Source of the DNA: Catenaria anguillulae PL171
Lineage: Eukaryota; Blastocladiomycota; Blastocladiomycetes; Blastocladiales; Catenariaceae
Assembly (NCBI GenBank): GCA_002102555.1
Contig: MCFL01000073.1
Coordinates: 1-64,000, forward strand
Direction: 5' to 3'
Length of the DNA: 64,000 nucleotides
Shown here: positions 1-64,000 of the stretch, piece after piece
How positions within the stretch are numbered: position 1 is the stretch's first letter
Layout of the letters: each line of letters starts with the position of its first letter
Position numbers and translations under genes: made by a program
The notes under the pieces: model-generated
Told to the model about the DNA's origin: nothing
Seen by the model: only the letters and a program-made list of their open reading frames with translations
Database searches by the model: none

Positions 1-482
1 TATTTTTTTTTGACACAAGAAGGGGTTAGTTGTCGAATGGAAAAACCCATATTGACAGTTGACAAGGCCAGGGCATACCCGACAGGGGCGACGGTGCGCG
101 GCGGCCTTGCGAGCCAAGTTGCGGAGTGAGTACATTGTGAAAGAATGATGATCTGAGCTGAGCGTGCGTATTATCTGCGTATTGTGGCTGGCGGAGAGAG
201 GAAAGGAACACGCCAGCGCTCTTGATACTTGCTGTATTGCATTGAAGAGAAAAGCAAGAGTAACAACCAAGAGCAGCATGTCAGGATGGCAAAGCATCAC
301 GATCGCTCAATGCAAACTGTATCCCGATCCGCTCCGGTTCGATCCAAAGTGGTTGACATCACAACAGAGGCCGCCGATCTTGCCCTGGGCAGCGACACGG
401 CCTGCCTTGTCCTCTGTTCAAGAATGGGAACGGCAGTTATGACAGTTACTCTTGCCAGACGTATATCTATGTACATACAACA
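1..482. other. 5' flank, no gene seen
   Basis: I see no supported gene. The open frames are short and carry no family motif. The stretch just before 483 lies upstream of the glutamyl-tRNA synthetase and probably holds its promoter and leader. A short out-of-frame ATG peptide (425-485) overlaps the synthetase start and looks weakly like a mitochondrial presequence, but it ends in a stop at the junction. Confidence 0.4.
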
Positions 483-1649
483 ATGAGTGCGATTCGCGTC
501 CGCTTTGCGCCCTCGCCAACGGGCAGCCTCCACCTCGGCGGCCTGCGCACCGCACTCTACAACTACTTGCTGTCTCGCTCCCAGCTTGCCCAGGGCAACG
601 GCAAGTTCATTCTGCGCATCGAAGACACGGACCAGTCGCGCCTCGTCCCTGGCGCCACCCACCAGCTCATCCGCGACCTCGAATGGGCCGGCCTTCCCTT
701 TGACGAAGGCCCCGGCAAGCCCAGCAGCGTTGGCCCTTTTGTCCAGTCGCAGCGCCTTGAGCTCTACCGCAAGTACGCACACCAGCTGGTTGCCCAAGGG
801 CATGCATACAAGTGCTACTGCTCGCCACGCAAACCCTCTTCAACATCTGCCACCACGCCCAACTCAACCGGGTACGACGGCACATGCCGCGACCTGTCGC
901 AAAAGCAGCTCGATCTGCACGCTGGTCAACCGTTTGTGATCCGATTCCGTTCGCCTCGATCGGGGCTCAACACTTTTTACGACCACACCTTCAAACACAT
1001 CTCGGTCGACCAGTCGACGCTCGACGACATTGTCCTGCTCAAATCCGACGGGTGGCCCACTTATCACTTGGCGTCGGTTGTTGACGACCACCTCATGGGT
1101 ATATCGCACGTCATGCGTGGCCACGAGTGGCTCCCCTCCACCCCGAAACACATCTTGCTCTATCAAGCTTTTGGCTGGAACCCGCCCGAATGGGTCCATT
1201 TGCCGCTCCTGCTCAACAAGGAGCGCAAGAAATTGAGCAAGCGCGAGGGCGACAAGGGCTTGGGCGCATACGTGAGCCGGTTCAGGGACGAAGGGTATCA
1301 TCCAGAGGCCTTGCTCAACTTTATCGGGTTGCTTGGGTGGACGGCAAACAGGAACAAGGAGGTCTTGACTGTCAAGGAGATGCAAGACCAGTTTGGCCTC
1401 GAGCGCTTGCATGTCTCCCCGGCCGTGGTCGACTTGGACCGCTTGGATTGGCTGCAGAAATCGCATTTCTCGGCGCTTGCTGCTGCGAGTGATCCAGCGC
1501 TCGTGCGCGAGTTGAAGGAACGGTTGATGGAAGCGTATCCAGAGGCGATTCCTTCGGCGCTGCTCTCGGATGCATACTTGCGAGACGTGCTCAAGCTCAT
1601 CTCTGTAAGTTCAAGACGGCCTTGATGATCCCCAATGTCATATGGACTC

Positions 1650-1725
<76 letters not shown>

Positions 1726-2113
1726 GCCATGACAGACTCGCCTCCACCGTACTGCCGACATTACACACAAATCGCCCTACTTTTGGCTCGACCCCGACTT
1801 TTCCTCGCCCACATCCGACGCCGCACAACTCGCCGCTTCCATTCCCAATCTGCCTCAAGTCGCACAAACCACGCTCGACCTGTGGACACAGCCCGACAAC
1901 TGGCCAGCAAATGCGGCACAAGTCAATGAGGCGCTGCCAAGGATCGCCGAGCAGGTCGGCATGTCCAAGAATGTGACCATGCTTGCCCTGCGGTGCATGG
2001 TGACGGGTACGCGGGTTGGCGCGGGGTTGGCAGATACGGTGCTATTGCTGGGCAGGGAGGCAGTCGAGAGGCGGATTCGCAAGCATGTTTGGAGCGCGAG
2101 TGAAAGAGAGTAA
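483..2113 (+). CDS. MSE1: Glutamyl-tRNA synthetase, bacterial/mitochondrial type
   Basis: Charges tRNA-Glu, most likely in mitochondria, because the sequence is the bacterial/EARS2 class I type and not the cytosolic GluRS. Exons 483-1604 and 1736-2113 are joined in phase 0 and give 499 residues, close to the usual length. The N-terminus starts with RFAPSPTGSLHLGG, which holds the HIGH-equivalent signature. KKLSKREGDKG near residues 247-257 is the KMSKS loop. The C-terminal exon carries the anticodon-binding domain, ending with GTRVGAGLADTV-type sequence typical of the family. The intron (1605-1735) has a clean GTAAGT donor and is largely a CT microsatellite. No long N-terminal presequence is visible, so targeting may use a cryptic signal or a missed upstream exon. 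Identification is firm; mitochondrial location is inferred. Confidence 0.93.
1652..1722. repeat. (CT)n microsatellite inside an intron
   Basis: About 35 uninterrupted CT dinucleotides fill more than half of the 131-nt intron of the glutamyl-tRNA synthetase gene and merge with its polypyrimidine tract just before the CAG acceptor at 1733-1735. Its length is likely to be polymorphic. Confidence 0.97.
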
Positions 2114-2951
2114 ACGTGTAGGATGTATTTATTGCACTCGGCACAATATATACATGTAGACATACCAAAGTAGTGCGATTGCTATGTGTATTGGCGACAA
2201 CAGTTGAGCAAGCAGGCGGCAGTCGACTGGAACGGGTTGGTCCCCAGATCCAAGATGCACAATGCACGCACCCACCGATTCAAACACGAGCAAATGGGCA
2301 AGTTGAGGCGGCGCCCATTGCTTTGCACACCTGTAAATCACAAGTCACTGCGAACGACGACGAATCCACCACAAAGCAGACCGCAGTACTCTGCGCATTC
2401 CGACCCAAAGCGCCAGCGCCTTGCGATCGCCCACCCTCAACGCCGCCCTTTTGTGCCTGCTCCTCGGCCCAGCGACGGCGAGCCCCCTGCCTTTTGCCAG
2501 CCAACATTCCAACCCCCGAGCACCTCGCCAGTCCCTCCTGCCGACCGCTTGGTTGTCTGGACCACTCGCTCGAAACGACAACCAGAATATCCGTTGGTTG
2601 GCGCTTGACTCTGGATCTATCTCGTTGGACTTCGTAGGCCAGCCGCTTGCCTTCCCGTGCAGCATTGCTTGATCGCACAGGACATTGCTAGCGAGCTGCC
2701 AAACCCAAACCAAGGCCTCGTCGTCTTTATCGCACGCCCACACGCTCTTCCGGCACCTCGTTTGGTTCCGCTCCGCTCGACCAGCCTGTCCGCTCGATAG
2801 CCCTTGAGCGGTGACTGACAACTTCCAATTCGAGGTGTGTGTTTGTCCCTCCACTTGACCTTGGACGGATTTGCTTGCAGAGTTGTGTTGACCAGAGCGT
2901 CCATCAACCAACAAAAAAGTATTCACCTTTCATTCCTCTTCAAACATTGCA
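2114..2951. other. Intergenic: 3' flank of MSE1 and leader of the kinase gene
   Basis: No supported coding region. A TTG-initiated frame at 2421-2672 resembles a secreted peptide but has no ATG and no known motif. The last 100 bases are pyrimidine-rich and A-rich just before the kinase ATG, as expected of a 5' untranslated region. Confidence 0.4.
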
Positions 2952-5285
<2,334 letters not shown>

Positions 5286-6124
5286 GGCGATGGCAAACGC
5301 CCCGGGGGGACGAGGGCGGAAAGGCGTTCTACTGTTCTTTCGGCATATTGTGTGTTTTTCCTTTTTGTACTCCTCTCTTCTTCGCCACCCACATGCTTCA
5401 CCCCATATGCATACCTTTCGGCCCCTTCTTTTTTTTTCTTTTTTTCTTTCTTCTTTTTGCCCACCCTCCCTCTTTGCGTCCCCTTTTCAACCGCGTGTAT
5501 TGCTCCCTGGCTGGCCACCACCCAACATCTTTCCCCGCCTCCTAGACTCGGTTTTTTTTTCCTGCTTCTTTTCTCGCCCCATCGTCCCCTGCCGCATTGC
5601 CCATCCCTTGGATCCCGTCCCGCCCCTCCCCGCCCCACCAACTTGTTACGAATAAGTGTCCTCATCCCATTTGTTGCTTGGACGTCAGCAATGATTCCCC
5701 TGTCCGCGCCAATGTTGCTCCTAGCTATCGTTTTCCTGTGCTTTCTGTGTTGCGTTTGCGGTTGTGGGTTTTCTTTTGCTTTCATTGTTTTTGCCCCCGT
5801 TTTTGCCTCTTGCTCCATTTTGTTTTTCACCCTCTGTTGGTTGTCTATGTTGCCCAAAACACCCGCCTACATATTTTCTAGCGTCCGTTTTTCTCAAGAA
5901 TCAAGTGCTTTCTGTTTGGAGACATTTGGTTGAATATGTACCTCTACTACTGGCAGACAAGTTGAACTTTCGAGATACGGTTGCAAAGTACAAATTCATG
6001 ATGAGAATCAAGGTCGCAATGTGACAAACCAACCCAACCTCATGTGTATGACAATAGAAACAAGAAACAAACTACAGGCAATCCCCGCAACTCGGCACTT
6101 GCACTTGATGCAGCCGCGGTGGTT
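5286..6124. other. Intergenic, pyrimidine-rich 3' flank
   Basis: Long T- and C-rich tracts follow the kinase stop (about 5340-5870). They open several hydrophobic frames by composition alone (poly-Phe, Leu, Ser), none with a recognisable fold. The right part is the 3' flank of the convergent acyl carrier protein gene. Confidence 0.5.
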
Positions 6125-6767
6125 TCAGTAAGCGTCCTGGCGTGCGGCAATGTAGTCGATGGCTTGCTTGACCGTCATGATGGAATCAGCATCCTTGTCC
6201 GAGATCTCAATGGCAAACTCTTCCTCAATGGCCATGACAACCTCGACCGTGTCGAGCGAGTCGAGACCAAGGTCCTTGGTGAAGTGCGACTCGGAAGTGA
6301 CCTATATGACCGGAATGGAAAGTGAGAGCGTCGTCGGTGAGTGTTTGTGAGAACGGAATCAATCAAGGATTGGAATCGGTGGGTGGCAGACAAACACGGC
6401 CAAGGGCGAGGCGGGAAACACTTGGGTGTGTATGTGTGTAGCTTGCACCTGCCCGCCCGCCATGAATCGCCAAGCCCCGGGTTGGACGGCCACCGCCTTC
6501 GGTTTGGGGCCAGGCGAGACGAACGGCGAGACTTGAACAGACGAGCCACAGATGAGCAATGGGGGCCAATGCACGCACCTCAGCAGATGCAACCTTGTCG
6601 AATCCACGGATCAGGTCAATGATGCGCTTCTCAATCTCTTGGCGCTCGAGCGCTCCCGAGGCGTACGACCGAGCAAACAGGGCCGGGCCAACTTGGCGGC
6701 CAGCGGCAACCATGGCTGCGGCGCGCAGGGGCTGGGTCTTGGGGAGGAGGGCGCGGAGGGCGAACAT
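6125..6767 (-). CDS. ACP1: Mitochondrial acyl carrier protein (ACP/NDUFAB1)
   Basis: Carries acyl chains for mitochondrial type II fatty-acid and lipoate synthesis; in complex I organisms it is also a structural subunit and partners LYR proteins. Exons 6767-6579 and 6301-6125 joined in phase 0 give 121 residues. Residues 1 to about 35 are Arg/Ala-rich with FARSYAS, a typical mitochondrial presequence. The signature [11 protein letters not shown] holds the phosphopantetheine serine at about residue 78, followed by acidic [10 protein letters not shown] and a final helix AIDYIAAR. The 277-nt intron is longer than most here (GTGCGT donor, TATAG acceptor). Nothing is missing. Confidence 0.95.
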
Positions 6768-7156
6768 GGTGAGCTGATTTCGTGGGCTAATATTGATTCA
6801 TGGACTGCCAGGCAGAGTGGTGCTGAGTAGTGGAGATGGACCAAGGTTACTTTCGATGACTGTCAACCTCAACAAGCGTCACTTCAATCGCACGATCGGC
6901 GGCCGACATGGAGATTGGAGATCGAACCATTTCCGATCAGACTTGGCAGTCGTGGCAGATGGATACCAGTCACGTGTATGTCCATGATGCGAATGCGCTT
7001 CACCTCAGTTCGCTTCCTCCTCCTTTCCTTCCCACCTGGATGCGGCAATCCAATACGCTGCGATACACGCCCACAGCCACCAAATATCCATGCATTAGCA
7101 GTCCCGCTGCAACCTGTAAACCTGTTCTCTTACCATCCTGTCCGTCCTTCACCACC
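6768..7156. other. Divergent promoter region, ACP1 / NOP16
   Basis: 389 bases between two divergently transcribed genes. An upstream in-frame ATG at 6908 would extend NOP16 by 83 residues, but that part is not NOP16-like, so I treat it as leader. No specific element is identified. Confidence 0.4.
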
Positions 7157-7891
7157 ATGACCCGCCCCTCTGCCCGCAAAAAGGTCAAGAACCCGCGCCT
7201 CAAGGTCACCCGCCGCACACAAGACAAGCATTTCAAGCCAAAAGCCGTCGTGCACCCTGTCCTCGCAAAGGTCTGGGACAAGAAGAAGACGCTTGCTCAA
7301 AACTATGAAGCTATTGGCCTCTCACTAAACCTCAACTCGGCTGCGATTCCCGGCAGCAGTGGAAAGGGCAAGGTGCTCGAAACGGCGCTTCCATCCTCGT
7401 CGTCGTCGTCTTCAGAATCCTCGGACGCACTCCCTACCCCGGCGCTCCTGACCGAAAAGGGCAAGCGCATTCCCATCACGGACCTGTCTGCAACCATGCA
7501 CACGGGTGTGGTCCTGCAAGCCGCGAAAATCAAGCGTGATGCAAAGGGCAATGTGATTGGCTACGACGTGGATGACTTGAACCCAATGGACTCGGCGTTT
7601 GACGAGGTGCTTGCGCGCGCACAAGAGGCAAAGCCAAAGACAAAGACGGTGCAAGAGTTGATTGCCCTCGCCCAGAATGGCGTGACCAGCTTCAAGTTTC
7701 CGAGTTCGGGCCAGCTCGATTGGTTGCACAAGCTCGTGCAAAAGTATGGCGATGATACGCAAAAGATGGCCAGGGATCGGCATTTGAATGTCAACCAGCA
7801 CACACCTGCGCAGTTGACGAGGAAGTTAAAGGCGTACTGGAACTTTTTGCGGGCATACGAGGTCGAGGATGTCACCGAGTTGACCAAGTAG
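7157..7891 (+). CDS. NOP16: Ribosome biogenesis protein Nop16
   Basis: Nucleolar factor for 60S subunit assembly. A single exon gives 244 residues, near the yeast length (231). The start at 7157 was chosen because the family begins with a short basic segment; here MTRPSARKKVKNPRLKVTRR follows directly. HPVLAKVWDKKKTLAQNYEAI is the family's most conserved region (residues about 36-55). A Ser-rich, low-complexity insert near residues 75-95 precedes the conserved middle, and the C-terminus (TPAQLTRKLKAYW) matches the end of Nop16. It lies head to head with ACP1. Confidence 0.92.
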   Translation: MTRPSARKKVKNPRLKVTRRTQDKHFKPKAVVHPVLAKVWDKKKTLAQNYEAIGLSLNLNSAAIPGSSGKGKVLETALPSSSSSSSESSDALPTPALLTEKGKRIPITDLSATMHTGVVLQAAKIKRDAKGNVIGYDVDDLNPMDSAFDEVLARAQEAKPKTKTVQELIALAQNGVTSFKFPSSGQLDWLHKLVQKYGDDTQKMARDRHLNVNQHTPAQLTRKLKAYWNFLRAYEVEDVTELTK

Positions 7892-8718
7892 GAGGATCTG
7901 TGTTGTGTTGCTGCTTCTCTTGTTGTACATATATCATTACCCGGACTTTGTAACGTCGGTCAACCTCGCGCTAGGGCAATCGCACGCCCATTCGATACAT
8001 TGAGTGTCAGGTTTGGCGATGTATGACTGTCTCAACGGGTGTACACAAACGACATCTATCAAACGCTATGTAAATATTCAGGTGCAGATGCATGTAAAGA
8101 AGAGAACCCGACACAACCGGCGGAAGGAAGGCACGCCTTCGCGTCACGTGCAAGAACATGTTCCGCAGCCAATGGCGAAAAGTTGACGACTCATGACACC
8201 ATTCCATGAACCAACAACCAAGCAAAGCTGCGAACAAGATAACATCAGCACTATCTCTCTTGATCTCCTCTGATATTCAGCACATGAAAATCCATTCTGG
8301 CATCGAATTTCCGTCCGATCCGATCGTTCACCAACGCTGAAGCAGGCACCAAGAGCACTGCGAGTCTTCCTTGCACATAAAGCACTCGGCACAGCCCCCA
8401 TCCATCCCTCTCCTTCTGCAACTGCTGCCGATTCCAAGCCCTTCGCCGACAGCCAACACTGCCCACTGCGCACCGTCAGCTCAATCCTGAGCGGCCCCCG
8501 TCCGCTTTCGCTTTGCCCGAGTTTACTTCCCAACCGACTAACCGACCGACCGCCCGATCGAGTGTCAGCACCCGATTCCTCGCCCGTAAGCGTCAGCTGC
8601 GACATAACTTCTCTGGGCCCAATACTAGCCGATTCCCTCGGGCAGTTGTCCGCTTTTTCATCGTTCTACAAGTTGATCCTCTGCCGCGGTCGCCATCACC
8701 AGCACCCGCGGCTTCAGT
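7892..8718. other. Intergenic, 827 bases
   Basis: No gene supported. It comprises the NOP16 3' flank and, from about 8240, a pyrimidine-rich stretch that reads like a leader for the carrier gene. A CTGATATTCAG at 8268-8279 looks like a 3' splice site, so the carrier mRNA may have a spliced 5' untranslated exon. Confidence 0.35.
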
Positions 8719-9978
8719 ATGACTGGTGGATCCTCCAGCGACTCATCCCCTTCGTCTGCCCTCCGCGACATTGCCTTTGGCTCGTTTGCCGGCGTCTGCG
8801 GCAAAATCGTCGAGTTCCCAGCCGATACCGTCAAAGTCAAGCTCCAATCCCAGCCCATTGATGGCAGCGCAAAACTCTACAATGGCCCCGTCGATTGTTT
8901 CCGCCAAACTGTTGCCCGTGAAGGGTTTCGCGGCCTGTACCGCGGCCTATCGTCACCCCTCGTTGGCGCTGTGCTCGAGAATGCGACCTTGTTTGTGAGC
9001 TACAATCACATTCAAAAGATGATTCGGGCAAGTCGGGTGGATTCCACAGAGGATGGTGAGTTGACTTTGCCCGAGTTGTTCACAGCGGGCGCCTTGGCGG
9101 GCACCGTGGCGTCGTTTTTGCTGACGCCGATTGAGTTGGTCAAGTGCAAGTTACAGGTGCAGGATATGGCCAGGACAGGCGAGTTTGGTGCTGGTGCCAG
9201 CACCGTGACGGCTGCCGCGCCAGGTGTGAAGACCAAGGCCATTGGCAAGGAGCAGCGCAGGTACTATGCGCAGCCATCAGCACCGAAAAAGGGTGCGGCC
9301 GCAGCAGCGTTCCCATCGCCCACCACGTCTTCCATGTTTGCCGCAGCCGAGGCGTCGACAGCTTCGTCGGGCTTTTCACGTATCATCACTGCTGCCTCCT
9401 CCGCCCTCAGCTCGTCTGCCCGTCCCACCACAACGACCGTTGCCGCCCCAGTTGCGGCTGCTGGCGCCTATTCGGGCCCAATCGACGTGATCCGCCGCAC
9501 GTTCCGCACGCACGGCCTCGCGGGCTTTTACCGCGGCCACCTCGGCACCATGCTGCGTGAAACGGGTGGATCGGCTGCCTGGTTTGGTGTCTACGAAGTG
9601 GCCATCCGCCAGCTCATCCAGTACCATCAATCGCACTCGTTGCAAGGCGAGCAGCGTGTCATGTCCAAGGCCGATTTGGCAACCAGCGAGCTCCTGTTTG
9701 CCGGAGCACTAGCGGGCATTTCGTACAATGTGGTGCTGTTTCCCGCTGACGTGATCAAGTCGAGGCAGCAGACCGAGGACGAGCTCCGGGCCTTGAGGGG
9801 CAAAGACGCCAAGCTGACCGGTTCGGCCGGGTCGGGCTTTTGGCAAGTCGGCCGCAACTTGTATCGGGCCGAGGGCATTCGCGGGCTGTATCGTGGGTGC
9901 TTGGTGACCGTGGTCAAGTCGACCCCAACGTCGGCCGTCATTTTCGGGGTGTACGAAATGTTGAACCGCAATTTCTAA
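8719..9978 (+). CDS. ORT1: Mitochondrial ornithine carrier (SLC25, ORT1/Arg11-like)
   Basis: Inner-membrane carrier, most like fungal Ort1/Arg11, which export ornithine from the matrix for arginine synthesis. A single exon gives 419 residues against roughly 290-310 for the family. The three carrier repeats are marked by PADTVKVKLQ (residue about 34), PIELVKCKLQ (about 137) and PADVIKSRQQ (about 341), each followed by a GLYRG or GFYRG motif. GKIVEFPADTVKVKLQSQP in repeat 1 is the Ort1 hallmark. The excess length is an Ala/Ser/Thr-rich insert, about residues 147-250, in the matrix loop of repeat 2. Substrate is inferred from family resemblance only; a related basic amino-acid carrier is possible. 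Confidence 0.85.
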   Translation: MTGGSSSDSSPSSALRDIAFGSFAGVCGKIVEFPADTVKVKLQSQPIDGSAKLYNGPVDCFRQTVAREGFRGLYRGLSSPLVGAVLENATLFVSYNHIQKMIRASRVDSTEDGELTLPELFTAGALAGTVASFLLTPIELVKCKLQVQDMARTGEFGAGASTVTAAAPGVKTKAIGKEQRRYYAQPSAPKKGAAAAAFPSPTTSSMFAAAEASTASSGFSRIITAASSALSSSARPTTTTVAAPVAAAGAYSGPIDVIRRTFRTHGLAGFYRGHLGTMLRETGGSAAWFGVYEVAIRQLIQYHQSHSLQGEQRVMSKADLATSELLFAGALAGISYNVVLFPADVIKSRQQTEDELRALRGKDAKLTGSAGSGFWQVGRNLYRAEGIRGLYRGCLVTVVKSTPTSAVIFGVYEMLNRNF

Positions 9979-10433
9979 GTTGCTCAGTGGGCTCGGGTCG
10001 GCCATAGAGTACATTAGCTCGCAGCGAGGTTTCCCGTGCGAGCTGACTAATTTCCTTGTTAGTTGCCCTTCTTCTGATTTTCGTTTGGCGTGATTCTCCC
10101 TCTTTTCTTCGTATTCAATTAGCTTGTTGGTCCCCTACTCCAGATCTCATTCCCTTTACACACCCTCGCAACCACTTTGCTCCAGCATCTGGACGTCGTT
10201 GTCGACTTTTCGGGAACCTATCATACTCCTTCAGTGTATTGCTTCCGGCCTTGTTCCCCATTATTCTCTATACTACCCTATCTTTCACTGCTCACTGCTC
10301 CAGTCAAGCTCAATTCTTCGCTCAAGACGCCTGTGCGTGGAGAAAACAGTGAACTCTGTTGCAGGTGCACATAGACAACAACACATGAGGAAAAACAAAG
10401 TCCAAGTGTCGACCACATTTCTCTGCTCCTGCT
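9979..10433. other. Intergenic between convergent genes
   Basis: 455 bases between the stop codons of the carrier and the vinculin gene. It is T- and C-rich on the plus strand. No gene or repeat seen; presumably two 3' untranslated regions. Confidence 0.5.
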
Positions 10434-13400
10434 TCACGCGCCCGGGCGTGACGGCGGCTTTGGCGGTGCACTCAACAAGCTCGCCGGGTTGAAGGTTTCG
10501 CTCGACTTTGTCCGCTTGGCGAGCGATGGCCCGGTTGCTGGTGCACCGGTTGGCGACTTGGATGGCGATGCACTGGCAGATGCTGACGAAGCGGAACTGG
10601 AAGTCGCGATCCCAGCATTCCCACTGGCGGGCGTGGCGGGTGGTGTCGATGATGGTGGGTGTGAAGATTTGACAGCGGACACGAGCGAGCCAAATGCCCC
10701 TTTTGGTTTCGTTGCCGCCACGGTGGGAATCGCTGCCAGCTTGACCTTTTCTGCCGCCTGAGACGGGCTCGCTGCTTGTGCCTGTTGCTGATTCCCGCTC
10801 TCGGCTCCCGTTCCACCCCGTGCAACTGCCCCTGCAACCAAACCCTTGAACCCTCCAGAAACCTTTGGTTTGCTTGTCGAAGCGGCCTCCTTCGCGGCCA
10901 CTGTGCTTGAGTCGTTCCCACCATTCACCGCCGACGCCGACGCCTCAGCCGCACGCCTGGCCCTTCCCTTGAACAAGTTTCGCCTAAACTTGATCATGGC
11001 CAATCCAACATTTCCAGCAACCACAGCCTGATTGACACGAATACTTGCCGCTTCAGACTTGACAAGAATGTCCTTGACCACTGCCATGAGGTTTTGCGCC
11101 ACCGTGACCAACTGGCGCTCGGAATCCCCATCGCTCGGCCCCGCCGATGCGCGCACACTCGCGAGAATCTTGAGCTGCTGCGACAGTGTCGGCAGCCGGT
11201 TGGCCGCAGCAACCAGCTCAACGCGCAAGCGGCGGTCTGTGCACGCAAGGGCGAGTTGACTCGAGAGCTTTTGCAAGTTCCCACACAGGGCAACGATTTC
11301 CTTTGTGCTGGAAAGCAGCGACAGCTGCGACTGGGGGGAGTGTGTCTTGTACGCTTCGGCCAGATCGTGCAGCCGCTGAGACACGTTGGTCACGGTCGCG
11401 ACCAGATCATTGTCCTGGTGCGACCAGCGCGAAGCTTGCACAATGAGTTCTTGTGCAACGGCCTTGATTGGGTTAGCCTTGGCTTCTTCCTCGTCCAAGA
11501 GTTCGGGAGCTTCCTCCTCAACAATGACCACATCTTCGGCGGCCAAATTCGCGAGCGAGTCCGAGACAGGGTTGTGGACCGTGACAGGCATGACCGAGAC
11601 GGCAGATTTGAACTCGACGCGCTCGTCGATTTCGGGGTTGTTTGGGTCTTCGAGTTGCTTGACCGAGGCGCGAATAAGAGTCAGCAAATCACCGGGAATT
11701 GGTGCTGCAGATGATCCGACAGTTGGGAACGGAGATCCCCCATGGTTGGCGACCAGTGCGCCACAGTCGGTAATGAATTCTTGAACCTTGCGCACGTCAG
11801 TGGCTGGCAAGGACCGCGCGGTCGTCAGGGCATTTTGAAGCTTGCACTTGTAAGCTGGATCGTCAGTGTTGCCCGCTTCGTGTTGAATTGCCTTGACCAG
11901 TCCAGAAATGACGGAGGCAAGTTTGCCGACGTTGGAGCGAAGTGAGCTCGCCGTAGTTGAGGTGGACGAGAGCTGTTGAACAGCATGCAATGGGCGGGTC
12001 ATGGCTTGTGCCGAGTGAACAGCTTGTGAAGCTGTGAAAGTATCGTATGCACCAAGTGTCAACTACTGCGCAAAACAACTGCAAAAAAAAAGCAACGCGT
12101 ACATAGTCCGGAGAGCACGGCTTGACTTGGTACAGCCGAGACAACCGCGTCCTTGGCTGAGCCAAGGGCCGTATTCCATTCTGCCGCGGCCGTTTGCGCT
12201 TCCTGGGCGGCAGCCTGCTGCGCGGCCGCATCGCCGGATCTAGCCCCGTTTGCCACTGCATGAATCGCGTCCAAGACACGAGGGGCCACCCTTTGCACTT
12301 GATGTACTGCTTCTCCGAGGCCAAGAGCTTCAAGCCCTCGAATAGCTCCGTCGGCTGATTGCTTGAAACATGTGGCGGTCAAGTCGCCATCTTGATGTGC
12401 AGCAGCAATGAGCGATTTGGCGTCCATGTTGGCAGACTCGATCAACTTGGTCGCATTCGACTTGGCGATTCGATATGCGCTCGACTCCAAGTCGTCATGG
12501 GCCGTGGCTGCAGCGGCCAACCAATGCTCACGAGCACGATCAAGGCTGGCTTTGGTTGTGACATGAGCAGGTGTACCGCGCTGGCCTTTGGCTTCGAGAT
12601 CAGCAACAGCCTTGGCAGCGGCTAAGAGGGTCTCGGTTGCCAACCTGAGCGTGTCAGCAGTCTCGACGAGGTCCGGGTTCGTTCGCAGAGTTCCCTCGAG
12701 TTCCTTGGCTGCAAGTGCAAACTTGTCAACTGATTGACGGGTATCGCTGGTTGTTCCCAGCTCCAGAGCAGCAGCTTTTGCGTGGGCGAGCGCGGCAAGC
12801 CCTGAACCGAGAAGTGTTTGAGCTTGAATCCCATCGGCTTCAGCTTGCACAGCATCCAGCGTCGAGCCCCAGCGATCCAATAGTACATCACGTCGATCGC
12901 AAATGCTCTGATCCGCGCCTGGTGCTGCAGCTTGGCGGGACGCCGCAATAACAATAGGAGCAAGTGCGGCGAGTTGGTCGGCGGCGTTCCCACAACCAAG
13001 TCCTCGAAGCGTAAGTGCAGCCGAATCGGCCGACTGACAAAACTCGTCTGTGGCTTCATCAATCGCTTCGAGGTCCGTTGCCTTGGAGAGCCGCTGGAAA
13101 ACCTTCTTGTTTTTCGCCAGAGTGTACGCAAGCCTCTTAGAAGCTTGTTTTTGGCCAACAATGGAGCGTGCCCTGTCAGCGGCATCGTTGTAGCGTCCCA
13201 CGGCAAACGTGAGCGACTTGCGCGCGGATGTGACTTGAGCTGATTCGGGGCCATGGACTGCGATTTCGGTCAGCAGAGCATGGCTGGCCAAGGTAACGTC
13301 ATCAGAAGCAGCCGCCAGCACATTGGCGGTATCGTGGCACTCGAGCTGATTGAGATCGACAGCCGCCAACTTGGTAGCTGCAGCAAAGTCGGACACGGCA

Positions 13401-16400
13401 GCATGCACGTTGGACGATGTATCGAGACTGTTGGCAAGGATTTGACTGCGGTCCAGGTTGCTTACGCCGGTCGATTGGACGGGTTGCGATTGAGCAGCTT
13501 CCATCGCTCGAGTGGCTGTTCCGTCGTCAACCAAAGAGCCCAGGTAAGGGAAAATGAACGAAACACACCAGATTCATACAAAGAAAAGACATACCAAGCA
13601 CACTTAGCAGCGTATCTGCAGGGTCGGCCGCCGTGGCACCTTCCTGAGCCCTGGTAACGACTTGGTTCCATTCACGCACCAGGCGTTGCAGTTTGGCCTC
13701 GGAAGAGGCTGCAGCATCAGGATTTGTACTGGCTTTGGCCGTGGTCAGCTCCTTGGCCGCTTCGACGACGTTCTTTGCCTTGTCCTTGAGTTCGGTCGCA
13801 TCCTCATTCCGCCCAATATCGCTCAACGCTTGCGCCGCCAAACCTGCGGCCTTTTTGAACCCATTTTGGCCACCCTCGCTCGCCAGCGCGGCAACAGTTG
13901 TCTTTGCCGCTTCCAACTCGGCCACTACACTCTGCAATTGTGTTTGATACGCTTGTTGCACCGCCTGTTTGCGTACCTTATCCGCAGTCGCTGACCATTG
14001 TTCAAGCGCGACATCCAGCCGAGAACTTGCAAATTTGTGCGCGCGCGAATTGGCGTCGTCGTCGGTCGCTTGCAAGTCGCGAGCGGCGGCGCGTACGTCC
14101 GAAATGGCCGTGTCGAGCTCGAGTGAGGAACCCAGCGCACCTGCAGCTTTGAGGTCAAGGGATGCTGCGGTTGCGTCGTGCAAAAACTTGTTGAGGGCGA
14201 TCGGATTGGGTTTCCCACCATGTGCAGCCGAGCGAATCGCAGGTGCAGAGGCTTTTGCTTGGTCAATGTGAAGGATGGCCGAGCCAAGTGCACGCTCACG
14301 CGTCGAAGCATTCAGGTGCGTGGCAAGCTTGTCGATGGCGGCGTTGAACTGGCTGATGGCCGCATTGCGCTGAGTCGCAAGCTTTTTGAACTCTTCAGCA
14401 TCGCCATCTGCGGCATCGACTGCTGCACGAGACATGAGCGAAACTTGTGTCGCAAGTGTCGCCAGTTCGTCGGCATGCGTGGGCAAGTTGACCGACTCGG
14501 TGAGCAACTGGCAAGCGTTCTCGGTCGCACGGGCGAAATCCTGGTCCGCGTCGGCAAACCCTGCTTTTGATGACCCGCAAAGTGCAATGGCTTTCTCCTT
14601 GCACAGCTCTACTTGGCCCAACGCGGAGTCTGTGTTGGCCTGCTGTGCAACGACTCGGCGCGAGTTGGCCAATGCAGCATTCCAACTGCAAACGGATGCA
14701 TTCAGCAAATCCTGTGCAGCTTTGATCTGGGCCGGATCTTTTGTCTTTTTGGCGTCCAAGAGTGCATTGGCGGCATCAGCAAGCATTTTTGCGGACGATT
14801 CGACGGATTCAGCCTGTTCTGATAGGTTGAGTGCTTGCATGTCTTTAGCGACCGAGCCGCAGTCGGCCATGAACTTGTCAATTGCGGCCGAGTCAAAGTT
14901 GCCTGTTCCGATTCGGTCCACGCTGGCGCCAGCACGATCCAGATTACCGGAAGCGGCACCCTTTGCACGAGAAGCTTCAATCGCCTGCAAGTTTTCGGCA
15001 ATGTGTGACACTTTTTCACCAAGCCCAACGCAAATGGTGAGCTTGAAGGAATCGTTGGGGAAGCGACAAGTCATTCGACGTACCTAATCCAAGCACAACC
15101 TCGTCGCCAGACACGCTCTTGATCACCTGCTCCCTGGCCTCATCCACTTGTCCCGACAGCTCACCCAGGACATGCCCCAAGTATGCCCGGTTTGCCTCCT
15201 GGGCCGTGGGATCGTTTGCAGACTCTGCCATGCTCCTTGCCACACTCACAACTGTTGGAACTGACCCTTGAATCGGATTTGCGGCCCTAACCAGTCCCAG
15301 TGCCTTGAGCCCTTGCACCGCCGCCTGCCCTGCAGCCTGTAACTCGTCGGCCTTGGCCTCAACCACGGAGGGATCCGACGCTCCGCTTTCCCTGGCAGCC
15401 ATTGCGTCCAACTCGTTTGCACACTCACTTACTTGGTCCAAGGCACTCAACACTGCGCCAATCGCCTCATGCTGGCTCATCACGGCCGCCATGTCAACCT
15501 GCTTGGCCAAATGATCCGCAATCCCCTGAATCCGTTTGGCATGCAGCTCGTGTAAATCTTTGGGTGCGCCTTGCGCGTCCTGGATGGCGTGAGCAAGCAA
15601 CCCCACCGCAATTTGCGGCTGCTTGTTGTTCCTTGCCCACGGCGCACTGTCAATATCTGCTTGTGCTTGCTGTACGGCCGCCATGGCGTCTGCAGCGGCA
15701 ACCTCGAGCTCGTCGCCCTCTGCCAGCGATTCGAGTGCATGAACGTATCGCTTGATGCGCGCACGGACAGGGTCAATGCGTGCTTTGCTTGTGCTTGCGA
15801 GCGACCGGCGGCTGCCTGCAGTCGTGGCTGTAAGCGACGCGAGTGCGGAGGTGCCATGATTGGCTGAGAGTTCGTCTTGCTCTGCTTCTTCTTCGATAAT
15901 GTCACCTAGGGCTCCCTCGGGCATGTCGTCCTTGACAATGTATTGCGCAATACCCTCGCAGGCGCGCGCGTGCACCTTGAGCTGGCGCTTGACCAGGTCA
16001 ACGTTGGCAGGAACGATTTGGTGCGATCCGGCAAGCGCATACTTGAGTGCGGCAATGGTTCCCACCGCCGCACGATCCAGTGCATTCGAATGATGTGTCA
16101 GCGCGCGCTGAATCGGAGGTGAGAGCAGTTCGGGAATGCGCGCGTGGACCAAGTGGAACAGAAACACGGATTGCTGTGCGAATGTGCGCGCATTGTCCAG
16201 CAACGACTTGATGACGGGCGGCGAGTCGAGGTCCGAGCCAAGGATGGTGGTGATGAGCTTGGATTGATCAACCAGGGCACGTGCGACAACAAGCGACTTT
16301 TGGATTTCCGAGTCGTCATAGGTGTTGAGGATCCGCTGCGTGCCTTGAAGAATGCCCTTTGTGGCCTCGACGAGCTGCTTGCGGCCAGCGGCAGAGAAAG

Positions 16401-16792
16401 GGTCCGAAGCGAGCGTTTGAGTAACGGAAACAAGGAGATCGCCTGCAGCTCGCACTATGCATTTGTTCATATGGGAACAATTCTTAGCAGGTCTCCTCGT
16501 TCACGTTGACGCTTCGGAGGGCAAACGAACCTTCAGCGCACGCGTCCGTCATGTCCTTGAGCAACCTTGTCACATCCACGATGCCGCGCGTTTCAGCGGC
16601 CAGCGCCGCCGGGTCAATCAGTCCATGGCCAATCTCCGCGAGCGAATAAACGTGCTGAGCAACGAGCTGTGCAACGTCGCGCAGGTCTGGGATGGGCGAC
16701 CCATTGAGCTCGGCCTGTGCTGTGATCACAATCAGCTGCGAAACGGCGTCAGCGATGGGCGACAAGAGCGATTTGGTTGTTGCTGTCAGCAT
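10434..16792 (-). CDS. Vinculin, expanded to about 2,019 residues
   Basis: Actin-binding adaptor; in animals it links talin/integrin or cadherin sites to F-actin. Exons 16792-16531, 16454-15084, 15010-13595, 13515-12103 and 12031-10434 sum to 6,060 nt. All four introns (71-79 nt) are phase 1. Exon 1 (SPIADAVSQLIV, AELNGSPIPDL) aligns without gaps to the vinculin D1 head, and the join at intron 1 continues the alignment through LASDPFSAAGRKQL and GILQGTQRILNTYDDSE. Near residues 1680-1845 is a vinculin tail: ASRWSHQDNDLVA, CTDRRLRVEL, RLPTLSQQLKILASVRA, AQNLMAVVKDILVKSEAASI. The linker before it is acidic, not proline-rich. Between head and tail lie many Ala-rich helical repeats of about 112 residues with a conserved aromatic; animals have two or three. 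A disordered Ala/Ser/Pro tail of about 175 residues ends the protein. Confidence 0.93.
12103..15010 (-). repeat. Tandemly duplicated exons carrying vinculin repeats
   Basis: Exon 3 (15010-13595, 472 codons) and exon 4 (13515-12103, 471 codons) are both flanked by phase 1 introns and hold four helical modules each. A conserved aromatic falls at exon positions 110, 222, 339 and 448 in exon 3 (SW, QF, QW, EW contexts) and at 109, 216, 332 and 447 in exon 4 (RY, RW, HW, EW). The two exons are therefore in register with a 107-117 residue period, as expected from tandem exon duplication. Confidence 0.75.
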
Positions 16793-17251
16793 GGTATTAT
16801 GATCGCGGTAGCAGCAAGCATGGGTTGCATGGACTCGTCGTCAACATGAGCGACTGTTGGAGGAGGCCGTTGATGTGGGAACAGGATTGTAGTAGCTGAT
16901 CGGGCAGAGTTCGCGAGCACTCGGACATCCGCACGCTCCTGCAAGTGTGGGCATGGCCGACGCGGAAGCTTACCAGAGTGGGCGGTCTCTACCAGTCTGA
17001 GGGTCCTCTGAACAACCCCTCCCGTCATGCACTGCGAAACATGCATGCTCATTTCCACAGAAGTGTCGGTGACAGTCTGTCTGGTAGTGAGCAATGGCCA
17101 AGGTGAAAAGAGCGCCAACAATACTGGGTTGCAGAAATACAAGTCAAGTAAAATATGATAGTGACATGACGGAGAGAGAGAGCCCATGGATGTCATGGCA
17201 AATGCTGAGGGCTTGAGGAGTAGTGGCGAACAAAACGATATTGATGAAGGG
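16793..17251. other. Intergenic, vinculin promoter region
   Basis: 459 bases between the vinculin start and the stop of YKT6, both on the minus strand. No gene seen. It should hold the vinculin promoter and leader; I recognise no specific element. Confidence 0.4.
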
Positions 17252-18030
17252 TTACATGAGGGAACAGCACTGATTGTTCTTCTTTGCGGTCTTGTAGAAT
17301 GCCCGGGTACTCGTTGACAATGCATTGGACCGCTCAACGAGCGAATCGAGCTTCTCTTCACGCTCCAGGACCGACTCGATAGTTTTGTGCTGCGCGTACG
17401 GGGCACAATAGTGTGTCAGAACATTTCCAGAGATGGACGTAGGTACAAAACTCCCGAAAAGAAAAGGAGAGCGTACCAAGATGACCTTGGTCTCGTCCAA
17501 CTCCCTTTGCACCCGCATCAAGTTATCGGCTGCATGCGGGTCCTGATATTTGTTGAGGGTCTCCCGCAACACTGGGAATTGGGCACTCGCCGTCGACGGC
17601 GTCAACGTCGACCACGTGTCCGCGGGGAACTTTGCGGCGAAGTCGTCAATGCACTTTGACAAGATGGTGAACGAGACGCGCAAAGGGTACTCTTGGTCCG
17701 TAATGATGACGGCCGCGAGCTTGTCGCCAGGGCGCACAAAGCAGTGGATCAAGTACGAGTCTTGCTCGACGGATTGGCGTTGGCCCGCTTGCGTGCGCTC
17801 GGCAAGGGTTTGTGAGGTGAAGTTCATGAACTCTTGGACGCTAGTGCATGTGACAACAAGTTGGGTTGAGGTGTGAGGTGGGGTAACACTATACCGTGAA
17901 GCAGACGCGGTTGAATGAAAACTCACCTTCCACGCTGGAAGAAGCCAAACTGGCTCAACTCGTACTCGGCGGCACGAATGTCGGCGGGCCGCGAGTTTGC
18001 CGTCAGCAAAAGAATGGCATAGATCTTCAT
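17252..18030 (-). CDS. YKT6: R-SNARE Ykt6
   Basis: Longin-domain SNARE for ER-Golgi, endosomal and vacuolar/autophagic fusion, cycling between cytosol and membrane. Exons 18030-17927, 17840-17477, 17389-17252 give 201 residues (human 198). It begins MKIYAILLLTANSRP, the longin start; AERTQAGQRQSVEQDSYLIH is the family's most conserved longin segment; the SNARE helix runs from ADNLMRVQRELDETK across the last intron to ESVLEREEKLDSLVERS with the zero-layer arginine. The C-terminus CCSLM gives a palmitoylated cysteine followed by a prenylated CaaX cysteine, as in Ykt6. Splice sites are GTGAGT and GTACGC donors. It is divergent from VPS60. Confidence 0.97.
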
Positions 18031-18502
18031 GGGTGGCGGCGAGTGACGGGGTTTCCGTGGGGCGGGAATTTGCTGCAGTCTGGGCGATTTCCTGTCGTTT
18101 GAACGGTGCGGCGTGGCAACTAGTCAGTTGATAAATGTACATGTGCTCGAGCGGCAGGTCGATTGCCAGTGATGTGACACGGGAGCGGCATCCTCATGCG
18201 GCGATGCCGGGGACGATAGAGAAGGGCGGCATGAGCGGGCGGATTGCATGAAGAGAAGCATGGGAATCAGGCATACATACAGTTGTGGTGATAACATGTC
18301 CATCTGCATCCTCACATGTGTTGGTTGCTTTGGCGTTGAATGGTGACTTGGAAGAGGTTCGTTTGCGCCACACTATCGCCAACTCGACGAATAACCTAAA
18401 CCTAAACCTAACCTAATCCTCATCACCGAATCGCGCGAGTTTGGTCTTGGCATCGCGATTGTACAGGAATCCAATCCATTGCAATTCACCTCACTTTCCA
18501 CC
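18031..18502. promoter_or_regulatory. Shared divergent promoter of YKT6 and VPS60
   Basis: 472 bases separate two membrane-traffic genes transcribed in opposite directions, so they probably share regulatory DNA. The only conspicuous element is a telomere-like tract at 18394-18416. Confidence 0.45.
18394..18416. repeat. Telomere-like (CCTAAA)n / telobox tract
   Basis: Two CCTAAA units are followed by CCTAA variants, a short interstitial telomere-like run of the kind called a telobox. It sits about 90 bases upstream of the VPS60 start codon. It could be a transcription-factor site or a relic of telomere-mediated repair. Confidence 0.7.
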
Positions 18503-19649
18503 ATGAATCGCTTCTTTGGCACCGCAAAACCCAAGGCAACGCCGTCGCTCAACGACGCCATCTCCTCTGTAAGTGCCCTCGTCCACTCGCTCGGCATGCA
18601 CCAGCGCGACGTCGACCCGACTGGCCTCACCCTGACTCGATCGCAAGATCGCTTGCTCACTTGCCTCTCCGCTCTCCCGGCTCCAATGAATATCATCATG
18701 TAGACGGACGCACGCGCCGACTCTGTCGAAGTGAAAATCCGCAAACTCGATGCCGAGCTTGCCCGATACAAGGACCAGATGGCCAAAATGCGTGATGGCC
18801 CGTCCAAGGTACCTTGGAATCCATCCACTGGCAAATGACATGTTCCTTCCTGTCACCCCTGCCGCTATCCAGCCGTGCACACACGATTTCTCACACACAC
18901 GGTTGGCCACAGAACGCCATCAAGCAACGTGCCATGCGCGTCCTCAAGCAGCGCAAGTTGTACGAGGGCCAGCGCGATACGCTCATGCAGCAGTCGTTCA
19001 ACATGGAGCAGGCGGCCATGGCAACCGAGAACTTGAAAAACACGGCAGCAACCGTGGATGCAATGCGTGTAGCGAACGCGGAAATCAAGAAGCAGTACAA
19101 GGGCATCAATATTGAAAAGATTGAGGCATGTCGCGAATATGCCCATGCGTAGATCATGATGAGCGGAGTTGACTGATACTTTTGTTTGGTTGCGTCTGCA
19201 CAGAAAATCCAAGACGAAATGGACGACCTATTGTACGCCGCTAACGAGCTGCAGGATGTGCTTGGCCGGTCGTATGGGCTGCCGGATGACATTGACGAGG
19301 CGGATTTGGAAGCCGGTGCGGCGTTATCCCAAGCAAGCGCGTGCGGCAACATGTCTTGTGTCCTGACCGTTATGTTGCCATTGTCATTCCATTTAGAGCT
19401 CGAGGCGCTGGGCGACGAGCTGCTCATGGAAGACGAAGAGGTGCCCAGCTACTTGCAAGAACCCGACGTGCCCCTCTCCATGCCCAATGCGGCCGATTTG
19501 CAGGACCCGACGCTTGCGCCTGCCGAACCCGCGCAAAAGCAGCCTGGTACGACAACATGTGTCTAATTTGCATACTGGTTTCGTGGTTGGCTCTGGATCT
19601 CACTGCGGTGTTCTTAACAGATCCAAATGCACCTCTCAAGGCGACCTGA
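18503..19649 (+). CDS. VPS60: ESCRT-III related protein Vps60/Mos10/CHMP5
   Basis: Late-acting ESCRT-III family member that binds Vta1 and regulates Vps4 in multivesicular-body sorting. Exons: 18503-18568, 18704-18808, 18913-19125, 19204-19315, 19397-19546, 19621-19649; total 224 residues (human CHMP5 219). It starts [20 protein letters not shown], almost the CHMP5 start. [20 protein letters not shown] and [20 protein letters not shown] are the basic core helices; [13 protein letters not shown] and [19 protein letters not shown] are the C-terminal MIM-region helices. Intron 3 (19126-19203) needs a GC donor (GCATGT); skipping it would break the family alignment at the [10 protein letters not shown] join. 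All six exons keep phase. Confidence 0.95.
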
Positions 19650-19829
19650 TCTGATCCTCACTTGGCATGTCGTGCTTGTTTGGCGAATGCAAAGTGCTTG
19701 TTTTCGTCTATGAACGACTGGCTTCCCCATTGCTTGTATATTGGCTCAGAAACGCACAAAGTGAGTGAATGGAACAGAAAGCAAGCAATTGGCAAATGTC
19801 AAGTCACAACGAGACGCGTCAGTTGCCCT

Positions 19830-21671
19830 CTACTCTGCCTTGGTGACTGCGGCTGCCGCAACCGCAACCACCTCTTTCTCGCCAACCTGAGTCGTCGCTG
19901 CGGATGCCGCCGCAGCAATCACTTGGGGCGCATTACGGCCGCCCACGCCCGTGTTCACAGCCAGCCACCGAGTTGCTGCCTCTGGCACCCGTCCCTTTGC
20001 CTTTGCCGCCTCCAATTCAACCACCACTCTGCTCTTTGCCAACTCGAGCCCTTTCGCCACGCCCTCCTTGACCTCTTCGACTTTGGCATCCACCAACTCG
20101 CGCTTATCCCTGAGGGCCTGTAACGCGCGCTCGAAATCGTGCTCGGACGACCGGCGCTCCAGAAACGCCACCACGGGATCCACCTGGTCGAGGTTTGCCG
20201 TGGCCGTGAGATGGCCGTACCAGCGCCAGGCACGATGCGAAAGATTCACGGCAATGATCACGTCAATCAGGTAGTGGTACCGTTGGGCCAGGAGAGATAC
20301 GATGCCGCCCAGGGCCAGGAACCAGATGCTTCGCGTGATCCAGGGGCGTTGCGGACCGTAGTCAGTCCAGAGCATGGCCATGAGCGTGAGGATGGTCGAG
20401 TGGCCGCTAAAAAAAAATACACGCGAGATCAAGTTGAGGTGTTGTGTTATGGTAAAGACATGCCGAGCAACTGCATGTTGAAGAATATGTAATACCTAAA
20501 CATCAAGTCGCCGCAGGTATCAGGAAAGAGCGGGTTGACGGGCGCAAAGATACTGTCCTTTGGTGCACGCTCGGCGCACCGGCGCTGCGGGTCCGGGAGC
20601 GTTGTCGAGACAATGGTGAGAGACCGGAACAGGAGGAGCGTGCCGTGGACGTAAAGGAAGCGGCGGATCAGGCCCAGCCGGTGCTTGTGAGTGAGGACCA
20701 GGGCCAGTGTGAGGAGAGCAAGGGTCAAGATGAAGTAATCGGGCAGGTGCGGGATGACAATGTGTGGAATGATATCGTGTGCTACGTTGATGTGTGCGGT
20801 TTTGTCAGTACAAAAAGAAAGATTGGAACGGAAAAGCGAGTGCGACAGTTTCTGTACCGAGGTCGGGAAGAACGGCAGTGGCGGGAATGCCTCTCTTGAC
20901 GAGCTCTGCACGGCGTAGGTCAGCCACGTTGCAAAAGACAATGTTGACCCACCCGCAGACAAGATAAAACACTGAAGTGGAGCAGTTCCCGAGGGTGAGT
21001 GAACATTAAGGATACGACGGGCACAAAAGCAACATGACGAACAAATGCTAATAAGCAGCCTGCGCTTGCCATGCTTTTCAATCTGGACATCGACCAACCA
21101 CCGCAACCAACCGAGCTGCTCCTCGCGTTCCCCAAAAACGGAAACGCGTCGCCCAGGGCACATGCTCAAGGCCGGGTGAAATCAACCCCGTGGATGATGC
21201 CAGTGAATGACCGGCGGGCGTTAACGGCGCTGCGTTTGGGTTGAGGCCGTATCCGCGATTTCGCAACGCTTGCTGCTTTGCTGCGTGTGTGGATACACCG
21301 GTGGAAGACGCAGACGGCAGTGCGTCATTGTTGTCGTCGAAATCGTCGGTGTGCACATCCGAGTTTGAGCCCGAGCCAAGAATGAATTGCGGTTTGAGAG
21401 CGCTGTCTCTGTGGTGTGTTTGGTGGTAGTTTGGCGGAAGGAGGATGGAGGTTGGTTTCTGTTTTGCACCGAGGAGAGGGGCTGAGGCGGATTGTGGGGA
21501 AGTTGCTGATGGGCTGTCGAGGTCGAGGCCAAGGTCGGGCGACGTGGGGTCGAGGGGCGGGGACGGCGAGGATTTTCCAGAGCTCATTGCGGCCAATTGC
21601 AACGTTTCATTGAGTTTGAGCAGTTGTTTCCCTTTGCCATTTCTGCATTTTGAAACATTCATGTTGGACAC
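19830..21671 (-). CDS. Sphingomyelin-synthase-type PAP2_C membrane protein (SMS/SMSr-like)
   Basis: Polytopic membrane enzyme of the sphingomyelin-synthase family, which moves a phospho-head group onto ceramide. Proposed exons 21671-21095, 20971-20858, 20781-20496, 20406-19830 give 517 residues in consistent phase. About 185 disordered residues (Ser/Pro-rich) precede the first helix, formed across intron 1. HDIIPHIVIPHLPDYFILTL and FRSLTIVSTTLPDPQ match the family. The catalytic region is CGDLMF-SGHSTILTL, then LLAQRYHYLIDVIIA, supplying the His, His and Asp of the lipid phosphatase fold. After the last helix comes a charged helical tail of about 120 residues. The donor of intron 1 (GTCGAT) is the weakest splice choice. 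Substrate is not predictable; animal SMSr makes ceramide phosphoethanolamine. It is divergent from the Brr6-like gene. Confidence 0.87.
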
Positions 21672-21975
21672 GGTAGGTAGGGAAATTTGACGACGTGTCG
21701 GGCTGTCGATTGATCGAGCTTCGAACTGGCAAATCGAATCCGATCGGCCAATGCCACGTGGTCCATCACTACATACTTATGTTCATATGAAATAACGAGT
21801 AGTAGCATACAGGCACACATTGCCATCCGACGCAACGTAGCACTCTCTGCATTGGACTGAGAAGGGGCACCACTGCTGCTTCACTGAGCTTCATTCCATT
21901 TGCGCCCACTCGCATCCCGCCTCTGATCTGATTTTGCCTTGCCCTTGCCGACCTCGCAGCCCAGCCAGGGACACC
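21672..21975. other. Divergent promoter region, PAP2_C gene / Brr6-like gene
   Basis: 304 bases between divergent start codons. The sequence CCAATGCCACGTGG at 21749-21762 includes a CACGTG E-box, a plausible bHLH site. Nothing else is recognised. Confidence 0.4.
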
Positions 21976-24485
21976 ATGCTGTCGTCCAGCTCGACTTCGG
22001 ATCACCGCCGCGGCATCGAGTCGCCCATGGATGTCGACCGCAAGGGTCCCTCCATCTTTGCCTCCTTGACGGCTGCCGCTGCCTCCAACAATGCCGCCGA
22101 GTCCTCCACCTCATCGTCCACTTCAGCGTCGACCACTTCCACTGCCGGTTCAGCCTCTGCACCGTCCTTGTCCACCTCCATCTTTGGCTCGGCCACTGCG
22201 TCGTCCTTCAAGTTTGAAATGCCAAAGGCGTCCCCTTCTCCCACGTTCCGATCCGCCGCAGCGACACTCGCTGGATCGGACGACTCTTTTTCCACTTTGC
22301 GCTTTTCCACTGCCCTCTCGCAATCGTTGCCCCGTGACTCTGGAATCGCTCACGAGCAAGACCGCCACGGCAACCAAGGTAATGGTACTGATCCCTCTCC
22401 TTACCCCACATCTACCCCACTCCCTTCTTTGGGCGGTCGCCCCTCGCCATTAGACGACTCGTTCGACCTGTCAGACCAACTCTCTGGTGTTGCCACGCCA
22501 GTGTCTCCCAACTCGCCAATCAAGCTCAACCTCGACATAGACAATGATTCGGACGACCAAGACGGACCTTCTGTTTTCGACGGTACTCCACTTGCCCGAC
22601 CCGCACGGGTCGCTCGGCGCCTATCCAAGGGCTTTGTCCGCCGGTTTACAGCTTCAAGTGCAGCCGCTGCAGCAGAAGCCAGCGCTCAATTGGATGCTGA
22701 TGAGCCTGCACCCACGACTCCAACCCTTGGCAAACACAAACGCATCACCGCCCGCGCCCCTCCTCGCTCTTCTGCTCGCACAATCACTCAAAGGAATGTG
22801 TTTACTCACCACGATTCGGATTCCGACCACCCACCTCCACCCTTTACATCTACTCCTGCTTCGCCTCGTGCCGCACAATTGCCATCCTCGGCACCCACAT
22901 CCACCACACCATCCCGTCGTCTTCGTCATTGTGATGATCCCCTTCCATCCACTCCAGGAACCACAAATGCCAATCATTCCTCCATGCCGCCGCCATCGTC
23001 ATCGCACCGACCCAACCCTCGATCCACGCCTGGTTCCAACCATCTGCATTCCACCCCGAACCGAACCCCTGGCCACACGCCGCGCCTGGGCAACCTCAAC
23101 CCCACGCTGACGCCTCGCGGGACTCCCCGGCACAAACGGCCGCGCCGCGACTACGACGACTCTGACCACCACACTGACTATGGGTCAGGCGACGACAACG
23201 ACATGTATGACGCGGGCGGCGCGGACGCATCCATCATGTACCTAGGCGAACGGTTCCACGGCCACAACCACCAGTACATGCCGCCGCCACCACCCATGCA
23301 GCACACGCCCTATGGATTTGCACACCAGCCGCAAATGTGGGTCCAGCAGCCGTTTTACCCGTATGCCACGCCGCAGGGCGTTCACGTGCATCCACAGGTC
23401 ATTTATGGGCCGCCGCCCGCACAGCCCCAGTTCCTCATGCATGGCCAGCAACAGTCGCACATGAGGCGACCGCACCCCATGTTGAATTCCGATGACGAGC
23501 TGGGCGATGAAGGCATGGATGGGATGGGCCATGGGGATGGAGGCGAGGCAAGTGTCACGCATTATTCACACTCGCACTCGCGCTCTGCGCGCGCGGTGGC
23601 AGCCGCATCGCACTTTTCGGTTCAATCGTACATGGATTCATTCAAGGTGATTGTGGCCACATGCGTTAGCTCGAGCGCACTGGTCGTCTTGGCCTATGTC
23701 ATCTACTTGCAAATCATGACGGGGCATGCCGCGCACGTGACGGGCATCCAGGTCGAAATGCAAGCATGTGCGCGCAAGTTTCAAGAGAACCAGTGTGGCG
23801 CGTCGTCGGGCAGGCCGCCCTTGTTGGCCGATGCGTGCTTGCAGTGGGAGCAGTGCATGGCTAGGGATCCGCACAAGGAGGCGCATTATGTGACCATCAT
23901 TTTCAAGAGCTTAAGTGAAGGCGCCAATGTCGTGGTTGCCAATTTGAGCACCAAGGCGCTTGTGTTTTACGGGACTTTGGCGGTCGCTTTGGTCTTGGCG
24001 TTTCGGGCAAGTTGGTGTTGTGCATCGAGGCGCAAGGAACGCGGGAGGAGCAAGAGTCGGAGTCGCAAACAGCAGCAGCAACAACGCGAAGCGGACGATG
24101 GGTCAGATGTCGATCAAGGTGGGTATCAAGGAGGAAATGGCCCAAGGCGGATGCAAGAGCCCGCGCCGTGCCGGGTGATTTCATGGGCGCAGGGGGACCA
24201 ATGTCCATGGGCGGCGCACCAATGGCCATCATGCCGCCGCCAAGTTCCACGACACGGCACATGCACCACCAACGCGGGTATGCCCCGCAACAGCAGCAAC
24301 AGCCGTCGCCGTTCGGGACGCCAGTGTTCCAGAACGGGTACTATCAAGATGCACGCTCGACACCAGGGTCGTCCGGGAGGATGGGCATGAATGGCGGGGG
24401 TTACGGGCAGCGCCAGCATCAGCAGCAAGAGACGCCGAGCCGGATGCCGACGGCAGGGTCGATGAGGAGGAGGAGGCAGGGGTAA
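21976..24485 (+). CDS. Brr6/Brl1-type nuclear envelope protein
   Basis: Integral nuclear-envelope protein of the Brr6/Brl1 family, which acts in nuclear pore assembly and membrane lipid balance. Exons 21976-24118 and 24193-24485 (intron GTGGGT...GCGCAG, 74 nt) give 811 residues. Residues 1 to about 540 are disordered (Ser/Thr/Pro-rich, acidic patches, His/Gln/Tyr-rich stretch). The conserved domain starts with SVQSYMDSFKVIVATCVSSS as the first transmembrane helix. The lumenal part has CARKFQENQCG, then ACLQWEQCMARDP, supplying the four cysteines of the family's disulfide motif; a second helix is near KALVFYGTLAVALVLAF. The basic RRKERGRSKSRSRK stretch and a Gln/Gly/Met-rich tail follow. Family assignment is firm. 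The N-terminus is far longer than in yeast Brr6 (197 residues) or Brl1 (471). Confidence 0.9.
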
Positions 24486-26851
24486 TAAGTGGACAAGAGG
24501 AATGAGGTTTTAGGTCGTGAGTGTCTCTTTCGTTTTACATGTTATCTTTTCACTTGTGGTTGTCCTTTGTGCGATTGACATTTACCTGTTTTGTGCATCT
24601 ACCCCGCTTGGCTCTTTTCAATTGTCTCTTCATTTTCTTGATACAATCAACTTTAATTCACCCAATACCGCGACGCAAAGCAACCGCATTTCTTCTACCT
24701 TGACGTCCTTATCATTGTCTCCGGTAAATACTGCCATTCCGACCAACGTCAACTGATCACATCACCGACACCGACTGACTTGTTCCTGCTGACGCGAAGC
24801 AGCGAACGGGAGCAAACGTGACTGAGCGTGCGAACAGCCCTCGGCAAGAGCTGCACTTGACTTTCCAACTGACGCAATGGAAGGAAAACTTGCAATATTG
24901 ACAGGATGAACTGAAATCACAAAACAACAACTCATTGAGGAAATGGAGGAATCGTGGGACAATTGATAGAAAATGAACGAATGACTCCATACAGCAACGC
25001 AGTGGAAGATACGACAGAAGGGGCACGTCCGTGTGTCCATGCAATATCTGCATCATCCACCGGCGCAAGCAAATGGAGGAAGCGCAAGGAAGGGTATGGG
25101 TACTATGAAGAAAATATAAAACGATCAGCAAAATGGGAGCAAGTGAGCAAATTGCAAAACATGGGCAAGAGCAGTCAAGAGTATCCAAAAAGCCCCAAAT
25201 TCAAGCACGACAAAAGCTAGTTAAAATGCCCTCACGAGCGAGAAGACAGAAATGAATAGGTAATCGAAATGAAAGAGGGCGACAGCAGACCAATGGTGTC
25301 AGGACATGAAAAGAAACAGAATGAAAGCATTTGAATCAACATGACTCGCTGGCAAACAAGGAGATGGAACGACAGAAACGCACAAAGCACAGTGCCAAAG
25401 CAAGCCAACACACAAAAAAAAACGTGGAAAAGAAACAGAGTGAGGGTAAGTAACTGCTCCAATCGTTGGGTAAGGATCAAGTACGGACAAGACTCAAGCT
25501 CATAGGCATCAACGAGAAAGCGCCAAACCGTTGAAACGGAAAGCTTGAAAGGTATGGAAGATAAAACACACCATGCACGGAGGGAAGGGGGGGGGGGACA
25601 CACCAACCGCATCAGTGAAGAAAAAACGAAGAAGAAAAAAAGAAACAGAGTGAAAGCACTTGCTGCTCTGCACTGGGCGGGCGATAATATCGTTTGCCAT
25701 GTTTGTTACGCATAACACGCTCCCCACAAACCCAGCACAATTGGGACTCATGGTGACGAATCAACATGAGCCGCGCACAAGGCACAATCACCACGCCTCT
25801 TCAACCGTACCAGATGATCCATTCCACATGCACCAAAGTGTCAAATGTCAAATATGCGCGCTTGTGGATCCATCGACTGGATGATACAGGACTGGGACAT
25901 GCATCAACAATGCTTGCTCAATGACAATCGGGACAAGCAACAGAAGCACGCGTACCTTCGCTCAATGTAAGCCTGGCCATGATTCGTGTCCCGATAATGA
26001 TGCTGACGCATGGTGGGTCATGTCCGTGTGCAGAAACGTGTGTACGCAGCAGCGCAGCGGGGGCAGTTGAAGAGGCGGCTGAAACAACAACGTCGAGGTC
26101 ATGTTCGCAACCGCATGCCGTCGTCAATCAAGCCGGCCAGAGGCCTTGAAAGCACTTGCCAGCGACTTGCTTTGAGTTCGAGTGGGCAGTTTCACGTTGC
26201 GTCATCACACAAGCAAAACTGCGGACAGAATCAATCTGTAAATGACGGTATGGCGTATCGGCAGGAAAGGTAAGAATGCGTTCGAGCCAATGGGTTGCAC
26301 GAGTGATGAGAGTAACGCAAGGGAGCCAAGGGCGGATGGACCGGATCGGGGTGTCGATGTACGCCTATTGGAGGTATCATAGAAGCAACTCCCTGGGTGG
26401 CTTCAAATATCCGTCAGGTTTGCCTGAGGGCGTTGACGGGATGTGAACATGCAAGGCGATGAATGGTGGAGGCTGAGGTGCGCACACGCATAATGGCAGA
26501 GAATGTGTGCTGGAAAGGATTGCGCAGAGTAGAGATGGAGTTTTCCGTGGTTCTTGCCGTTGGATCGGTTGATTTAATTGGGAATATATATGTAATTGCA
26601 GAGAGCGATACCTCAGGTGTAGGTGTGAGGCGAAGTAGTGGGGGCCAGATGCAGGCAAACACTCGTGACGCGTTGACTTGAAGCGAGAGCTCATGCTCTG
26701 GACAGAGTCGCCGCCTTCAAAAAGTAAAGGATGTACCGCGTTTGCTATGAGCCCAAAAGTCGCGACAATGTTTCTGCATTCAAAATAGATGAAAAAAAAA
26801 GACACCTGGCCGACGGCACAAACAGAAAAACAAGATGTCACAACACCAAGG
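24486..26851. other. Longest gene-free stretch; possible zinc-finger remnant
   Basis: About 2.4 kb with no convincing gene. The left part (24.75-25.6 kb) is A-rich on the plus strand. A G-run at 25587-25598 is the longest homopolymer here. On the minus strand at about 26036-26078, a CAG acceptor precedes LFNCPRCAAAYTRF, and at about 25690-25755 there is LCWVCGERVMRNKHGKRYY. Both look like Cys-pair zinc-binding pieces, but stops separate them and I could not join them. Confidence 0.35.
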
Positions 26852-28063
26852 TCACGCCTGGACCGTACAAGCCACTTCCACCCAGAGCTCCACTTGGAGC
26901 ACGCCAAAGCGGTTGTCACTGGAGACGATGACCACAGCTGTGGCGGCTTTGAGTTTCGCGACGTTTTCCGGCAAAAAGGCTCGGATGACCATATCCATGT
27001 CGGTCTCCTCTGTCATGGATCGGAAAGCGGGAGTATACTCGACCAGCTTCGATGCGGTCCACTTAAAGATATATGTCAGCCACTGGTTTGAATTGACGAG
27101 TGGGAGAGGATGGACGCAGGGATGAATGGAGATAAACATGTTCAAATCACGCACCTTGCGATACTCGCCAGCGAGCCCGTGCGCGTACACGTCGAGCCAC
27201 GGCGACTTGTCCAGCGCGTCCACAAGTTCTGGAGACCCGTGGCGGTTGTCGGCGTCCACGAGCACGATTGCACGTGGCGGGTGACTTGAGTTGCCCTTGG
27301 CCTTCCTCCAAGCCCTCGACTTGTTGAGAGCAGACACAAAGAACTCGACCATTGGTGGACTTAGGCTGCGCACTTGGTGCTCGTCAAGACACGCAAACAA
27401 GTCACCAACCGACGAGACCGAAGTGAACGTGGTTGATTGCAACCACGCCAAGAACTGCCCATCGGCCGATGATGTTGCGGTGGCAGGCAATGATGTCGCC
27501 AACGCCGGCAAAGAAGCATGGAGTTGCAGCCGGGCAAAGTCATCCTCGTGAAGCCTCACACACTTGTGGTGCAAGACATTGCTGGCGTGCACCATGGCAA
27601 TGAAGTGCATACAGCACATGGTGAGCTGTTCCATGCGCTTGCGGCGTTGTTGTTGTTGTTGCTGCTGCTGACTGGCTTGCCCGCCCGCAATTGGAACATG
27701 GCCCGATGCGCCATTGGTGAGCAATCGAGCAACAGAAGGCGTCAATGAAGAGTAACTGCGCAAGTGATCGAGCCGCACCGTGGACGCTGGCGCGACGGCA
27801 GAGGTTGCCAGCTGAGCGGGCAAGGTTGACAGCGCAGGTGCGTCGTGTGCTGTTCCGTGAGGCGTGGGGACTTGCGGTGTAGTTGATGACGACAAGGGGT
27901 TGCTAGCTGAGACAGTAGGTGTGGGCGCGGGTTGGGACGAAGCAGCTGGCTGAGGTGCCGCGGCGGCGGCGGCGACGTCCCAGCTTGCCAGTGCCCACAG
28001 TGTCGGAAAGGCGGAACCCATGGTTGCCTTGACTGACTCGACGGTTTCCCACAACGATTTCAC
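26852..28063 (-). CDS. NYN/PIN-like ribonuclease domain, fused downstream of transposase
   Basis: The frame runs on from the transposase (LWETVESVKATMGSAF) through a Pro/Ser/Ala linker and a polyglutamine run (about 27640-27670) into a domain with the NYN pattern. AIVLVDADN is the first strand with paired acidic residues, LDVYAHGLAGEYRK a second strand, ETDMDMVIRAFL the acidic helix, and AVVIVSSDNRFGVLQVEL the final SxDxxF-type strand. An intron starting 27154 (GTGCGT) ends at 27083 or 27062; both keep the frame. NYN domains are metal-dependent ribonuclease-like folds. Whether this is a working chimeric protein, a captured host exon, or part of a larger mobile-element protein cannot be told from sequence alone. 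The domain match is by motif pattern only. Confidence 0.6.
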   Translation of the reverse strand: MKSLWETVESVKATMGSAFPTLWALASWDVAAAAAAPQPAASSQPAPTPTVSASNPLSSSTTPQVPTPHGTAHDAPALSTLPAQLATSAVAPASTVRLDHLRSYSSLTPSVARLLTNGASGHVPIAGGQASQQQQQQQQRRKRMEQLTMCCMHFIAMVHASNVLHHKCVRLHEDDFARLQLHASLPALATSLPATATSSADGQFLAWLQSTTFTSVSSVGDLFACLDEHQVRSLSPPMVEFFVSALNKSRAWRKAKGNSSHPPRAIVLVDADNRHGSPELVDALDKSPWLDVYAHGLAGEYRKVRDLNMFISIHPCVHPLPLVNSNQWLTYIFKWTASKLVEYTPAFRSMTEETDMDMVIRAFLPENVAKLKAATAVVIVSSDNRFGVLQVELWVEVACTVQA

Positions 28064-29685
28064 TGAAACCTTTTGGGCGTTGTTGCCAGAACCAGCGAGG
28101 ATGCGGGCGCGAATCGCCTTGAGGACGTGGAATTGGCAAAGTTGGGCAATCGAATCTGGGAAGGCTGATTGGTACGCGCCAATTTGAATTTTGGCCGAGG
28201 TCTTTGTCCGTTAGACAAAAAAGCGGGTCGACCATGGAAAACTTGGCAGGCGCCGGGTCCTCAGGTGGTGGCGTGGCAGGGTACGCGTCGGCAAACTCGC
28301 AAAGGAACTGGGTGATTGTATCCGTGCGGTCGCCAGGGCGGACTTGACCGGCAGCGAGCAGCATGTACGCCAAGGAATACGAGCGCTGATGCGCCATTCC
28401 CATCAAGGCGAGCAGCTCGAAGCCGTCAACATTTGTTTTGAATGTACCGTCCATAATGAGCACCTCGGTGGTTGTCGTGGGGCACGTCTCCATCAGCTCC
28501 TCACCAACCTTAGTCGTAAAGCCAATGCACTGCCGTGCGTCGCCACCGTCTTGGCAAACAAGCAGCCGCCCAAGGTATTTGCGACAATTGTCGTCGGTCG
28601 ACAACAGTGTCCAAATGTGGGCAATGCTGTTGAGCCCCCGAAACGCTTGCCCGCCACGCGCCTTGCACACAGTGTACAAAGACGTGCCGTTCCGACGGCC
28701 ACCATTTCGACCTCAAACACCGCATGGGCAAGTACGAGTACATCCGGAAAAGTTCGGTGGCAGTTGTCAATGACCAGTTGTTGCAACCCTGACGAAATGA
28801 CAGGACGCGTGCGGTGCTGGTGGACGTGGGGATGCGAGTAGCGGACGCAAATGATGCCGTCACGCAGGTAGTCATTGGTCGCGTGTGGCGAATTACGGAT
28901 CCAGTTGATGGTTGCTGGTTTGGTGACGTGGGAAATCTCGACGGCCCCAGCCAACTCGTCCGTGATGGGATTGAGGTCTTGGGCATCGAGGCTCATACTG
29001 TTGAAAGCGTAGATGAATGTGTCGATGGCCCAGACGTCTGTGGTTGGCGCATCCTCGTCAATGACCTCGGCAACGGAGGTGCGGGAGGTGGCGTTTACAA
29101 TTCCTTGCCTCGTGATCGGAGCGACATGAAGGCTGCGGTGGAACAGTAGACTATGGTGAGACACTTTGTATGTACATAAGCAAGGAAATTTCTGAAGATG
29201 AGCCACTGGTTCAATCCCGTACGCTCGTCAATGGAGTCAACGTACGCATCCCATCCACCGTCAGACGTGTCGTACAGCCTGACCTCAACCGTTTCACCCA
29301 CCGCCCGAGGTGCCATTGGAATCATGACCCATTTGCCGCGTCGGACGACAATCTCGGACCCAGGATATTCATCGTCCACAGTCACACAAACCTCGTTCCC
29401 ACGGCCACAGTGCATAATGCTCAGCGCGAACACGGCATCCGCCTCGAGTGCTTCGGGAGGCGGCCGAACGGTAATGAGCTGCTGCATGGGAGGTCCGCGA
29501 ATCACGGTCAGAATACGAGGCGAATACCTCGGCCCGAAATGGCAGGGTCCCTCGCCGTCGTGACAGTACGAAATGGACTTCCCGCTGATGTACGGCGGCG
29601 TGCCCTGAAGCTTGTCAAGAATGTTCTGACGCATCTCCGGCGTTTGTGCGTGAAGGTTGATGCGGCAGCCGTCGGTACAAGCCAT
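27950..29685 (-). pseudogene. Decayed MULE-type DDE transposase
   Basis: Pieces read VLIMDGTFKTNVDGFELLAL (first catalytic Asp), then PLFCLTDKDL followed in another frame by AFPDSIAQLCQFHVLKAIR, a pattern typical of Mutator-like (MULE) transposases. Two one-base frame changes are needed, near 28684 and near 28195, and the third catalytic residue is absent because the frame enters the NYN linker. The N-terminal exon (29685-29246; MACTDGCRINLHAQ start) matches no family I know and can join at a phase 2 intron (GTACGT donor, acceptor at 29133 or 29151) to the transposase frame. It could be degenerate DNA or an assembly with indel errors. Confidence 0.7.
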
Positions 29686-29694
29686 GGTTGTTGA

Positions 29695-30050
29695 ACTGGT
29701 GATGATCGAGAGGACGACGAGTCAGAGTCGGGAGCAAGATGCAGACGTAATGAAGTAAGGGTTTCACGTCTTCATAAATACCAGTTAGTTGGGAAGTTTG
29801 TCGAGCGACTAGCGTCCTTTTCATGTGACGAGGCCATTGGGTGTCGGCGACTTGGTGAAGAAACGGGTCCAACAGGGAATGGGCTGGACTCCTTATAAAG
29901 ATACTCGCTAAAAGTGGATCTACGCAACCGGGAGTGCAGAAGACGGGCACCCGACTCATGTTGATCACCAAGGACTCACGCAAATGTCTCACCCAAAACG
30001 CGACTTGGCCTTAGCACATCGAAACGAAATCCAAAGATACCAACCAACCC
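29695..30050. other. Intergenic, 356 bases
   Basis: Between the transposase relic and the stop codon of the WD40 gene. No gene, terminal inverted repeat or target-site duplication could be recognised by eye. Confidence 0.4.
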
Positions 30051-32502
30051 TCAGTACAAGTCCTCCTCGCCACCCATGGGTCTTCCTTCATCAAACGCCC
30101 ACGTCCTGACTGTCCCATCATCCGAACACGACGCCAACAACTGCTGCCTCGCGTTCCACCGCACATCGTACACGATCCCGCGATGGCCGCGCAGCTTTTG
30201 CAGCACGGCACCCGACTCGCGATCCCAAACATACCCAACACCATCCTCGGATCCACCGACAACCAACATGCCATCCGACGGTCCGGCAAACGCAGCACGC
30301 ACGAAATTCTTTGCAGTATTCGTGTGCCCCTTCAACCGGCGTAGCGGCCGCGGCAGCATGCGCATGTCCCACAATCGATTGGCATTGTCCTTTGACGACG
30401 TGAGCAAGTAGGTGCCCGAGGGCGAAAGTGAGACGGACGTGACTTCACCCAAATGGCTCGTGAGCGTGCGCACACACAGGCCCGAAACAAGATCCCAGAA
30501 CCGCAGCGTGCTGTCCTTTGACCCGGATACCACGAGATTGCCCATGGGTGTAAAGGCAACGGCCGTGACGGCAAGCGTGTGACCGGGCCCGTGGTGGTGC
30601 GAGCTGGACGAGCTGCCGCCAGAGGGGCCGCCGGAAGAAGTACCTGGAATGCCCGCGGCAAATGTCTTGACGGCGGTACCTGTGGCCACGTCCCAGAGAC
30701 GCACGCATCGGTCGTAGCCGCCGGTGGCCAGATGTTGGCCGGCCGGGTGGAAGCCGACAGAGTAAATGTCGCTTTGATCGGGGCCCGATAAGATGAGGTG
30801 TGGCGAGTTGATGGTGGGGAGGGAATTGGGTGGTAATGTCAGTGACGGATCTACCGATTGCAATTCGGGATCGGTTGCGGCAAGCATGGGCGCCGTAATC
30901 GCAGAGCTTGCAGTCGCCGCAGTCGCCGCTACATTACCTGCACTTGCCACAATGCGCTGTACATCCCACAATCGCACGGTCCCGTCGCCCGACGCCGTGG
31001 CAACATATTGGCCACTGGGCTCCGACGACAGGTCCCAAATGCGCGACGTGTGGCCGGAGAGAATGGCAATGGGTGCGCCCGTTTCAGTGTTCCACAAACG
31101 GGCCGTGTTATCGGACGAGCCAGAGACAAGGTATTGGCCGTCGGCACCGACAAAGCTCGTGCATTTGACATTGTCCTTGTGCCCGGACAGAGTGTGGCGG
31201 ACGGCGTTGGGGACAATGAGTGTAGTATAGTCCTCAAGGAGACTAGACGGGAAACGAGTAAGCGAGTCAAGCTTGGGGGAATGTTGGTTTTTGATCGCGC
31301 TTCGATATGACATACGTTTGAATTCGTGGCGGGACTTTTGGGTGGTAGCGTGCAAATTCGACTTGATATGCGACCGCTTGCCGGAGAAGGGTGATGAGAC
31401 GGTTTGGGGGAATAAACACTGAATCAACCAAAAGCTGGTGAGTACATCACAGCAATCAATAATCGATGCCAGGAGTTCGGGTACCTTCGCGATCCACTCC
31501 CTCCAAGTCGACCATGGCCTGCAACTGCTCCGCCAAACGTTCCCTTCCCGGCCCGATTCCTTCCCAATTACGAAATGCCGGTGCATCATGGACACTCTTG
31601 GCCGTCAACAAGTAGCACAAGTCCCGAAACTCGTCGGCAGTTGCTTGAAGTGCCTCGAGCGGTTTCAAACGCTTGGTCAGGAACGTGAATGCCTTGTGCA
31701 CCTCGTGGTGCTCGATTAGCTCAAGAAACTGCTGCTTGTACAAGGCGTAAAGGAACGGCTTGTGATGTTTGCCCAGCAAGGCGGCAGCCCGTGCGGCCGA
31801 AGACGACGAAGACGAGAGTACAAGTTTGTCAACTTCGGCCCAGTCACCATCGAGGATGGCTTTGCGCAGGCGGCGCAGGTCGGTTTGGCGTTCAGCCGCC
31901 TCGTGAATACGCACGTTGGCTTCGTCCTGCAGCGTGAGCTTGGATGCGAGGTAGCCCTCGTCAGTGAGGTATTGAACCATCAGGCGAACAATGTCCTGGA
32001 ATTGAGATGACGAGCTACGTCAGCATTGAAATGTGTAAGGCAGGGCAAGGTCGAAAACGCCGATATACCTCCTTGATCTTGGAATCAGCCGGATTGAGCA
32101 AATCCATATGCCGGCCGAGCGACCGGAGATGATGGTTGACCAAGGTATTGCTGGATGCTTGAGCAAGCATTCTGCGGTATCATCAAGCACCGGCAAACGA
32201 AGCATGAGAATCATGGCCGCATAACGTGTGACGGACGTCGAGGGACGCAGTGTTGGCCAACCGACATACGTTCGCTTGCGCTCCTCGACTCGATTCTCAG
32301 ACGAAACGCCAAATGTCACGTTGGCAAAGCTGCTCATGGAAGATGAGGCGCTTGGAAGGTCGCGCGGAAGTGCGTCGCCGCCGTGGGTTGTCGGTACTGC
32401 CGCGTTCGTACCTGACGGCGTTGGATCAGCCGAATTGGTACGGGAAATCGTGCCAATGGCGGCTCCTGACGACGGTAACGATGATGATGCTGGCATTGAC
32501 AT
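30051..32502 (-). CDS. LisH-CTLH-WD40 repeat protein
   Basis: Scaffold-type beta-propeller protein with the domain order of WDR26/Gid7, SMU1 and WDR47; the exact family is unresolved. Exons 32502-32270, 32171-32069, 31995-31485, 31418-31316, 31242-30051 give 713 residues, all in phase. IVRLMVQYLTDEGYLASKLT is the LisH motif. AILDGDWAEVDKLV through FLTKRLKPLEAL is CTLH, closed by PPNRLITLLRQAVAYQ, a segment readable only with intron 3 removed, which supports the splicing. Seven WD repeats follow from HTLSGHKDNVKC to DDGTVRTWAFDEG, with a Ser/Gly/His-rich insert in one blade and an insert of about 45 residues after the second. Family precedent suggests a role in a ubiquitin-ligase or microtubule-linked complex; the sequence does not decide. 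Confidence 0.85.
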
Positions 32503-33342
32503 GGTCGTAATGACGTTGCGAGTGTACTGTGCTTGCGGATGCGGCCGCCACAACTGACGAAGGTGTGAGATGCTTGGTCGGTGGATGATGACAAGCTCGG
32601 ATGGCGGTCGGCGATTCGAGGAAGTCGAGGCCCGGCAAGTCAGGGAAAATGCATCGAGATGTCACCTAAGGTTTTGCAACACATTATTCTTCATACATTG
32701 TTAATAATTCGCTCACAGTGGTGTTACATAGGCGCTTTGTTGTGGCGCCAACGCGGTCATACATGATCTCCTCTCACTCCGGTTGTGAGGCCCGAGCCCA
32801 AGCTGGAGCACACCAGTGAATCAAATCTTTGAAGCAATTACAGAAATCATTCTCCGAGACACGGGGAAATGGAACTAGTCTTTGTTAGCGGGTCGAGAAG
32901 TAAAGACCTTGACATCCCATTGAGATTGTGTGACTGACTTCAACGTGGCCGTGCCGCACACCTTGCGCACGAGGGACTATCAACAAACCGCGAGAACAGA
33001 TGCTGAGAAGCTGAGGTTGAGTGTCAGGTAAATCGTAAACGACGGCCAACCTCGTCCTTTGACCCAGCCGTCGAAGCCGATCGTTACCTAAATACATGTT
33101 TCTGCTGTGCTGTGCTCACGAACCCCTTTTGCATTTATTCCAAGCTTGCTCGCAAACCGCCCTTGATTCGTACATCCACTCGCGCAGGACAACAACCTCG
33201 TCCAGGAAGAACAGGAAGTGAAAAGCAGAAAACACAAATGCAAACGACGCCTACACGCAACCGCCATGGCATCAACGGTCAATGAACCTCGAACAACAAT
33301 GAAAAAGCCAAAAGACAATGGTGCTGCGTCCCTTCCACTCAC
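32503..33342. other. Intergenic, 840 bases
   Basis: WD40-gene promoter on the left and 3' flank of the deubiquitinase gene on the right. No coding region or RNA gene is supported. Confidence 0.4.
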
Positions 33343-35888
33343 TCAATCCAACCGGCGCAAGACATAGACGTACGCCTCCTCCAACAATCCCTTTGGGCTC
33401 GGATTGACCACCACCCGATCGTCATTCAACATGACCCACTTGCCATCCTCAACCGTCACATGCGCAATGTAATGCCCACAATGCATCGAGGGACCCTTGT
33501 GGTTGATAAACATCTCGAGCGCATACCGGGCCGTCTCCGTCTCTACATCACTGCGCTTTGTTTGCGCCGCCGCTGCCTCGCCCGCCCCGGCGCCACCGGC
33601 AATGGCATTGTCGGCATTCGCCAGCTCGTCCGGATGTGAAAACAACCACTCGATCGCCCGCTCCACATTGTTGCCCGTCTCGAGCAACCCAAGCAACGCC
33701 TGCGAGCGCGTGAATCCCATATCCGCCAACATGGAAATGGCGCCCTCATCCGCCGCGGGTGCCGCAGGCGCCGCCGAGCCGCCACCGCGCTGGATCGCGT
33801 CCTCCTCGGCCTCATCCACGTCTTCCGGGTTGTCCATGGCCCAGTTGAGCGCAGCCTCGAGATTGTTTCCGTTGAGCCGCAGTGCGCGGCGGGCCTTGCC
33901 GCGCGGGAGGCCAAACGAGAGAAGCTGCTCAAGCTCGGGCGAGTCGGGTTGCGGCGCGGCAGGCGCGTCTTGAAGGACGTGGTCGTTTGGACCGACGCTC
34001 ACGTGCAAGAAGGACAAGTCTTGCGGCGCATGCGATTCGGCAACGTGCGGCCATGCGACGTGCACATTGGATTTCTTGGGCACCCAGTTGTCGTACGTGA
34101 AGCGCTGTGAGACAATGGCGAGGTATTTCGGGAAGGTCTTGAAGCCCGTGGTCCTGATCAAATGATGGCTGAAGGTGGTGAGCGCTCAAGGATTGAGCCA
34201 ATTCAAAAATAGACAAACAAAGAGGGAACGCACTTGATGCCCTGCACACGCTTGGCGCAACGGGGACAATCAAACTCGACGGTCTCCGACATTGCTTGCC
34301 GCAAGCAAGCGGCCGCATCCACCGTGACAAACCCATCAGCCGCGTCGGCCTTCTTTGCAGCTTCGGGCTGACCCTTTGCCGCCTCTTCCGCCGCCTGCGC
34401 CTCCTTTTCCTTGGCCAAGGCCGCCTTGAGTGCCTCGTCGGGCACCATCAAATTGACCACACTGGCATCCATCTCGGCCACCCTCACACCCTGACATTGC
34501 AAGCACCGAATGGTCTGCAACTGCTTGAAATCAAACACCTGCGACGGATCGCTCTTGGCGCTCATGCGCTCATGCTGCGCAATCTGTTTGAGAAGGTACT
34601 GCAAAAACTCGGACGCATCCTGCTGACGCATGCCCGAAAACTCCTTGTGCCCCTTGGCGACCATGTGCTTGAACATGGCGGGGGTCACGGCAGCATTACC
34701 ATGTCCCAAACTCGGGTCGGGAACCTTGCCGCCCTCGGCCAGGCCACGCGCCAACTTGATCCACTGGCACTCCCAGCACTCTGCATGCGACGCGGCCGAA
34801 CATGTGAGTTGGTGCTCGTCGGCGCCACTCAAGTACCGGTCGCGCATTTCGGGAATGCGAAACATGCACTGGACCACCGACGCCAGGTAGCACGAGTTGC
34901 CCAAGTTGGCCAATCCGCGCAGCCACGGACCTGCCACCGGCGGCATGTTTTGGCCGTCGGCCGACGTCATCTCAAACTCAAACTTGAGGTTTTGCTCAAT
35001 CTGCATCTCGACCAACGACTTTTCCGTCTTGACGACCTGCGCCAAATTGACGCCAAACCTGGCCATGTGATCGGCCAAGTACGGATCCAAGCGCTCGTCG
35101 TTGCACGCATAGCAGTACACATCGGCACCGCCATCGGGCGTGATGGTGCCAAGCTTGACGGCAACCGAATGCCCAGAGCACGACGTGGCGTGCGCGAGCG
35201 CGTGGCCGTTGCCCGCCAACCCGCCATACTGTGCGCGGCCACATCCCAAATGGCCACACGTCAAGCACAGCCACAGGTTTTCCTTGAGGTCGCACTGGCC
35301 GCAATGTGCCGTGGTCGCATCCAGGCGCTTGGCCTCGGTTTGCTCGAGGCATACCGTGTGCTCGCACGCTTCCAGCTCGAGCTCCCAGGCCTTGACTTCG
35401 TTTTGCATGCTCGCCGACGAGGCTTTGAGAACCGCGTCGACGATCGACGGCAGAGGTGTGTTGGTTGTGGTGAGGTTGGGCTCGTTGCAGTCAAAGCATT
35501 TCACTTTGGTGTGCATGTCAAACTTGTCCGCGTCGGATTCGGCAGCAATGGCGAGTTTGGTCATCTTGGGAGGCGGCGACGAGTCCTGAAAACACATCAC
35601 GACCGTGTGAGTCGTCTCCTGGAAAGGGGCATTGATTGAATCGAATTGGGACAAGTGTCGTACACGAATCTTTGGCGTACGGCGCAAATTGACGGCCAGT
35701 GGATGGCCTGTGCGCTGAGCGTGAATGAGCGAGTGGGTCGTGCCGCAGCCCGAGTTGAAGCACGTCAGACACACGTCAACGCCATCTTGGTGGTCCCACG
35801 TGTTGAAGCACTGGGTACATTCGTCCTTGTAGACGTTGGCAGAGGCAGGCGGCGCGCGGGCGCGTGAGATGTGCGTGCAGGGAGACAT
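33343..35888 (-). CDS. UBP14: Ubiquitin carboxyl-terminal hydrolase 5/Ubp14 (isopeptidase T)
   Basis: Disassembles free polyubiquitin chains, sustaining the ubiquitin pool. Exons 35888-34234 and 34153-33343 (80-nt intron, GTGCGT donor) give 821 residues (human USP5 858). Order: a variant zinc-finger domain near residues 20-60 (CTQCFNTWDHQDGVDVCL); the canonical UBP zinc finger near 195-265 (CGQCDLKENLWLCLTCGHLG) that binds the free ubiquitin C-terminus; the USP fold with nucleophile in GLANLGNSCYLASVVQ (Cys about 333); two UBA domains (LSFGLPRGKARRAL and ISMLADMGFTRSQALLGL); catalytic His in CGHYIAHV (about 779), and a terminal strand. All key residues are present. Confidence 0.96.
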
Positions 35889-36373
35889 GATGACTTGGCG
35901 CTGGACAGATCACGCCTGGGCAAGTGAAGAGGGAAAGCGTGTCGAGACCTTGTGCCGGAATGTCGGAACGCAGCTGGATCAGAGATATGGAGTTCTGCGA
36001 GTTGCTGAAGGTTCGTTGCTCTTTCTGACTTGATGCTTCATTCAGAAGGCCGGCCATCATGTTATTTATCGATGTTGCAGAGGAATCATTTCGAAACTGT
36101 GGACGATCGACACGCGGTCGCCGATCCGATCATCGTTCGGCATAGTGTTTGAAATGCGATTGCGACCGTGTCTCACGTTTCTGGATGCGGCATAGGACTT
36201 CAATGCCGCAAGATACTTGCGTTTCCTTGTGTGCCGTCCGCACTCTCAAGGCTGTCGGCCGGTGCTGACATGTTCAAGTCGGTGCACCATGTCAAAGCGA
36301 TCATGGTGGCTGCCTTTCCTTGTCTGGTCACAATCACACAAGCATATTTCTATTCAGCCTGATGAAAGACACA
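35889..36373. other. Intergenic, 485 bases
   Basis: UBP14 promoter side and the 3' flank of the F-box-family gene. No supported element. Confidence 0.4.
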
Positions 36374-37168
36374 TCAGAAAGCCAGCAATCCACGTCTTCT
36401 ACTCTTCCCGAATGCGCCAACTTTCCAGCCAGAATGCACCACCTTCCACCTCGCCGACGGATTCAACTGCACCAACAACCTTGTGAGGCCTGGAGTCGCT
36501 CGCAAACCTTGTACCAACACACCAACTCCATGAGGCACATTGGACCTGCCACCGCGTTGGCATTTGCGATTTCCAAGCAGTCTGACTTTGAACACCATCC
36601 CCTTCCACCCGTCCACCACCCGCAAAATGGCCGCAACCAAGACTCGGCTTTCCGCCACACGCACATCCCAGGGAACCGATAGCGTCACTTTGGCCACATT
36701 GCCCTGCGGCATGGCAACATAATCCTGGCTGGCCAACGCACGCCACACGTCCGTGCGCTCGCGGCTATACTCCAACACTATGTCCTCGCGCGCACACACG
36801 TCCATGGATCCTACCATGGATTCCCCGCTTCCCATGTACATGGACCCAATTAACGGCCGTTGCAGTTGAATGGTCGGCCCATGTGACGACGAAAAGTCGT
36901 GCGCCAACAACGCTTCGAGTGCTGTGGGACACCGCACGCCTGTGAGCAGGAGCAACTTGAGTGATGGGTGGGCAAGAAGCGTGGGCAATCCGTCAACGTG
37001 GTCCACGTCCAGATCCAATTGAGTCAAGTTTGGTGCAATGGCGGGCAGGTGCGTCACATCCACGTGGCCGATTTTCGCTAGCAGCAGCATGTTTTGCAGG
37101 CGGGCCAACGGCGGCGAGGCGGACGGGAATGTAAATGAGCTTGATTTTGCGAGCGAGAAGGGAATCAT
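36374..37168 (-). CDS. F-box/LRR-like family protein, N-terminally incomplete
   Basis: A single frame of about 264 residues starting at the first in-frame ATG (37168); the frame opens after a stop just upstream and no F-box is present. The N-terminal half has leucine-rich repeat phrasing (LPAIAPNLTQLDLDVDHVDG, HPSLKLLLLTGVRCPT). The C-terminal half, WRALASQDYVAMPQGNVAKV through GWKGMVFKVRLLGN, is clearly related to the small gene at 52836-53216 and weakly to the end of the gene at 39178-41169. The start abuts a tandem duplication, so the 5' part may have been lost. Function unknown; F-box proteins of this build recruit substrates to SCF ubiquitin ligases. Confidence 0.55.
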   Translation of the reverse strand: MIPFSLAKSSSFTFPSASPPLARLQNMLLLAKIGHVDVTHLPAIAPNLTQLDLDVDHVDGLPTLLAHPSLKLLLLTGVRCPTALEALLAHDFSSSHGPTIQLQRPLIGSMYMGSGESMVGSMDVCAREDIVLEYSRERTDVWRALASQDYVAMPQGNVAKVTLSVPWDVRVAESRVLVAAILRVVDGWKGMVFKVRLLGNRKCQRGGRSNVPHGVGVLVQGLRATPGLTRLLVQLNPSARWKVVHSGWKVGAFGKSRRRGLLAF

Positions 37169-37172
37169 CAAA

Positions 37173-37404
37173 TCAAACACTTCTTTAAGGGAAAAGGGTC
37201 AATTTGTCTGATTGGTCGGCGCGTCCATTGTTCAACGCCAGCACCACCCCCTCGGACCGCTCCCCATCGCCCAGAGAATCAAATCAAATCAATCAATCAA
37301 ACACTTCTTTAAGGGAAAAGGGTCAATTTGTCTGATTGGTCGGCGCGTCCATTGTTCAACGCCAGCACCACCCCCTCGGACCGCTCCCCATCGCCCAGAG
37401 AATA
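37173..37404. repeat. Tandem direct duplication, unit 124 bp
   Basis: The segment starting AAACACTTCTTTAAGGGAAA at 37175 recurs at 37299, with about 100 bases identical through CCCCATCGCCCAGAGAAT (ends about 37279 and 37403). The spacer is AATC-rich (37276-37298). Near-perfect identity implies a recent event. It lies between the incomplete F-box-family gene and the Helitron relic. Confidence 0.95.
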
Positions 37405-37659
37405 CTTGCTTAAACCAATCGGCGTCCCACAGATCGGACCGCCGCTTCTGCCGATCTCCTTCCCTCCCATTCCCCACCATCCCATCTCGACGTGTCTCAG
37501 TGATGGATTGCCCGCAACTTCTCGGCCAAGATCTACATGGCCAACTCCCGTCCATCCGTAGCCTGCTGCCAGAATTCTTGCGACGCTCTCCTGCTCCTCC
37601 TCTGCCGCCGCCGCCGCCTGCACCCGCACCCTGGCCACAGAATCCACCTCCCCTCGACC

Positions 37660-38985
37660 AGGAATGTTGTCGAGTTACAGAAGCGTGGCCTTCCACATGC
37701 GCATATCCTGGTTGTCCTTGCCGAGGATTCGCAGCCCCTGGATCCTTCCATGTTTGATGCGTTTACTGCGCGAGATCAATGTGATGCTTGGTCGGCATGG
37801 GAAGAGTCTTGCCGACTTCCCGCCATTTCCCATTCCACCGCCAGTACAAGCTGGTGCTCCCGCACGCAATGCACTTATTCAAGAACAACAATCCCTGTGC
37901 ACCCCTGACTTGGCCGATTTTCTTGAGCTCAACCTGCCGAGGCTGAATGCGGATCAGCGCGCGGTGTTAAACGCAGTTTCCACTGCGGTTTTGTCGGATC
38001 AGTCTGCTGTGTTCTTCGTTGATGGACCTGGCGGGACAGGTAAAACGTACACGTACAAGTTACTGTTGGCTCACCTCCTCTCAGAAGGCCGGATTGTCCT
38101 TGCAATGGCTTTTTCCGGTATCGCTGCTACTTTGTTGCTGGGTGGACGAACTGCGCACTCGCGGCTGAAAATTCCCTTGTCCTTGGATGCGAATTCGACG
38201 TGCAAGATTCCAAAGCAAAGCGCTCATGGCGAGCTGATTCGGGCCGCGTCCGCAATTGTTTGGGATGAAGCGGCCATGATTCACCAGCATCCGTTTGAGG
38301 CGGTTGATCGGACTTTGCGTGATGTGCGCGGCGTGCCTGATGTACCGTTTGGAGGCATGGTCGTTGTGTTTGGTGGGAATTTCCGGCAGACGTTGCCTGT
38401 CGTTCCAAGGGGCGGGCTGGCAGAAACCGTGTCTGCATGCATCAAACGGTTGCCCCGCTGGCAACATGTCACGACGTTGCGTTTGACGGTCAACATGCGA
38501 GTCCAGCAGGCAAGCTCCAACAAAGAGACAAGTGCCAGCGATATCCGTGAGTTCGCCGATTGGCTGTTGCACGTTGGCGATTTAGCATTGCCTCTGATTC
38601 GTTTCGTCTATTTGAACCTCAACAAACGCCTCACAGAGGCAAGCATCCAGAGTGGTGCTTCCAACTCTTGGCTTGCAGAACGGTGTGCCCTTGCGCCGCT
38701 CAACTAAAACGTCCGCGTTATCAACAATGCCACGATTCAGTCGCTCCCTGGGACTCGGCGCTCGCACGTGTATCGCAGAGCGGATACTTGCGCTGATGCC
38801 CTTCGAGCTGGCGCCGATGCGCCTTATCCCACGGAATTCCTAAACACACTTCAGTACCCTGGTATGCCACCTCATCACTTGGAACTCAATCCAGGTGTGC
38901 ATGTGGTCTTGATGAGGAATCTTGATCCGAATGCGGGACTTTGCTCTGGAACGCGTATGGTTGTAGTCCAGTGTGCGTCTTGGGT
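37660..38985 (+). mobile_element. Helitron relic: Rep (HUH) fragment joined to PIF1-type helicase
   Basis: Frame 1 at about 37668-37740 reads VVELQKRGLPHAHILVVLAE, the HxH metal motif of the Helitron Rep nickase. The next frame continues at once with helicase sequence: LREINVMLGRHGKSLADFPP, LNADQRAVLNAV, Walker A DGPGGTGKTYTY, GIAATLLLGGRTAHSR, Walker B VWDEAAMIH, GGNFRQTLPVVPRGG and LRLTVNMRV. The parts normally between Rep and helicase are missing. A TAA at 38705-38707 interrupts the frame, which then resumes with NVRVINNATIQSLPG and GVHVVLMRNLDPNAGLCSGT. So it is a non-autonomous, internally deleted and broken copy. The terminal TC and CTRR ends were not located. Confidence 0.88.
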
Positions 38986-39177
38986 GGTTTACAGCTACAT
39001 CCTGTGTGGCACAAGTGCTGGGTCATACATATTATTCCGTGCATTAAGCGCTGCGTGTCTTGCCGTTCGCAAATCCTCGGGATGAAGTGGTGATTGTTGT
39101 GTATCATGAGGTTTTGTGAAGTGCGCCGGTGCAGGACAGTACATGTACACATGTATTGACATCTATCGTGGAAACCG

Positions 39178-41169
39178 TCATGTGATTGGGAGTCCACAAC
39201 GTGGCGGGTTTCCGCTAGTCTGGACGAGGCCAAACGTGACGAGTTGAGAGGCAAACGACGACGAGGCGATTTGGAGCCACAGGTCTTGGGTAAACTGGTG
39301 CTGTGGGTCTGCCATGTAGTCACCCATGAGAACGAGCTTGGTGAGGCGGGGAAAGGATGCAAAAGGGAGGGTGGAAATAAAGAGCTCGATGCTGATGGTG
39401 AGATCGGTGAGGTTGGCACAGGTCACAGTGGTCGGAAACACGCTGTCCGATAAGGGATGCACATGGCCCAAGCGCAACTTTTCGAGATGCGGCAAAGCAA
39501 TCACCTCTGCCAGTGCTTCAAGGGAAATGTGAGTCCACACGAGAAAGTTGCGAACTGATTCAACAACCTCAAACGTTCGCAGCCTGGATCCGATTCGTGA
39601 ATATGGGATTGGCGGGATTTCAGAATTGTGGCCGGGATGGCCCATCATGGCTTCGGTTGACCATACGTCCACGACCAATTTTAGGTCCTCGAGAGCAGTA
39701 AACATGTCGCCGGAATCCCAGCACGGCTCGGCGGACGCGAGGTCAAACATGAATCCGAGCACATAGTTGGACGTTGTCCAAGACGTGAGAGCTGGTGCGC
39801 GCATCGGCACACATCCCGAGGCAAAGGAGTGGATTTCGAAGTCGGTGACAAGGGTTTGCAATGCTGGGTGGTTGACGAGCGCGTACCAAGCCTTGTGGCA
39901 ATATGAGTGGTTGCCGTGCAGCCCTAGATGCCGAAGGCGCGGCCAATGAGCAAGTGTCGTTGGAATAATGTCTTGGTCGTGAAAGAGGCCGTCTTGAAAC
40001 ACGAAGGCGGATTGGAGGTTTGGGGCAAATCGCGGTGGACATGGCGACGGATGTGTCGAGATCACGTCCAGGGTGGATACGTGGGGATACATGGCCAAGA
40101 GCTGACCCAAGAGGTCGCTGCAAAGCGTGTCGTAATCTTGCGCTTCATTTGCGCATCGATCGGAAGACAAGGTGAGCGACAGTGTCTTGACGTGCTGGGA
40201 TGGGATGCTGACCAGAAACGGGAGTTTCAGATGCCAGTCAAATTTGGGACCAGCAGTGTCAACAGCATCGTCCTTGGTACCCAGGCAGTGCAATAGGTTG
40301 ATGATACCGGTGTGCAAGTACAGTGTCGTGACGAGATGAAGCGGGTATTGGACGAGAACGAGACCATTGATGATCTTGACCTGAGTGCACGAGAATTGGG
40401 TCCAAGGGCATCGGTGAGCGACAAGAAATCACGCTTTGTCAATACAGATGACAGTTGACGGAAGAACAGTGCGTACCTCGACCGACACAGAGGATGCAGA
40501 ATTGGACTCTGTATCATCATAATCATCCACCAACAAGCAAGTGGCGGACTTTTGAATCACCTCCACCAGGTCGTCTTCACCAACCGAGTCTAATGCCTGT
40601 TCATTCGACGCCAACGACGCCAAAAACAACTTGCCGTCAAGGACCACAAACGGAAACACCTCGGGCACCTCGGTCACTTGTGCAATCCTCTGATCCCGAT
40701 CCAAATGCGCCTTGCTGCATGCCTTGTCCATGTCCGCTCCACACCACCCAGGAATCACCCGGCTGGCCGCAGCAATCCGTTCTCGGTCGACCATATAGCG
40801 GCAATTGTCATACCGAGCCAGTTCAGGCATGTCCTTGAAGGCCTCTGCGGGAAAAGGTGGATATTCCGGCAGCGTATAACAGTCGTGTGCTGCCGCTTCA
40901 CGCAAAGCAATCGACAGGGTGCCGTAAATGAACGGTCGAGCAGCCATGTAGGCCGCCTTGTTGACGTGTGCAAGCTGCAAGAGGTTGTCACGCGAAGAGG
41001 CAATCTCGGCTGGCTTCTCCAGCGCTGAGGTGGCGGCCGCGGGCGTAAAGACGAATTGAGTGAGCGGTGCAGTTACCAAGCCAAAGATGATGGTCCAGAG
41101 CTCGATGGGCAACTCGGGCGCGTAGCGAGGCGCGATGATGGCCGTCAAGTCGCCAGCAGCCAATGCCAA
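39178..41169 (-). CDS. F-box/LRR-like protein
   Basis: Likely substrate receptor of an SCF-type ubiquitin ligase (inference from domain order). Exons about 41169-40477 and 40380-39178 (96-nt intron, GTACGC donor) give about 631 residues in phase. The N-terminus has YAPELPIELWTIIFGLVTAP, an F-box-like start, followed by LLQLAHVNKAAYMAARPFIY, typical of fungal F-box proteins. The rest has irregular leucine-rich repeats (LRTFEVVESV, HLEKLRLGHVHPL, NLTDLTISIELFI, RLTKLVLMGDYM). The start codon is uncertain: no in-frame ATG precedes the F-box, and an out-of-frame ATG peptide at about 41270 suggests a missed first exon. The C-terminal phrase LWLQIASSSFASQLVTFGLV aligns loosely with the other two family members here. 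Confidence 0.65.
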
Positions 41170-41897
41170 CGCCGAAGACGAAACGAGATAGAGCCGTCTG
41201 ATGGTGCGGGGACGTTTGGGATTATCGACGAAGACATGATAATTTCGTGCAAATGCGAGGGGTTCATGATGAATGCTCGTGGCCGTGGGATCCAGGCGGG
41301 TCGGCGAGAAACTTATACCGCCAGCTTCTGCTATTCAAACAGGGTCAAGAAATCGCCCGGTTCGGGTTACGCTGCACCGCACAGTCCCACAACGGGCGTG
41401 CGAACCAACTCTGGCACCATGACGGGGTTGCTCACAGGACCTTTCTTGTTTCCAATGCCAGCACGGCGGTGGTTCGACCTCACGCAGAAGCAAACAAATG
41501 CCAAGCGAGGCGCGCAAATTTGCCAGAGCGTGGAATGATCATGGTGGCACCTCTCTAGTATAGTAGCTACAGTGAGGAGACAGACTGAGAAGAGGTGCTG
41601 CAAGGGTCGCATGAGTACCTCCTACGTTGGACAGGACACCATAGGATTGCGACTACGTATTGGTCGTGGCCCTGGAAACGTGGGTGGAGTTGACGGAAGA
41701 CGTGACAATCCTCATGACGCAGTTGAGCTCTCATGCCATGGCTTGACAGCACCATCCATTATGGACAGAATCCACGAAGAATCTTCGCCTTGGTCTACCC
41801 GCGTGCCAAGACAACGGCATTTAAATAAGGCAACTGAAAAGACGACCAACAACACGTCACTTTCAACGAGCAACAAAATCGCCTCGCGTCTGCTGCC
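41170..41897. other. Intergenic, 728 bases
   Basis: Possible first exon of the F-box gene near 41190-41275 on the minus strand. Otherwise no gene seen; small frames here are compositional. Confidence 0.35.
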
Positions 41898-42909
41898 TCA
41901 ATGATCACCGCTCGATGGCCTTCTTGGCAATCCGCTCGCGGCATGCCCCACGCCATGTGCGGGCGGCGGGGGTCGAATCGCCGGTTTCGGAGGCAATCCC
42001 GCGGCGTTCACGGGACTGCTGGTGCCGGTACTTGGGTTGGTGCTCCCAGTACCGCTGCCGCTGCCACCGCCGCCACCAACGGCGGGACTGTGCGGGCGCG
42101 AGGATGGAGCAGGGGGAAGGCCCGCCGCATTGTGCGGCGTGTTAAGATGATGGTGCGCTTGGTGGCGCTGAGAGGGAGGAATAGGCAAGTTTGGTGATCG
42201 GCCGGGGGTTGGCGCGGGAGCAGTTCCGGGCTGCGATTGGTGGTTGTGCGGGTCGTGTGCAGCGGGGGCCACAGGGGCGACGGGAGAGTGTGTTTGTGGG
42301 CGTGGCGCTCGGGTTGGCGAGGGCTGGGAGGAACGCACCGGTGAGCCCGCAGCGGCGGCAGCAGAGCGTGATGGGCTGGCGGTGGTAGACACGCGTAACG
42401 GAGAGACGTTGGCACTCTTGGGCGCGTGGGACTGGTCATGAGACGCGGCCAGCATGCCATCGGTGACTTGTAGGTGCTGGTGTTGATGTGGTGCGGGAGC
42501 ATCGACATCCATGGCGGCGCCGTTGGATTGCAGGTCCAAAGGAGCAGAAGCAGCCGAGTCGGCCATGACAATGTCCGTGTCCGCCGGTTGTTGCTGGACA
42601 TCTTGATCTCGGGCCTTGAATGGGTAAGCTGAATCCGCAGGGTCGCCCTGTGTTTCTGCAACAGGTTCCGGAGCCGGTTCGGGTTCGGGTTCGGGTTCGG
42701 GTTCTGGAGCAGGCTCGGGCTCGTCAAAGACAATTGGGACCTGCGTCTTGACCCATTTGCCAACAAGGAACTGTGTGCCGTCGACGGGGACGAGCGCGCG
42801 CTCCCTGGAAGGTCGGGAGTGAGTGAGTAGGGTGTGCAGGGGTTGGCTCTCAGAACGAGGCACAAGGGAAATCCAAATACCATTTGGTGGTGAGTTGCAC
42901 AGAGTACAT
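41898..42909 (-). CDS. Proline/alanine-rich protein with BCL7-like N-terminus
   Basis: Exons 42909-42881 (only 29 nt) and 42804-41898 give 311 residues. The start MYSVQLTTKW joins to ERALVPVDGTQFLVGKWVKT across a phase 2 intron. The phrase K-W-E-(x)-V-x-V-x-x-T-(x)-K-W-V resembles the conserved N-terminal region of BCL7 proteins, subunits of animal SWI/SNF remodellers. A Glu-Pro dipeptide run follows (GGTTCG-type repeat at about 42677-42720). The remaining 230 residues are disordered, rich in Pro, Ala, Ser, His and Gly, with two copies of an NAAGLPP motif. The tiny first exon makes the model fragile. Function unassigned beyond the resemblance. Confidence 0.5.
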
Positions 42910-43344
42910 GCTGCTTGATTGCTTGTGCTATTTTGTTCCCCCACCGCGATGTGTCGCTGATATACTGATACGGAATGCGTCTTTCAAGTGACTTCTCTCC
43001 ATGCATGTCATCAACACCGATGATACTTATGCCTTCGATTGGAATCCATGATTGCTGAACGCGAATCGGCGGCCGCCACCGCCGATCCAACCGGCCACTT
43101 CACTACCTAAACTGCACTTTGGATCGCAGGCTATCGGATTGGATTCACATTTCACATTTAAGTATCAATGTAACAAATTGTGCACACATTGGCCGCCGCC
43201 AATCCACGCAAACCTTCCGATTCCTTCCCAGAAACCCTACACCGCCCCCTCACCCGCTACTCACACCGACTCTCAACCATGGCCGGAGGTCGCAACGGTT
43301 TGTCGCCGTCCACTTGATGAGACTGCGAGTAACTTCACTCCATC
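42910..43344. other. Divergent promoter region
   Basis: 435 bases between the BCL7-like gene and the complex I subunit gene. No specific element seen. Confidence 0.4.
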
Positions 43345-43696
43345 ATGGCCCACTTACACATTTTGCGCATGGCCGCACACCTCTTCCCAGCTGTCAAAAC
43401 CGATCCCGCCATTGAGGCATGGGCGCACATGCGCGAAAACACCGAGCACCAGTTCCGCTTGACCCCGCGCACCCTGCGCATTGGCGCCGTGCTCTTGCTC
43501 GCCACCCCGTTTGTGCTCTACAAGGTGTCGGTAGCTGGCGACGTACGTCAGTCACATTGAATCGGGCAACCCCCTTCCCCCCACCTCGCTGGGTTTGTGA
43601 GCTCACTTGTGTCTGTTTGCGCCGTTATTGCATCATCCAATCCAGAACTACCTCAAGAAGCAGCAAGTGTTCAAGGCAAAGCCTGCTGAAGAGTAA
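43345..43696 (+). CDS. Small complex I subunit, NDUFB4/B15-like
   Basis: Accessory membrane-arm subunit of NADH:ubiquinone oxidoreductase. Exons 43345-43542 and 43646-43696 (103-nt intron, GTACGT donor) give 82 residues. DPAIEAWAHMRENTEHQFRL followed by TPRTLRI and a single transmembrane stretch (GAVLLLATPFVLYKVSV), then a basic tail NYLKKQQVFKAKPAEE, matches the pattern of B15-type subunits in fungi. The start could also be the next ATG at 43369, giving 74 residues. Recognition rests on the DPxxExWxxMRExTxxxFRxTPR pattern; moderately sure. Confidence 0.7.
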
Positions 43697-44225
43697 TCGC
43701 TGGCCGTGCCCATGCACAGCTTCGTCTGTGACCGTTCTTTCAAGTTTCCTTCCTTCTTGTTTGTGACCAAGTACAATTTAAAATTCCCTTCGCTCTTTAC
43801 GTCTTAATGGTCCATCGCATGCCAGCGAACGCCTCGAGTTGCGCATAAAACATTGATGGACGCTTGCCGTTTCGGTCTGGTCGGCTGTCGCGAATTGGTT
43901 GCTTCTGCGCTGTTGGCGACACTGTAGCATCTGAATGTTGACATTTGCCAGCACCCTGGCAAGCAACACTTTATCGGTTGACTCTCTCTAACACATTTAA
44001 ACATCCGCAGCAGTAGGCGTGTATGTATGCAATGTATAGGATATACCGAGCAAAGAGGGGGGAAGAGAGAAAAGCAAAGCAAAGGCAAAACAAATGAACA
44101 AAACTGAGAAAACACAGAACCTCGACAACCCATCTGGATGAATAAATAAATGACCATAGACCAGCCATACCACGATACACACAAATCACAGAGTCTACTC
44201 TCCGTGTCCACGTTAAGACACACAC
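43697..44225. other. Intergenic between convergent genes
   Basis: 529 bases; T-rich then A-rich, consistent with two 3' untranslated regions. No gene seen. Confidence 0.45.
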
Positions 44226-46469
44226 TCATGATCGCGACGGAGTCCCCGGTCCACTCTCGCCAATCCCCTGCTGCCCAACATGCCCGAGTCCCGCAGGCGA
44301 CGCCGTCCCATTTGCTACCCCCTTGGGTGACATGAGCCCCAAAGAATGCTCGGCCAACCTTGGCGTGGACCCCATATGCGGTGTGGACGATGCGGACGTT
44401 GCATCCGACCGGAGCTGGTCGGTCGACGTCGCGCCCGATGGCGGATTGGACGACGTGGACACACCAGGACCGGGTGGAACAGTCGCGTGTGGGTTTGGAG
44501 CGGCCGACGAGGGAGGAGGAGGAGCGGTGCCGTTTTGTTGGTCAATGAGCGAGGCCATTTTTTGCAGTGTTTCTGGGTTTCATGTGTGACAAGACGAGAT
44601 CAGTCAACCCATATGCGAAAAAAAAAAAAAAAAATTTAAGACAGGTGAGGAAAACGTACGAAGCGCGCCTAGATTCATGCCCTGCGAGTACAAGATGATA
44701 TCTTTCATGCAATTGACCACATCCGCAATCTACTTGCAGGCGTTGTTAGCTCACGTTTGCTCAAGTCCAAGTGTCAAGAAAACAAGGGCACATACCTCCA
44801 ACGCCCGCATCAACCTTACATGCACCCCATTCTCGTTTGCCACGGGCTCAGGCACACTCATGGCGGGCACGGGGACGGGCGGCGGCAAGGTGCGCAAGTT
44901 TGCGGCCTCCTCCTCTTCCTCCTTTTTCCTCTTGCGCGTTGTGCGTGTGGCCGACGTGGGCGGTGTCATTTCTGCCAGTTCACGTTTGACTGCTGCCGCA
45001 TACGCCTCGGCTGCAGTGGTCCACGCGCCTACGGCCTTTGCAATGGCCGCACGATCAATCGCCTCGTCAAACCGTTTCACGGCCAAGTCCCAAAACTCGA
45101 CTTTCCATGGATTGGCCATCAGCGGTGAAGATGAGGCGCCAGAAGCGTTTGTGTCGCGCGCAAACGTGACACGCAGTGCACAATACGACACCACGACTGA
45201 CCCGTCAAATTGTTGGATAAGCGTGCACGTTGGCAAGGTCACAACCATGGATCCCGTCGGCAGCTCGTGTTCCTGCGGCGTCGACGTGACTGCAAACGCC
45301 ATGTGCGACATGCCGCACAGGGCAAAGTGCAGCCAAAAGTACCGCGGAAGAAAGCCCGAGGGCAGGTCGAATTGCCGCGTTGTGGATTGCGGTTGGCCAG
45401 CCGCGGCGGCTGCAGCTGCGGCAGCCGACGACGAAGAGGATGGCGCGGTCGTGTATCGTAACGTGGCATTGGGCAGAAAGTGCCGCAGGACCATTTGTGA
45501 CCAGTGGGTCATGTCCTTGCCCACGGCGGGTGTGGGCGGCGAGTGGTCGGCAAGCACCATAAACAGTTTGGCCGAGGCCGACAGAGGGTGTGGGTATGGG
45601 AGTGAGGGGACATGTGATGGAGGTTGGATCGATGAAGGTGTCGAGGACATGGCGCGGAGTTGCTGTTGTTGTTGTTGTTGGTGGTGTGGCGGAGGTGGTG
45701 GCGGTGCAACATGTTGCGGTTGCGGCTGCGGTTGCGGTGTTGCTGAAGGTCGTGGCGGGACAAGCACGGAGCCCGCGCGTGAGGGTGGGCCCATTGGATT
45801 GGGCTGGAATTGGGGTTGTTGCTGGTGTGGTGGTGGTGGTGGTGGTGGTTGCTGGGGCTGCTGCACCATCATCATGCCAGAGTGCTGCTGCTGGATTTGC
45901 TGCTGTTGTTGTTGATGCAGGGCGGCGGCGTGCTGCTGCTGCTGCTGGAGCTGCATTTGCTGAGCGTGTTGTTGTTGCTGCAATTGTTGCTGCTGGTGCA
46001 TGGCAGCCATTTGCTGTTGCTGTTGCATCTGCTGCTGCTGAAGGACAGCATTGTGCTGAGCTTGAGCTTGCGCCTGTGCTTGAGCTTGTATCTGTGCTTG
46101 GGCCTGTGCTTGAGCTTGCGCTTGTTGCTGCTGCTGCTGCTGCAATTGCATCTGCATCTGCATTTGCTGTTGCAGCTGAGCCTGCTGTGCCGGATTCATG
46201 CCATTGCCGCCGCCGCCAGAACCGCCTCCTCCGGGACCCATGGACATGGTGGCACCCCCAGCAGCTGCGACGGCCATAGCCTGCTGTTGGTGTTGCTGCT
46301 GCTGGTAGTGTTGTTGCTGGAGCTGCTGCTGCTGTAAGTGTTGCTGCTGCTGCTGCTGAAACTGGACCTGGGCCTGGGCCTGAGCCTGGAGCTGCTGCTG
46401 TTGCTGCTGGTGCTGGTGGGCGGCCAGCAGCTGCAGCTGGTGGGGCGTGAGTTGCTGCTGCATTTGCAT
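44226..46469 (-). CDS. LIM-domain-binding protein (LDB/Adn1-like) with long polyglutamine tract
   Basis: Transcriptional adaptor: LDB1 in animals, Adn1-type regulators in fungi. Exons 46469-44796, 44729-44660 and 44572-44226 give 696 residues. About 270 residues of Gln-, Ala- and Pro-rich sequence come first (multiple runs, including alternating QA). The LIM-binding domain begins near SAKLFMVLADHSPPTP, with HWSQMVLRHFLPNATLRY, SGFLPRYFWLHFALCGMSHM and CTLIQQFDGSVVVSY. A basic KRKKEEEEEAANLR patch follows, then IADVVNCMKDIILYSQGMN across intron 2 and a disordered tail. Start at 46469 is the first ATG after a possible acceptor; upstream frame begins with TTG. The antisense strand has long Cys/Val frames that are only the mirror of the CAG-type repeats. 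Confidence 0.85.
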
Positions 46470-46928
46470 CACTGGGGCGAGAGTGCGTGCGTGTGTGCGG
46501 ATGCGAAACGATAGGACAAAGCAGCGATTGACGAGGGTACAAGGCAGAGTCACTTCATGAACCAAAGGGTAAAACAGGTGACCGAGAATGTACGGCGGCG
46601 TGCGTGTGAAGCGGCAGTGTGCTGTGACGAGTGCGTGCCTTGTGGCTGGGTGTACATGTGCGTGTGGATCAGTGCCATGTCAATACGGGTACATTGCCAT
46701 TGATACTCGTCGCCGTCCGTCGTTGGTGTGGCCGTGACGCAGAGTCGTGGTGGACGCGTGCCTGCCTTGACAGCATGACGGCGGCCTGCGTGGCCACACC
46801 AAGCCACCTGAGTAACACGGGACGCACGTGAGCTCGGCTGCGTCATTGTCCGATATCGATCAGCTGATCAAGTCCTGATCAAATCAAATACATACTGTAC
46901 AAGCAACGTAGAGGACATACGACATGAC
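46470..46928. other. Divergent promoter region, LDB-like gene / CCA1
   Basis: 459 bases between divergent genes. The CAG at 46471-46473 (minus strand CCCCAG) could be the acceptor of a 5' untranslated intron of the LDB-like gene. A TGCCA pentamer repeat starts at 46924 and overlaps the CCA1 start. Confidence 0.4.
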
Positions 46929-49122
46929 ATGCCATGCCATGCCATGCCGTTCTTTGCACCAAGAGCAACTCTGCTTCCCATTGCAATTGCAAGACTCAGC
47001 CTGCGGCCCGCTTCTGTGTTGGGTGTGCCCCGGTCTGCTCTGCTGTCACGGTTCTCGTCTCGCACTTCAACTGCTACCACGACCACCATGACCTCCTCCT
47101 CGCCACCAATGCCCGCCTCCATCGCCCTCTCCCGCGACGAGCTGCGCCTCTTCCGCCTGCTCAACGCCGTGTGCTCCCACTCACCCAAACCCGTCGTCCC
47201 GCGCGTTGCCGGCGGCTGGGTTCGCGACAAGCTACTGGGCAACCCTTCAGACGACCTCGACATTGCCCTCGACACGTACATGGGCTACGATTTCGCCACG
47301 CTCATTGCCGATTTCGTCCGCACTCACCCGGATCTCGCCCACGCCGCCGTTGCCCAACAACCTGGCGAGCCCGACGACCCGCAAGACCCGCACGGATCGC
47401 ACGCAGAGTTGTTTGCCGGGCTCGCCAAAATCCAGTCCAATCCGGACAAGTCCAAGCACTTGGAAACGGCGACTTGCCGCGTGCTCGGATACGACTTGGA
47501 CTTTGTCAATTTGCGCAGCGAGACGTATCAGGAACACTCGCGGATTCCCGCCGAGGTCGGGTTCGGTTCACCCGTTGAGGACGCCCTGCGCCGGGACTGC
47601 ACCATCAATGCCCTCTTTTACAACATTGCCACGGGTCAGGTCGAAGATTTCACGCACAAGGGGATCGAGGACCTGCACCGTGGTGTAATTCGCACGCCAT
47701 TGGACCCAAAGGATACATTTCACGACGACCCACTCCGGGTCTTGCGCAGTGTGCGGTTTGCCGCGCGGCTCGGGTTCAAGCTCGACCCAGATTTGATCAG
47801 AGCAGTCAAGGACGATGACGAGGTGCACGATGCACTTGCCAACAAGATTTCAAAAGAGCGGATCGGCGTTGAACTTCACAAGATGATGACTGGGCCGGGG
47901 CCAGCACATGCAGTGAGCATGCTGTCCGAGCTCAAGGTGTGGCGCACCGTGTGCTTGGCACATTTCAACGAGCTCGAGCTTCTCTCATCCCCACTCAACG
48001 CATCGACGGCCAGCGAAACCGTCTCACTCGACGCCGCCCTAGCATCCATTGACCTGCCGACCTCGGCCACATCGCTCGCCGTCCTCGAATGGCTCACCAA
48101 TGCCCGCCCCGACCGGCACCTCCCCCTGCCCGCTCCCACGCTCTCCACGCTCTGGTCACCCGTGCACTCCACCACCAACATTGTCCGCACAACGCCCGCG
48201 CCGCTTGCTGCACTCACGTTGCCGCTGGCACACCTGCACTGCAGCATCCCGAGATCCGCCAGCATCTTTCCACACACCACCAAGAAACCCCAAGTGCTCC
48301 CGCCGCCACCCGTCACGCCGCTTGCCGCGCACGTAGTGAAAATCAATCTCAAGTTGACGAATCGCGACGCGGATTGGGTCGCACACGCGCACGCGTGCAT
48401 GCCCGCCATTCAACACGCGGCGGGTGCTTATGGGAACAGTGACGTGGGTGGTGCCGATGCGTGGATTGACGAGCAGGCCGCCAGAGGACACCGGTATGCG
48501 TGGACCGAGCACAGCGAAAGGGAGCGGGTTGTGCTGGGGAACCTGGTGCGGGCGTGTGCAGGCAACAAGGCCGTGTTGGGCGAGTGGCGCGCGGTCGCGG
48601 CGGTTGCGCTTGTGGCGCAGGTGGCGCACAAGGTGCGGGTGCAGGTTGCGAGCGAGTCGCTTGTGCCGAGCGTTGTTGGGTACGATGAGGACGAAGTTGC
48701 ACAGGTGGTCAACGGGTATGTGCGGGTTATGCAGCGGATCAACGAGTTGAGGGTCGACGACGTGTGGGGGTTGAAGCATGTCATCAATGTACGCCCTCGC
48801 TTCTCGTTTCTTTTTGTTGCTGTGTTGTTCTTGTTTGGTTAATCTCTTCAACTTGTTCTTGTAGGGAATCGATGCCGCAAAGACGCTAGGTGTCCCGAAA
48901 GGCCCGCTTGTCCGCGATGCCCTCGACTGGGTCACCGAGTACCAGCTTGCGCGGCCGCAGGGCACGGCTGACGAGTGCCGCGAGTGGCTCAAGGCCAATT
49001 GGCAGCCTGGCTTCGTTACACAGTCAGCTCCATTGGATGTGGGGCAGCACCAGGTGAAGCGCGAGCATACGCCCGATCCAGATGGCATGGGCAAGGGCGG
49101 GATCAAGAAGAGGAAGGCGTGA
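46929..49122 (+). CDS. CCA1: CCA-adding tRNA nucleotidyltransferase
   Basis: Adds and repairs the 3' CCA of tRNAs; in fungi one gene serves cytosol, nucleus and mitochondria through alternative starts. Exons 46929-48788 and 48865-49122 (76-nt intron, GTACGC donor) give up to 705 residues. Class II signatures are intact: GGWVRDKLLG and DLDIAL (GGxxRD and DxD metal site), RRDCTINALF, HDDPLRVLRSVRFAARLGF and ANKISKERIGVELHKM. The first 50 residues are basic and hydroxylated, like a mitochondrial presequence. ATGs at 46929 and 46944 are in frame, and ATG 47088 after TTTT would give a cytosolic form. The C-terminus ends with a basic, nuclear-signal-like GIKKRKA. Confidence 0.95.
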
Positions 49123-49464
49123 CCTGTTGATGCAGTTGTGCAGCGTGGCCTTGAATGTACTTTCCTTTGACCGCGGATTAATTGCGTTGTCTCCTGGCTA
49201 CAAAGCGGATGCGCCAGTGCCAAGGAAACGTTAACTCCTGGGAAACACCAAGGGGCAAGACTGCCGCACGTGCTTGCCCGTGTTTGCCTCGATACAGTTC
49301 CCACCGCGCCGAGCCGCGCCGGAGGTGTCAACCGGTAAGGGCCGTGATGTCAATCATGCGATTTGTAAATATCAGCATGCCATGAAATACTTGAGATACT
49401 CTTGAACGTTTTGCACACTGTCTGCATTCCTCACTGCCACTCTGTACAGTTCCGCTCATCAACC
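49123..49464. other. Intergenic, 342 bases
   Basis: No gene or repeat seen. Confidence 0.4.
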
Positions 49465-52400
49465 ATGCTTGGCCGCCCTTCGCCGTCTCCGTACGCCAGC
49501 TCGAGCTCGGCGCGATCAGGATCCGGATCAGGGTCAGTGGGCGTGGGACTGGGTGCGGGAAGAGTCCCCGAGTCGCCCTTTTACCGCCGGCCGTCAGCCA
49601 TGGCACCGCCGCAAGGCCGCAAGTCGTCCATGCCAACGACCCTGCCTTCCGCCGCGGACCATGCTGCCCGTGATCAGCTCTCCTCGCCGTTTTCTTCCGC
49701 CGCCCAGTATCAGAGCCAAGTACGGACATCAGCAACCACACCCAAACCATCGGCCGCGGCCGCGGGAGCGGCTGGTTTTGTCGCCCGCCCATCTGTGCCG
49801 CTGTCTAATGCTTCAACGACCAGCCTACACAGCCATGCAACCTCCTCCCGACTGCTGTCTCGATCCTCATCCACGTCACTGGCCAACGGCAACACGCTCG
49901 CCATGTCGGCCTCGGTCCCGGACCTGCGTTCCGTCGTCTCTGCCCAGCATGCGCAGTCACGCACCAGCCTTCACATGCTCTCGCCCGTTCCCGAGGTCCG
50001 CCGAGCATCCACAATTGCGGCGGCCGCAGTTGCCGCCCCGGAAACCCCAACACCGGCGTCGCGACGAACGACGGCAACCAAGGCCGATAGTCTCGGCAGC
50101 GGGACGGCATTACCTCCACGTGGAGACGACCGGACGCCACGTCCATCCGATCGGTTGCGCTCGTCCATCCTTGGATCGCAGCAATCACAACAACAACCCA
50201 CAGGCCGTCCGGCCATGGCGTCGTCGAGCAATGGCCCGCCGCCGCCAACAACACCGTTTGGGCAACGCACGGGCAGCAGCAACTTGCCGGTGCACCCGCC
50301 CCTCCGCATGTCCATGTCCATGGCCTCGTTACCGTCACAATCGTATTCTACACCCGGAACCGCAACGTCAACCAACAATGGGTACTCGCATTCCATGAAT
50401 GCCGCGCGGGAGTCGGTGTCTCGGTATTTGGATGCTGCCGCTGATTTAGCTCAGGATTCTGCAACAGGGCTGATCAGTGAAATGGTCTGTTGATGCTTCC
50501 GGCAGGTTATCCTGGCACTGCAGCCTGACTGATTTTGTTTTACCCCGGATTATCCAGAGTGTCGAGTCACTGCGTGACGAAAACCTCGAGCTCAAACTCA
50601 AACTCATGCATTACGAGCGCAACATGCCCAGAGACCATTTGGACCTCGTCAACCAAGTTCGTCTCTGCCATACACCGTTCTTGTCTTGCGTTTGGCTGAC
50701 ATGATTCCATTTCGGTATTTTCTCGCAGAACATTGTACTCACCAAGCGAGTGCTCGAACTCCAGCGTGACTTGTCGCTCGCGAACCAACGCTCCCCGACT
50801 CATTCTCGCACAACAACGTCAACAGTCGCAAACGAAGCAACTTCACATTTCCGTACACGCACATCCACCGCATCCACGCTCACAGCCAGCAGCACGGCTG
50901 ACTCGGACTCTGGCTCTGCGTCCACCTCCTCGTCAACCAATACATCGCCCACATCCATGATTCGCCCAAGTGCCGACCCTACGTCCTCTGCATTTGCATC
51001 CGCGCGCCGGTCCATGACGGCCATTGGCCCGCTTTCAAGCCACCACCACCAGCACGACTCGACCACGCAGGAAGTGACGCCGCGCCGGGATGCGCCTAGG
51101 GGTCAAGTCCCTGCAACTCCGCCAGCGGTCCGATCGCACGATGTGTTCACCACGCCACCAACAGTCACGGCCCACCATGTACGAAATGGCATAACGGGTG
51201 TCCCGTCACGCATGTCGCTCGTGCACGATCCCGAGCAAGTGGAGGAAGACAGAGATGAGGACGATCAAGCGAGCTCCAGGAGCCCGCTGCTGCACCGAAC
51301 CACAGTGGCGCACGCACATGCGCACACCCACGCGAACGCAACGCCGCGTCCGCCATCCTACTTGTCACACCATCGCGCATCCTTCGACTCGCAAGCATCG
51401 ACAACATCGGCCGCTGCCGCGGCCGCATCGTGCCCCTTGCCTCCGTCAATGCCCATGTCGCCTGCGTCCACACATTCTCGGGACGCCCGGCGTGACAGTA
51501 GGAGCAGTGTCCACTCAGAGAACTCCTCTACGTCGTCATTTGCCTCTCAACGCGGCCTGTACCAGCGGTCTGGAACGCGATCGCCGAGTCCACACTCGAC
51601 CTCGTCCGCGTCCACGGCCAAAACAGCCGATGCGGATACGTCCATGGCCGACCTTGACCGTGCGGTGCGCAGCTTGTCCATGACCGAGTCGATTCACCTC
51701 ATGCAGCCGCTTGCTGGAATGGCACATGTACCCGATTCGCCCGAGCCCAATCGCATCTTGTCGCCGCCATTGGCCATGTCCGCGGTGACTCCGCGCCCAC
51801 CACAACTTAAGTTGTCGGCCACTCCTCAAGATCCATCCATGGGCGGCCGTCCCCTACGCACGCGGTTGTTTGCCGACCACCCATCCGTAGCAGCTTCAAC
51901 AAGTGGCCAGCGTTCATCCGCCGTCGCCGATGTGAGCATACCATCGTACCTGCGCTCGCCAACGCTGGCGCCATTGACGTCTCCATCATGCGCAAGCCTC
52001 GCATTTCCGCCCACGTCGCCCGCCGTTTCGACACACACAAGTCTGTCTGAACATGAAGAGATTCAGGTTCTGACGCAAACAGCCGCCGACCGGATTCTCG
52101 GCATTGGCACCGGTGCCGGCGGCGCGTCGAGCGCCACGCCAGCCACGCGTAGATCGAGTGCATCCACGGGTACCGTGATGCCTGCGGCATTGGTGACGCC
52201 AAGCGTGCGACCGTCGCGCAGGCCATCCGAGGCCACATCTACTGGGACATTGTCGCCGCCAACCAGCCCGACGCGACATACCGTCGAGTATCCCGGAACG
52301 CCGGAGGCGGCGCATGTGCACGTTCGACCGGTGCGTCCGGCCGCTGACGAGTCGATTCTGTCGGACAATACACTGTTCATGTTCAGTGGTGAGGAGTCGG

Positions 52401-52798
52401 ATGCAACTACGTTGGACCAGATGGCCTTGGCAGAGGACGAGGATCGTGTCATAAAGTTGACTGCGCCGCCCCCGGCGAGAGCCGTGGTGAGGCGGCGGTC
52501 CGTGAGTGGGCCCATGATCGTGGGCCGGGCAAAGGCCATGGGTACCTCGGGTCGAACAATCGAGTCGGACGGTCGCGGGAAAGCGAGGGAGCAAGCGGCG
52601 AGCGGGATTGAGGACCAGAGTTGGTGTTTGCTGAGGAGGACGAGGTTGGGAATGACGAGTGACGAATATTTATGGAGCGGGAGATTGACTTTTTTTTGTG
52701 GCTTTTGGAATTCTTGCTATACCTGTGAGTACTTTTTTGTTCCCTGTTGGTTCAAGTTCTCGCACGTGTGGGCGGCGCTGGGCGGCGCGCTCACATAA
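49465..52798 (+). CDS. Large disordered protein with a centrosomin-motif-like helix
   Basis: Exons 49465-50484, 50558-50656 and 50729 to about 52798 give about 1,062 residues. The only ordered part is a short coiled coil split over exons 2 and 3: VESLRDENLELKLKLMHYER, then NIVLTKRVLELQRDLSLAN. This matches the pattern of the Cnn_1N/CM1 motif (LxxENxxLKLxxxxLE..., then NIxLKxxVxELxxxL) by which centrosomin, Mto1 and Pcp1 proteins bind and activate gamma-tubulin complexes. Flanks of 340 and 690 residues are Ser/Thr/Pro/Ala-rich with many SP sites. If right, this is a microtubule-organising-centre protein. The extreme C-terminus (after about 52690) is Phe/Trp/Cys-rich and unlike the rest, so a last intron may be missed. 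Confidence 0.6.
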
Positions 52799-52835
52799 CG
52801 CCCAGCCAACAAACTGATCGCATACCAACCCAACC

Positions 52836-53216
52836 ATGGATCCAGACCTTAATTTGCATGCATCAAGACATGACGCTGTGTATGACCGCCAACGCAACCA
52901 AAAGGTGTGGCGCAATTTGGCACACAGAGACTTTGAGTCCATGCCGCAGGCCCAGATACAGTCTGTGACCGTCGTGGTTCCTGCGGATTTGGCCAAGTGG
53001 GAGAGGAATCGGGTGATCCTCACCCTGAAGCGCGTGGCTCAGGCGTGGGAGGGGATGACGTTCAAGGTCGGCATGACAGGTGAGGGTGATGAGGGCGAGA
53101 GGAGTCGTCGGCGAAATGCCGAGGCTATTCAGGAGATGGTCAACCGGTTGCGCAAGTTTGGAGATGGCGAGGTCGCGGTTGAGTGGTTGGGTAGAGTCAA
53201 CGCTGGGCAGTCATGA
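52836..53216 (+). CDS. Small protein sharing the C-terminal domain of the F-box/LRR-like family
   Basis: 126 residues in one exon, ATG to stop. WRNLAHRDFESMPQAQIQSV through VAQAWEGMTFKVGMTG parallels WRALASQDYVAMPQGNVAKV and GWKGMVFKVRLLGN of the gene at 36374-37168. Neither F-box nor leucine-rich repeats are present, so it is a stand-alone fragment or a truncated copy. It starts 37 bases after the end of the preceding gene on the same strand. No function known. Confidence 0.5.
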   Translation: MDPDLNLHASRHDAVYDRQRNQKVWRNLAHRDFESMPQAQIQSVTVVVPADLAKWERNRVILTLKRVAQAWEGMTFKVGMTGEGDEGERSRRRNAEAIQEMVNRLRKFGDGEVAVEWLGRVNAGQS

Positions 53217-53648
53217 AGCCTAGGTGCTGTATGGTGCTAGATATGTAGAGGTGAGATTTTGTACTCGTCGTTTTTTCATTCCATTATAGATTGTCCAACT
53301 TGATGAGAATTCCTGGTGTAATCAGCGAAACGGACAGCTCTCAGTTTCGCCGAGAACTGTGAGGGCAACAAGCAAAACCTTGATTTCGTTCAGCCGCCAT
53401 GTTCGCAGCTCGCGACCTCGCGTTCCAACGGTTCAATGCTCGAGTCACAACAACAGCAATTGCTCGCTCGGGAAATCAAGTTGCCGAGAGCTGATGCAAG
53501 CTTGAAAACCTTACGCAAGTCATCGCGATGAATTGAAAACGAATCTACACCTGCAGTTTTCACCTGTGCTGGCCGCCGACGGTCTGGCCATCGTACTTCT
53601 GGCGGGGCACGAGGGCTACCATCAAGACACTTTGAAGACCATACAATC
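53217..53648. other. Intergenic or missed exons of the 7TM-RGS gene
   Basis: 432 bases. A short Gln-rich plus-strand peptide begins at about 53433 (MLESQQQQLLAREIKLP) and CTGCAG/ATCAAG acceptor-like sites follow, but no consistent exon could be joined. Confidence 0.3.
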
Positions 53649-55849
53649 ATGAGCAATACTCGGTGGTCCTCACTCACAACCGTGTACCTGGCGACTCAAG
53701 TTCTGTGCGTCATGTTCATTTGACCCCGCTCGGGTATCTGGCGCTTTGGCGCAAGCACGCCTACATTGAGCGATTGCACGCCAAGCTCATGATCATCCGC
53801 GGGCAGTTTATGGCCGTGTTTTGCACGTTCTTGGTATGATAATGTGCCATGAAGCGGATCAAGGGCGGCTTTTAACTTGTCCCGTCTTCATCCAGATTCA
53901 CGAGTTCCCAGTTTGGCAAGGCGGGCTGGACTCATTGCACAATGGATGCTGGCCATTATGGATCACGGGCCACGTTGCGTTCAGCGTCGGGTTGCTTGCC
54001 GAGATCTTTTCACTTTTGCACATGTGGTACGGTTTGGGAAAAAATATACTCTTTGGGTGTCTGTCAAGACAAGCAATCCAGTTTGCTACCGTCATGTCGT
54101 GTATACCTAGGCTCGTTTACACCATTGATTATTTCCAATCCTCAACTGCGAATGTCCTGGCCTGCGAATACCAAGGTGTCAAGGCCATCACTCTCACCAA
54201 AACAGTCTCCGGCCACCGCGACCGACTCTCCTCAAGCTGCACCTCCTCCAGCAACCCCGTCGCCGTCATGTCCACCATTCCGCGCTCTTATAAGCTTGAC
54301 GTTGTCTCCACACTGCTGGCGCGTCTTTCACTGTGGATCTTTTACACGCCAGGCACACAAGTCACACGACAAGAGCCCAACGGCTGGGTCTTGAGGTCAA
54401 CGAGACCCGAGGGTCACCTGCCCGTGGTGACGGTTGCTCTCGCCTTTCGAACGCGCTCAAAGCTCCTTGGCGTATTTGCATGGCTGTTTGCCCTTGCTGC
54501 GAGCATTGGCAGTAAGGCCTCATCCTGCCAAACCAGCCGCTGTTGCCCTCGTCCATGCAAGCATGCACAGCAAACGACTTTGTTGGACTTACGTACCTTG
54601 CGACCATTACTGCAGCCATCTCGCTCATGATCGTTGTCGCAACACATTCACATCGGGCTCGGTGTACCGAGGAAATGCGCTTCTTGCGATGGACGTGCGG
54701 GTGGCGCGTCGTTTCGTTTGCATTTCTCACACCTTGCTACCTTGCCACTTGGCTTCATGTGCCTGTATTTCAAGGGGTACTGGCCATGTGTGGGCCGTGG
54801 GTGTTTCCTGCCGTGTGGGAAACCTGCAGTGGCGCGCTTCGAAGCTGGTCGCCCGTCCTGATTGTGTGGTTGCAGCGGCGGCGTGACCAAGTGCACTGGG
54901 CCAATTTGCCAGAGTCGAGGTTGAGGAAGGTACTTGAGGATCCAATCGAGTCGGTGCGTTTGGAGACTATTGTGCCCGGCACCATTGCAGCGAGGCGTAC
55001 CGGTTTTACGTCGATTATCAGCAACTGATAGTGATACCTGCGCGGCCTCACAAGTGTCGATACGGCTAGCTCCTTCTGCGCCCGTAAGCCTCATTGTTGT
55101 TGCCGCTCAAGGGCCGCCGCTTGTTGCATGGGCATCGGCACCAAAGGATGGATCAGGTTCGATCGCCAGTCAAGCGTCCAGCTCAAAGCAATTGGTTGGA
55201 TCAATCGTTGATAGACACCCACCTGCCCTCAATGCATCGTTACAGCGAGTTTGGAAACATCTGAATCTGCTACGTGCCCATCCGCCTCGCCACCTTACGC
55301 GAGCATGTATGGCAATCATTATTCAATCCTCCACCGAACGAGAAACCCGATATTACGATCTCGATCGAGTTGGATTCACCGACGTCGACAACACATTTCA
55401 CACACCGGGGAGCGTCATCCATTGCTGCGATCGTGCCATTCTTGGAGGATGACGACGTTGAGGCCATCATTCGAGCGGGCCCAGTTATGCCCAGTGTTGC
55501 TTCGAATGCTCATGATTCATTCAATGTGTCTCCAGGGCCGACAGCGGGCCCAAGTTTGCCTCGGCTGCCATCCGATCCCCTCCCGGTTCGACTCGGATAC
55601 TTTGCGTCACAATACATTAAGCAAGGTGCACCTCGCGAGGTCAACATTTCGGAGGCGAGTCGGCTGCAGTTTGTGCAAGCCATGCAGGACGCGCGGTATT
55701 CGCCTGACGCGACAAGCTCGTTGGCACATATCAGCGAGCATGTGTTTCGAGTCATGGTGGACGGTGTGTTTGTTCGATATTGCGACGAAAGGATAGGCAG
55801 GTTGGTCGAAAGCGGGATGGGAGGAAGCGGGCACTGGCAAAATGAATGA
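53649..55849 (+). CDS. Seven-helix receptor-like protein with C-terminal RGS domain (GprK-type); frame broken
   Basis: Membrane protein joining a 7TM bundle to a regulator-of-G-protein-signalling domain, as in fungal GprK and plant RGS1. Coding pieces: 53649-53720, helix 1 (LTTVYLATQVLCVMF); 53723-53833, loop RKHAYIERLHAK and helix 2; intron 53834-53895; 53896 to about 54024, helix 3; about 54110-54510, a Pro/Ser loop and a helix (KLLGVFAWLFALAASI); 54557-54966, helices from DFVGLTYLATITAAISLMIV to GALRSWSPVLIVW. The RGS part begins at RLRKVLEDPIES, continues in a shifted frame with EAYRFYVDYQQLI, and ends at 55274-55849 with YIKQGAPREVNISEASRLQF. One-base shifts are needed near 53722 and near 55002, and some introns are unresolved. 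Either a decaying gene or consensus errors. Confidence 0.6.
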
Positions 55850-55944
55850 ATGCAAAGGAATTCATGGTGCAAGGGAAAAAAATGACACGGAAACAAGGTA
55901 CACAAACACCCTACGAACTTGGGACGTAGACAGGGCTTGTCTTC

Positions 55945-57537
55945 TTACATGCGAGCCGCCGCACCCCTGGCCATCACGGCCTCAATATCTTCGACCGACT
56001 TGATGACGGTAGTCAAGTTCCTGTGGCCAGTCTCGGTGATGACCACATTGTCCTCAATCCTAACGCCACCAACGGGCAAGTACTGCGCGACCTTATCAAA
56101 ATCAATCATATCCTTGAGTTTGGGGTCCTGCTTTGCCGCGTCAATCAACAGCGGCACAAAGTACAACCCGGGCTCGACCGTGACGACCATGCCGGGCTCG
56201 AGGGTCCTGCGCATACGCAAGTACCGAATGGACGGCTCTTGAATCCTCGGCACGCCCTTTGGGTAACCACCAACGTCATGCACGTCGAGGCCAAGCAAGT
56301 GCCCCAAACCATGCGGGAAAAACACGGCTTGCGCATGCGCGGCCAAGTGCTCGTCGACCGAGTAGGCGGGCTTGAGAATGCCCATCTTATCGCGCAAATG
56401 CGTGGCGAGCACGCGTTCCGTGACCCGGTGCATGTCCTCCCAACGCACGCCTGGCTTGAGCTGGTCAATCACGGCCAACTGCGAGTCGAGCACGGCTTGG
56501 TACACGGCACGCGCCTCAGGCGTAAACTTGCCCGTGGCGGGGAACGTGCGCGTGATGTCCGAAGCGTAGTTGTGCACGTCGCATCCTGCATCCACGAGGA
56601 CGAGGGCGTGTGGCGAGAGCGACGAGCCACCGAGCGAGGCAGTGTTGCGGCCATAGTGCAGAATGGCAGCGTTGGCGCCAACGCCGACAATGGGCAGGTA
56701 GGCTTGAGCCTTTGCGCTGTGAGTTTGTTTTTTTTAGAGAATGAGCAATTGTGAGTCCACTCGTGTCAAAGAAATGATCGAGAATCAGAACTGGTGAGTA
56801 TACCCTTGAGTATGGCACGAGTAGCGGAACTCGGCCTCGAGGGCATACTCGGACGTGTTGGGATGCGTGGCCATCATGACCTTGGTGTGTGCCTCGGACG
56901 AGATATCGTTGGCGCGCTTCATCACCTCAAGCTCTTGCTCCGTCTTGTACATGCGCGCTAGAATCAACGCGTCCGACAAATAGGTACGATCCACTTTACC
57001 GGCAAATTCCGCCGGGAGCGCACTGGTATCCGTTTCGTGCTCGAGCACATGCACCACGGACGCGGCAGCGCCAACCGACTTGAAGTAGTCGCCCAACGAG
57101 GTGGTGTACGCGACAGGCACGCCAAACTGAGCCTCTTGCGACTTGACACTTGGAGCAGCACCAATCCACACGGCCTCGTCCGCGTGGATTTCGGGCGCAA
57201 ACACGCGGGCGGACCGCGCAGCAATGTCGAGGACGGCGTGATAGCCGGGCAAGTCGACCCCCGTGGCGTAGAAGAAGTTTGATTCCTGGCGGAAGGCGAG
57301 CTCGGCATCCGTGTTGTGGCGTTCCTTGGTGATGTCGCCGCGCAAGTAGGCCAGGCCCGAGGTGATGCCGAGCGTCGAGAGGGCATCAAAGATCTTGGTG
57401 CGGTGTGCAGCAAACATGGCCGCGGGGAGCGGGGCGGTTGGGGACAGGGTGGAGGCAGTCATTGTCGAGGATGCGAAGGTCGAGAGGGAGCGGATCGGGT
57501 AAGAGGACGTGTACAATGGACGAAGAAGGCGGTACAT
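55945..57537 (-). CDS. Xaa-Pro dipeptidase (prolidase, PEPD type)
   Basis: Metallopeptidase of the pita-bread fold that cleaves Xaa-Pro dipeptides. Exons 57537-56804 and 56716-55945 (87-nt intron, GTATAC donor) give 501 residues (human PEPD 493). The N-terminal domain holds LRGDITKERHNTDAELAFRQ and ESNFFYATGVDLPGY. The metal site is complete: VLVDAGCDVHNYASDITRTF (two Asp), FFPHGLGHLLGLDVHDVGGY (His), TVEPGLYF (Glu) and GGVRIEDNVVIT (Glu). The first 26 residues (MYRLLRPLYTSSYPIRSLST...) look like a mitochondrial presequence and precede a second ATG at 57462 that would give a cytosolic form, so dual targeting is possible. It is divergent from ATP7. Confidence 0.94.
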
Positions 57538-57921
57538 GCTTTTCCTTTCGACTCAATCAATGGGAGAGAGACACGCGAGACACAACCAAACTCACAAAGT
57601 GTGTTGGGAATCGGTATATGTTCGGCTCAACTCGCGGAAGTGCTCAGCGCAGACAGAGACAGACAGCCGGAGAGGTGATCGGCAGCCTGCAGGTGCGGAA
57701 CGGTGGATCGACGGCCCAGTGCCTGCTCTCGCCTCTCGCCAATCCGATCGGATCCGACCCGCCGATCCAATCACGGCCAATCGACGACCACCATCACAAT
57801 CATCATCATCACCGCCATCATCCGCCGTGTGGAATCCAACGTCAATGGACACATTGCTGCCGAGCTTGCCACCAGCTGCCACCCCTGCCCGCCGCAACAC
57901 CCGACCTCCCTGCTCCCCACC
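57538..57921. other. Divergent promoter region, prolidase / ATP7
   Basis: 384 bases. A CATCATCACCATCACAATCAT-like (CAN)n tract lies at about 57783-57822. No other element recognised. Confidence 0.4.
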
Positions 57922-58529
57922 ATGTCTGCCGCCCCACGTGCCGCCGCCAAGGCCCTCGACATGGGCCGTGTCGCCGTGACCCTGCGCCTCAAGCAGGACA
58001 CGATTGCCCAGCTCAACGCCTTCCGCAAGCGCCATGATGACCTCGTCCGCACCGTCCAGAATCTGCGTGAGCAGCGCCAAACCGTCGACTTTGAGTACTA
58101 CCGCTCCGTCCTCAACAACAAGAAGGTGGTTGACGAGGCCGAGGCCGCCTTTGCCAAGTTCTCCCCGGCAAAGTACGACGTCCAGGCCCAGCTCAAGGTC
58201 ATTGCCGCCTACGAAGCCAAGGCCCTCGAGCGTGCCCAGCAGACGGCCAACGCCGTCAACGAGGAGCTCAAGGACTTGCGTGAAACCCTTGCCAACATTG
58301 AGAACGCTCGCCCGATCGACCAGCTTACCGTATGTCTCCTCCGACTTTTTGATCCTGTTCCATTCATGCTCACTATGGCTCACACATGTGCACACCGTAA
58401 CGCAACCAGGTCGACGATGTCGTCCGTGCCAAGCCCTCGATCGAGACCCAAGTCGAGGAGCGCGTCAAGAACGGTGAGTGGGATGTCGAAGAGTACACCT
58501 CCAAGTTTGGCGAGTCCCGTGTGGTCTAA
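57922..58529 (+). CDS. ATP7: F1Fo ATP synthase peripheral stalk subunit d
   Basis: Subunit d of mitochondrial ATP synthase. Exons 57922-58329 and 58410-58529 (80-nt intron, GTATGT donor) give 175 residues (yeast 174). MSAAPRAAAKALDMGRVAVT, then AFRKRHDDLVR, VDFEYYRSVLNNKKVVDEAE and YDVQAQLKVIAAYEAKALE follow yeast Atp7 closely. The join PIDQLT-VDDVVRAKPSIE also matches, and the C-terminus WDVEEYTSKFGE is typical. Intact. Confidence 0.96.
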
Positions 58530-58975
58530 GATGTCATCTATCTTTCCCCGCCGCCCCCTTGTCTCTTTGTCCATTTGTGTCTTGTGGTATGTCGTCGCCA
58601 TACATATCTGTTGAGTTTGCTCGTGTTGACACCAACTACCCATTATCCTTGCAGACAATGTGCGACTTGGGCTATTATGCAGCCGCCGCCTTGCTGCTAC
58701 GCCGTTTTCCCCATGTCAGTTCCCCACACCAATGTCCCTTTTCTCTGGTCCCTGTCTTGTTTGTTTTTCACCTTCATGGAGCCTTGCTTCCACTCTTTGA
58801 TGTACACTTGCGTGAAATGAGGAATGCTACAATAGCAAATTGACAGGTAGCACATGTGTCAAGACAACTATAATGTGTATATGGGAAAGAGCGGGAAAAC
58901 AACAAGAGTCAAATATAATACAACGGCCGTGTGGAACCGGCTCCTCCGCGACCCCCACCAAACCAACAAACCGCC
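58530..58975. other. Intergenic between convergent genes
   Basis: About 446 bases holding the 3' flanks of ATP7 and PNO1. A second small intron may lie in the ATP7 3' untranslated region (GTATGT at 58587, CAG at 58654-58656). No gene. Confidence 0.35.
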
Positions 58976-59782
58976 CTAAAACCTTCCTTCATGCGAGAAC
59001 TAACAGTACGCAACGTGGCGGCCACCTTACCGGGCGGACTGCCCATAATCAGCGCCACAATGGCATCCTTTGCCACCCGAATGTTCTGGAACGAGCCCAG
59101 AATGTGAATCTTTGTGTCGGCCACAACCACACGGGTCCGGGACGCATTCTCGATCGTGTACTTTGTCTTGCCCGACTTGCCCGCAATGCGGCCAATGGCG
59201 CGCGACAAGTGGTCGCCGTTGAGCGTCTTGACGTCCTTGATCTCAAACGAGTCAATGTACAGGTCGTCCAGGCGCAAAAGGGCCATGGCATCGTCCACCT
59301 CAAACCCAGGGCAAATGCGCGCACGAAATCGGCCGCTTTTTGCAAAAAGCCGGCTTCTTGGTTTGCTCGCATGACTGGATGTGTAACGTGGCATGGAGCG
59401 AACGCAACGAAGGGTCAGCAAAAAAAAAAAAGAAAGCCAGTCCATGGCACCGCAGCGAAAAGAATGAACATACCCGAATCTCGACCGACTTGCTCTTCAA
59501 GTTGTACCTGACTTGCAAGCCCATCTGCTCCACCAGCGGCGTGTAAATCTTGAGCCACTCCTTCTTGAGGGGCGTTTGGCGGTGTGGCGGAATCAGCACG
59601 CGGCGCAACTGGCGCTCGCCCATCATTTCCTTTGCCGATGCAGGTGCAAACTGTGGCTTTTCGGCAACGTCCGTCATGTCAACGTCTTGCGAGGTGGACG
59701 ACAGCGACGACGAGGCTGCCAAGGCGGCGTCGGTGGTCGCGATTATGTCGAGCGGTTGAAGCAGTGGGATTTCGGATGACAT
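58976..59782 (-). CDS. PNO1: Pno1/Dim2 KH-domain ribosome assembly factor, with three apparent one-base deletions
   Basis: Binds the 3' end of 18S rRNA precursor and the Dim1/Nob1 machinery in 40S assembly. Exon 1 59782-59474 ([10 protein letters not shown] start; [30 protein letters not shown]). The intron is 59473-59375, and exon 2 starts at 59374 with SCEQTK. From there the Pno1 sequence is complete only if one base is added near 59356 (into [18 protein letters not shown]), near 59304 (into [20 protein letters not shown]) and near 58984 (to end K-E-R-F-stop, the expected terminus). In between, [20 protein letters not shown] and VHILGSFQN-type KH sequence is intact. Without the last change the frame reads on to 58909. 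Either consensus errors or a freshly inactivated copy. Confidence 0.85.
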
Positions 59783-60222
59783 GGTTGTGGGTGTGCTTGG
59801 CATGTGAGATGCGCTAGTGTGCATGCATTGTACTTGAACACGGATAGCATGTGTGCTGTGGATTGGGCGCATGTGCGCCAACTTGCGAGACTATAATGGC
59901 TGGCCACAATCGCATTCAAGCGTCATGGACAGTCACGTGACTCGTGTCTAGGCTTCCTGTCCGCTGTGCTCCAAGCTGCCGGTTCATGTTCGTTGGGGCC
60001 GACGCGAATCAAGTTGCGTGCGAGACAAAATTGCAATTGACGGACTCACGTCATCATCACCACCACTGGCATTTGTCCTTATCGTTCGCACCTCGATTTC
60101 CTCTCTTTGCTCACAAGTTGACGTCTACGCCTCTGCCATGTTTGCTTTGCGCCGCTCCTTTGCATCCGCCGCCGGCCGCCTCACTACTTCCCCAACGCAC
60201 CTTTTCGTCCACGCCTGCCAAC
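59783..60222. other. Divergent promoter region, PNO1 / dehydrogenase
   Basis: 440 bases. From 60138 a plus-strand ATG opens MFALRRSFASAAGRL, a mitochondrial-presequence-like peptide out of frame with the dehydrogenase that follows. Confidence 0.45.
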
Positions 60223-61435
60223 ATGGGTCGACTCGCTGGTCAAACCGTCTTCATGTCCGTGCCCTGCTGTGAATGTCGCCCAAAAGCCTTGCTCGATCCA
60301 CACGCCTGACTGACCTCCGCGTCCTGCTTTCCTAGCACCGGTGCAAGTTCCGGTATTGGTGCAAGGTATTTCCATGTTTTCTGTGGAGATCATTCGCGGC
60401 CTTGACACTAGACATGCTTTCATGCTCTCTGACTGCTCTTGTCCCGAAACCGGTCCCCGGCCACACTTGTAGCTGCGCTCGGTACGGTAATCTCCTATTA
60501 CTTGTGACTTTGCCAACTCCAGGACGTGACGCCTGACCTCAATGCGTCCTGTCTATACATAGCCAATTTGCGGCCGAAAACTCCAACCTGATCCTGACTG
60601 CCCGGCGCGCCGACCGCCTCGACGCCCTTCGCTCCGAACTTCTTGCGGCCCACCCGTCCATCAAGGTGCACACGGCGGCACTGGACGTGACCAAGCGCGA
60701 CCATGTGTTTGAAGTGGTGCGGTCGCTGCCTGAAGACTTGCAAGCCGTTGACGTGCTCGTCAACAATGCCGGCCTTGTGATTGGTCTGGACCACTTGGTG
60801 GACGTCAAGCCCGAGCATGTGGATACCATGTTTGAGACCAATGTCAAGGGCCTGCTGCATGTGACGCAGGCCATTTTGCCCGGCATGAAGGAGAGAAACA
60901 AGGGACATGTGATTAATGTTGGGTCGATTGCGGGCAAGCAAGCCTAGTGCGTGCTCTCTCTCAGCGTCGCGTTCACAGTACATGGTACATTCCACTGACG
61001 CTGTTGCTGCACATGTTTGCAGCCAGGGCGGGTCCATCTACTGCGCTACCAAGCACGCCGTCGAGGCCATGACGCGCGCGCTTACCCAAGAGCTCATTCC
61101 GACCAACATTCGCGTGACGCTTGTGACGCCCGGGCTCGTGGAAACAGAGTTCTCCGTGGTGAGGTTCCAGGGCGACAAGAACAAGGCCGACGGGGTGTAC
61201 AAGGGCCTCGAGCCATTGACAGGCGACGACATTGCCGAGATCATTGTGTTTACGGCCAGCCGCCCGCCGCATGTGCAGAGTACGTTGTTTCTTTCCATTC
61301 TGGTCAGTTCGTATTTGTCGAGGAGACATGTGTGTCGTTACTCACCACAGATTTGGCGTTTTTGCTTGCGCAGTCAACGATGTGGTCGTGTTCCCGTCGG
61401 CTCAGTCGAGTGCTTGGCATGTGCATCGGGAATGA
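60223..61435 (+). CDS. Short-chain dehydrogenase, YMR226C/serine-dehydrogenase type
   Basis: NADP-dependent oxidoreductase of the classical SDR family, closest in phrasing to yeast Ymr226c (3-hydroxy acids such as serine and threonine derivatives). Exons 60223-60254, 60336-60365 (30 nt), 60563-60946, 61023-61279 and 61374-61435 give 254 residues. Cofactor motif TGASSGIG is assembled across two introns (TVF-I-TGASSGIGA-S-QFAAE). VDVLVNNAGLVIG, the catalytic Ser in NVGSIAGKQAY, and Tyr/Lys in GGSIYCATKHAV are present; VTPGLVETEFSVVRFQGD is the family's PG motif. The ATG at 60223 gives a cytosolic form. Upstream, a frame reading RTFSSTPAN leads into this ATG, so a mitochondrial form may have existed. 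Confidence 0.92.
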
Positions 61436-62211
61436 GCCGACTTGGAGGAGTTGAGAGTGGTTAGCAAGTTTATTGCTCTGAACGTTGTTGTGTTTTTTGT
61501 GAGTGGGGCAGCTCGCAAAGCCCATTTGTGTCATAAAGCCCACGGAAATGCATTCGAATGTCAACCTACCTTCGTCAGGCTGTGCGCTGCTGTCTGCGTA
61601 CGTGTGCCCGACCTGCGGCGGAGATGAGCGAAAATATTCCGAGAGGCGCGTCGCAGTCACTCGGTGGCTTTGCTGATCCACAAACACGGGGTCTGACAAT
61701 CAAATGATATTATGCCGCCCCCATTATGTTGATATCATTGCTGGCCTCTCATCTGCTGCCGACAGATATCATCTGACATAAGCTATCGCGGGATACCTTT
61801 CCTTCGTATCAATGATATCTCTTATTTCCATGATATCTCTTATTTGTCCCAATGACGGATATGATACTGCACCACATGAATGGATACCTCTTCAGGATAA
61901 CAAGGGAAAAAGTCTTCCGTAACTTCCACGTGACCTGATTTCACCAATACATCATTTGCTGCAATGAACGGAGTGCAATGATCGCGGTGCTCAAGAGAAT
62001 CAAAACATATTAGATCAATCGAAATGAATGGAGGGCAATGATCGAGAAGCAAAACGACAACGACATGGTATACGGTCAAGTCAACAGCAGTGTTCAAATT
62101 ACCAATAGATCGAAATGAATGGAGTGCAATGATCATGGTGCTCGAGAGAATCAAAACGACATGGTATATGGTGGGGCGGGGGAAAGAAACAAGACACCAG
62201 CAATGTTCAAA
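61436..62211. other. AT-rich interval with short repeats next to the transposase
   Basis: No gene. ATGATATCTCTTATTT occurs twice at about 61812-61844, and several other GATATCA words cluster at 61700-61830. From 61965 to the transposase stop there is an imperfect direct repeat (separate entry). This may be the 3' terminal part of the transposon. Confidence 0.5.
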
Positions 62212-62220
62212 TTACCAATC
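61965..62220. repeat. Imperfect direct repeat flanking the transposase 3' end
   Basis: GGAGTGCAATGATC followed by GGTGCTC(A/G)AGAGAATCAAAAC occurs at about 61969 and again at about 62120; GAAATGAATGGAG(T/G)GCAATGATC also occurs at about 62020 and 62112; TGTTCAAATTACCAAT ends copies at about 62107 and 62219. The unit is roughly 110-150 bases and the copies have diverged. The last copy includes the transposase stop codon. Confidence 0.75.
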
Positions 62221-64000
62221 GGCAAGCGCATCTGCCTTTGCCTTGCGGTATGCCTTGACGGACAGGAGTTGCTCAGTCGTGAGTACTTGCTGTGAGATAT
62301 CCTCCTTTGACATGGCTGTCATGAAATGTTTTGTCAGTGCTGGTACAAGGGCTTGCGCTGAACTTGATGCAATAAAGGAACATGAACGAACCGGCATAAT
62401 ACGCCAGGAGATCTTCAGTGAGCGCCTTCGGCGGGACACTGGTGGTGGGTGATGGTTGCGTTCGAGTGGGCACACTTGAGGAGGTCGATGCGGGCAGAGA
62501 TGTTTTGCGCTTCTTCTTTGCGTCCGACGGATCGGACGCGCTTGAAGGGGTGGACACAGAAGTCCGGCTGCGTTTGGCGCGTGCGGTGGGCGGTGCCGGC
62601 AAAGAAGATGTTGAGGCCTTGACAGATTCCAGCGACTTTGCACGGGCTTTCTCGGCAGATTTCACCCGACGCTGTTCATTTGCTGCGTCACGAGCTGACC
62701 TTGACGAGCCAAACATGAGTGGGACCCCAGTTGAAGCAGAACTTGCGACGCGTTGGTGGTCTTCGTCATCAAACTTTTTGGCCGAGATGACGTATTCCGT
62801 AAGAGATAGATGAATGCCTACTTCCTTGTGGTCTCGCTCGTTGGTCGACTCGATCGTGTTTGTGTGTGGGCACACGCTGGCCATGATATGCTGTGGAATG
62901 TTGGAGTAACCGGGAAAGAGCGAGCGAACCAAGACTTGACTGTACTTGCCTACGATGGCCTCGGCCTTGTCTGCTCGTTCGTCTGGCGTCGCCAAGAGTT
63001 CCTGCAAACGGTCGTCATAGTCGTTGGCCGTCCAGCAAACTGGGAGGCTCAGCAAAAGTTTGCGACCATACGACGACAACCCGGACTTGAGTACATTGCG
63101 GATAAAGTGGACGTGACACGGAACGCCAACATGCGACAGTGCTAGTTCGGGCGTGCCAAACGCAGGACAAACAGAGAGAAGGGCCTGCCCGACGCCAAGA
63201 GCTTGACCAGCGTCTAGGTCCAATCGAATTGCGTCAATCGGGACAACGAGGCCTTTTCCTACCTTGGCTAACGGTGCGGAAGTGTTGTTCACACGGTCAA
63301 ATGCAGAGAAATGAAGTGGATGACCGGTGTGCTGCTTGTACGCCGCAAAGAGAGCGAGGATGATGGCACAATACGTGTCCGCGTCTTGACGGTCAACCCA
63401 CGCACGAGCAACAGTTGTTGCAGCGTTGGTCACAGTGTCATAGACGACAATCTTGACCATGTTGACGGCGCCACGAGTGCACTGGAACGTCATGTCGATG
63501 TCAAAAACGCGAGCTCGGGCCAAGAGCATGGCGCCCGATTCAGGCATTGCAAAAGCAATAAAGCGCTGACCATCAAACGACACATTCTGCAAATAGCCAG
63601 CCACAAGGGTTGAGCCAGAGCAAAACAATTGGAATAGAGCGATTTGGTCCGGCAAGCCATGTACTTCAGGTGGAGTGGTTGATTGTACAGGGACGAGATT
63701 GCGGGCACGCTGCCGTTGCGCAAAGGATGGGTGGGAAATGTCGATCCGGTGAATCATCGCCAACGCTGCGAGGCGCTCGCGGGACGTGAGCTTGTTGAAG
63801 TGACTCGGCTGTTGACACTTGGCGGCCTCGGCAATGGCCTGCTTGATGTTCGTCGGAGTTTTTTCCGGAGGTGGCGGTGGGTGGTTGTGCTCTCCCATGA
63901 GAAGCATCACTGAATACGGAAAAGTTGAGTCGACAGGAAGGAACAGGTCGCCAATGACTGGGCAATCGTCACCGCACTTGACCATGTTCTGCTTGGTGAT
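62212..64000 (-). mobile_element. MULE-like DDE transposase, 5' end beyond the window
   Basis: Better preserved than the copy at 28-29 kb and unrelated to it in detail. Exon 64000-62392 (open to the window edge; ATG at 63985 is probably internal) and exon 62315-62212 (76-nt phase 1 intron, GTTCGT donor) encode more than 560 residues. The N-terminal LMGEHNHPPPPP resembles the end of a FLYWCH/WRKY-GCM1-type zinc finger. Catalytic candidates are VFDIDMTFQCTRG (D), IRLDLDAGQALGVGQAL (D) and TNTIESTNERDHKEVG (E), with CHVHFIRNVLKSGL between. A basic Ser/Lys-rich tail (KRSRTSVST, KKKRKTSLP) follows. Family by motif order; another DDE superfamily is possible. Confidence 0.7.

Follow-up and report, generated by a model that had tools for sequence, protein, structure and literature searches.

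A probable vinculin orthologue with a middle roughly doubled by two duplicated exons in the fungus Catenaria anguillulae

Vinculin ties talin or catenin to actin and is closed by contact between its head and its tail, as described in the excerpted text of PMC5501900, which counts eight bundles in the 1,066 residues of the human protein. The usual architecture has about 900–1,130 residues and up to seven head bundles, and vinculin is near 1,000 residues long both in animal chains and in the four chytrid proteins compared here. In fungi, the consulted portion of PMC5042518 reports a member of the same family in Orpinomyces, with a Spizellomyces vinculin named as its best hit, mentions vinculin in Batrachochytrium and lists Allomyces macrogynus among the surveyed genomes in the legend of its Fig. 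1. Thus, on the testimony of that portion, vinculin was already known in flagellated fungi, and its presence in a fungus is less of a surprise than a preliminary description of this DNA had supposed.

The protein considered here is encoded in a stretch of 64,000 nucleotides of Catenaria anguillulae DNA, referred to in full as the window. It has 2,019 residues and, by prediction, about eight bundles more than human vinculin. Since 943 of these residues are extra ones contributed by two exons, C and D, the protein is a variant of the usual vinculin architecture. What is new is the origin of the length, namely a head doubled by exon duplication, with different arrays in related genera; among the titles and abstract openings of the open-licence literature, we found neither a vinculin head doubled in this way nor such arrays across genera. 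A fungal lineage in which vinculin length varies, with symmetric exons in one species, is a natural test of head function. Does the number of bundles set the force response, the reach or the number of partners? The variation is also relevant to the retention of talin and vinculin by fungi in which integrins are reported to be missing.

The gene and its vinculin ends

The gene lies on the minus strand from 16792, the start of the ATG, to 10434, the end of the stop codon, and its five exons, once spliced, encode 2,019 residues with no stop in between. Coordinates, exon number and length agree exactly with the preliminary description, which had rightly called the protein about twice as long as usual. 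Exon A (16531–16792, residues 1–87) holds the start codon and the first part of the D1 head, as placed by the splice model and the match to animal vinculin D1. Intron 1 (16455–16530, 76 nt, phase 1, GT...AG) was given its acceptor at 16455 by alignment to P0001 of Blastocladiella emersonii, because an alternative model of 2,015 residues left a 4-residue gap against that protein. The profile, PDB and homologue searches below used this alternative model, whose numbers after residue 87 are 4 lower than in the 2,019-residue model. Exon B (15084–16454, residues 88–544) aligns with P0001 and encodes the remainder of D1 and the ordinary middle of the head. After intron 2 (15011–15083, 73 nt) come the two inserted exons, exon C (13595–15010, residues 545–1016) and exon D (12103–13515, residues 1017–1487), separated by intron 3 (13516–13594, 79 nt) and followed by intron 4 (12032–12102, 71 nt); these three introns are GT–AG and of phase 1. 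Exon E (10434–12031) encodes the last head segment, the linker, the actin-binding tail, a C-terminal extension and the stop. The extension, about 176 residues beyond the tail, is a feature that differs from animal vinculin.

With the linker bounds set by hand at about 1585–1670, the head upstream of it measures about 1,584 residues, so that the earlier figure of about 1,650 was slightly high. With linker ends set in this way, proline makes up 9 of the 86 linker residues, compared with 20 of 80 in B. emersonii and 8 of 71 in Allomyces.

Judged by sequence, the gene is a genuine member of the vinculin family, as had been claimed. A profile search with PF01044, the check proposed in the preliminary description, scored the 2,015-residue model at 128.3 bits against a curated cut-off of 38.1 (E 4.6e-37), and the family is the sole Pfam entry on the protein at E up to 0.001. 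The reading frames of exon B and exon E match it separately (E 8.5e-11 and 1.6e-26). In a search of PDB sequences, 46 distinct sequences match and animal vinculin is best, with E down to 1.9e-28; its chains align to residues 3–147 (D1) and 1658–1817 (tail) in the numbering of the 2,015-residue model, which bears out the claim that both ends are those of vinculin. Residues I1776 and V1780 of the tail align with, and are the same as, human I997 and V1001, which we take to be used in actin binding, and the CTDRRLR segment (D1753, R1754, R1755 and R1757) aligns with the T12 patch, presumably used in head–tail closure. The mutant names for I997, V1001 and T12 come from the excerpted text of PMC5384775. 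In the predicted model of the B. emersonii relative, D1 has seven helices and the tail five.

Animal vinculin and metavinculin (PDB 1TR2, 6UPW and 7KTT) thus share by sequence the D1 head, the actin-binding tail and the conserved tail residues. Alpha-catenin has a related fold and tail, but its score is much weaker (best E 9.3e-7 vs 1.9e-28), it aligns in the tail alone, and in D1 the matches listed are all to vinculin chains. By these scores, which compare pairwise matches and are not a tree, the protein is closer to vinculin than to alpha-catenin. An alpha-catenin identity was accordingly rejected, the best match at the ends being vinculin among PDB sequences. A talin identity, which would call for a FERM head and an I/LWEQ domain, was likewise rejected, as PF01044 was all that was found at E up to 0.001. 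We regard it as probable that the protein is a vinculin orthologue with a D1 head, a helical-bundle body, a linker and an actin-binding tail, and we extend the same confidence to the explanation as a whole, including a body lengthened by duplication and a linkage of talin to actin.

Proposed function and partner proteins

Our best reading, by analogy with other vinculins, is that the protein would be an autoinhibited talin–actin linker whose force-bearing body is longer and made of many bundles. In the closed state, contact between head and tail would autoinhibit the protein; talin under load would open it, and the open protein would bear force between talin, held through D1, and F-actin, held through the tail. 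The eight or so extra bundles would add reach, and as further folded units they could unravel under load. As regards talin and F-actin binding, autoinhibition, mechanics, force, expression and isoforms, this is what we infer; the body may also be spring-like and the protein may serve adhesion or motility, as the preliminary description suggested.

Potential partners named in that description were sought in the same genome, and talin and alpha-actinin were found. Talin, located on contig C246 through its I/LWEQ and FERM pieces, matches Pfam F0 (2.5e-13), FERM_M (3.3e-25), PTB (9.8e-28), IBS2B (9.4e-8) and I/LWEQ (6.6e-29); one of the four frames scanned at the locus gave no family. The long frame there has talin-1 as its best PDB match (3.2e-18, vs 2.7e-15 for Sla2), and Sla2 itself is present in the genome with ANTH and I/LWEQ domains. 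For alpha-actinin, a single frame contains both a CH domain (1.8e-26) and a Ca-insensitive EF hand (8.4e-10). The Pfam search of the genome gave no match for paxillin, integrin beta or the talin middle domain, and the control set for each was likewise empty, so that absence is not shown. Ten stretches at two loci on contigs C75 and C57 (L020–L027) match the Sra1/PIR121 family, which makes it likely that the genome has a WAVE-complex gene; in-frame stops, which may stem from introns or from decay, interrupt four of the ten.

Could the protein join actin to something other than talin, for example in zoospore formation or germination? The consulted portion of PMC5042518 proposes non-adhesion roles for fungal vinculin and describes Orpinomyces vinculin transcription as raised in zoosporogenesis and germination and highest in germinating spores. 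In Dictyostelium, according to the excerpted text of PMC12686525, the vinculin/catenin relative is not enriched with talin, although talin tension vanishes without it. The want of an integrin beta match, with its empty control set, points the same way. However, talin is present in the genome, and the matches listed for D1 are exclusively vinculin chains. A partner other than talin is possible, but we think it doubtful.

The duplicated exons and length variation among relatives

The middle of the protein is roughly doubled by two duplicated exons, a source of length that the preliminary description missed, as it did the other arrays of Allomyces and Sorochytrium. Exons C and D are end-to-end paralogues lying between phase-1 introns. 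Their proteins are 23% identical, and therefore the duplication is old. When the exon D reading frame was shuffled, none of 2,000 shuffles was open in any of the three forward frames. The AlphaFold model of exon D (pLDDT 82.4) contains four predicted helical bundles of the vinculin/catenin type, and in a Foldseek search with it the best 21 of 452 matches are all vinculin or alpha-catenin chains. Exon C probably holds four bundles as well, given its paralogy with exon D, and the prediction for the extra body as a whole is a series of helical bundles. Probably the body grew stepwise, first by bundles of about 117 residues and then to a block of four, and the whole four-bundle block was afterwards copied between phase-1 introns to give exons C and D.

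Relatives were sought with several queries. The tail region found six proteins, with animal and Spizellomyces vinculins absent from them, and the whole 2,015-residue model, scored against 7,999 candidates, found none, a result that the frequency of alanine-rich words probably explains. An alignment query, scoring only the 8,000 candidates that shared most words, returned P0001, P0007 and P0008; P0002–P0006, themselves rows of the query, did not reappear. Neither the tail nor the alignment search is therefore a census, since each missed such known relatives.

B. emersonii P0001 (989 residues) is 64% identical over the tail region searched, and exons A, B and E joined without C and D align with it over nearly its whole length; as deposited, it is without a counterpart of C and D. 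The chytrid vinculins P0003–P0006 (894–949 residues) belong to the same family and are of ordinary length, their profile aligning with A+B+E over 868 columns. Allomyces javanicus P0007 (1,415 residues) and Sorochytrium milnesiophthora P0002 (2,525 residues) have the same ends and a lengthened middle, but the repeats differ: units of about 108 residues at 388–809 in the former, and a block with a repeat offset of about 800–850 residues in the latter. The head resembles an accordion that was drawn out on more than one occasion. We put forward, tentatively and as a conjecture more apt to fail than to hold, that the vinculin head of Blastocladiomycota was repeatedly and independently lengthened by duplication of bundles and exons (989, 1,415, 2,019 and 2,525 residues), which would tune the reach and compliance of the talin–actin link, and that the phase-1 cassettes found here could give several head lengths. 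Separately, P0008, a metagenome protein of 2,056 residues (E 1.5e-8), is long and repetitive, matching itself at an offset of about 134 residues, and has vinculin-like ends whose P values against the A+B+E profile are 4.5e-5 and 2.9e-4; it suggests that relatives of vinculin with excess length may also exist beyond the fungi.

Alternatively, the long form could be ancestral in Blastocladiomycota, B. emersonii having lost C and D or having a gene model that skips them, and the Allomyces and Sorochytrium arrays being the same array diverged beyond recognition. The age of the duplication, implied by the 23% identity of C and D, would suit this, as would the length of more than 1,400 residues in three of the four blastocladiomycete proteins examined, the present one included; we nevertheless hold it to be rather improbable. 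We consider it unlikely that an ordinary vinculin is the main product and that C and D are optional in-frame cassettes, with isoforms of 1,076, 1,547, 1,548 and 2,019 residues, in a larger version of metavinculin splicing. All four introns are indeed of phase 1, the four exon combinations tried all stay open without a stop, and the product of A+B+E can be aligned with almost all of the B. emersonii protein, but the phase symmetry is also expected from exon duplication alone.

A second copy and the neighbouring frames

A second, collinear copy on contig C235 (L005–L007) matches positions 3–23596 of the window in three blocks of 91.8, 96.3 and 97.2% identity and runs to the end of its contig. 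At this gene it is 97% identical and keeps every exon edge; most simply, it is the other haplotype, apparently uncollapsed. The 6,060 coding bases hold 93 differences and no indels, whereas two of the four introns carry an indel, of 6 nt in intron 3 and 1 nt in intron 4. A gene fusion or tandem mis-assembly is very improbable and can be dismissed, for although exons C and D resemble each other and assemblers can have difficulty with repeats, the two are too different in protein to be confused and the C235 copy has the same exon order and no coding indels.

The dN/dS between the copies is 0.24 overall, 0.03 in exons A and B, 0.38 in exons C and D and 0 in the tail. Exon A has five synonymous changes and the tail eleven, with no nonsynonymous change in either. 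Exons C and D together have 23 nonsynonymous and 20 synonymous changes and depart from the neutral expectation (one-sided binomial p 0.002; p 0.026 for each exon tested separately). Their behaviour is therefore that of coding sequence under constraint, though a looser one than at the ends.

The two copies diverge very unevenly across 10434–16792, possibly reflecting patches of gene conversion or recombination: intron 1 differs at 11.8%, introns 2 and 4 have no mismatches, and the exons range from 0.4 to 2.4%, with 0.44% in exon B and 2.44% in exon E.

Adjoining the vinculin gene, a frame at 17255–18193 (minus strand) has Longin and synaptobrevin domains and is Ykt6-like by eye, and one at about 18800–19560 resembles Snf7/CHMP4, by eye only. 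Housekeeping neighbours at 357–1622, 6860–7888, 8677–9975 and 21841–24387 comprise a Glu/Gln tRNA synthetase, Nop16, a mitochondrial carrier and a Brr6-like frame. Further along, long frames at 26855–28210 and 62276–64000 (both minus strand) match no Pfam family at E up to 0.001 and are transposase-like by eye, and a PIF1-like helicase frame at 37562–38704 (plus strand) is possibly part of a mobile element. Frames for a LIM-domain-binding protein (44754–46679, minus strand) and a poly(A) polymerase head domain (46812–48839, plus strand) lie between these.
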